NCBI GenBank assembly: GCA_943737045.1
Contig: CALSFV010000007.1
Location: 335,001 to 399,000 of the forward strand
Direction: 5' to 3'
Source of the DNA: Parapristionchus giblindavisi
Lineage: Eukaryota; Nematoda; Chromadorea; Rhabditida; Diplogasteridae
Length of the DNA: 64,000 nt
Shown: piece after piece, positions 1-64,000 of the stretch
Position numbering within the stretch: position 1 is the stretch's first letter
Layout: each line of letters begins with the position of its first letter
Program-made: the position numbers and the translations under genes
Notes under the pieces: generated by a model
Database searches by the model: none
What the model was told of the DNA's origin: nothing
Seen by the model: only the letters and a program-made list of their open reading frames with translations

Positions 1-3000
1 TTTTGTCTAACTCTCTTCTATTTCCACACTCTCACTTTTCACTAACACCTTTTGTCTAACTCTCTTCAATTTCCACACTCTCACTTTTCACTAACACCTT
101 TTGTCTAACTCTCTTCTATTTCCACACTCTCACTTTTCACTAACACCTTTTGTCTAACTCTCTTCTATTTCCACACTCTCACTTTTCACTAACCCCTTTT
201 GTCTAGCTCTTTTCTATTTCCACACTCTCACTTTTCACTAACACCTTTTGTCTAACTCTCTTCTATTTCCACACTCTCACTTTTCACTAACACCTTTTGT
301 CTAACTCTCTTCTATTTCCACACTCTCACTTTTCACTAACACCTTTTGTCTAGCTCTTTTCTATTTCCACACTCTCACTTTTCACTAACACCTTTTGTCT
401 AACTCTCTTCTATTTCCACACTCTCACTTTTCACTAACACCTTTTGTCTAACTCTCTTCTATTTCCACTCTCTCACTTTTACTAACACCTTTTGTCTAAC
501 TCTCTTCTATTTCCACACTCTCACTTTTCACTAACACCTTTTGTCTAACTCTCTTCTATTTCCACACTCTCACTTTTCACTAACACCTTTTGTCTAGCTC
601 TTTTCTATTTCCACACTCTCACTTTTCACTAACGAAAGGTTAAACATCTCCCACTGGCAAGACGCCCGTAAAGAATCTTATATTCAATGCACGGTAGAGA
701 TTATTGTAGTAGTTTAAATGAGCGACTCCTTTTCAGTAACAATTCTTTTGCCCGACTCTTTTTTATCTTCTCTCTTCACTTTTCACTAACACCTTTTGTC
801 TAACTCTCTTCTATTTCCACTCTCTCACTTTTCACTAACACCTTTTGTCTAACTCTCTTCTATTTCCACACTCTCACTTTTCACTAACGAAAGGTTAAAC
901 ATCTCCCACTGGCAAGACGCCCGTAAAGAATCTTATATTCAATGCACGGTAGAGATTATTGTAGTAGTTTAAATGAGCGACTCCTTTTCAGTAACAATTC
1001 TTTTGCCCGACTCTTTTTTATCTTCTCTCTTCACTTTTCACTAACACCTTTTGTCTAACTCTCTTCTATTTCCACTCTCTCACTTTTCACTAACACCTTT
1101 TGTCTAACTCTCTTCTATTTCCACACTCTCACTTTTCACTAACGAAAGGTTAAACATCTCCCACTGGCAAGACGCCCGTAAAGAATCTTATATTCAATGC
1201 ACGGTAGAGATTATTGTAGTAGTTTAAATGAGCGACTCCTTTTCAGTAACAATTCTTTTGCCCGACTCTTTTTTATCTTCTCTCTTCACTTTTCACTAAC
1301 ACCTTTTGTCTAACTCTCTTCTATTTCCACTCTCTCACTTTTCACTAACACCTTTTGTCTAACTCTCTTCTATTTCCACACTCTCACTTTTCACTGACAC
1401 CTTTTGTCTAACTCTCTTCAATTTCCACACTCTCACTTTTCACTAACACCTTTTGTCTAACTCTCTTCTATTTCCACACTCTCACTTTTCACTAACACCT
1501 TTTGTCTAACTCTCTTCAATTTCCACACTCTCACTTTTCACTAACACCTTTTGTCTAACTCTCTTCTATTTCCACTCTCTCACTTTTACTAACACCTTTT
1601 GTCTAACTCTCTTCTATTTCCACACTCTCACTTTTCACTAACACCTTTTGTCTAACTCTCTTCTATTTCCACTCTCTCACTTTTCACTAACACCTTTTGT
1701 CTAACTCTCTTCTATTTCCACACTCTCACTTTTCACTAACGAAAGGTTAAACATCTCCCACTGGCAAGACGCCCGTAAAGAATCTTATATTCAATGCACG
1801 GTAGAGATTATTGTAGTAGTTTAAATGAGCGACTCCTTTTCAGTAACAATTCTTTTGCCCGACTCTTTTTTATCTTCTCTCTTCACTTTTCACTAACACC
1901 TTTTGTCTAACTCTCTTCTATTTCCACTCTCTCACTTTTCACTAACACCTTTTGTCTAACTCTCTTCTATTTCCACACTCTCACTTTTCACTAACGAAAG
2001 GTTAAACATCTCCCACTGGCAAGACGCCCGTAAAGAATCTTATATTCAATGCACGGTAGAGATTATTGTAGTAGTTTAAATGAGCGACTCCTTTTCAGTA
2101 ACAATTCTTTTGCCCGACTCTTTTTTTATCTTCTCTCTTCACTTTTCACTAACACCTTTTGTCTAACTCTCTTCTATTTCCACTCTCTCACTTTTCACTA
2201 ACACCTTTTGTCTAACTCTCTTCTATTTCCACACTCTCACTTTTCACTGACACCTTTTGTCTAACTCTCTTCAATTTCCACACTCTCACTTTTCACTAAC
2301 ACCTTTTGTCTAACTCTCTTCTATTTCCACACTCTCACTTTTCACTAACACCTTTTGTCTAACTCTCTTCAATTTCCACACTCTCACTTTTCACTAACAC
2401 CTTTTGTCTAACTCTCTTCAATTTCCACACTCTCACTTTTCACTAACACCTTTTGTCTAACTCTCTTCAATTTCCACACTCTCACTTTTCACTAACACCT
2501 TTTGTCTAACTCTCTTCAATTTCCACACTCTCACTTTTCACTAACACCTTTTGTCTAACTCTCTTCTATTTCCACTCTCTCACTTTTACTAACACCTTTT
2601 GTCTAACTCTCTTCTATTTCCACACTCTCACTTTTCACTAACACCTTTTGTCTAACTCTCTTCTATTTCCACACTCTCACTTTTCACTAACACCTTTTGT
2701 CTAACTCTCTTCTATTTCCACACTCTCACTTTTCACTAACGAAAGGTTAAACATCTCCCACTGGCAAGACGCCCGTAAAGAATCTTATATTCAATGCACG
2801 GTAGAGATTATTGTAGTAGTTTAAATGAGCGACTCCTTTTCAGTAACAATTCTTTTGCCCGACTCTTTTTTATCTTCTCTCTTCACTTTTCACTAACACC
2901 TTTTGTCTAACTCTCTTCTATTTCCACTCTCTCACTTTTCACTAACACCTTTTGTCTAACTCTCTTCTATTTCCACTCTCTCACTTTTCACTAACACCTT

Positions 3001-6000
3001 TTGTCTAACTCTCTTCTATTTCCACTCTCTCACTTTTCACTAACACCTTTTGTCTAACTCTCTTCCATTTCCACTCTCTCACTTTTCACTAACACCTTTT
3101 GTCTAACTCTCTTCTATTTCCACACTCTCACTTTTCACTAACACCTTTTGTCTAACTCTCTTCTATTTCCACACTCTCACTTTTCACTTACGAAAGGTTA
3201 AACATCTCCCACTGGCAAGACGCCCGTAAAGAATCTTATATTCAATGCACGGTAGAGATTATTGTAGTAGTTTAAATGAGCGACTCCTTTTCAGTAACAA
3301 TTCTTTTGCCCGACTCTTTTTTATCTTCTCTCTTCACTTTTCACTAACACCTTTTGTCTAACTCTCTTCTATTTCCACTCTCTCACTTTTCACTAACACC
3401 TTTTGTCTAACTCTCTTCTATTTCCACTCTCTCACTTTTCACTAACACCTTTTGTCTAACTCTCTTCTATTTCCACTCTCTCACTTTTCACTAATACCTT
3501 TTGTCTAACTCTCTTCTATTTCCACACTCTCACTTTTCACTTACGAAAGGTTAAACATCTCCCACTGGCAAGACGCCCGTAAAGAATCTTATATTCAATG
3601 CACGGTAGAGATTATTGTAGTAGTTTAAATGAGCGACTCCTTTTCAGTAACAATTCTTTTGCCCGACTCTTTTTTATCTTCTCTCTTCACTTTTCACTAA
3701 CACCTTTTGTCTAACTCTCTTCTATTTCCACTCTCTCACTTTTCACTAACACCTTTTGTCTAACTCTCTTCTATTTCCACACTCTCACTTTTCACTAACG
3801 AAAGGTTAAACATCTCCCACTGGCAAGACGCCCGTAAAGAATCTTATATTCAATGCACGGTAGAGATTATTGTAGTAGTTTAAATGAGCGACTCCTTTTC
3901 AGTAACAATTCTTTTGCCCGACTCTTTTTTATCTTCTCTCTTCACTTTTCACTAACACCTTTTGTCTAACTCTCTTCTATTTCCACACTCTCACTTTTCA
4001 CTAACACCTTTTGTCTAACGCTCTTCTATTTCCACACTCTCACTTTTCACTAACACCTTTTGTCTAACTCTCTTCTATTTCCACACTCTCACTTTTCACT
4101 AACACATTTTGTCTAACTCTCTTCTATTTCCACACTCTCACTTTTCACTAACGAAAGGTTAAACATCTCCCACTGGCAAGACGCCCGTAAAGAATCTTAT
4201 ATTCAATGCACGGTAGAGATTATTGTAGTAGTTTAAATGAGCGACTCCTTTTCAGACTCTTTTTTATCTCTCACTTTTCACTAACACATTTTGTCTAACT
4301 CTCTTCTATTTCCACACTCTAACGAAAGGTTAAACATCTCCCACTGGCAAGACGCCCGTAAAGAATCAACGGTAGAGATTATTGTAGTAGTTTAAATGAG
4401 CGACTCCTTTTCTTTTGCCCGACTCTTTTTTATCTTCTCTCTTCACTTTTCACTAACACCTTTTGTCTAACTCTCTTCTATTTCCACTCTCTCACTTTTC
4501 ACTAACACCTTTTGTCTAACTCTCTTCTATTTCCACACTCTCACTTTTCACTAACACCTTTTGTCTAACTCTCTTCTATTTCCACTCTCTCACTTTTCAC
4601 TAACACCTTTTGTCTAACTCTCTTCTATTTCCACACTCTCACTTTTCACTAACACCTTTTGTCTAACTCTCTTCTATTTCCACTCTCTCACTTTTCACTA
4701 ACACCTTTTGTCTAACTCTCTTCTATTTCCACACTCTCACTTTTCACTAACACCTTTTGTCTAATTCTCTTCTATTTCCACTCTCTCACTTTTCACTAAC
4801 ACCTTTTGTCTAACTCTCTTCTATTTCCACTCTCTCACTTTTCACTAACACCTTTTGTCTAACTCTCTTCTATTTCCACACTCTCACTTTTCACTAACAC
4901 CTTTTGTCTAATTCTCTTCTATTTCCACTCTCTCACTTTTCACTAACACCTTTTGTCTAACTCTCTTCTATTTCCACACTCTCACTTTTCACTTACGAAA
5001 GGTTAAACATCTCCCACTGGCAAGACGCCCGTAAAGAATCTTATATTCAATGCACGGTAGAGATTATTGTAGTAGTTTAAATGAGCGACTCCTTTTCAGT
5101 AACAATTCTTTTGCCCGACTCTTTTTTATCTTCTCTCTTCACTTTTCACTAACACCTTTTGTCTAACTCTCTTCTATTTCCATTCTCTCACTTTTCACTA
5201 ACACCTTTTGTCTAACTCTCTTCTATTTCCACACTCTCACTTTTCACTAACACCTTTTGTCTAACTCTCTTCTATTTCCACACTCTCACTTTTCACTTAC
5301 GAAAGGTTAAACATCTCCCTCTGGCAAGACGCCCGTAAAGAATCTTATATTCAATGCACGGTAGAGATTATTGTAGTAGTTTAAATGAGCGACTCCTTTT
5401 CAGTAACAATTCTTTTGCCCGACTCTTTTTTATCTTCTCTCTTCACTTTTCACTAACACCTTTTGTCTAACTCTCTTCTATTTCCACTCTCTCACTTTTC
5501 ACTAACACCTTTTGTCTAACTCTCTTCTATTTCCACACTCTCACTTTTCACTAACACCTTTTGTCTAACTCTCTTCTATTTCCACACTCTCACTTTTCAC
5601 TAACGAAAGGTTAAACATCTCCCACTGGCAAGACGCCCGTAAAGAATCTTATATTCAATGCACGGTAGAGATTATTGTAGTAGTTTAAATGAGCGACTCC
5701 TTTTCAGTAACAATTCTTTTGCCCGACTCTTTTTTATCTTCTCTCTTCACTTTTCACTAACACCTTTTGTCTAACTCTCTTCTATTTCCACTCTCTCACT
5801 TTTCACTAACACCTTTTGTCTAACTCTCTTCTATTTCCACACTCTCACTTTTCACTAACACCTTTTGTCTAACTCTCTTCTATTTCCACACTCTCACTTT
5901 TCACTAACGAAAGGTTAAGCATCTCCCACTGGCAAGACGCCCGTAAAGAATCTTATATTCAATGCACGGTAGAGATTATTGTAGTAGTTTAAATGAGCGA

Positions 6001-9000
6001 CTCCTTTTCAGTAACAATTCTTTTGCCCGACTCTTTTTTATCTTCTCTCTTCACTTTTCACTAACACCTTTTGTCTAACTCTCTTCTATTTCCACTCTTT
6101 CACTTTTCACTAACACCTTTTGTCTAACTCTCTTCTATTTCCACACTCTCACTTTTCACTAACACCTTTTGTCTAACTCTCTTCTATTTCCACTCTCTCA
6201 CTTTTCACTAACACCTTTTGTCTAACTCTCTTCTATTTCCACACTCTCACTTTTCACTAACACCTTTTGTCTAACTCTCTTCTATTTCCACACTCTCACT
6301 TTTCACTAACACCTTTTGTCTAACTCTCTTCTATTTCCACACTCTCACTTTTCACTAACACCTTTTGTCTAACTCTCTTCTATTTCCACACTCTCACTTT
6401 TCACTAACGAAAGGTTAAACATCTCCCACTGGCAAGACGCCCGTAAAGAATCTTATATTCAATGCACGGTAGAGATTATTGTAGTAGTTTAAATGAGCGA
6501 CTCCTTTTCAGTAACAATTCTTTTGCCCGACTCTTTTTTATCTTCTCTCTTCACTTTTCACTAACACCTTTTGTCTAACTCTCTTCTATTTCCACTCTCT
6601 CACTTTTCACTAACACCTTTTGTCTAACTCTCTTCTATTTCCACACTCTCACTTTTCACTAACACCTTTTGTCTAACTCTCTTCTATTTCCACTCTCTCA
6701 CTTTTCACTAACACCTTTTGTCTAACTCTCTTCTATTTCCACACTCTCACTTTTCACTAACACCTTTTGTCTAATTCTCTTCTATTTCCACTCTCTCACT
6801 TTTCACTAACACCTTTTGTCTAACTCTCTTCTATTTCCACACTCTCACTTTTCACTAACGAAAGGTTAAACATCTCCCACTGGCAAGACGCCCGTAAAGA
6901 ATCTTATATTCAATGCACGGTAGAGATTATTGTAGTAGTTTAAATGAGCGACTACTTTTCAGTAACAATTCTTTTGCCCGACTCTTTTTTATCTTCTCTC
7001 TTCACTTTTCACTAACACCTTTTGTCTAACTCTCTTCTATTTCCACTCTCTCACTTTTCACTAACACCTTTTGTCTAACTCTCTTCTATTTCCACACTCT
7101 CACTTTTCACTAACGAAAGGTTAAACATCTCCCACTGGCAAGACGCCCGTAAAGAATCTTATATTCAATGCACGGTAGAGATTATTGTAGTAGTTTAAAT
7201 GAGCGACTACTTTTCAGTAACAATTCTTTTGCCCGACTCTTTTTTATCTTCTCTCTTCACTTTTCACTAACACCTTTTGTCTAACTCTCTTCTATTTCCA
7301 CTCTCTCACTTTTCACTAACACCTTTTGTCTAACTCTCTTCTATTTCCACACTCTCACTTTTCACTAACGAAAGGTTAAACATCTCCCACTGGCAAGACG
7401 CCCGTAAAGAATCTTATATTCAATGCACGGTAGAGATTATTGTAGTAGTTTAAATGAGCGACTACTTTTCAGTAACAATTCTTTTGCCCGACTCTTTTTT
7501 ATCTTCTCTCTTCACTTTTCACTAACACCTTTTGTCTAACTCTCTTCTATTTCCACTCTCTCACTTTTCACTAAAACCTTTTGTCTAACTCTCTTCTATT
7601 TCCACACTCTCACTTTTCACTAACACCTTTTGTCTAACTCTCTTCTATTTCCACACTCTCACTTTTCACTTACGAAAGGTTAAACATCTCCCACTGGCAA
7701 GACGCCCGTAAAGAATCTTATATTCAATGCACGGTAGAGATTATTGTAGTAGTTTAAATGAGCGACTACTTTTCAGTAACAATTCTTTTGCCCGACTCTT
7801 TTTTATCTTCTCTCTTCACTTTTCACTAACACCTTTTGTCTAACTCTCTTCTATTTCCACTCTCTCACTTTTCACTAACACCTTTTGTCTAACTCTCTTC
7901 TATTTCCACACTCTCACTTTTCACTAACACCTTTTGTCTAACTCTCCTATTTCCACACTCTCACTTTTCACTAACGAAAGGTTAAACATCTCCCACTGGC
8001 AAGACGCCCGTAAAGAATCTTATATTCAATGCACGGTAGAGATTATTGTAGTAGTTTAAATGAGCGACTACTTTTCAGTAACAATTCTTTTGCCCGACTC
8101 TTTTTTATCTTCTCTCTTCACTTTTCACTAACACCTTTTGTCTAACTCTCTTCTATTTCCACTCTCTCACTTTTCACTAACACCTTTTGTCTAACTCTCT
8201 TCTATTTCCACACTCTCACTTTTCACTAACACCTTTTGTCTAACTCTCTTCTATTTCCACACTCTCACTTTTCACTAACGAAAGGTTAAACATCTCCCAC
8301 TGGCAAGACGCCCGTAAAGAATCTTATATTCAATGCACGGTAGAGATTATTGTAGTAGTTTAAATGAGCGACTACTTTTCAGTAACAATTCTTTTGCCCG
8401 ACTCTTTTTTATCTTCTCTCTTCACTTTTCACTAACACCTTTTGTCTAACTCTCTTCTATTTCCACTCTCTCACTTTTCACTAACACCTTTTGTCTAACT
8501 CTCTTCTATTTCCACACTCTCACTTTTCACTAACACCTTTTGTCTAACTCTCTTCTATTTCCACACTCTCACTTTTCACTAACACCTTTTGTCTAACTCT
8601 CTTCTATTTCCACACTCTCACTTTTCACTAACACCTTTTGTCTAACTCTCTTCTATTTCCACACTCTCACTTTTCACTAACGAAAGGTTAAACATCTCCC
8701 ACTGGCAAGACGCCCGTAAAGAATCTTATATTCAATGCACGGTAGAGATTATTGTAGTAGTTTAAATGAGCGACTCCTTTTCAGTAACAATTCTTTTGCC
8801 CGACTCTTTTTTATCTTCTCTCTTCACTTTTCACTAACACCTTTTGTCTAACTCTCTTCTATTTCCACTCTCTCACTTTTCACTAACACCTTTTGTCTAA
8901 CTCTCTTCTATTTCCACTCTCTCACTTTTCACTAACACCTTTTGTCTAACTCTCTTCTATTTCCACACTCTCACTTTTCACTAACGAAAGGTTAAACATC

Positions 9001-10455
9001 TCCCACTGGCAAGACGCCCGTAAAGAATCTTATATTCAATGCACGGTAGAGATTATTGTAGTAGTTTAAATGAGCGACTCCTTTTCAGTAACAATTCTTT
9101 TGCCCGACTCTTTTTTATCTTCTCTCTTCACTTTTCACTAACACCTTTTGTCTAACTCTCTTCTATTTCCACTCTCTCACTTTTCACTAACACCTTTTGT
9201 CTAACTCTCTTCTATTTCCACACTCTCACTTTTCACTAACACCTTTTGTCTAACTCTCTTCTATTTCCACACTCTCACTTTTCACTAACGAAAGGTTAAA
9301 CATCTCCCACTGGCAAGACGCCCGTAAAGAATCTTATATTCAATGCACGGTAGAGATTATTGTAGTAGTTTAAATGAGCGACTCCTTTTCAGTAAAAATT
9401 CTTTTGCCCGACTCTTTTTTATCTTCTCTCTTCACTTTTCACTAACACCTTTTGTCTAACTCTCTTCTATTTCCACTCTCTCACTTTTCACTAACACCTT
9501 TTGTCTAACTCTCTTCTATTTCCACACTCTCACTTTTCACTAACACCTTTTGTCTAACTCTCTTCTATTTCCACACTCTCACTTTTCACTAACACCTTTT
9601 GTCTAACTCTCTTCTATTTCCACACTCTCACTTTTCACTAACGAAAGGTTAAACATCTCCCACTGGCAAGACGCCCGTAAAGAATCTTATATTCAATGCA
9701 CGGTAGAGATTATTGTAGTAGTTTAAATGAGCGACTCCTTTTCAGTAACAATTCTTTTGCCCGACTCTTTTTTATCTTCTCTCTTCACTTTTCACTAACA
9801 CCTTTTGTCTAACTCTCTTCTATTTCCACTCTCTCACTTTTCACTAACACCTTTTGTCTAACTCTCTTCTATTTCCACACTCTCACTTTTCACTAACGAA
9901 AGGTTAAACATCTCCCACTGGCAAGACGCCCGTAAAGAATCTTATATTCAATGCACGGTAGAGATTATTGTAGTAGTTTAAATGAGCGACTCCTTTTCAG
10001 TAACAATTCTTTTGCCCGACTCTTTTTTATCTTCTCTCTTCACTTTTCACTAACACCTTTTGTCTAACTCTCTTCTATTTCCACTCTCTCACTTTTCACT
10101 AACACCTTTTGTCTAACTCTCTTCTATTTCCACACTCTCACTTTTCACTAACACCTTTTGTCTAACTCTCTTCTATTTCCACACTCTCACTTTTCACTAA
10201 CACCTTTTGTCTAACTCTCTTCTATTTCCACACTCTCACTTTTCACTAACACCTTTTGTCTAACTCTCTTCTATTTCCACACTCTCACTTTTCACTAACG
10301 AAAGGTTAAACATCTCCCACTGGCAAGACGCCCGTAAAGAATCTTATATTCAATGCACGGTAGAGATTATTGTAGTAGTTTAAATGAGCGACTCCTTTTC
10401 AGTAACAATTCTTTTGCCCGACTCTTTTTTATCTTCTCTCTTCACTTTTCACTAA
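1..10455 (+). repeat. 49-bp satellite with interspersed 160-bp module
   Basis: Tandem array of a 49-bp unit (TTTTGTCTAACTCTCTTCTA, then TTTCCACACTCTCACTTTTC, then ACTAACACC), strongly pyrimidine-rich on the plus strand. At 28 places a unit ends in CTAAC and runs straight into a ~160-bp module starting GAAAGGTTAAACATCTCCCA and ending in CACTTTTCACTAACACC. Module starts: 634, 889, 1144, 1741, 1996, 2741, 3192, 3545, 3800, 4153, 4324 (shortened), 4997, 5301, 5605, 5909, 6409, 6860, 7115, 7370, 7674, 7976, 8280, 8682, 8986, 9290, 9643, 9898 and 10300. Units differ mainly by CACACTCTC versus CACTCTCTC and CTATTT versus CAATTT. No coding potential is seen. The array continues past the left edge. 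It could be centromeric, subtelomeric or simply heterochromatic; no TTAGGC telomere repeat is present. Confidence 0.97.
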
Positions 10456-11310
10456 CTCCTTTTGCCTAACTCTTATTTTCCATACACTGTCGCTTTTCAC
10501 TGACGCTCCTTTGGCCTAAATCTTTCCTTTTCCATACACTCTCGTTTTTCACTAACTCTTCTTTCGACCAACTCTTTCGTTTTGTGATATGAAAAGCCGA
10601 GTTTTAAAAGATCAAAGATCAAAATAACAATACAAATATGCATTGAATGATTGAAATACGAAAGTTGATTGATCGCATTCATCCACTCACTATATCACTA
10701 TGTCTACTCATTCATTCCACCTCAGATTCTTCCTTCATTCATATGATCTTTGATCTTTGATCTTTGATCTCTTTATGATATCAACTGGCACATTCATTCT
10801 ATACACTACTGTTAGTCACTTGATTAGCTAATAAACGAGTAGATAGATGGTCTCAACTAAATTTCTGATTACTCTCGACATGATGAGGTCTCGTACAAGA
10901 CGTCACTTCTACCTTGAATAATTCTTCATTCATTCCTTTGGTCAAACTCTCGTCTTTTTCCATACTCCATCGCTTTTCACTAACGAAAGGTCGAACATGT
11001 CCCCACTGGGAAGACGTCCGTAGAGAATCTTATATTCACTACACGGTAGAGATGATAGAGTAGGTTAAATGATCTATTCCTTTTCAATAAACCTTCTTTT
11101 GTCCGACTCTTTTCTTTTTCCATCCTCTCTCACTTTTCACTAACTCTTCTTTCGACCAACTCTTTCGTTTTGTGATATGAAAAGCCGAGTTTTAAAAGAT
11201 CAAAGATCAAAATATCAATACAAATATGCATTGAATGATTGAAATACGAAAGTTGATCTCTTCTGTACCGTGTTTTCTTGTAAAACGCATAAATATTATT
11301 ATTATTATTA
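10456..11310. repeat. Degenerate satellite and GATCAAA composite repeat
   Basis: Decayed 49-mers give way to a composite unit: the TTCGACCAACTCTTTCG segment, an AAAGATCAAAGATCAAA block, a spacer, then a TTTGATCTTTGATC block (inverted relative to the first), then GGCACATTC and GTTAGTCACTTGAT. A diverged copy of the 160-bp satellite module begins at 10986 (GAAAGGTCGAACATGTCCCC). A second partial composite unit follows at 11145-11260. The same composite unit recurs at about 15350, 16390, 17757, 18384 and 19400, so this is one repeat family. No gene is seen here. Confidence 0.8.
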
Positions 11311-11905
11311 CTGAGTAATTCTTGTCATTCTTGTGATACTACCCGTCCTTCCTCGTACCTTAACAATGCCTTCTCCATCCATTCCTTGTTGTTTCACAAC
11401 GGTGACCCTTTAACCCTCACCGGTTCCATTCTTGCCATTGAACCCAACCCAGCCCGTAGACAAATTACTGAAGCTTGGTATATTAGATCCTTGAACCCAT
11501 CTTTGACCACCAGAGAAGAGCTTTCCTCTGACCACGCCCCTGTGACCTTCATTACATTGAATCTATAATACTCTCTCGCCTTGTTATTCACTATTAGCTG
11601 ACCTCTCTCCTTCTCCCTTGTCCTTCTCTCCCTCTTCCTCCCTCTCACTCTATATCCAACACGCATTGGCGTCCCATTCACCCAGTCATTCATTTACCCA
11701 GTCATATCCTTAGATTGCTTGTGTCTCATATTTGTTTGTTTTCCATGATCATATTGTTCTTGTAGGTAATTCTTCCATCTGATTATGATATGATTATTGT
11801 ATCGAAACGTCATATAAATATATCTATAATTCTTCTTGTCAAGTATTCGGATACACTCAGAAACATTCTATATTATATATCAAAAGATTGACAAGAATTA
11901 CTCAG
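11311..11905. mobile_element. TA-flanked element with short terminal inverted repeats
   Basis: The ends are exact inverted repeats, CTGAGTAATTCTTGTCA on the left and its complement on the right, each flanked by TA (11309-11310 and 11906-11907). That is the arrangement expected of a Tc1/mariner-type insertion. The 595-bp interior contains no transposase, but does hold a short open frame resembling the end of a GIY-YIG endonuclease (separate entry). The TIRs are short (17 bp) compared with the long-armed MITEs elsewhere in this window. Confidence 0.65.
11386..11568 (+). pseudogene. GIY-YIG endonuclease C-terminal fragment, Penelope-like (tentative)
   Basis: A 60-codon open frame ends in a stretch with the pattern R-R-Q-I-x-E-A-W-Y-I-R-S-L-N-P-S-L. 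This resembles the end of the GIY-YIG nuclease domain of Penelope-like retroelements (…EA-x-x-I-x-x-x-x-P-x-L…). The GIY-YIG core, the reverse transcriptase and any start context are missing, so it can only be a relic. It lies inside a TA-flanked element and may have been captured by it. The identification rests on one motif and is uncertain; a chance open frame is the alternative. Confidence 0.4.
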
Positions 11906-12344
11906 TACATTACGTTCATGAAAAAAAAATTACATACAATATATTGCGAGAACCACAATATATTGTATATAAATCTAGAGCATCTATGACATAATTACGG
12001 CAAGCTGGCGTGAAGGATGACTTTCAGCAAATTATATTTTAGTCAATCTTTTAGTTAGACTTTCAGTCGATTTAGTCAATCACTTAAGTGCTCTTGAACA
12101 GAAGCTGTCGCACAGAACAATAAAATAATATCGAACGAAGAAATAAAATCCAAAATCAGCGACCTCCTAAAAGTAGGCACCAGAACAATTGTAGTGATGG
12201 GTGTGAAAAGAGCTGAGAAATCAGAGACCTACAATCGAATTACTCTATGTTAAAACTGTGTGAATATATTAGAAAACCCCATGAACGAGACATCAAATTA
12301 TACATATAATTATCATTATTTTGTCTGATGGCGCACTAAAAATA

Positions 12345-12701
12345 GTGGAAAACGGAAAATGGCGACTTTCCAGGGTCTAAAAAAGCACATGGAAACTCGA
12401 CAATTTGAATTCGCGGGCGCGAAAAAAGGTGCGGGAATTCAAATTCCGGCTTTCCAACTGCGGTTTTCTGCGATTTAAAAAGGATGTAAAGTAGGAATTT
12501 AAGTTCTTACGCTTCATAAAGGTCGGAAAATGAAATTTCGGTTTTATATAAGTTTTATAACCGCAGAAAATCCAGTTAGAAAGTCAGAATTTGAATTCCC
12601 GCGCCTTATTCGCGCCCGCGAATTCAAATTTCGAGTTACCATTTTCGGTTTTCCAGTGTACTTTTTTAGACCCCGGAAAGTCGCCATTTTCCGTTTTCCA
12701 C
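12345..12701. mobile_element. TA-flanked MITE, 357 bp
   Basis: Long terminal inverted repeats start GTGGAAAACGGAAAATGGCG on the left and end with the complement on the right, both flanked by TA (12343-12344, 12702-12703). The arms also share GAATTCGCGGGCGCG and AAATTC blocks, so most of the element can fold back on itself. There is no coding capacity. Likely a non-autonomous Tc1/mariner-type element. Confidence 0.75.
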
Positions 12702-12703
12702 TA

Positions 12704-13300
12704 TTTGTTTCATATATCGGTCCTCTATGTATATTCCTTTTTTAAACTCTGAACTCTATCAGCCCTCTCTAAAGGAAAAGAAAGTGAGAGAGAGAGAGAG
12801 TAAGCATAGAACAATTCGTACAGTGCAGTCTTGAATGTGGCCGAATGTATACCTTATAACACTCTCTCGCTGCGAAATAAAAACAATGACAAATGATATG
12901 TGAAATCGTTGGTATGAATAAAATGGACTAATTTTCAGTAATGTTTTTATGAATACCAAGAATATGGCGATCTCCGCTAAAGGACTTTCGATAATCCTCA
13001 AAAAACTGACAACATAAACGATCGCCGCTAGCACAGAAAATATCGGATATAGAGCCTGTATCGTGAGTATCTGGAAAAAAGAGTACAAGTAGTTCTAAAA
13101 CAATGCACTCATAAGGTATTTTGACTGATTTTGACTGTCACTATGACAATAACTTTGACTGTTTCTTTGACAGTTACTTTTACAATGGAATTGAAAATGT
13201 CTTTGACAATGACTTCGGGCGTAATTAGATTGGCTAAATGACTATGCGCGATAGACAGGTGTCAGACGCCAGGTGCCAGAAAACAAACAACCTTTTTTAC
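12704..13300. other. Intergenic, no gene recognised
   Basis: AT-rich sequence with a short GA run (12783-12800) and a cluster of TTTGACTG/TTTGACAG words around 13120-13210. Open frames here lack splice-compatible neighbours or any recognisable family. Nothing supportable is seen. Confidence 0.6.
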
Positions 13301-15339
13301 ATATCACGGGTCTTCTCTAAAAACGTAGGAAAATGAGACGTTTTCCCGACAGTTTTTAAATTTTTCTCACCGATTTGGATGAGATTTATATGACTGACCA
13401 TAGTGAGATAAAAGAGAAGGCCTTGAGACTTGGTTTCGCCAAATTTGCATTTTTATCGATTTTTTGATCTTCCACTTCGGGCAGCCATATCTCACTCAGA
13501 TTTTGACCTACAGCAAGAAATTATTTTTCAATCGACTCGAAATGAACTAATCTAGAAGTTACTCAACAGAGGATACGGGCAAAAATGCCGTCTTCTATCT
13601 GTTTTCTTCGAAAAACTGATTTTTTAAGTACAATATGCTAATTTTCTCAAAATTTTTCAACAAAGGATACGATTTTTATTCGCGATTCTGATTCCCCATC
13701 CTCGAATTGAGGTACGCACATATTTCATCAGTCATAATTCACGACAAGCCATATCGATCCTTAGAGAGAGCCGGACTTTGCGTTATTTTCATTCAAAACT
13801 ACATTTCTAATCTCATCTCTCTTCATTCTCATGCAAATTTGCAATCAAGTATACCATTCGAAAGCTCTCGACGAGCTCCACAAAAATGACTCAGTAGTAC
13901 GAGTCATGAAATTTGTTCATATTCAAGATATTCTAGAAAATCCGTTTTTTTCACTAGCAATTGTTGTGCAATGTAATCGATTCACAACGAAACATTGCTC
14001 TTTGCTTTCTCCAATGTGTTTTTCTTAAATTATTTGTTAATAACATTAAAGGAAAGAACAACAAATAAAATAGCAAAAATTTTTATTTATCTGAGATATT
14101 CATCATTGAAAAATACGCTTTCTGAAATTCAGAGGCGTTGGAAAGGGAATGAGAGTAACGGGATTGAAAGGAATCACTAGTTCCGTCCCTTGTCGATGTA
14201 CTGGAGGAGATTCGAGTGCCGAATGAAGCTGGAAAAGTACTGACTGGTTGCGAAGAGAGGGTAAGAGGGTGTCAGTCTCATGACACGGACTTGCCCAATC
14301 ACTGATTCATCGTCCATATTGTCGGGCTCTATAGTCGACTGCTTGGTAAATACGGAAGAACCAGAAATGAGGCTCATCTCTGTTGGCAATCTTCTGCTTG
14401 TCATCATCCCTCAGACCATCACCTGACAACTTGCCTCCATGACTGTGGAAAGTGATGGAACTAGTGATTCCTTTCTGTTCCGTTACTTTCATTCCCTTTC
14501 CAACGCCTCTGAATTTCAGAAAGCGTATTTTTCAACGATGAATATCTCAGATAAATAAACATTTTTGCTATTTTATTTGTTGTTCTTTCCTTTAATATTA
14601 TTAACAAATAATTTAAGAAAACACATTGGAGAAAGCAAAGAGCAATGTTTCGTTGTGAATCGATTACATTGCACAACAATTGCTAGTGAGAGAAAAAACG
14701 GATTTTCTAGAATATCTTGAATACGAACAAATTTCATGACTTGTACTACGGAGTCATTTTATAGAGCTCGTCGAGAGTGTTCGAATGGTATACTTTGATT
14801 GCAAATTTGCATGAAAATGAAGAGAGATGAGATTAGAAATGTAGTTTTGAATGAAAATAACGCAAAGTCCGGCTCTCACTAAGGATCGATATGATATATG
14901 AATTATGACTGATGAAATATGTACGTACCTCAATTCGAGGATGGGGAATCAGAATCGCGAATAAAAATCGTATCCTTTGTTGAAAAATTTTGAGAAAATT
15001 AGTATATTGTACTTAAAAAATCAGTTTTTCGAAGAAAACAGATAGAAGACGGCATTTTTGCCCGTATCCTTTGTTGAGTAACTTCTAGATTAGTTCATTT
15101 CGAGTCGATTGAAAAATAATTTCTTGCTGTAGGTCAAAATCTGAGTGAGATATGGCTGTCCGAAGAGGAAGATCAAAAAATCGATAAAAATGCAAATTTG
15201 GCGAAACCAAGTCTCAAGGCCTTCTCCTTTATCTCACTATGGTCAGTCATATAAATCTCATCCAAATCGGTGAGAAAAATTTAAAAACTGTCGGGAAAAG
15301 GTCTCATTTTCCTACGTTTTTACAGGAGACCCGTGATAT
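13301..15339. mobile_element. 2-kb foldback element with ~880-bp inverted arms
   Basis: Left arm 13301-14184 and right arm 14457-15339 are near-perfect inverted copies, from ATATCACGGGTC at the outer edge to GGAATCACTAGTTCC at the inner edge. They differ by scattered substitutions and a few small indels. Only the ~272-bp centre is unique. The whole is flanked by satellite-related repeats. A transcript across it would make a very long hairpin. No transposase is present in the arms; the centre holds a short minus-strand open frame (separate entry). Foldback transposon or palindromic duplication are both possible. Confidence 0.8.
14177..14407 (-). other. Open frame at the centre of the foldback element
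   Basis: A 76-codon minus-strand frame covers nearly all of the unique centre and ends just inside the left arm. The later part reads like ordinary protein (M-D-D-E-S-V-I-G-Q-V-R-V-M-R-L…), unlike the AT-biased translations around it. It may be a fragment of a host gene trapped between the arms. No family is recognised and no splice sites clearly bound it. The reading could be accidental. Confidence 0.3.
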
Positions 15340-16810
15340 AGAATAGCGGATTTTCATAAGATCAAAGATCAAAATAACAATACAAATATGCATTGAATGA
15401 TTGAAATACGAAAGTTGATTGATCGCATTCATCCACTCACTATATCACTATGTCAACTCATTTATTCCATTCCTCTTCCTTCATTCATATGATCTTTGAT
15501 CTTTGATCTTTGATCTCTTTATGATATCAACTGGCACATTCATTCTATACACTACTGTTAGTCACTTTATTTGCTAATAAACGAGTAGATAGATGGTTGC
15601 AACTAAATGAAAGATTAGTCTGGTCGTGTTGAGGTCTCATACAATTGGTTCACTTCTATCTTGAATAATTCTTCGTGCATTCCTTTAGTCTATCTGTCTG
15701 CTTTTCCATACTTTCTCTCGCTTTTGACTAACTCCTTTTTCCTAACTCTGCTTTTTCCGTACTCTCTCGCTTTTGACTAACTCCTTTTTCCTAACTCTGC
15801 TTTTTCCGTACTCTCTCGCTTTTGACTAACTCCTTTTTCCTAACTCTCTTCTTTTCCCATGCTCTCTCACTTTTCTCTAACTCTACTTTTGTCCGAATCT
15901 CTCCTTTTGTATATGGAATGGTATTTATGATATCAACTGGCACATTCAGTCTGTACACTACTGTTAGTCACTTGATTAGCTAATAAACGAGTAGATAGAT
16001 GGTCGCAACTAAATTTCTGATTACTCTCGACATGATGAGGTCTCGTACAAGACGTCACTTCTACCTTGAATAATTCTTCATTCATTCCTTTGGTCAAACT
16101 CTCGTCTTTTTCCATACTCGATCGCTTTTCACTAACGAAAGGTCGAACATTTAATGTGATGTACAGTATACATATAACAACATGCAAATGTACTCTAGTA
16201 ATATTATATAACATGCAATATAGAACTAGTTAAGGCCCCGCTGTTTCGGCCCACTGGGAAGACGTCCGTAGAGAATCTTATATTCACTACACGGTAGAGA
16301 TGATAGAGTATGTTAAATGATCTATTCCTTTTCAATAAACCTTCTTTTGTCCGACTCTTTTCTTTTTCCATCCTCTCTCACTTTTCACTAACTCTTCTTT
16401 CGACCAACTCTTTCGTTTTGTGATATGAAAAGCAGAGTTTTAAAAGATCAAAGATCAAAATATCAATACAAATATGCATTGAATGACTGAAATACGAAAG
16501 TCGATTGATCGCATTCATCCACTCACTATATCACTATGTCAACTGATTTATTCCACATCAGATTCTTCCTTCATTCATATGATCTTTGATCTTTGATCTT
16601 TGATCCCTTTATGTTATTAGCTGGCACATTCTGTCTATACAGTAACTTTAGTCACTTGATTTGCAAATAAACTAGTAGATAGATGGCTTCTAGAAAGGGA
16701 TCATTTTGCGCTGTTCATCTTGATTCGGTGAGAGAAGAGATCAACTAGAGATGGATCGATCACGACCGATACGGACGAAAAGAACCATGAATTTAGCGTT
16801 ACGAAAATGG
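15340..16810. repeat. GATCAAA composite repeats and decayed satellite
   Basis: Another copy of the composite unit (AAGATCAAAGATCAAAAT at about 15359, TTTGATCTTTGATCTTTGATC at about 15490) is followed by short degenerate units of CTAACTCCTTTTTCCTAACTCTG (15720-15850), a copy of the GTTAGTCACTTGATTAGC block, and a diverged 160-bp module starting at 16136. That module is interrupted by about 100 bp of unrelated AT-rich DNA (about 16152-16250). A further composite unit runs from 16388. No gene is seen. Confidence 0.75.
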
Positions 16811-19760
16811 TTTTCACTAGCTCCTTTGGTTTAACTCTCTTCTATTTCCACACTCTCACTTTTCACTAACACCTTTTGTCTAACTCTCTTCTATTTCCAC
16901 ACTCTCACTTTTCACTAACACCTTTTGTCTAACTATCTTCTATTTCCACACTCTCTCACTTTTCACTAACACCTTTTGTCTAACTCTCTTCTATTTCCAC
17001 ACTCTCTCACTTTTCATTAACACCTTTTGTCTAACTCTCTTCTATTTCCACACTCTCACTTTTCACTAACACCTTTTGTCTAACTCTCTTCTATTTCCAC
17101 ACTCTCACTTTTCACTAACACCTTTTGTCTAACTCTCTTCTATTTCCACACTCTCACTTTTCACTAACACCTTTTGTCTAACTCTCTTCTATTTCCACAC
17201 TCTCACTTTTCACTAACACCTTTTGTCTAACTCTCTTCTATTTCCACACTCTCACTTTTCACTAACACCTTTTGTCTAACTCTCTTCTATTTCCACACTC
17301 TCACTTTTCACTAACACCTTTTGTCTAACTCTCTTCTATTTCCACACTCTCACTTTTCACTAACACCTTTTGTCTAACTCTCTTCTATTTCCACACTCTC
17401 ACTTTTCACTAACACCTTTTGTCTAACTCTCTTCTATTTCCACACTCTCTCACTTTTCACTAACACCTTTTGTCTAACTCTCTTCTATTTCCACACTCTC
17501 ACTTTTCACTAACACCTTTTGTCTAACTCTCTTCTATTTCCACACTCTCACTTTTCACTAACACCTTTTGTCTAACTCTCTTCTATTTCCACACTCTCAC
17601 TTTTCACTAACACCTTTTGTCTAACTCTCTTCTATTTCCACACTCTCACTTTTCACTAACACCTTTTGTCTAACTCTCTTCTATTTCCACACTCTCACTT
17701 TTCACTAACACCTTTTGTCTAACTCTCTTCTATTTCCACACTCTCACTTTTCACTAACTCTTCTTTCTACCAACTCTTTCGTTTTGTGATATGAAAAGCA
17801 GAGTTTTAAAAGATCAAAGATCAAAATATCAATACAAATATGCATTGAATGACTGAAATACGAAAGTCGATTGATCGCATTCATCCACTCACTATATCAC
17901 TATGTCAACTGATTTATTCCACATCAGATTCTTCCTTCATTCATATGATCTTTGATCTTTGATCTTTGATCCCTTTATGTTATTAGCTGGCACATTCTGT
18001 CTATACAGTAACTTTAGTCACTTGATTTGCAAATAAACTAGTACATAGATGGCTTCTAGAAAGGGATCATTTTGCGCTGTTCATCTTGATTCGGTGAGAG
18101 AAGAGATCAACTAGAGATGGATCGATCACGACCGATACGGACGAAAAGAACCATGAATTTAGCGTTACGAAAATGTTTTTCACTAGCTCCTTTGGTTTAA
18201 CTCTCTTCTATTTCCACACTCTCACTTTTCACTAACACCTTTTGTCTAACTCTCTTCTATTTCCACACTCTCACATTTCACTAACACCTTTTGTCTAACT
18301 CTCTTCTATTTCCACACTCTCACTTTTCACTAACACCTTTTGTCTAACTCTCTTCTATTTCCACACTCTCTCACTTTTCACTAACTCTTCTTTCTACCAA
18401 CTCTTTCGTTTTGTGATATGAAAAGCAGAGTTTTAAAAGATCAAAGATCAAAATATCAATACAAATATGCATTGAATGACTGAAATACGAAAGTCGATTG
18501 ATCGCATTCATCCACTCACTATATCACTATGTCAACTGATTTATTCCACATCAGATTCTTCCTTCATTCATATGATCTTTGATCTTTGATCTTTGATCCC
18601 TTTATGTTATTAGCTGGCACATTCTGTCTATACAGTAACTTTAGTCACTTGATTTGCAAATAAACTAGTAGATAGATGGCTTCTAGAAAGTGATCATTTT
18701 GCGCTGTTCATCTTGATTCGGTGAGAGAAGAGATCAACTAGAGATGGATCGATCACGACCGATACGGACGAAAAGAACCATGAATTTAGCGTTACGAAAA
18801 TGGTTTTCACTAGCTCCTTTGGTTTAACTCTCTTCTATTTCCACACTCTCACTTTTCACTAACACCTTTTGTCTAACTCTCTTCTATTTCCACACTCTCA
18901 CTTTTCACTAACACCTTTTGTCTAACTATCTTCTATTTCCACACTCTCACACTTTTCACTAACACCTTTTGTCTAACTCTCTTCTATTTCCACACTCTCT
19001 CACTTTTCATTAACACCTTTTGTCTAACTCTCTTCTATTTCCACACTCTCACTTTTCACTAACACCTTTTGTCTAACTCTCTTCTATTTCCACACTCTCA
19101 CTTTTCACTAACACCTTTTGTCTAACTCTCTTCTATTTCCACACTCTCACTTTTCACTAACACCTTTTGTCTAACTCTCTTCTATTTCCACACTCTCACT
19201 TTTCACTAACACCTTTGTCTAACTCTCTTCTATTTCCACACTCTCTCACTTTTCACTAACACCTTTTGTCTAACTCTCTTCTATTTCCACACTCTCACTT
19301 TTCACTAACTCCTTTAGCCTAACTCTTATTTTCCATACACTATCGCTTTTCAGTGACGCTCCTTTGGCCTAAGTCTTTCCTTTTCCATACACTCTCGTTT
19401 TTCACTAACTCTTCTTTCGACCAACTCTTTCGTTTTGTGATATGAAAAGCCGAGTTTTAAAAGATCAAAGATCAAAATATAAATACAAATATGCATTGAA
19501 TGATTGAAATACGAAAGTTGATTGATCGCATTCATCCACTCACTATATCACTATGTCTACTCATTCATTCCACCTCAGATTCTTCCTTCATTCATATGAT
19601 CTTTGATCTTTGATCTCTTTATGATATCGCACATTCAGTCTATACACTACTGTTAGTCACTTGATTTGTTGAGGTCTCATAAAATGGGTCACTTCTATCT
19701 TGAATAATTCTTCATTCATTCCTTTGGTCAATCTCTCTGCTTTTCCGTACTTTCTCCCGT
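16811..19760. repeat. Second satellite array with a higher-order unit
   Basis: Blocks of the same 49-bp satellite (about 16830-17756, 18200-18383, 18830-19309), including 51-bp variants with an extra CT, alternate with ~430-bp composite units. These run from TCTTCTTTCTACCAACTC through the two GATCAAA blocks to GTTACGAAAATG…CACTAGCTCC. They begin at about 16388, 17757 and 18384 and are nearly identical, so the cassette 'composite plus satellite block' has been duplicated as a whole. A more diverged composite closes the array at 19310-19760. The 160-bp module of the first array is absent here. Confidence 0.88.
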
Positions 19761-19959
19761 TTTTTCTATTCTTTTTACATACTCTCTATCTACAAAACAG
19801 TTTGCATGATAAGTATGTGTTATATTATCCACAGTAGACGGCGTTCAACAATCTCTCGTATTGTTTATTACCAAAATTAGAAAATATAGTTGTCAGGTAT
19901 TCTAATCCTTTTTCATTCGTGGACAATCGACACAAGTGCCTTCATCTCAATTAATCCAA

Positions 19960-22900
19960 ATGTCGAGTCTAGTGAAAGAATATAAGAAACGTTGTGAAAA
20001 AAATGGAGACCTTCTCCCGAATCTTGGTATGACAATCTTCTTCATAATGACAATCAAAATAATCTCTTATTTCACATTTCACTGATTTTAACACATGTCA
20101 CTATCTCATCAGATTGACTGCAAACTTTCTAATATATGTAATAATCTATTGAGGTAAATGACTAATACTTTGTTAAATTTCTTAGAAGGAACCAATAAGA
20201 AGAATTCAAGAAAGGGATATTGCGTGCATTGTTACACAATGTACGCTAATCTCTCACCTCACTTAAACACTCATCAATTGACTCCACGACAAGTTAGTCA
20301 AATAATACAAACAAGTAGAATGTGATTTATACCATGATATTATCAGAGAAACGCTGCCATTGTGATGAACAAAAAGATCACAGCAACCGTTGATCTCAAA
20401 GGAATTCCTCGAGTCAAGACGAAGCGGGAGCAGAAGATATTGAATGAATTGATTGTACGCATGAGAGATAATGGAGTTCTTGTCCGATCGTATAACAAGG
20501 TATCTTTTATACATCATTTCAATACTCAAAAGTAAAAATGAAATATGATTCTAACCAATGAGTGATACTATTTTATCATTTCAAATTTCATATCTTTCGA
20601 CCAAACGAACACCGTATCAAATCAAATAAATAAAACACCGTATCCTTCTAATAAACTTTGTTTAAATCCATTTGTAACTAGAGAAGGATGAGAGTCGAGA
20701 GCGAGAGAATAAAAGAGAAAAAGAGAATCAGATAGATCATCCTAGAAATACATCGCGATCCCAATGAGCATTTTGCAAGAATATTTTTCGAAAAAAGTGA
20801 GAGAGTATAGAAATCGAGGAGATTAGAGAAAAGTTAGACAGTGCGGAAATCGAAGAAAATATAGAAAAGTGAGAGAGTATTTAAATCTAGGAGAGTTAGA
20901 CAAATGGAAAGACAGAGAAAAGTGATGGAGTTTGGATTAAGATGAGTTTTCGACAAACAAATTAATAAAAAAATCTTTCTCCTTCTTAAGATTAAAGATC
21001 AAAATGTAAACAATAACAAATATTTAAGCGACGGCATCGTTATATAAGGAAGAGAAGTGATAGAAGAGATAGTGAAGAAGTAGATAATAATGAAGAAATT
21101 GATGGAAGAGAAGAAGTAGGAGAAGATGAAGAACATCAACCAGAGGATGTCGAAGATGAACAAGAAGAAGAAGAAGGCAAATATACAAATAAATTATTGA
21201 TTATTTATACTTATCATTTTTATAGGTGATATGATGGAAGATATGGTGGATTATGAAGATCAAGAATATATTAATGAAAACAACGAAATCATTACACACG
21301 ATGTCGACAACATCTACAACCAGTACATTTTTTGCACTAATCAATAGATAAATATGCAATATTTAGTATGCCTGATCTACGATTAATCTATCTCGCAAAC
21401 AACGACGATAACTCTCAAACATGTACAGTACCAGGTATGCTATCCAATATAAATGACATGATTGATCTTTGATCTTTGAGCTCGCAATAAGCAGCCATGG
21501 CGAGAGACTGCTGATGAGATTATGAAATGGTCAATAATACTAAAAGCAGATTATCCTGTAATAGAAAGATTCAGGTTATTTAAATATAATCAATATATGA
21601 AAAAGAAAATAATTTCAGTGATTTTCTATCCAACGAACAAGATGATGATGAATTCGATTTTGCTCTGAACAACTCAAGACAACGAAACTATCTCTACGCT
21701 ATGAGAAGATTCACGTTATACAGTATGAGAGCAAGAGAACGGTAATTCATTCTATATTTCGATATAGATCATAACAATATACAGTACTGCAGAATCCCCC
21801 AGTGAAAATGGGCGCCCCGGGTGACCCGGGGAGCCCATGAGGCCCCTCGATTATTTACGCTTTGAATGATGAATATCAGCCTTTCAAATTGTTTGAGTTG
21901 TTTTACTCCAGATTTGATTGAATTTATCAATTAAAGTTTGGAATTTTTAAATGCTTGTCAACTGAATTGTGATAAGAAAAAGAAATGCTGTGAAGATTTC
22001 ACTTTGCGATAGAATTTGCCGAGCGTGCGCGAGTTATGCAAAATTTTCGCGCGGCATTTGCCAAAAATTAATAAAAAATATAATTTTCAATATTTTTTCT
22101 CAGGCTACGTAATTTATAAAATTCCAAAATTTCTTTGATTAATTCCGTCAACTCTGGAGTAAAACAACGCAAACAATTTGAAAGGCTGATATTCATCATT
22201 CAAAGCGTAAAAAATCGAGGGGCCTCATGGGCTCCCCGGGTCACCCGGGGCGCCCATTTTCACTGGGGGATTCTGCTGTACTGTATATAAAACTCTTTGA
22301 AGGCTCTTTGAAATCTTTGAAGACACTAAAAATGCGGAAAATGACGTTCAAATGTTCGGTTAAAATGTCTGAAAAATCTCGAGCAATATGGCTTGTCATT
22401 TTAGAAGTATCACGAGCAATTTACACAACTAAATTAAGTCATATGAAAACCAAAAATTATGTAAATCAAGTTTTCCGCATTTTCCTAATGAAATTTGATC
22501 ATCATTTTCCGCATTTTGTGTGTTTGACGTTAGAATAATGCATCAGGAACGGCGAGAATCCAACCATTGATGATGTCATCTTCTCATCCTCGGTATTATC
22601 TCGAGTTTACAATGACATGAAGGGATGCAAAATTGGAATATCAACAAGAAAGAACCTTCTGGTTTCGATCATCGCCTTCACTAAATTTGCCTCGACCGTG
22701 CACACTTCTCACAGTGAGACATTGATTAATGATGAAAAGACGTGAGACAAAAGAAATACAAAGAAAATCTCCTCAGTTTTATACTCTCTCGCATATATGA
22801 ACATAAGAGAAGAGATAAATAGAGCATAGGTACGTTAATATGCCCTAATCAACCTATATTTGAGGAGCATCGATGATTCGGCGTGAGGCAGCTCAGACAA

Positions 22901-25900
22901 TGGCGACAACCGCTCGCACATTGTTACAAACTGTCCAGAGGACAATCCATAGAAGAGCCGCTCGAACTGATCAAGTTAGTCGATATACACGTTAAATGGC
23001 ATATATGATAACTGTTGTTAATAGGAAGAACAATCTATTGTACACTATTCGGTCCTGAGGAATCTCGTAGAAGATATCCGAATTGTACAAGAACTTAATA
23101 ATATTGATCAGCAAGAGATAGTCATCGAAGAAGACTGGAATCGTGCACTATCGTATTAATCTTGATTTACATAACAATTTCAATGAAATTACATTAAGTC
23201 TTACAATAACTCCGATTATTGTGAAGAATGCCTCTCGAGGAGAAGCTGTTTATAAGATGAAAACCAAAGATATTCAAAATAAAGATGGAGCGATGATTGA
23301 AAGAAGAAACAATGAGGATTTTGTGGTATTAACATAACTACACTGTATTCTATCAATCAATCAGTTATAGGTCATTCAATATGACAATCCAAAGACATCT
23401 AATATCTCCCGTTATCCCACACCGGGATATATTGTATGGGATGATCAACTCATCTCTATAACAACGATCTACCTTCGGATACGAACGAGGTTTACTTCAA
23501 AATAAAATAATGTAAATCAAATAAAATACTATTTAGACTAGTAGAACAAAAGAACCAAGAAGGAAGTCCTATCCACAGTCATCTACTCTTCGTATCGTAC
23601 AAGGTCAGTGTTTACAATTGCCAATTGCCGATTTATTTAAAGATCAAAGATCAATCAATAATCTATTCACAAGATATTTATGTAAAGAATAAAGATTAAT
23701 CAATATTATTTTCATAAATTCCTATGCAAAAGATGCACTCTATGAATATTTTTACGTGAAAGATCAAAGATTAAAAAACAAGATTTATTAACTCAAAAGG
23801 CAAATATATTTTATGATTACTTAATATTAGATTGAAATTTGCAGGGACACTCATTGGAGCCGAATCGATCACCCAATGTCAACATATTGCTGAAGCAATT
23901 CGGAAATATTGCAACAACATCGAAAAAGTCAATCTTCAGCTCAAACAAAGTACATTATATGCACAAAATTCATGATCATACATTAATCAATTGTAGATAA
24001 GAAAATCAGCTGCACAATTAGGTTACGACGAGCAGCTGCGAGTATTGATAAATGAACTGGAGAACAGGAGAGAGCTGCCCTTCCTCATGGGCCACTCCTC
24101 TCATATACACAATAGCGAATACGTGGTCTCCAAAAGGTATATTATTATTAACATTTTTGTTAATATTAAATTAATTTCAGAGATATGGCCATGGCCGCGT
24201 ATCGGCTATTATCCAAGATGTCTAAAGAGACTTCCGATGATCATTATAATGAATTCCTCTCTTATGTCATCGTCGATTATGATGATGATGATGAAGAAAT
24301 TGATGTTAATAATGATAACATCAATATCAATAATATCGATGTGATGAATGATGAAGGAGGACGTGAAGGAGAGACTGATGATCAAACTAATGGATTTGGA
24401 AACGGTTATGAAAATGAAGAGGATCTACATTATGGTAATGGACATGTAGAATAGAGATAATGGAGAGTATGAAATTTAGATGGAAATAACGATGTTGATG
24501 CTGATAGAAATAGATCAAATCGATTCGTCGATGATGATGATTATGATAATGGTTTCAACAATGGAAATGTGTTCAACAATGGAGTGAATGGCATTATGGG
24601 AGGAGAATATGAAATAGAGGAACCTGATGATCATCGATTTGATGGAGATAAGGAGAATGACATTTACAATCAATATTATTGTAATGGAGATGTAAAATAG
24701 AGAGAGTATGATGACAGAAATTCAGATGAAGATGCAGGAAATAATGAAGATGTTGGTGATGGAGATGATTATGAGAATGATAACAATGATGATCATATGA
24801 TAGACAATACATACTATAAAAGAGAAAGATTGGGAGGATATGAAAGAGATGAGATTGATGACCAACAAACTCCAGTTGATGCAGGTAATGAGAATAATAA
24901 TAACATTCAATATTGTGATGATAATGGAGATATAAATAGATGATATGAATAATGGTAAAAATTTAGATGAGCAAGCAGGAACTGTTGATGGAGTAGAGAG
25001 AGATAAAAGGAAACAATCCACACATATTCGTTTCCCTGACGACGATGATGATGAACAAAGAGATAATGGACCTAATAATACTAAAGATGGAATGAAGAAT
25101 GATAATGATGAGAAAGTAGATGGAATAAATGGAAATCGTCTCATTCACGGTATTCATAGTAAACACATAATTAATGTCTATTCATTTCGTTATAGCTACG
25201 AGTAGAAGATTGAGATCACGTAGATCATCAGTAGTTGTCGATAATGATGAAGATGGAGAAGAAGAGGGACTCGCACAAGGGTATGTTGTGGATAATGCAT
25301 GACCTTCAAAAATCGCGAGAAGAAATGAAAATAAAGGGTGGAGAAGAGGAGAACCTGCTCTTTTTTTTTCTTTTCGCGATTTTTGAAGAGAAAATCAGAT
25401 CTAATCGAGTGAACTAAATGTATATATTTCAGAATGGTCAAGGAAGACGATATTGATAGAATAAGAACTCTTTTGATGTTACGTAAAAAGTTGAATAAAG
25501 AGGATAAGTCATTCATGAAAATGACTCTATCAGAGTTGCTCAAAGATAAGAAAGCAGAGAAGGAATTAATGGATAGATCAGATGGAATAGTTGATAGAGT
25601 AAAGGTATTCTTTGAGCAATATATCGTCCAAAATAATCGATTATATAGCTGCAGGAAGAAAAAAATGCAATGTTAATTTTTAAACCATAATTATTCAGGG
25701 ACCAATTCAAAACTGGCCGTCGATCTTTTTATATCAAAGCAAAAGCATTGGAATAGGCGTCAGAGCTCGACGAAACCTAATGGCAGGAGTTGTGGTTGCC
25801 GATTATGGGTATCATAATAATCAATCGATCTAATCAACATTATTATTCATTTAGCTATGCTTATTGTCCACTCAAAGAAAGTCTGAAGTACGGTATAGAA

Positions 25901-26619
25901 TTGGGCAAAGTTAGTCCATCAAAAGAGGATTACTACGCGAGTTACGTGATGGATGCTAGAGTTGGTAAGATGTGCATTATATACGAGGTCTATGGAAGCA
26001 AAATGGATTTCGTACACTTGAATCATTAATATTTTTTGAATAAGTAAATGATAAGTAGACTCATTAAGTGACTATTTAGATGGGAAGAAGATGGTCCAAG
26101 AAGGGCATATGCTGACACGAGAAGGGGTAGTGACTGTGGGAAGATACTTTAATCATTCACGGTGCAAACAACACTGCAATCTGATAATAAAGGGAGTGAG
26201 CTTTGATCTGGGAGGAAAACGGAGAAGACATATGACGGTTTTCGTCACTAAGAGAGAAATAATGGTATCGTACATTCTATTCATTCTATCACTCATATTA
26301 ATGTACTTTATAGAAGGATGAACAGTTGCTATATGATTACGGCACCCACTCTGACGACACCTCCTATTACAACTCCTGTCCAGCCTGCAGTGATGCTGGA
26401 GATGCTGGTACAACATGCTAATATACACCAATCAATAATCTATCATATTACAGAAGGAGATGGAAAGGAGCTTGTATTGATTAAGCCTCCAATCGATCCA
26501 ACCAACCCCGAACACGGTAATCAATATAATAGAAATCGATAGATTATGTATCTATTATAGAGACATTCTTCCCTGAGTACACTGGAAACGGATCGGGATG
26601 GAAGAAGATCAAATCGTAA
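19960..26619 (+). CDS. Tyrosine recombinase-SET domain fusion protein, 28 exons, ~1164 aa
   Basis: Function unknown. Exons: 19960-20026, 20186-20292, 20347-20499, 21029-21176, 21226-21322, 21367-21434, 21481-21574, 21619-21741, 22547-22713, 22865-22974, 23025-23152, 23199-23325, 23371-23489, 23537-23603, 23845-23949, 23997-24136, 24181-24434, 24480-24680, 24726-24884, 24967-25149, 25196-25280, 25433-25604, 25699-25808, 25855-25964, 26080-26264, 26314-26407, 26454-26516, 26561-26619. Their sum is 3495 nt, in phase throughout. Seen: C2H2-like finger (C35, C38, H48, H52); acidic linker; tyrosine recombinase with box I R434, K471 after Asn-Pro, N559-K-I-R562 where the family has H-x-x-R, G-H593-S, and nucleophile Y602; Asn/Asp-rich region ~625-900; SET domain ~959-1110 with G-I-G (976-978), F-N-H-S (1055-1058) and L-L-Y-D-Y-G. 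The SET domain most resembles KMT5A/SET8. Inference: a domesticated Crypton/DIRS-type recombinase fused to a histone methyltransferase. Weakest points: the exon 9/10 junction and the GC donor after exon 4. Confidence 0.78.
20770..20935 (-). repeat. Inverted, decayed satellite copies in intron 3 of the recombinase-SET gene
   Basis: Three or so diverged repeats of AAAAGTGAGAGAGTAT…GA…AAGTTAGAC read as the reverse complement of the 49-bp satellite unit (GTCTAACTCTCTTC…CTCTCACTTTT). They lie within the 20500-21028 intron, on the opposite strand to the main array. They show that the satellite, or its ancestor, spread into the neighbouring gene. Confidence 0.6.
21782..22283. mobile_element. TA-flanked foldback MITE in intron 8
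   Basis: Terminal inverted repeats start CAGTACTGCAGAATCCCCCA and end with the near-complement, flanked by TA at 21780-21781 and 22284-22285. CAGT termini and TA duplication are the Tc1/mariner pattern. Arms extend about 190 bp and include a GC-rich sub-palindrome (GGGCGCCCCGGGTGACCCGG) unlike the AT-rich surroundings. The element accounts for most of the unusually long 21742-22546 intron. The short open frame in its right arm is not a gene. Confidence 0.85.
24420..24970 (+). repeat. Repeated exon-intron units in the acidic region
   Basis: Introns 17 (24435-24479) and 18 (24681-24725) are both 45 nt and clearly related (GTAATGGACATGTAGAATAG versus GTAATGGAGATGTAAAATAG, both ending near GAAATT[T/C]AG). 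A third copy of that intron sequence (TAATGGAGATATAAATAG…AAAAATTTAG) forms the 3' part of intron 19. The exons between them encode similar Asn/Asp/Gly-rich peptides. The acidic part of the protein therefore grew by duplication of whole exon-intron units. Confidence 0.65.
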
Positions 26620-27062
26620 CTGATCCTAATGGTGAATAATCGATTCATTTTGATTTTAGACTAATGCAACATTGATTTCTGAAAGGTTAGTTTACATCTA
26701 TATTAATGTAAAGATAATACTTATTTTCTCAGCAAAATGATTATGCACTAACACTACTCATTCTCACCATCATAACACACTACCAGGAATGAATGAGTTA
26801 TGATTGTCACTACCGTATCAAGCTTACTCACCCTTATCAACATATACTTTATCTCTAACAACCACTCCTGTATATATCAGCAACCTATTCAAATCTTTAC
26901 TAATCTAACCTGTTCATGTTGTACATACTCCCGCCTTGACTTAACCAATAGCCTCTCACTTACTGTCCTGCCTTCACTACTTAACATTGTATACTGACAC
27001 TTGCTAATGTCTTTCATACTTACACAATATGCTTACGTATCATTAATCACTTCTTAATATTA
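26620..27062. other. Intergenic, downstream of the recombinase-SET gene
   Basis: AT-rich sequence without recognisable genes. No well-placed AATAAA was seen close to the stop codon, so the transcript end is unknown. Confidence 0.5.
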
Positions 27063-27268
27063 GGACAGAGTATTTCAAATTTTTTGCAATTCTTGTCAAG
27101 CAAAAAATGGCAGAATCATTCAAAAATTCTTCACTTTTTGCGGTGTTCTTCACTTTTTTGCGGTGCGCACAAAAGATCGGGAAGAGAGAAAAGTCGAGAA
27201 GAAAGGGAAAAATAATTTGCCATTTTTTTGCTTGACAAGAATTGCCAAAAATTTTAAATACTCTATCC
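27063..27268. mobile_element. TA-flanked MITE, 206 bp
   Basis: Arms starting GGACAGAGTATTTCAAA and ending with the near-complement TTTAAATACTCTATCC are flanked by TA at 27061-27062 and 27269-27270. The arms extend through TTCTTGTCAAGCAAAAAA, and the centre contains CTTTTTGCGGTG repeats. No coding capacity. Confidence 0.8.
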
Positions 27269-28227
27269 TATATCATCTTTTTTTCATCCAACATATATCT
27301 AACTCCTGTATATACCAGCTTAGTCACATTTGCGTCTAATCTAACCTGTTCTATAATATATTGTACATTCCTACGCCTTAACGTTACCAATACAACTCGC
27401 CTATCTCCCTATTTATTATCTTGTCACCAGTGCTCATATTGAACTTATTTCCCCTCTTCTACTTACAAAATACGCTTACACATCGTCATTCTTTCCATTC
27501 TCTTTGTCATGTATAATACTCTGTGAATTCTGCATTTGTTTCAATAACTATATTAACCTATTAATTCTCTCACTAACATCACTCTAACAATCCATTTGAT
27601 GAGAATTCTTCTACAATGGGGTAGTTCAGTCCAAAGAAAGTAGAGTTCAGTCAAAAGTTCCATCACTCAGTCCAATCTATTATGCTAGGCTCTCACAAGG
27701 AAAGATAGAACAAGATTAGAGTGAGAATAAAAGTAAACCAAAATATTCACTAACCATGGTTTTGGTAAATTGAATAAAAAGAAAAAAAAGGAGAGTAGAA
27801 CCAATCAGCCATCAAGAGAGCGGAGCACAAGATGTAACGTCCGTTAGAGAGTAAAAAAGAAAATCTGAAAAGATCAAGATGAGATTGAAATGTATTATAG
27901 GAAAATAAGATTGGAAAATAAAAAATTCTCTTTTCAAAAAGACATATCTTTAAATAAAATGAAACTTTTGGACTATTATTCGATTAGTTATTCGAGTAAT
28001 GATCTGCTAAAGCCTCTCTCTCATTTAGAACAAACTATTCAATCAATCAATAGTGAAGAGACGATGTAGATGAGGAAGAGATGGACACAAGAGAAGAACG
28101 GCCAGAGACCCTATAAAGGATGAAATTATAAACATCATAGATCAAGATTAATTTAGGGATGAACAATCATCAGTTAAATCATCAAAGGATAATTATCATT
28201 ATGACAATCAATGGTTGATTAGAGTAA
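27269..28227. other. Intergenic, no gene recognised
   Basis: AT-rich DNA. Translations lack family similarity and consistent splice sites. Nothing further can be supported. Confidence 0.5.
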
Positions 28228-28305
28228 TGTGGTGTTACATTGCACGTTTTGAAATGCACGCCGTGCGCACGGCGTGCATTTCAAAACGTGCAATGTAACA
28301 CCACA
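28228..28305. mobile_element. Perfect 78-bp palindrome with TAA duplication
   Basis: Two 39-nt arms are exact inverted complements with no spacer; the centre is CCGTGC/GCACGG. TAA occurs on both sides (28225-28227 and 28306-28308). A related stretch nearby (from about 28374, GATTAGAGTAAGAGATGACTG) looks like the empty site. A 3-bp TAA target duplication fits PIF/Harbinger-type insertion. It could be a minimal MITE consisting only of its inverted ends. Confidence 0.75.
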
Positions 28306-28439
28306 TAAGGGATGACTGTCCATAGAAGTCAAAAGATCAAAGATCAATCATTCAATTCTGAAATCAATGATTGATTAGAGTAAGAGATGACTGTCCATAG
28401 AACTACAAAGATCAAAGATCAATCATTGATTTGTCATTT

Positions 28440-29500
28440 AAATGATGGGGACAGAAAATCGATAGTTCAAAGATCAAGAATTAACGTAAGGAAAGAGATA
28501 ACCAGAGTCATAATTTAAAAAGATTAACTATATCTTGAATAAAAGAGAGTGATAACGGGGTGGAAAGAATGAAGGAAGATGGAAGTAGAGACAATATAGA
28601 TGAGATACAAAGGATAATTACGAGACATTAGAGAAAAAGAGGATGACCTAATCAATACTCGAGAGATATACGAATCAATCAATTGTTAGTAGTCTATTGT
28701 CAACCACTTCCCTTCTCGTCTCCACTCTCTCATCCACTCTCTCTATCTATGTCTGTCTTTCATCGATTATGATTATTATCAAATATTGTTTTGCCAACTC
28801 AATGATTGGTGGGAGTGAGGGAAGCACAGAATTCAAAAGATCAAAGATCAGATCATTGATTGGTTTTTCGTATCAATGAAAGAATAAAGTAAGGGATGAC
28901 AGTCAATAAAAGTTCAAAGATCAAAGATCAATCAAAGATATTTTAAATCAGTGATTGATGGAGTCACGGATGGCAATGCAGATATGTTCAAAGATCAAAG
29001 ATCAATCAATAATTTTTTTCAATTCAAAGATTGATGGAGTGAGTTAAGACAGACCCTAGAAGTCCAAAGTTCAAGCATCAAACATCGATTTTTCAATTCA
29101 ATGATGGGAATGGAAAATCGATAGTTCAAAGATCAAGAGGAGAGCATAAAAAAGGGCAAAATCAAAACTATAATTCTGAAAATATTTGCTATATCTTGAT
29201 TAAAAGAGAGTGATATTGGGGTGGAAAGAATGAAGGAAGATGGAAGTAGAGACAATATAGATGAGATACAAAGGATAATTACGAGACATTAGAGAAAAAG
29301 AGGATGACCTAATCAATACTCGAGAGATGTACGAATCAATCAATTGTTAGTAGTCTATTGTGAACCACTTCCCTTCTCGTCTCCACTCTCTCATCCACTC
29401 TCTCTATCTATGTCTGTCTTTCATCGATTATGATTATTATCAAATATTGTTTTGCCAACTCAATGATTGGTGGGAGTGAGGGAAGCACAGAATTCAAAAG
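28440..29500. repeat. Direct duplication of ~395 bp with GATCAAA islands
   Basis: The segments 28440-28840 and 29100-29500 match almost base for base from AAAATCGATAGTTCAAAGATC to GGAAGCACAGAATTCAAAAG, an offset of about 660 bp. Between and around them AAAGATCAAAGATCAATCA recurs (28325, 28410, 28838, 28917, 28990). No gene is supported. Confidence 0.85.
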
Positions 29501-29595
29501 AAAAAAAAGATCAAAGATTGGTTCATCGTATCAATGAATGAATAAAGTGAGGGATGGTAGTCAATAGAAGTCTAAAGAGCAAGGATCAAACATTG

Positions 29596-29740
29596 GGCAC
29601 TACTTCAGAATAGGGTACCAGTCCAAAATAATAGTTTAATTGCCTAATATATTTATATGTCCTTTCCTTTGTGTTAATTTCATTTTTCATGTCCTTTTGG
29701 ACTTGCCCGTTGTACTGGTACCCTATTCTGAAGTGGTGCC
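29596..29740. mobile_element. MITE, 145 bp
   Basis: Inverted termini GGCACTACTTCAGAATAGGG on the left and the complement of GGCACCACTTCAGAATAGGG on the right, continuing into ACCAGT, enclose a short AT-rich centre. It abuts the decayed mariner transposase on its right. It may be the end of that element, or an independent insertion. Confidence 0.65.
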
Positions 29741-29759
29741 TGTTTCTTTACAAAATTAA

Positions 29760-30220
29760 GTACGTACAACTTAGAAGCATATCCCCTTTGCAGTGATAGT
29801 CTTACGCAATTTATCGAACACATTTTAGATCCCACCATGGGCTGGGACATAAAGAACTTCATGAATACCTTCTCGACACTGGCTCTGTCATAGAACTCCG
29901 GTTTCTGAGTAAGTGAAAGGGGGAAGAAAACAGATGGTAGTCAGAGGGGGAGGCTGGGGGGACACGGTGGGATGGGTTGAATCAACCAGCAATTGTATTT
30001 CATAGCATTCAATTTCAGTCTTGGTAAATCTTTCAGTGTGTGGTCGTGTTGAAAATAGATTTCATCTGGTTTCCCTCGGATAGATTCAAGTTGGGCCTTC
30101 AAGGTTCTCAAGGTTCGCTGACAATGAGTAGTGCGCGGTTATAGTCTGGCCTTGGGGTAGCAGCTCCCAACCCATACTCACAACCCCTCTGTTGTATGTA
30201 AGGGTGTATTTACAATTAGG
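29760..30220 (-). pseudogene. Decayed mariner-family transposase
   Basis: On the minus strand a frame reads R-G-V-V-S-M-G-W-E-L-L-P-Q-G-Q-T-I-T, the mariner core signature (…YYELLPxGQTI…). After a stop and frame change the next recognisable piece contains I-Y-F-Q-H-D-H and then Q-P-I-P-P-C-P-P. These correspond to the second catalytic Asp region and to the family's PPYSPDLAP segment. D-Y-H-L-F follows, as expected downstream. Several frameshifts and stops separate these pieces, so the gene is dead. The N-terminal DNA-binding part was not found. Confidence 0.7.
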
Positions 30221-30902
30221 TATATCAGTTATCAGATTATGAATAGTCGTGAATAACAAATTGAAAAAAATTGTAGAATCTAACCTATATCTGCTACATG
30301 ATATCACCGGGTTTAATGGCAGATCTGATGAGGTCGAGGCCAATTGAGCCAAAGTTAGTATCACTCCTCAATGTACTCTTTTTAATTTCCGCTTCGGATT
30401 CGGCCAAACAACACACAGTTCATATAACACCGGATGGAACGAGAAAATAATGTACCGCATTGACAAAATAAAGTTGTGTGGTAATCGGTGAGAGAGAAAT
30501 GCATACAAGTTGTTATGATTATCATAAACTATTTTATGATAATCATATCAACGAAACAAAAAACAACGAGTACAGTAGATTCTGCTTCACAAATTGGAAA
30601 AGACAAAAAAGACATCTCATAGATGTGCCAACCTTACAAGTTTCGACAACAATCACAAACAAAACAACAACAAAAACTTGTTTGAATTTTTTTTTAAATC
30701 AATCAAATTATAGATAACAATCGGAAATATTTACAGAGCAAACGTCAATCAACTATGGAATAATAACGATAAAACAAAACATGCACAGGATAGGTTAAAA
30801 GGGGTTACGGTATATAGATATCGAGTCTAAAAGGAAATACTAATATTTGAGATATATCTAAAGGCATGGAGTAAGTACGGGTAGACTATAGGATGGAAAG
30901 AA
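30221..30902. other. Intergenic between dead mariner and the small minus-strand gene
   Basis: Contains a hairpin (GATTATCATAAAC/TTTATGATAATC at about 30519-30546) and AT-rich sequence. No gene is recognised; this is the 3' flank of the gene ending at 30903. Confidence 0.5.
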
Positions 30903-33900
30903 TTAGAATCCGAAGACGTTACACTTCTCATAGTTGCCGCCACTTTGCTGCTGTTCACCATCAACAATAATATTGTTTGAAGTATAATTATACCCAGAAC
31001 ATACTAACTGTTCAGCAACGAAAATATCAAAATAAAAGTAGATAGTTTTTAAAATATCAATTACCTTCGGCAAAGTTGAAGGGAAATTCATATTTGAAGT
31101 GTTCGCGTCTCCTTCTCCACCATCACCTCAAACAAGGGATAATTTTATTGGACATCAATAAATCAATAAACCAATAATCCAACTACCGTATCGAACATAT
31201 TGAAAAGTCTGTACCTCCTCCAGAGAAAGAAGCACCTTCAAACAATGCAAATAATTCAATTATTATTAATATAGTGTACGAAGGAGTTTGAATATGCACA
31301 AAGGAAAACAACAAATAATGAATGTCATATGTCACTGTTGAAACTCAAATGACATAAGTGAGTGACAGACATATGATTGGAAGACAAAATTGCTCACCAG
31401 CGCTACCAGCTTCAGTCTGGTTATGCTGTACATCATCGTTCATCATATCGAAGAAGTCATTGCCCGGATCTATTAGAGATACAATATCGATCATAGAAGA
31501 CATCTGGCTGTTAAACAGAGCAGAAATTAATCTGAGTAGGTACTTCCTGTACCTCAAAATATGTGAAAAATAAATTTTTGAAATTTTACAAAATTTAACC
31601 GATCCGGCTCATACTCGTCCAGGTTTTGTATCACTCAAGAGCTATTATCTATGCCAGGGTTGGGGCCTCCAGCTTCACTGAACAGAGTTTTAGCGGATTC
31701 TACTCAACATTAAATGTTGTTCATACACTGCTAACAACAAGCCTCGGAAAATCGATCTGAGGAAATAATTTATGTTTAACAGCCAGATGTCTTCTATTTA
31801 TAGTAGACGACAGATTGGTAGTGTTTCATAAAATTTCGAGATCTACGAGAGAAGTTATAATTGGAGATATGAGGTAGAAAATTGTTTGCGCACGATTTTT
31901 TCAGACAATGAATAAATTGTCTTTGATGGACTAAAAGAGCATTGATTGTCATTATATTATAGGGATCATCTTCTGTCTTCATGATAATTTTCATGGCAAA
32001 GTCTAATCCTAATCGGACAACATCTGAGAATTTCGAAAAAAAATGTGAAAAAATCCTAAGTGTTTTCGACCTCCTTTCTCCAATTATAACTTCTCTCGAA
32101 GAACTCGAAATTTTATGAAACACTACCAATCTGTCGTCTACTATATATAGAAGACATCTGGCTGTTAAACAGAGCAGAAATTAATCTGAGTAGGTACTTC
32201 CTGTACCTCAAAATATGTGAAAAATAAATTTTAGAAATTTTAAAAAATTTAACCGATCCGGCTCATGCTCGTCCAGGTTTTGTATCACTCATGGGCTATT
32301 ATCTATGCCAGGTTTGGAGCCTCCAGCTTCACTGAACACAGAGTTTTAGCGGATTCTACTCATCAGTAAATGTTGTTACACTGCTAACAACAAGCCTCGG
32401 AAAATCGAGCTGAGGAAATAATTTATGTTTAACAGCCAGATGTCTTCTATTTATAGTAGACGACAGATTGGTAGTGTTTCATAAAATTTCGAGATCTACG
32501 AGAGAAGTTATAATTGGAGATATGAGGTAGAAAATTGTTTGCGCACGATTTTTTCAGACAATGAATAAATTGTCTTTGATGGACTATAAGAGCATTGATT
32601 GTCATTATATTATAGGGATCATCTTCTGTCTTCATGATAATTTTCATGGCAAAGTCTAATCCTAATCGGACAACATCTGAGAATTTCGAAAAAAAAATGT
32701 GAAAAAATCCTAAGTGTTTTCGACCTCCTTTCTCCAATTATAACTTCTCTCGAAGAACTCGAAATTTTATGAAACACTATCAATCTGTCGTCTACTATAT
32801 ATAGAAGACATCTGGCTGTTAAACAGAGCAGAAATTAATCTGAGTAGGTACTTCCTGTACCTCAAAATATGTGAAAAATAAATTTTTGAAATTTTACAAA
32901 ATTTAACCGATCCGGCTCATACTCGTCCAGGTTTTGTATCACTCATGGGCTATTATCTATGCCAGGTTTGGGGCCTCCCGCTTCACTGAACACAGAGTTT
33001 TAGCGGATTCTACTCATCAGTAAATGTTGTTCATACACTGCTAACAACAAGCCTCGGAAAATCGAGCTGAGGAAATAATTTATGTTTAACAGCCAGATGT
33101 CTTCTATATATAGTAGACGACAGATTGGTAGTGTTTCATAAAATTTCGAGATCTACGAGAGAAGTTATAATTGGAGATATGAGGTAGAAAATTGTTTGCG
33201 CACGATTTTTTCAGACAATGAATAAATTGTCTTTGATGGACTAAAATAGCATTGATTGTCATTATATTATAGGGATCATCTTCTGTCTTCATGATAATTT
33301 TCATGGCAAAGTCTAATCCTAATCGGACTACATCTGAGAATTTCGAAAAAAAATGTGAAAAAATCCTAAGTGTTTTCGACCTCCTTTCTCTAATTATAAC
33401 TTCTCTCGAAGAACTCGAAATTTTATGAAACATGTAGCGAAACCGCTACTTAAATCATAATTAATTAGCAAAGATTCATAAATAAAGTCAGAATGCGATA
33501 GTAAGTAGTCTGCAGCTGACGGCAAGTATACAGTAAGACAGTAAGATTCAAATTCATAAGCGTAGAGCGTCTCACACAGAATACTACAGTAAGATTCTCG
33601 CTCTCACAATTTCACTTCTGGCCTATGATTTCTCATTAATTCTACGTCAGCGGCCACGTTCACGCCGGTTTTTCCTTTAACTTATCTTACTTATTATTCC
33701 ATATTTCCCTGCTATATTCATATCACATATTCTCGTCAGTACTCAGATTATTCCTGTTCGTTAGACCTCATAATCAGACAGAAAACATATATGAAATCAT
33801 GTCATCATATCTCAGAACTTTACCTCAAATCAGTCGACGTTATCCTTCTTTCCCTTCGTCGTCTTCCCCCATTTGCCCACTTCGCTCTCTAGTTATTCTG

Positions 33901-36900
33901 TTGTTTTAACGCTTATTTCTCGCTCACTTAACTTCGTTATATTGTTTAATTACCCAAGTTTGAGGTCGCACGGCGGATCCCAGACTTGCCCCGACTACCC
34001 CCAATCATCCCAAGCAGAAAGCATACCCAGAGGAAGAAGGTTAATATCAGAACTCTGAGGTTTTGTATCATATACTATCAGATTGATCTCATAATAGTGA
34101 ACCCAATGTTAGTAGTAGAATCAGAGTAAACATTATTAATAAATATTCTTTTGTTAATTCAATATTCTCGTTTCTATCACACAGCAGGGAATCACAGAAG
34201 GGACAATTCTATAGTATTTCTCCGTTATTACTTATCGTGAACCTAGACAAGTAGACATAGTATCCCACGGGATCGACTATATGGTGCATTGGTCCACATA
34301 AGAATCCAGATTCGGCCGAGTTATTAGTCTTACGCAGATTATAGCTTCATAAGAATCATATTGTTTCATCATCAGAATTCATTCAGATCTTGATATCCAC
34401 GGATAAAACAGATCAAACTTTTCATTCATTCTCTCATATCATCATTCATCATTCATATTAGACCCGCGTGGCAGGCAAAGTCAGTATGAATACCGATCGA
34501 AGTGAATACAGAGTTGACTATGAGCTAATTGAGACTACCAGAATGCAACTCATAAAACATATTGACTTACTCACAGAGACTATCAGAGAGATCATAAGAT
34601 GCAAAACTCGAAATGACCATCAAGATCTAAGTGAGAAAGTTGATGAGATTGATCTTGATATCAGAATAGAAACAGATGCTTATTCACATTTGTGGCAGAA
34701 ATTGGAGGATAAGGTAACATCTATCGATCAAGAAGAGCTACAGAGAAGGGAGCTAAGGACTTTCAATGCTGTGAAAGGTCATGTAGATGAAAGATCCAAA
34801 CCCTCAGATCCAAAGGCCCTTGATTCATTCTCGATTCGTATGCTCAATGCAGCAAAACTAGCACTCAATAATAACTCAGATTCAATCATCAGAGCACTCA
34901 AACTTCAAGCAGCGGCTGTCAAAGAAGAAGAAGTGTATCATGATGTACCAGAAGATCAGATTGTATCGTATGAGAAACCACCTCTTCCTGTACTCAGTGT
35001 GCCGATATTCGATGGATCAAACAGGTCAGAATATCATATCTTTATCAAACTATTCACATCACTGATCATGGAAAGGAAAGGTCTTCAGAATACACAGAAA
35101 CATCTATACCTTGAAGGATACCTCAGAGGTGAAGCACTAAAGGTGATCAAACCCTATCCAAGAGATGGGTCATTTCTATCAGAAGCTCTAGAAGCGCTCA
35201 AAGATGAATATGGTAGTCAGAAAGAAACAGCTTCATACATCTATCAGACTATTCATAGAATAAGAGCCAATTCAGACAGAGCGAATGATCAGATAGACTT
35301 GGCCAGAGAGCTTCTCGCTTTGGCTCAACAGCTGAAGAACCTTGGAGAAGACACAAAAATCTCTTGCTTGATTCTCATAGACAAGTTCGCGCCAATATAC
35401 AGACGCAAACTGCATGAGGCAGATCAGAATAAGGAGGCCATACCTATGCTAAAATTCCTCATCAGTCATATCAGAAGTGAAATCCAACTGGATTTAGCTT
35501 CAGGTACAACAGATCTCAGAGATATCAAAGATGCAAGGCAGAGTTGTTATGATAATTCCATGAACTCATACGATCATTCTTCTAATCAATATCATACATC
35601 ATTTCAACCTCGTATCGATCCATTCATGAACAATGGTTATCTATCGAATCCTTCAATAACACCATAAAATCCATTTCATCCATCACATACTTCCAATACT
35701 TCAAATCAATCAGATCAAAAGAAGACAAATCGTCAACCATTGTGTGTGTTCTGTGGGAAGCACCCCAACCCCAGCGTGTGTAGATGTGTACCAATGATCA
35801 AAGCTAGAACACAGATAGTACAACAGAAAGGACTATGCCCTAGATGTCTATCTTCAGAACAACATTCTAATTGTAATCAGAGTTGCACCCTCTGTGGTGG
35901 TCCTCATCATGATGCAATATGTTTCGCAAGTATAGCTAAGGTCACAGGACTAACAATATCAGTCAATCACACAGATAATCAGAACACACAAACATCCAGA
36001 CTACTCACAGCAAAAGCAATGATATCAGATAGTAGTCAAAGAACAGATCGAACGAGACGCAAATCAGAAGAAATCGATATTCTTCTAGATACTGGTGCTC
36101 AGATGAATCTCATTTCTAGAAGTGTCGTGCAGAAGATGGGAATCAAGCCTTCGGGAAGCAAGGTTCTCACGCTGTCATTGGCTACTGGAGTCGAGAAGGA
36201 GCCGCAGTGCTACGACATCGTAAAGGTCAAGGTTCGTAAGATTGACAAGTCTTATCATTGCATAGAGGCTGTGGTGCTGGATGGCCCAGTCACCAGCGCC
36301 ATACAAGTACGTAGTCTGTCTACAGAGGATCTCAACTATATCAGAGTAAACAAATTCAGATTGGCTGATAATCCCAACAGAAATGGTACTATTAATCCTC
36401 AGTTGCTATTGGGTGTGTCAGATACTCTCTCATTGATTCATACTCTATCCAAGCATACTCTTCCGAGCGGTCTAAGAATCCATGATACAGCAATTGGATT
36501 GGTCATGGGAGGCACACAATCAGAAAGTAGAGCTCAAGAAGAGCAACTCAGTATAAATCAAATAGCTATAATCAATACTATCAATCAGAGTCTGTCAGTT
36601 GGAAAAGATGAAGTTGAACCTCCTGAAAATGACCCAGAATTCATCAAACGAATGAAAGAACATCTCGGTATCGTAGATTGGTCAAAGACTAAGACCAAAT
36701 CAAGTCAACTGAAAAGCATGAACAAGAAGATTGACAAAGACTCATACAACAGAATCGAAACAGACAATATCAAATCAAGACCTCGATCAGATATCAATCA
36801 CTCTCTCATCAACAAATTCAAGCATACTATTAAGGCACAGCAGAATCAAGGAGTGAATGTATCAGATCATGCAAGGGTGATGGCAGATCACGGAGTGCAG

Positions 36901-45714: not shown

Positions 45715-45862
45715 CATTATTCCAAAATATATTTTGAAATTTATACTAAAATATTATTCCAAAATATATTTTGAAATTTATTCTAAAACATTATTCCAAA
45801 ATATTTTCTGAAATTTATTCTAAAACATTATTCCAAAATATTTTCTGAAATTTATTCTAGAA
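45715..45862. repeat. 37-bp tandem repeat, four copies
   Basis: Unit ATTATTCCAAAATATATTTTG followed by AAATTTATACTAAAA, period 37; the last two copies share TTTTCTG in place of ATTTTG. AT-rich minisatellite. Confidence 0.85.
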
Positions 45863-47109
45863 TACACATGCATTTTTCATTTTTGTATAGAGGGATTTCT
45901 ATCGCCTAATGTGATAACGGTTGTGGGTGGTTGTTCATAATGGGAATTATTTCAGGTACGAATTTGAGAAAATTGAACGATAATATTGTGAGGGAGATTT
46001 ATCAACCCTGCACGGAAGGGTTTAGGAGGGAAACTATTTGATGGGGTGTATTCCAAGTATCTATACTTCTAGTGGCACATGGTGGTAGGAATCTTATAAA
46101 GGAGAATCTTATAAAGGTATTGCGAAGGAAGAATAGAAAAAAGACTAGACGGGAAAAAGCAATAAAAACGTCCAAACATTTTTTTAAAAATCGCAAAAGT
46201 GCTTATTGTTAGTATTTTGGTGATAACCGCTAGTTTTGGGCTATCATTTACCCAAATGTGGGCAATTCATATACACGAGAATGGAAAGTTGTCTATATGT
46301 TGGGAAATTAGCCTATATTTGCACCAGTCTGCTTCCTTTGTTTGAAAAACACTTCATTAATTCAACACAATACGAGTTTTTCTTCTTTTTTCTTTAACTA
46401 TTTCAAAAAAATATTATAAAAATTTTCTATTTTGAAAAGTACTTCTGCTGCTTCTGCTCCTGCTTCTGGTTAGAAAATTTTCTAGTCTCCAAGATGGTCA
46501 GAAAACAGAAAAGAAATAGAAAATTCAGAAACAGATATTTCCAGAAAATTTTAACCAGGGCCCACGTCAAAATTTCCAAACCTTCCAACTTTCCAAAACT
46601 TATTCGTAATCAGCATCAAGAACTGATTCAATTGAAGTGAAGTGTGAGGTGAAACGTTTACATGACAATCTTCCTTGTGCACAGCAATTCAGCCATATTT
46701 CAGCCTTTATCCTGTATTATATTCATGGTGAGATAATTCATAAACAGGTACTCTTCATCTTAGTTTCAAGGCATTTCGTTTTAGTTTTTTTGTTCATCCC
46801 GAAAGGAAAAGATTAGATTCACGGTAGTATACACAATCGTTACAAAAGATCAATATACAAATCGATTTGGTTATCATATAGATAAAGGTGGAGATAATTT
46901 ACAAAATAAAGGAAAAACCTAAAAGAAAGAATGAGCGGGGCTTGAAAGAATTCGTGAAAACATTGGTCAAAAATAAAGTAAATTCATAGAAGACGACGAA
47001 AGAGAGAAAAGGGTCAAGTATGGAGACAAGACTGTACATGTGTGGTCGGGGGAACAGATGAAGTGTGTACAGATGGACCTTATCCCACAATAGAATCAAT
47101 TCATTCCAA
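45863..47109. other. Intergenic, 3' flank of MEMO1
   Basis: No recognisable coding exon. Contains the region into which the MEMO1 transcript must end. Purine-rich stretches around 46920-47040 give minus-strand open frames without family similarity. Confidence 0.5.
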
Positions 47110-49803
47110 TCAATTCTTAGGATGAATGAATAGTGCTCCTGCTGCATATGATACGGATGAATCATTCACACTACGAACCTGTAATCATGTCATTAATATA
47201 ATATTAATATTCTTTACAACAATTGCTCAATCAAATATAAACTTATTTTTCATTAGCCGATGAGAGGCCAAACCCCGCGGGGAACGCCATAATTCAACCT
47301 ATTTATCCCAAACTATTTTGGTTACAAAAAAACGACGACATAAAAACGCCAACCAAATTCTATACTGAACTCGAATAAAGCGCTACATATTTCACAACAT
47401 TTTGTCCAATCAAATAATGAATATAAGAAGAGTAGATGTGAATGCGATACCTGATTTGACTGAGAGTAACGAAGGAATCTAAACTCATGAGTGTGATTAT
47501 TCGATTGACGGAAATGTTCAGCAGCCTCAAAAGAAAAAGATCTTTTTCATTATCATTCTTATGGATACAACACATTGAAAAATTTATTGATTTTCTTATC
47601 AAAAAAATTATTCTACAACACATCGACTATTTCATTTGCACCAAACATGAAAGGAATGAAATATATTTTAAATCATTTCGTCTTTTTCAGAGATGTGGAA
47701 GCAAAACATCAATTAATTTTTTTTCGTCCTTTCTTTCCTTTCGTACAAAAATAAGGGGATAGAATTCTCGACTTCTCAGAAGAAGAAAATTTCTTGTCGA
47801 GGTGTCCTCTGGGTGAATATAATGATCATACGTGAGCAATCTTTTGCCGATGCAAATTAGAATTGGTTGGGTTGGGTGCAAAAATCTGGCAAATTATTTT
47901 CCTGTATAAGATAGCAAGGGGATGGTATGGGCTTCTTCTTATCACGTTAAACGGGGTCAGGAAAACTAGTCTTCGTGTGCCATAGTAGTCGATTCAGCGT
48001 GTGTCGTTCCGTCAGCTTGAGTTCCTTGAAGTCCTTCTTGATCAATTCCGTCCATCTGAGCTTCGGTCTTCCTCTTGGTCTTCTTCCTTGTGGTGAGTAC
48101 TGAATCATCCTTCTGCATACGTGGTCTCTTTCTCTCCTCTTCACATGTCCGTACCATCTCAGTCTTTTCTCTCGGATCTTTTCATTAATCGGTCTTACTT
48201 TCATCATTCCTCTAAGCACTTCATTTCTTATTCTATCAGACAGGGTAACTCCACATGCCCATCTCATCATCCTCATCTCAGTACACATCAACTTTGCTTC
48301 TTGTCTATCCGTCATCGGCCATGTCTCACTTCCATACATCAGTGCTGGTCTAATCACAGTCTTATACACTTTGCCCTTCACTCGAATCGCTACTCTCCTA
48401 TCTCTTAATACTCCACTGCAAGCTTTCCACTTACTCCAAGCACACTTCACTCTATTATCGATATCCCGTTGTGCATCACCTTCTGTCGCTATCACTGATC
48501 CCAGATACTTAAAGTGGTCTACTCTCTTTATCACTTCTCCATCCACATCGGTCATTATCTTAGGACCGCACTCATACCCAATGAACTCTGTTTAATGTAT
48601 TTAATGTTTAATGTATGTTTAATGTAATTAATTTAATGTATGATAAATTAAATTAAATTATATTAAGTGGGATGTAAAAAATTTGTTTCATTTTTGATCG
48701 AATTTTGGCTGAATCATTTTCATTTTAAGTGAATTTTGGCTAAGCGGGGTGAGCAGTAGTGTTCCGCATTCGTGCATTAGTCGTGCAATAATTGCATCAT
48801 TTTCAGTCATCAGTGACATTTAGCGGTCGTTATTTTAATGCTTTTCTTTGTTAGATAAATGCAAATTCCAATGAAGCATTAAAAATAGCGACCGCTAAAT
48901 GTCACTAATGATTGAAAATGATGCAACTATTGCACGAATTGCACGACTAATGCACGAATGCGGAACACTAGTGAGCAGGGTGCCAAAACCGGATGGGTGT
49001 TGTCTCTATCGACAATGCCGCACAAGTATAATAATGATTTACTTGAAGCATAAGACAGATAGGATTTCGTCCACATATCGTATTCTGTGTTCTCTTAAGA
49101 TATTCATTGAAATGAGATGGTTGAAGACGACATATTGCATCCATTCCCTGTTCATATTATCGATTAACTCATTCATCTATTTTAGGCTAATGTTTCGGCT
49201 GATCGATTTATTGATTAATTAGTTTAATCATCGATTTTCATTAACAATAAAATCGTTAAAAAACAAAGATTACATTTGCGATAATCTCAGATTATGTGAG
49301 TTCATTGGATCTTTCCATATGTTGATACATCTTCATCCGTACTATTTTAAAAGAGAGTAAACCCTACCAACCTGCTTGTCCAGAGTGCTGATCTGCTCGT
49401 ATATAGACTGAGTTGAACTCTGATCGTATGGAGTAAAGTGGAATCTGCTTCCTACAAGAGATCATTGCACATTACACTATCAGGTACATAATTTCGAGTG
49501 ATTAAAAAACTAACTTTTACATATTATAACACAGCGAAAATAAATGGAAAATGTACCCCAATGACAGAAATCCGAGGATATGACAAAGAGTGAGTGAGGA
49601 TCTTCGAGATATCGAGCAAAGATGGAACCGTAGGTGGTCTTGAATGGAATGTAAATAATTAGAGTACGGTATGACTACACCCTTTTCTTTGTGTAGGGTG
49701 ATAGATAGAAGGGGAAGATATATTACCTGTTTGTTTCCATTCAATGAACCAACGAGAACGGGAATAATTGAATATGAGTCTGATGGTTGTCTGCAATGCA
49801 ATG

Positions 49804-49854
<51 letters not shown>

Positions 49855-52226
49855 GTTATTATTTATATTATTATTAATTGTTCTCATTATGATATTCAAT
49901 ATTATTCATTATTGTTAATATTATCTTTGTTTGCATTATTAATGTAATCTGAAGATCAGTATAGTGATGACAAAAAGGAAAGACCACAATCCCAGTATTA
50001 TATTTTTGTCGTCAACAATAATAAATTTGCCTAGCCCGGTAATTACATGTTACCTCGGGGACAATTAATGAAATTCTCGAAATTCTGATTATTACAGGTA
50101 ATCAACGGAAAAATTATACCACACATGGAGCGATGTGAGGTGAAATTTATCTATTTTTTTAGTTATGCAACAATTTTGCAAACAGTTAGCATCCACTTAA
50201 ATGCGCGAGAGCATTCGTCAATCACAACCATAATTGTCTACCGTACCTCTCCATAACCTTGGCCAAGAATGGTAGTTGCATTTCGATGGAATGTTCCGCT
50301 TCTTCATCTTTTCTGCCCATCCATTCAAAATGTCCTGTCGAGTAGAGCTCCTCAGTTATCTTCAAATCGATTTAGCAATATCGATAGAATTGCGAATATA
50401 CAGAAATCTTTAAATGTAACGTCTCCCACCATCAGTAAGTGGTCTATAAATTAAATTCATTTCTTTGTTTTCAGATAAAAATTGCACGACGAATAGCCCG
50501 CTGATTTCCACTTGTCATCTTTAATCTAAGCTTTTACATTCATTATAAAGGAGAATTATTTATGTGTCAGCATGCGATAGGTTAAAAAATGAAATGTAAT
50601 TAGTGGGCTACATATAGTTCCATTCTACAGGAGCATCCGAATTGAAAATTACAAAAAAAGGATAATTTTACAGGGGCATGACATTTTTTTTTAAATTTCA
50701 CCTAAACGTTATTTTTTATAAGGGGCAGATTAAATTTTCGAAAATACTTTTTTTTGCAGGTGGCACCCTCAAGCGCCCATGGATGGTAAAGATGTAGATA
50801 ACCTCTCTATCGACATTGATATCTCCTAGAGGAGTACGATACTTCGCACATGTGGTCAGAGCACATCCATTGAGACATACAACATGTGATGGTCCCATCA
50901 CGAAGATACGGCGGCTGTAAGCGCCAAATATTGATTGATTTATGAGAAAAATATCAGAGATAAAGAATGCGTATTGTTAATAAATTATCTATGAAAAAGG
51001 AAACATACACATTCTCTGGGGCAATTTGTTTGAAGGCATACGCTGCTGTTGAACCACAGTATGAATAGCCGGCATGACTATAAAATTAATTAATAAATCG
51101 TTGTTCGATCACATAAATAAGCAGCTTACTTAGCAGATGCCCTTTCCCAATTGCTAAATTCCTGCACATCAGGACCCAATTAGTCCAAAGTGCACAGTGT
51201 TTCTACAACACAGAGAGAGCACTAAGAGAAAGTTTGGCAAAATGCCAAAAATACGGTATGGTGCACTCTCGTCTGCGCTCTCTCACTTCTGAGTACCACC
51301 TCTCTCTTTTTCGCTATACCTTTTCCTCTGTCACACAATGACCGCTCTCGAAACACTATGAAGTGAATTTATCGTCTATCAGTCCTGTGTTACTCAGGCA
51401 AACAGTCGAATGTATTTTGCAGCAAAGAAAAGTTAAAATGGTACGAAAAATGTACCAAAGATGCATTTTGCAGCCACAGCTTCGAAAAAGCTTCGAAAAG
51501 TTATTGAATTGTTATAGAATTGCTACTAAAAGGTAAAAAGCCTTGAAAAGCTAGGAAAAGCTAAGAAAAATGCATGCAAAATGTCTGCATTATTCATTTA
51601 TTTTGACATCTGAAATGCATTTGAGTTAGCTGCAGAATGCATTCGACTGTTTGCCTGAGTACAATTCAACATGGTGGACATAGAGGTACTTACGGTGTGA
51701 TGATGGCACGGGCACATCCCACTGGTTCTCCGGCTGCATTCAACCACTCACGAAGCTCACGAGATAGATCACGGGGATTCTCAACATAAATCGATTATAC
51801 TATATGCCAATGCGAATGATACTGATTGATAATGATTATATATGACTATAATATCTTCTAAGATTCGACAGTAGCACCCAAACTGCCACTGTACCCCACC
51901 CTAAACCGATATCGCTACCGAAGCGACGGACATCCATAAACCCCTCTGTTATTCGTTTTTAATGTTACATATACTACGATGGAATAAAGAATAAGAATAA
52001 GAACATATTGTTTCAAAGGACTATCGTATCCTTGTTCCTATCAATATGAAAACTTCAATATGCGTTTACGAATAAGCTGGTTATTTTGTTGTTCTAGTTC
52101 AAAAAAGGTGAATGTTGATTACGTCTTACAAAAAAAAGAGAAAATTTTGTGATAAACGAAAGAATACCTTAGTATACCATGAACCAGCATGAGAGGCCGA
52201 ACGTGATATTACTCCATTTGAGGACA
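47110..52226 (-). CDS. MEMO1: MEMO1 family protein (mediator of cell motility 1), ~304 aa
   Basis: Copper-binding redox/signalling protein homologous to class III extradiol dioxygenases. Exons in reading order: 52226-52168, 51779-51694, 51077-51009, 50914-50803, 50359-50247, 49790-49727, 49638-49557, 49451-49372, 49147-49043, 47525-47451, 47178-47110; phases agree throughout. Family landmarks: S-H-A-G-S-W-Y near the N-terminus, P-H50-A-G-Y-S-Y-C-G, G-P-S-H82, [16 protein letters not shown]247-G-R-N-P, and [11 protein letters not shown] at the end. H50, H82 and C247 match the human metal ligands H49, H81 and C244. Length is close to human (297 aa). The first exon starts with TG after an acceptor, so the start codon is probably split, with its A at the end of an unlocated upstream exon. 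Introns contain an RTE fragment and two MITEs. Confidence 0.95.
47947..48555 (-). pseudogene. RTE/Bov-B-type retrotransposon RT C-terminus, 5'-truncated
   Basis: A 202-codon frame in the ninth intron of MEMO1. It shows the C-terminal region of RTE-clade reverse transcriptases: F-K-Y-L-G-S-V-I, then [11 protein letters not shown], then E-M-R-M-M-R-W-x-C-G, then R-L-R-W-Y-G-H-V and R-G-R-P-x-x-R-W. The endonuclease and RT catalytic domains are missing, the usual result of incomplete target-primed reverse transcription. The frame is undamaged, so the insertion is fairly young. It runs in the same direction as the host gene. Confidence 0.9.
48759..48968. mobile_element. TA-flanked MITE in MEMO1 intron, 210 bp
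   Basis: Ends GTGTTCCGCATTCGTGCATT and its complement, TA on both sides (48757-48758, 48969-48970). The arms extend ~85 bp each through TTTAGCGGTCG and TGCATCATTTTCA. Confidence 0.85.
49804..49860. repeat. (TTA)n microsatellite
   Basis: About 17 uninterrupted TTA triplets in an intron of MEMO1, followed by less regular TTA/TTG. Confidence 0.95.
51393..51659. mobile_element. TA-flanked MITE in MEMO1 intron, 267 bp
   Basis: Ends CTCAGGCAAACAGTCGAATG and the near-complement CATTCGACTGTTTGCCTGAG, with TA at 51391-51392 and 51660-51661. The centre is rich in GAAAAGC/AAGCTTCG words. No coding capacity. Confidence 0.85.
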
Positions 52227-54930
52227 CTAACAATAGAATAGAATAGAACATTAGAAAGATCAATTATCAAGTAAAGTTGAGTACAAAAGTCACGAAAAGA
52301 AAGTAAAAAGGAAACAAGAGAGAGTGTGTTATAAACGAGGATAGTTCTTTCTGCTTTTCTATTTTTGTGACTTTTGAACACAATGAGCCGAAAAATGCTT
52401 AGCCTAATGTGTTGCTTACACGATTGCCTAACGACACCTCCGCTTAGACTTATGAATACCGTATGTATAGATGAGCGTTACTTATATGTAGGATGATATA
52501 TGTATATATGTTTACATGCCCAGAAAATTACGGTAATCTTCAGCAGTCTGCGCTTTTCTCTTTCACTCTACCCATATTATAATGTTTTCCGATGACTTAT
52601 GTGCAATAATTCGATCAACAACAAATATTTCAGAAATTAGTGAAATTGACTGGGGCTTAGATCTGCATATAAAGAGACAACTAACTTGTTCAATCGTATT
52701 GGTAATAAGTGATATTGTATGATAGATAGTATGTCCAGATGTATTGATGAAGACGAATCAGATTGGATGTATGAGGTAGATAGACCCGTATAAGAGAAAT
52801 AACAGTTTGAATAGTTTTGTCGACTACAAAAGTTCTATTTGGTGTTGGTATAGATAATGTCTATTTGATGATGAGATCTGAAAGGGCATATTATAGATGA
52901 ATAAGTTGAATAATTAGTAAAAAATTGTCTAGTCATCCATGTCTTACCAAAGAACCCTTCAAACCTTTACCATCTTCACAAAATCCAAAAAGCAGGAGAC
53001 ATAACTAATATTATATAATCTTGCAATGTCTACGAGCTTACACAATGCGGCTCCCACTGCCAATACTCAACCGGGAATTAATCAATAATGATTACTTTGT
53101 CGGTGATTAATTCCCAAGATGTCTGTGTGTGTGTCTCCTCTCTCAGGGGGATATAGACTCACTTCGCCAGTTTGAATGAACCGATATTGTGTGCGAAGTC
53201 CTGCAGGGAGAGAACACGGGACTGAAGAAGAGAGTAAGAGATGAGAAGGAGTAGAAAACAGGGAGGACGGGGGAAACAACGAGGGGTAGATGAGAAAGAG
53301 AGACAGAAAGACATTTCGACGGACATTGGGAGAGCGAAGGAGTAGAAGGAGACCGAAAAACAAAAAACAAAAGGCATACATGATAAACTAAAGGCGAATT
53401 CACTATGTCAGCTCCCATCTCATTGATAGTGAAATAGTGTGACATATGAAATAAAATGAAACAACGAAATAGTATTTTTCTGAGGTAATAAAAAATTATT
53501 GGCGAAGGCGAACTGAAGTGAAGGGAAACTGTGGCGAAGAAATGTAAGAGTAGGGAGTAAATGAATGGAGAAGAGACGAGATAACAACTGTAAAGAAGAG
53601 ATGGGAATACAATTAATGTGAAGACAAAAAGGTGGACATTACTAGTAGATAAGAATCTTATGGTAAAAGACGAATCAACTATCAGCTGACCGACTCTTAC
53701 TCTTACTATCGATAATGAATACAAGTTAAAATGTATTATGCCATTTATTCTGCCTTACGTTCCGAGAAGACGTTAGGAAGATATGGAGAGTGAGGGGGAT
53801 GGAAAGCGTGTATCTGTATGTTACAAGAAACAACGAACGCACAAGCAAGACACCAAATTTCTCACGTAATATGGCATATTCCAAATAATCATTCGATAAT
53901 GTTGTCCAGAAAGGATTTCAATCTCTCAAAAGTACCCTGACTCACTATTTGCATCTACGTAAACAAAGAGATGAATCAAAGATGAATCTATCTATGCCAA
54001 GAAACGAACAGACGCAGTGAATATTACCTCATGAGTCTTATTTGTCAGGTAAAAGGTTGCTATAAGTACGATTACCATCCATTATAGATCGATGGTTACG
54101 TATCTTCCTTTTGACATTCAGGGTTTTCCAGATTCAGGGACACAACACAGTTAAAAATTTACGCTGACGTGAACGTAAGGCAAATGTATCGATATTTTTC
54201 GACCTTTTAGTACGGACCAGCGAAAAGACCGCGATAGTAAAAAAATAAAAATAATATAAAATGCCGTATTCATTCGTTCATACCCATTTTCTTATGGAAA
54301 GTGATATCGTGTAATCAACAATTATTTGTTGTTAATGTTGCACTGTATTTAAAAGGATTATTCTTCCACATAACAGTATCCTAAGAAAATGTATTCAATT
54401 GGATCGATGAATCGTGGAAGTCGGACCACTCTCACGAATTCGCCAACAGAAACAACAAAAAAGATTTGTATGTACGAAAATGGTGGCTATGAACGAGATT
54501 TCATACCATTTTTATTTTTAACGGTAGCGGTCATTTTAATTGTCCGTCCTATAAGCTACAGGATGGACAACCAAAATGGTATTTTCATGCAAATGTAAGG
54601 ACGCATTATAGTTGGCTATACTTTCTCCGGGATAGTGCTAGTTGAGAAGTAATAGTAATAGTCAAGGGTTGGTGAGAAGGGGGGAGGGGCAGTCAAATAA
54701 TCAAGTGACAATAGGCAAAAAGACCAATCGAACTACTACTATGCGACGAACGAAAACATGAGTGGGGGAGAAAGGTGAGGCTCTCATTATGAAAACAACT
54801 CATAACAATAGAATCAATCAATAATGTTATGAGTAGATTTAATTACGAGAAGAGAGGAAAACGATAAACAAGGATGAATAAGTGAAGTGATTATTAAACT
54901 ATAATTGGATTGACATTGATGATCGAAAGA
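52227..54930. other. Upstream region of MEMO1, no exon identified
   Basis: Must contain the first (largely untranslated) exon of MEMO1, but I cannot place it. The 193-codon minus-strand frame at 53143-53724 has a low-complexity Ser/Phe/Leu composition from a purine-rich plus strand and is not credible as a gene. Two short GT/AC-rich stretches (52450-52510) are seen. Confidence 0.45.
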
Positions 54931-55168
54931 TCAATGTTTTGTGGCCAGCCAGTGGAGGCGGTCATTTATCCGTTTAAGTGTTAGGAAAATAGATGATGTT
55001 AAGTCATTTGAACGATCAGCCAAACGAATGAGAGAGTGGCACATTCTTTCCATCTCTCTCAGCTGACATGAGCAGAAGAGACCGGGTGGACGCTCTCTCA
55101 CTTTCACACACTCTCTCGCCACTCTAGTTGTCTGCATACTCCTCACTTCGTGTATTATGTAGGCTGTC
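54931..55168 (-). CDS. Possible terminal exon of an unknown gene
   Basis: After a plausible acceptor (GACCATAG/AG) the frame is open to a TGA at 54931-54933. It encodes T-A-Y-I-I-H-E-V-R-S…, a Cys-containing segment and a helical, Leu/Arg-rich C-terminus (R-L-A-D-R-S-N-D-L…W-L-A-T-K-H). Codon use and amino-acid mix look like a real exon, and it lies on the same strand as its neighbours. No upstream exon with matching phase was found and no family is recognised. A short hairpin (CATTGATGATC/GATCAATG) overlaps the stop. Confidence 0.35.
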
Positions 55169-55791
55169 TCTATGGTCGTATCGCCTCATTCAGGAATTGG
55201 CGCACCATTCAAATTTCCACTAGTGAGACGAGAAAAAGACCAAAGTTAGATGAAATCCTCAACTAGAATATCGATCGACAGAGACGCGGAGGAAATAAAA
55301 GTAATAATAAGAAGACAACAGATCATTCAAGCTCTTTTAAATATTATAATATATGAGAATGAGGGAAATATGAGAATGAGGATTCAGTGACCAGTACCCA
55401 TGATGGTCCATTACAACCTCAATTGTCAAGACATGTGAAAAGTTGAAAGTGTCATTTTATTACATTCAATATTGCAAACGTGAAAAATGAAACAGAAGGA
55501 ACAACAACAACAACAGTACAATCCAATCGATACGATCAAAAGAAACAACAAATACAATAACAAATTCACTATTTATATTTTTTTTTCAAAATTAAACGTC
55601 TAAAATCAATCATATAAAATAGTCAATTCAGCGGATAACGCATCGACTTGGACTCATTTTCAGAAAAAATTTCGGAAACCAATATAGATATTTAGGGACA
55701 TAGACTGAAAGAAGTGAAAGTCGAATACGTTCCTTCTATCCACCGACTCAACCAGTCAATAAACAAAAAGAATAAATGAATAAATAAATAT
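55169..55791. other. Spacer between POLR3H and the possible 55.1-kb exon
   Basis: AT-rich with an AAC microsatellite (55502-55514). It holds the 3' end of POLR3H; no exon is recognised. Confidence 0.45.
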
Positions 55792-58562
55792 CTATTCCGC
55801 TCCATCATCATCCTCTTCTTCATCACCTTCATCATCAACATTTCCATTATCCCACCATGCCAAACATCCCAATCCACTCTCATTCATTGCTCCAATGATC
55901 TCAAATGACTTCTCACGACGTTTCTCTTCTTCAGTTAGATCAGGTCGAACGTCTCTAAGAATAATCACATCCTCATGGGTTACGGTAAGAACGACCATGG
56001 TCAACAGAGATCAAAGATCAACGAACTTGAAAACGTTTTCGATGACCTTGAATCGGACAACCTTTCCAGGATCGATGTAGAGCTTGGCGGGGGGTTGGCC
56101 ATCTTCCGTAGGATATCTACACGAAAGGTCAAAGATCAAAGATCAACTTGTATCATTATCATATCATTCTTTTTTTCTTTTCTTTTCTTTTTTTCTTTTA
56201 GACTTTTGTCCCTAAACCTCTCTACCCTTGAATATAGGAGAGCTATTTATGACATTCAATTTATACATAATACTATACATAAGCATAATTTGTTCGATTC
56301 ATATAATCTCTTTTCTGTTCTTCCCTCATGCGACGGAAATCCATCTATCCCTCTTCTGTTCTTATACATATCACCTCTTATCATTATATTTGATGGAATA
56401 AAGAAATAAATAAATAAATTTTAAAAAAAAACAAATATTTCATCTTTTAAAGTCATATTTCCCAATTTACATAAAATAAAATGCTACTGAAATCGCACCA
56501 TCAATAATCCTACATAGCACCGACTGCTCAATGATACAATTTCCCTACGGCTAAATATTATAACAGTAGTACAGTACTCAGACATCTCAATCCTACAGTA
56601 CTCTGCTGTTTCATCTTACAGTATCCCCGATAGATTAATCAAATAGTACTTACTGCCAGTGCCAGATCTGCTCAGCATCTTCGAAGATTGAAGGCGAGGG
56701 AAGTTTGTCGGCCGGAATGAATATATCCTCGAAGAATTGAATGGAAAGGGTGAGACCATCCTGTAGTGAGAATGATAATTAAGATCAAAGATCACTCCAT
56801 ATCAACAAATCAAATAAGTAAGATGCAAAATGAATCGAGTATATCAATTCAATGAATAAATGAAAAGTGACGTATGAACCTTGTTCGATCCAACCACTTT
56901 TGCTTCAATCACTTCATCTTTGAAGGGACGGAAGACCATGTAACGAAACTGAAAAGTTATCATTATTCAATATGTAAACCTACAAATAGACAAATTATTA
57001 AAATTAGAGTATCTTTTGTTCTTTTCTAATTTCATTGCCACCACTATCATTGATGTTACTTATAATTTTGCCAGTAAATTGTAAGAAACGATAAATATTA
57101 ATTATTGACCGGAACACTTATTTATTTGGTACGAGAGTAGCTACAATGTCTCTACGAATTACGAATTGCAAATTATTGTGAAATATAAAATCAGTACGGA
57201 GAACTTCAGGCGGGTTTGATAACGAGCGAGATAGTGCGGAATGGAAAGAGATCACTATCTCTGGGATCACTATTTCTGCATTGAGCAGAGAGCACTTTTG
57301 TGTTTAGCATGTAGTAGCAAGGTTTTTGCACAAATACACACTCACAAAAAAGTTTCCTAGTAAATTCCGTAGCTAAGAACCCTTATATTTAAGGGAATAA
57401 TTCCCTTTATGTAAAGGAATTGTTTTTAGAAAAAAATCTCTGTTTTATAAGTGAATTATTCCCTTATATATAAGGAAATAATTCGGGGGGTCCTTAGCTA
57501 GGGAATTTTCTGTGAGTGCATTTTATACGGACATTATTATTATCTCGATGTGCATGAATTAGCATACCTTAACTCGTGTGTGACCACATCCATCACCAGG
57601 AATGAGTGCAGATTCTCCTACTTCGAGTAGATCATAGAAGGCCACACACAGACCCACACCAGGAACTACCTAAGAATAAAGTATTCTATTTCATATATTA
57701 AATAAGGGCATACATGTAATAAGGTCTGATGCAATGAGGAAATCATACAGCATTTCAGAATAAAGGGGGAATGCTTATATTCAGTTTAAATAGTTAAACT
57801 AGGCACGTTGCCAGGCTGCATATCAAGAAAAGAGAAATTTAAAAATACAATTGATGCTGCGACACTCGTTGCGATTTGAATATAATGTTTTTTTTCGTTT
57901 CTTCTATTCACTTTACTCTTTTGTTTTCCCGCTCTCAAAATTCAGTAAATGAATTATAATATCCACTGTCCTCAACTGATTCGTTGATAACGCGATGGAC
58001 CTACATCGAGTTATACTAATTACATCTCTTCTCTCTCTTTGTCATGATTTAATTTATGATGAAAATAAAGAATAAGAGTAAGAATTTCAACTGCCGTTCT
58101 TATTCTCTCCTGATAAATATAAATAGGAGCAGATATGACTTGCCTTATTGGATAGTCGATTGTTCAATCGCCGCTCGATTGTCTACAATCATCTCATTTA
58201 TTATTACTATTACAATTTAGGAAACTAACAATAAGGCAATCATACAGACTCATGTGTTGTTAAAATCTTGGAAATGTAAAAGTAGTGTTAATTTTTTGAA
58301 TGGAAATGTAGATGGAAAAGTAGCATAATTGACAAAATTTTACTATAAAAACCCTTTCCCGGAGTTTTGGATTACTACTTTTCCAACTACTTTTACAATA
58401 AAAAACACTACTTTTCACTTTTCCATCTACTTTTCCAAGATATTTTTCATTCTACTATCCAACTAGTCAAAAATCATAAATCATTCTTACCTCCTCGACA
58501 TTCTTCCCAAACTCGTGTGGTTTGATCATTACCGTATCCTGCAGGACAGCAAGCACGAACAT
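55792..58562 (-). CDS. POLR3H: RNA polymerase III subunit RPC8 (POLR3H), 213 aa
   Basis: Stalk subunit of RNA polymerase III, paired with RPC9 and paralogous to RPB7. Exons in reading order: 58562-58491, 58182-58144, 57669-57568, 56948-56880, 56760-56654, 56116-56027, 55954-55792; 642 nt, phases consistent. Landmarks: start M-F-V-L-A-V-L-Q-D-T-V, the G-V-G-L-C-V-A-F-Y-D segment, P-G-D-G-x-x-H-T-R-V, F-F-E-D-I-F-I-P, E-A-E-Q-I-W-H-W, and the ending G-L-G-C-L-A-W-W followed by an acidic tail of ~20 residues. Human RPC8 is 204 aa. The 13-codon exon 2 has a GC donor (58142-58143) where all other introns use GT. The last intron is 72 nt and begins with a TTGATCTTTGATC stretch. It lies 444 bp downstream of GTF3C3 on the same strand. 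Confidence 0.96.
57339..57518. mobile_element. MITE in POLR3H intron 3, 180 bp
   Basis: Ends CACTCACA and TGTGAGTG, continuing into AAAAAAGTTTCC/GGAATTTTC and TAGCTAAG/CTTAGCTA pairs; the middle has mirrored AAGGGAATAATTCCCTT blocks. Upstream, about 57100-57180, a stretch (TTATTTATTTGGTACGAGAGTAGC) matches the left arm of the 42.7-kb mariner-type element. Confidence 0.7.
58265..58440. mobile_element. MITE in POLR3H intron 1, 176 bp
   Basis: Inverted ends TCTTGGAAATGTAAAAGTAG and the near-complement CTACTTTTCCAAGA, with a second mirrored pair GTAGATGGAAAAGTAG/CTACTTTTCCAACTAC inside. No coding capacity. Confidence 0.7.
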
Positions 58563-59006
58563 TACTCCACCGACCTCAATTCATTCAATCAATATTTCTA
58601 CTCAAGTTTCGGTTTCAGCTTGATCAACAAGTATATAATTTGGCTGACAACCATTCAAATTAGATTTAGAAGCTAATTAAAATTATTATTATTATTTTAA
58701 TTAACGATTTTATTTCATATTATGTGACAGGTAACAAAATGAGTGGAAATGGATAGTTAGCATATCTTCCTACATCTTAATCAGTTAAACATGGGGTCAA
58801 GGTGAAACAAGGTAAAGAATAGATAACAATACAAAGAACAAATTGAATTGATTCATCCAACAAGTGAAACTTGTAATAAACAACAGTAAGAAGAAAAGTG
58901 AGAAAAGCAATCGATAATCTAAAGCTTATAACGCAGAACAACAAATATGAATATTCCAATAGTGCTTTTAACAGGTTGATAATTCTTCTGAAGCAATCAA
59001 TATTCC
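58563..59006 (-). promoter_or_regulatory. 444-bp GTF3C3-POLR3H intergenic region (possible operon spacer)
   Basis: Lies between the GTF3C3 stop and the POLR3H start on the same strand. TTGAG about 20 nt before the POLR3H ATG could serve as a trans-splice acceptor. No independent promoter motif was recognised. The gap is longer than the ~100 bp usual in Caenorhabditis operons, so shared transcription is only inferred. Confidence 0.35.
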
Positions 59007-62000
59007 TTAGATGACCAGATATTTTTCATAAATCTCCGCAGCTAGATGAACATTTCCACTCGAGTGATAGAGCAATGCGAGATTGTGAGCAGCGTAACGA
59101 GTCATGTCATATCTCACAATGAATCAACATTATCAAAGATTAAAGATCAAAGATCAAACCTCTCAGCCTCTTCAACAGTCTCCGTTCCATCATCCTGTTG
59201 AACAACAATCTTGGGAGGACGTTCAGCTAATGTCTTAATGGATATCATGTACGATTGTTTCCGTGTAAGATCAGACCACACACTCTCTCTGATCTACCCA
59301 GCATAGGTCGAAAAGTATGTTACAAAGTACCAAGCTTGACCGGATTTTGAGCCAAAATCTCACAAAAATCGAAAAACCTGACCGGATTTGGAAAACCGAT
59401 AACCTTGCTATTCGACCTATGCTACCCACACTCTCGTAACAATCCCTGGCTCCGCTCACTTATATCGACAGATGCCTATCAGTTAGTTCATTCATTCTTT
59501 CCAAATTGTTACTTCGTGCTTCTCTTGTCTGTTTATAAATCTCTAATGCATCGTTACATTTACCTTATGTCCCTACGCCGTAACGACGGAGACACTGCGG
59601 AGGATACAGGGTAGGCACGTAAGGCAAATGTAACGATGGATAAGGTAACCACCCCCACGAGCGAGCATGACACTCAATATTGCACAAAAATATGGACAAA
59701 CCTTCTCATAAAAATAAACAGCAAGAGTTGTAATCGACATTTGATGGAATGTTCTTCCCAGATTGTAGTATACCTCCTGTCGTACACTACGTGTTAACTC
59801 ATATCGACGAAGGAAGGCAAGTCCCTAGATAGGATATGATTTATGATAAACTCCATGGCTGGGGCAATAGTGGCTCGGGTAAGGGTCAGTTTATTTTTTA
59901 TTTTTTTATAGTTCTGAAGAGGTATTAATGAGTGAGAAAAGTATCGTATCGTACTCTGATGGCGAGCATATGTCGACTGCTCAGATCCTTCTTGCATGCC
60001 ATATGAGTGAATGTGAGACCAATGAGTAGACAAACGAGAGGATTCTTCTTGTTAGCCACCCATACTCGAAGGAATTCACCTAAAATATCAAGAATTCGAT
60101 ATGATAAACGTTTATCGTTCAAATATGCTACAACTATAGATATAAGAATATCCGTATCATTTCTTCATACTTACATCAATGTTCTCTCACAACACTCACC
60201 ATACATAAATCTCTCGTAGAAAACTGACACAAATTTTGAAAAATTGAAAGAACACATACTTTAGAACAGATACTTTATTAAATACTTTTTATATTTTTAA
60301 CTGCCTACCTAATGCATGTCGATAAGTTCCCGTTATGAGTGAATTATTGCCTGATATGGCTTGTAGTGCATGATTGCCTGGATTCTTCACGAGAGCACGC
60401 ATTACATATCTGAAAAGAACTTCAACACAAAAATAAACATATTTAATCTATCATGAATTTATCCGAGAACGCAATGTTTTAAACGTATAAATATTGTGTT
60501 GACTAAAATGGTCTAAGTAGACTCTATCTGCAGTATTCGGTAATAATAAGAAGAGTCCAAACCTGTGATAGGAAACATTCTGTGAGTGACAGAATACATA
60601 GTTCATGGCATTAAAGATACGCTTGATCATGGTTTCCTTTTCAGTTGGAAGGAGTTGAGGATGATTCACCTGTCCAAGAGATACATCTTATACAATTCTT
60701 TAAATCTATTACGCCATCATATCAGTTATTTTATTTATAGAATGATTATTAATTGACAGTTATTGATACATTGTTACGATATATTAGAATAGTTGTCAAC
60801 AATAAAGTGAAAGATAAAGTTGTGCAGGCATGTACTTGATTATGGAATGAAAGAATATGAATGATGATAACTAACCATACTAGATTGATGATACCATCTG
60901 GCATATTCAAAGGCGAGTAACCAATTGTCCGCTTTGATGGCACAAAAGTAGATCAGATTTTGGAAGGTTAGTGATCTGAATTCCAACCAATACTTTCACC
61001 TCACTGCAGTGTTTACAAGATCTTGTCCCACAATTAGGATAACCCACCCCGGAGCCCTCTACCCAAGTTCTAAACGCTGCAAAAATTTACCTATTGAAAA
61101 GTTATAGTCGTAGCTTAATAATGATAATTGCAATCAAGTATTTTCCAAGTACGTCTAACATTATTGTTATTGCTATTATCGTAACGTCTAATCAATGCAG
61201 GTACATATTTTCTCACTTCTCGTTCTTGGAAATCTTCGGTTGGAGGAAGGCATAACAGCAAACGGTGAGCATATCTTGATATCTACAATTAATTAATTTG
61301 TGTTACATTGATAAATAAATAAATAAAAGTAAAATATAAGTGGGAACAAAACATTATTAACATAGTTACAGTACAATGATCAATCAGTACACTTTTATAT
61401 CACCAATTATATTTATACGATTCTCAATGTGTTTCAAAATTGTTGGTAATATAACGTGTAAACCAATATATAATGATTGAATGTCCAACCTTGACATTGA
61501 CAGTAGACTCTCAATTAGTTTGAGACAGTAATCATGAAGAAGTGTCGCATCCATTTCCTCTCCTGATCTACAATCAATCAATATTCATCGATCACAACAT
61601 AATCAGCATGCAATATCAATGAAAGTTCAGAATACTCTTTCAATCTCGAATAAACAACAACAATTGTACCAGTCACACATATCAAATATCTCTTCTCATT
61701 GTTTCAGACAATGTTCTTGATCATACATTTTCGGTACCCCCGCCGAATTATTTTTATATAGTGGGTCGAATTAGAAAAACCGTTATTTTTTTTATTAAAT
61801 TATAATCTTTCACATAAAAATGAGCCGTATATAGTGGGCCAATCCTCACACTGTGAGGGTATGAAAATGTATGTTCTTGATTATGTCACTAAATACGATA
61901 TGATACCGTACCTGCTCTGCTCAGTATACGCCACAGCACCGAGACGTTTCACAAACTTCTCAAGAGTTGAATTCTGAATGGAATGAAGAGCTGCTTGACG

Positions 62001-63942
62001 GAGTGTAGTAGATAGAGCCCATACTGAAATTAACGAACAAATATCCATTCGATTTATCCGTGATAACGAAATCCATAACTATGAGAAAAGAACTTTTGAA
62101 AGAAAAACATCTGAAATGAAACATCTCTTGAACACTAAACCAATTTCGTAGTGAAGACAAAATCAACGTATTTTTGCAACAAATTATTTTAACATACGTA
62201 TATCTGAGCAGCATTTCCGATTGGCTAATTACATTTCCAAATCACTTCTCCCAGACACATATATGTTATCTGCCCCAGCATCATTACCCAATATTTTTCG
62301 CTTAATTTTACACCCAATAAATTCCTGCGCCACGAGTGTCCCTTGTTCCCTATTTAGTATAATGAATGTCCCTCTCATGAGATCGTTTAGGCAATAATAC
62401 ACGATTGAATTAAAGATCAAAGATCAAGATACAAACCAGATGAATTTCGACCTGCTCTCTTCTTCGCAATAACATCCGGATCGCGGTGAATCTCGTAGAA
62501 GTAAGGTGTGAGGAGCATACGAGCACATCTGGAGATATAAACAATTAATAGAAATTAAATAAATAACATTAATATAAAATAAGATGAACATGAAATTACA
62601 GCACAACTGTACATAGTACTGTAGATTGTTTAGATATGCTATTAATAACGAAAAGAATAAAGGGAGCGAGAGATATATGAATGAATAACGATGAACATAC
62701 TGTATGAACTGTTTGGTTTGTCCACGTTCAAAAAGAAATTCAGCCTGTCTCATTAGGAGACGTTCATCCTGTAAACAATCATATCATTTATATAATAATA
62801 ATAATATTATTGTATAATAATATAATAATAATATTATTATTATATAATAATAATAATATATATTATTTCCGTCAACAACGCAGACTCTTCAATTATTTAA
62901 TCAATCAAGAAGGTTCAACGATGCGAAGACACCGTCTAAGATATTTCCAAGACATTTATCCCAATTAAAATAAACTTTAGAGAAAAGATGATAAATGTGT
63001 TGACATACAGGAAGATGTGAGCATCCTTCAAGATCGTAATCTCTCAGAGTCTCCAATGCCTTATCACTCATTCCTGCTCGCTGTTGGAGACCCGAAAGGT
63101 TTATCCGACCATCCACATGAGAGGGATCACACTTAAAGAAGAGATCATCAAAGATCAAAGATCATCGAATGAAACGCAAGAAAATAACCTGTAGGGTCTT
63201 CTCGAATGCTTCCATTGCCAATGGTAGCTCCTTGAGTGCCTGCATAGAATATACAATAAACAATCGAAAATCAAATACAGTACCCTAGTGAGTACCGTAT
63301 GACACACGTACCACCAGTACATTTCCATAGATGAACCACAATTGAGCATCGTCATCCATTACTTTCCAATCGTGAAGAGTTTCACAGAATCGACGAGCAT
63401 ATGGATACCACTAGAAATGGAGAATTAAATAATAATAATAATAATGATGGAATTTTTATGGAATAATAAAAATAAAGGTATTCAAACGCATTCTAATGAT
63501 TCTGCTATTCGTTTGTTTTGATCGTTATATTGCAAATAGTTTGTATCTTCTCATTTCGTTTATTATATTAATTCTTCGTGCATTGGAGAAAGCGATATTT
63601 CCGAATGATAAATGCACAATTAGGGACAACAGTTTCATTGGGAAAAAATTCTAAAATTGAAAATAAGTGTTTATCAAACCTCAGCAGTATACAATGCTTG
63701 TGCAACTTCCACAACACACTCCACAACATCTTCATTTTCAAATGAACGAGAGAGGAGAATCTCGCATAGATTCTGAAGATATTAATTGGTATACACAATA
63801 CATCAATGTCTTGAATAAATGACAGACACATTAAGTCGCATGATATATTCTTATAGGTGCTAAACACATTCCGTTAATGTCGTCAAATCCTAGAACTTAC
63901 TCTCAAATATTTAAAGTCTCGAAAAGCCGTCACTACTCGTGT
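59007..63942 (-). CDS. GTF3C3: TFIIIC subunit GTF3C3 (TFIIIC102, yeast Tfc4), C-terminal part
   Basis: TPR subunit of TFIIIC, which binds A and B boxes of tRNA genes and recruits TFIIIB. Exons in reading order: 63942-63901, 63772-63680, 63410-63312, 63239-63189, 63131-63009, 62768-62701, 62528-62437, 62023-61912, 61567-61490, 61282-61217, 60975-60876, 60669-60563, 60409-60309, 60079-59955, 59824-59702, 59233-59160, 59112-59007; ~519 aa, phases consistent. TPR-like segments throughout. Diagnostic match to the metazoan family: P-G-N-H-A-L, L-I-G-L-T-F-T-H-M-A, V-Y-Y-N-L-G-R-x-x-H-Q, and the end N-L-A-L-L-Y-x-S-S-G-N. Human GTF3C3 is 886 aa, so roughly the first 40% lies beyond the right edge. 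The 63942 acceptor is the least certain boundary. Two introns open with TTTGATCTTTGATC-type sequence. Confidence 0.95.
62793..62872. repeat. AT-rich (ATA/TAT)n microsatellite in a GTF3C3 intron
   Basis: Runs of ATAATAATAATATTATT repeated and mirrored, able to form a hairpin. Confidence 0.85.
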
Positions 63943-64000
63943 CTCTCACTATGATTGTATATTCTTCACCTGACAGGGTGCTTTGTTTCCCATTGCAGCT

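What the first reader, a model, noticed from the sequence alone, without database searches (positions are those of the whole stretch)
19960..26619. A tyrosine recombinase fused to a SET-domain methyltransferase
One 28-exon model, in phase through all 27 junctions, joins a zinc finger, a tyrosine recombinase domain with R434/K471/R562/H593/Y602, a long acidic stretch and a SET domain with G-I-G, N-H-S and Y-D-Y-G motifs. I know of no family with this architecture. If real, a DNA-recombining enzyme has been tied to a chromatin-modifying one. A gene beside a large satellite array, in a phylum where some species eliminate repeats in somatic cells, makes a role in genome rearrangement or heterochromatin worth testing. 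That link is speculation.
Basis: partly seen in the sequence, partly recalled or inferred. Interest (0 to 1): 0.92.

Follow-up and report, generated by a model that had tools for sequence, protein, structure and literature searches.

The report
Nematode recombinase-SET fusion gene family
A nematode gene of 28 exons appears to join a zinc finger, a DNA-recombinase-like domain and a histone-methyltransferase-like domain in one protein, and the same genome holds diverged sister genes of the same build, so the fusion looks like a real gene family and not a chance reading.

Summary
SET is certain (Pfam E 3.5e-9). The recombinase part matches no library. Its support is indirect: three genes about 25% identical keep R, NxxR, H and Y, a motif scan lands on most of them, and a weak profile alignment has R, H and Y in register. 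Fusion: two further distinct loci carry finger, recombinase part and SET in that order, share 8 recombinase-part introns in phase order and 4 SET introns exactly, have conserved linker exons, and dN/dS 0.15 and 0.25. Five other SET-bearing relatives show no recombinase part. Best reading: a host gene family, a SETMAR analogue built on a tyrosine recombinase, which binds DNA and methylates protein there. Expression, catalysis and any role in DNA elimination are untested. No eukaryotic proteome could be searched, so novelty worldwide is open.

The parts
19960..26619 (+). whole coding model, 28 exons, 1164 aa
   Evidence: recovered exon for exon by my spliced aligner, with the model protein itself as query
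20186..20292 (+). exon 2, zinc-finger-like CxxC...HxxxH
   Evidence: read from translation; Pfam sub-threshold; paralogs also have a CxxC/HxxxH finger upstream, but it did not align column for column with this one
21029..21574 (+). exons 4-7, acidic stretch and linker before the recombinase-like region
21619..24310 (+). exons 8-17 (part), tyrosine-recombinase-like region, residues 245-650
23236..23238 (+). codon of R434 (first arginine, SRGEA; paralogs QRNEA)
   Evidence: chosen by the motif scan
23392..23394 (+). codon of K471, proposed lysine; not one conserved column in the family
24000..24002 (+). codon of R562 (NxxR box)
   Evidence: the motif scan preferred R575 in this protein but the equivalent of R562 in both paralogs
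24093..24095 (+). codon of H593 (GHSS box)
24120..24122 (+). codon of Y602, proposed nucleophile, 9 residues after H as in XerD
24181..25149 (+). exons 17-20: end of the recombinase-like region, then acidic Asp/Asn-rich linker
   Evidence: paralogs also have acidic coding stretches after the recombinase part
25196..25280 (+). exon 21, linker TSRRLRSRRSSVVVDNDED, similar to a linker stretch of the C686 paralog
   Evidence: 68% over 19 residues, E 0.04 in a small search
25433..25604 (+). exon 22, conserved stretch before SET; its phase-2 acceptor is shared with the paralogs
25750..26343 (+). SET domain (Pfam stretch, residues 976-1103), exons 23-26
26344..26407 (+). CxxC after SET, post-SET-like, end of exon 26

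Best explanation
A single nematode host gene, one of a small family, encodes a zinc finger, a diverged tyrosine-recombinase domain and a SET methyltransferase domain. Shown: the in-phase model, the SET match, sister loci with the same order, shared introns and linker exons, and purifying selection between two sister genes. Inferred: the recombinase domain was taken from a mobile element long ago, and with the zinc finger it holds the protein on particular DNA, while SET methylates a histone or other protein there (as SETMAR unites a transposase-derived DNA binder with SET). Because R, R, H and Y are kept, the domain may still cut and rejoin DNA, but this is not shown.
For: Model and residues. 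SET Pfam hit and weak PDB matches to KMT2, KMT5A and others. Relatives in the genome; finger, recombinase part and SET in order at two more distinct loci. First arginine, NxxR arginine, histidine and tyrosine invariant in 3 of 3 genes at about 25% identity. Intron phases 2,1,0,2,0,2,0,0 in all three recombinase regions (8 of 8 paralog introns matched in order, 4 at the same column) and 4 of 4 paralog SET introns at the same column and phase. Coding segments conserved between the two paralogs through the linker. dN/dS 0.148 (recombinase part) and 0.247 (SET) for that pair. Motif scan: 25, 105 and 53 of 2000 shuffles reach the real score for window region, C128 and C686. hhalign: 5 of 160 column shuffles reach the score, 0 of 160 have R, H and Y all in register, as the real one has.
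Against: No recombinase hit in Pfam, PHROGs, NCBIfam or PDB. hhalign's own probability is 0.6%; the first arginine lies outside its match. The scan chose R575 over R562 in the window protein and R193 as first arginine in C686. The lysine is not one column and HxxR is NxxR. The link between window and paralog recombinase parts is itself weak by sequence: tblastn E 1.8e-5 and about 0.024, and the C128 recombinase query did not bring back the window gene at E 0.01. The window gene has two introns that the paralogs lack within the compared spans. No transcript data. dS of the recombinase pair is saturated (2.16). Paralog models come from my own aligner, first seeded with the window protein.
Confidence: 0.68

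Rival explanations
1. Two neighbouring genes, a recombinase-like gene and a SET gene, perhaps in an operon, with the SET gene starting by trans-splicing at the TTTCAG|AATG of exon 22.
For: Exon 22 begins with an acceptor and an ATG. Five SET-bearing relatives lack a detectable recombinase part. No RNA data.
Against: The exon 22 acceptor is a phase-2 intron shared with two paralogs that have no ATG there; exon 21 resembles paralog linker; coding segments are conserved between the paralogs through the linker, with a shared GTGA candidate donor at the end of the last recombinase exon (my reading); finger and SET lie together in two relatives without a recombinase part (L018, L019).
Confidence: 0.13
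2. The middle domain is a helical DNA-binding or protein-binding domain that only looks like a tyrosine recombinase; the motifs are coincidence.
For: No profile or PDB match; the motif scan is only modestly better than shuffles, and its spacing limits were set by me.
Against: Residues invariant in a family at about 25% identity include R, the NxxR arginine, H and Y, with XerD's H-to-Y spacing of 9; 0 of 160 column shuffles put R, H and Y in register.
Confidence: 0.14
3. The gene is carried by a living transposon (a Crypton-like element that acquired SET) and not by the host.
For: The genome holds 78 recombinase (PF00589) matches at E 1, 64 of them over the family cut-off; relatives are multicopy, clustered and partly broken.
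Against: Introns shared in phase with relatives about 25% identical; no close copy of the window gene among SET-region matches, the best other match being under 50% identical; the only near-identical copies (C128, C7 end, C145) share upstream flanks at 100% (2.3-2.5 kb compared) and downstream sequence at 99.96-99.98%, as segmental or assembly duplicates do; purifying selection.
Confidence: 0.08

Closest known systems
SETMAR/Metnase (SET fused to the Hsmar1 mariner transposase, primates)
   Same: A SET methyltransferase and a mobile-element DNA enzyme in one host protein; PMC9062482 (passages seen) says TIR binding is kept and TIR-specific cleavage lost.
   Different: SETMAR is SET, then a mariner transposase (a DDE-type enzyme, recalled); here zinc finger, tyrosine-recombinase-like domain, then SET. 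Here most catalytic residues appear kept.
Crypton-derived DUF3504 genes (KCTD1, KIAA1958, ZMYM2-4, QRICH1, WOC)
   Same: Tyrosine recombinase domain domesticated in animals and joined to other domains (PMC3212892, abstract and passages).
   Different: Those lost most of R-H-R-Y; here R, R, H and Y remain. DUF3504 was not among the Pfam hits here; the genome search for it was negative too, but its controls were silent.
Nematode YR elements (PAT and others)
   Same: Tyrosine recombinases in nematodes (PMC4157794, passages); this genome has many recombinase matches.
   Different: The open frames I could read (4 of 10 fetched loci) have HxLRxGG...GRW...Y, whereas this family reads NxxR...HSS...Y.
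KMT2 and KMT5A SET enzymes
   Same: Best PDB matches to the SET part.
   Different: Weak similarity; NH(S/A)RC in the three full genes in place of the usual NHSC (visible in the KMT2A alignment); different architecture.

Membership tests
Tyrosine recombinase | First arginine in a conserved box | tested here: met
   NA(S/Q)R(G/N)EA invariant arginine in 3 of 3 full genes; the scan gives it in the window and C128 proteins but another position (R193) in C686
Tyrosine recombinase | Beta-hairpin lysine | tested here: inconclusive
   K471 present, but the column is not lysine in all relatives
Tyrosine recombinase | HxxR box | tested here: inconclusive
   Arginine met, histidine replaced by asparagine in 3 of 3
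Tyrosine recombinase | H/W and nucleophilic Y, about 9 apart | tested here: met
   H and Y invariant in 3 of 3, spacing 9
Tyrosine recombinase | Profile or sequence match to known members | tested here: not met
   hhalign only weak. I therefore write recombinase-like and do not file it as a proven member
Tyrosine recombinase | Fold | not testable with these tools
SET methyltransferase | Pfam SET above cut-off | tested here: met
   37.5 bits against 22.4
SET methyltransferase | GxG, NHxxC-like and YxY motifs | tested here: met
   GIG, NHSRC, YDYG in the window gene; GLG, NHARC, YEY in the C128 and C686 genes; eroded in some relatives without recombinase
SETMAR | Mariner transposase after SET | tested here: not met
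   domain order and type differ; no transposase family among Pfam hits
DUF3504 / Crypton-derived genes | Match to DUF3504 | tested here: not met
   not among Pfam hits of the window protein, the C128 or the C686 recombinase parts
YR transposon (Crypton, DIRS, PAT) | Element ends, reverse transcriptase or repeats around the gene | not tested
   no element boundary or reverse-transcriptase search; only copies and flanks compared

The most novel reading that the evidence does not exclude
A catalytically live tyrosine recombinase kept by the host, coupled to its own chromatin writer, so that marked DNA (for instance satellites) is cut, rejoined or removed in a programmed way: a candidate for the unknown breakage machinery of nematode DNA elimination.
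Probability: 0.08. Interest if true: 0.96.

Novelty: new variant of a known kind. Interest (0 to 1): 0.76.

Why it matters
The clearest known host protein that unites a mobile-element DNA enzyme with a SET methyltransferase is SETMAR, which has lost specific cleavage (PMC9062482, passages). A second, independent case built on a tyrosine recombinase, with most of its catalytic residues kept, would show that this coupling arises repeatedly and would make a DNA-targeted methyltransferase, or a host recombinase, directly testable in a nematode. A 2023 review says that the machinery of DNA breaks in metazoan DNA elimination is largely unknown (PMC9894435, passages).

Tried and rejected
Protein database searches with the recombinase region, the three-gene alignment and the SET alignment found nothing at E 1, 10 and 1. 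Since even the SET alignment found nothing, I take that database to be poor in eukaryotes and draw no conclusion from it. Recombinase profiles: Pfam, PHROGs, NCBIfam and PDB all negative. An intronless copy of the family: no open frame of 160 aa or more spanning it in the 11 loci examined. A SET domain behind the two C7:1681-1691 kb copies: not found in the next 3 kb either. The copies at the C7 end and on C145 were dropped from counts as duplicates of the C128 gene. A fragment at C128:110 kb (L053) was left out of the sorting. Structure prediction was not run: the tool admits only contiguous translations. Papers on this fusion: none among those listed (titles and starts of abstracts seen).

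Species: not identified. TTAGGC arrays fit a nematode (recalled); the rRNA and cox1 searches did not complete.

Full report
What was checked. I translated the region in three frames, placed donors and acceptors by hand and rebuilt the gene; the finding gives no exon table. One of the 27 introns uses GC-AG, the other 26 GT-AG. Exons are richer in GC than introns (0.39 against 0.29), 18 of 27 introns are 44-54 nt long, and retention of any of the 27 would break the frame or add a stop.

The SET half. Pfam SET matches residues 976-1103 at E 3.5e-9, over the curated cut-off. Against solved structures the window SET region and a six-row alignment match KMT2 and KMT5A chains among others, weakly (best E 0.0039 and 1.3e-5). 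GIG, NHSRC and YDYG are present, followed by CxxC.

The recombinase half. No library recognises it: Pfam, PHROGs, NCBIfam and PDB give no recombinase. Three indirect tests speak for it. First, in the alignment of the three full genes the first arginine, the NxxR arginine, the HSS histidine and the tyrosine are invariant at about 25% identity. Second, a scoring matrix made from seven E. coli and phage recombinases (A5), run with order and spacing limits that I chose, picks R434 and H593/Y602 in the window protein (but R575 in place of R562), R179/R314/H346/Y355 in the C128 gene, and R314/H346/Y355 in the C686 gene (but R193 as first arginine). Shuffles reach the real score in 25 of 2000 (residues 245-660), 52 of 2000 (whole window protein), 105 of 2000 (C128) and 53 of 2000 (C686). 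Third, profile-profile alignment has a probability of only 0.6% and 5 of 160 column shuffles score as high, yet the real alignment has the second arginine, histidine and tyrosine in register; 3 of 160 shuffles have two of them and 0 of 160 all three. Against it: the first arginine lies outside that alignment, the lysine is not one conserved column, and the usual histidine of HxxR is asparagine. I call it recombinase-like.

Relatives in the same genome. The window lies at C7:335001-399000 of a 251 Mb assembly. Searches with SET and recombinase parts found relatives on C128, C686, C683, C145, C13 and the far end of C7. The direct similarity is weak: tblastn of the window protein gives E 1.8e-5 (residues 531-638, C686) and about 0.024 (417-441, C128) in the recombinase part; the C128 recombinase query did not bring back the window gene at E 0.01, while the C686 SET query did, at E 9.7e-5. 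My own search with the window's recombinase region did not complete. With a spliced aligner of my own and tblastn I sorted the relatives. SET-bearing distinct loci: 8 (window, C128:13-21 kb, C686, four more on C128, C683). Of these, 3 of 8 carry the recombinase part; in 5 of 8 none was found at E 0.1 in the roughly 3 kb held upstream of SET. A finger was found in 5 of 8: window by eye, C128, C686, L018, L019; L014 has only the stretch before it. Window and paralog fingers do not fall in the same alignment columns. The C128:13-21 kb gene has near-identical copies at the end of C7 and on C145, counted once. Two tandem copies at C7:1681-1691 kb have the first two thirds of the recombinase part, a finger that is complete in one of them, and neither the last recombinase exon nor SET; C7:1715 kb has a finger and a truncated recombinase part, with what looks like an internal deletion; C13 has fragments.

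Is it one gene? Between the window gene and the C128 and C686 genes, the 8 paralog introns in the recombinase part have phases 2,1,0,2,0,2,0,0, as have eight window introns in the same order; 4 lie at the same alignment column, the others 3 to 17 columns apart where the alignment has gaps or is poor. In the SET part 4 of 4 paralog introns fall at the same column and phase. The window gene has one extra intron within each span (after exon 16 and after exon 22). The paralog models were first seeded with the window protein and refined against each other, so some bias is possible, but splice sites and frames come from the DNA. Between C128 and C686 the stretch from the last recombinase exon to SET holds several conserved coding segments (best E 1.5e-21) and a shared candidate donor after that exon; window exon 21 resembles part of the C686 linker. 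The acceptor before exon 22, which could pass for a trans-splice start because ATG follows it, is a shared phase-2 intron without ATG in the paralogs. One transcript is therefore likely, but no RNA was available.

Selection. C128 against C686: dN/dS 0.148 in the recombinase part (dS 2.16, saturated) and 0.247 in SET (dS 0.70). The nine other SET pairs compared run from 0.28 to 0.59. The window gene itself was not tested. Some relatives without recombinase have lost SET motifs.

Host gene or transposon. The genome has 78 PF00589 matches at E 1, 64 over the cut-off, so possible donors of a recombinase exist. The four open frames that I could read out of ten fetched loci show HxLRxGG...GRW...Y, unlike this family. 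Shared introns, selection, local clusters and the lack of a close copy of the window gene favour a host family.

Mechanism. Most likely the finger and recombinase-like domain bind particular DNA and the SET domain methylates a nearby protein. This is inference by analogy with SETMAR, where binding is kept and specific cleavage lost (PMC9062482, passages). The domesticated Crypton-derived genes lost most catalytic residues (PMC3212892, abstract and passages); here R, R, H and Y are kept, so catalysis remains possible.

Surroundings. A 49-bp satellite fills 1-10299 and smaller arrays reach 19436, about 0.5 kb before the gene. TTAGGC arrays (166 forward and 733 reverse matches, 0 for the control) fit a nematode. 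Whether this species eliminates DNA is not known to me, and nothing here ties the gene to the satellite.

Limits. No eukaryotic proteome, no RNA and no structure model were available. Four paper searches with recombinase, integrase or transposase plus SET terms listed nothing on this fusion, judged from titles and starts of abstracts.

Noticed in passing
window 21777-22288: Foldback element in intron 8: 171-nt inverted arms, 94% complementary, 170 nt apart; no match at E 1e-5 in the paralog loci compared.
   Followed up: partly
window 28227-28306: Perfect 80-bp palindrome with no spacer.
   Followed up: no
window 45012-45520: U6 (minus) and U1 (plus) snRNA genes side by side.
   Followed up: no
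window 1-19436: 49-bp satellite with longer periods such as 255 and 304 bp; PMC9894435 says Toxocara canis eliminates a 49-bp satellite (passage); the sequences were not compared.
   Followed up: no
L011, L013, L014, L018, L019: SET-bearing relatives without detectable recombinase part; L013 and L014 have RH in place of NH in the SET motif, suggesting loss of activity.
   Followed up: partly
L016 and L012: dS differs strongly between the recombinase part (2.16) and SET (0.70) of the same gene pair, which may mean gene conversion in SET.
   Followed up: no
   Followed up: no
L052: Several fragments of the later recombinase exons on C13.
   Followed up: partly
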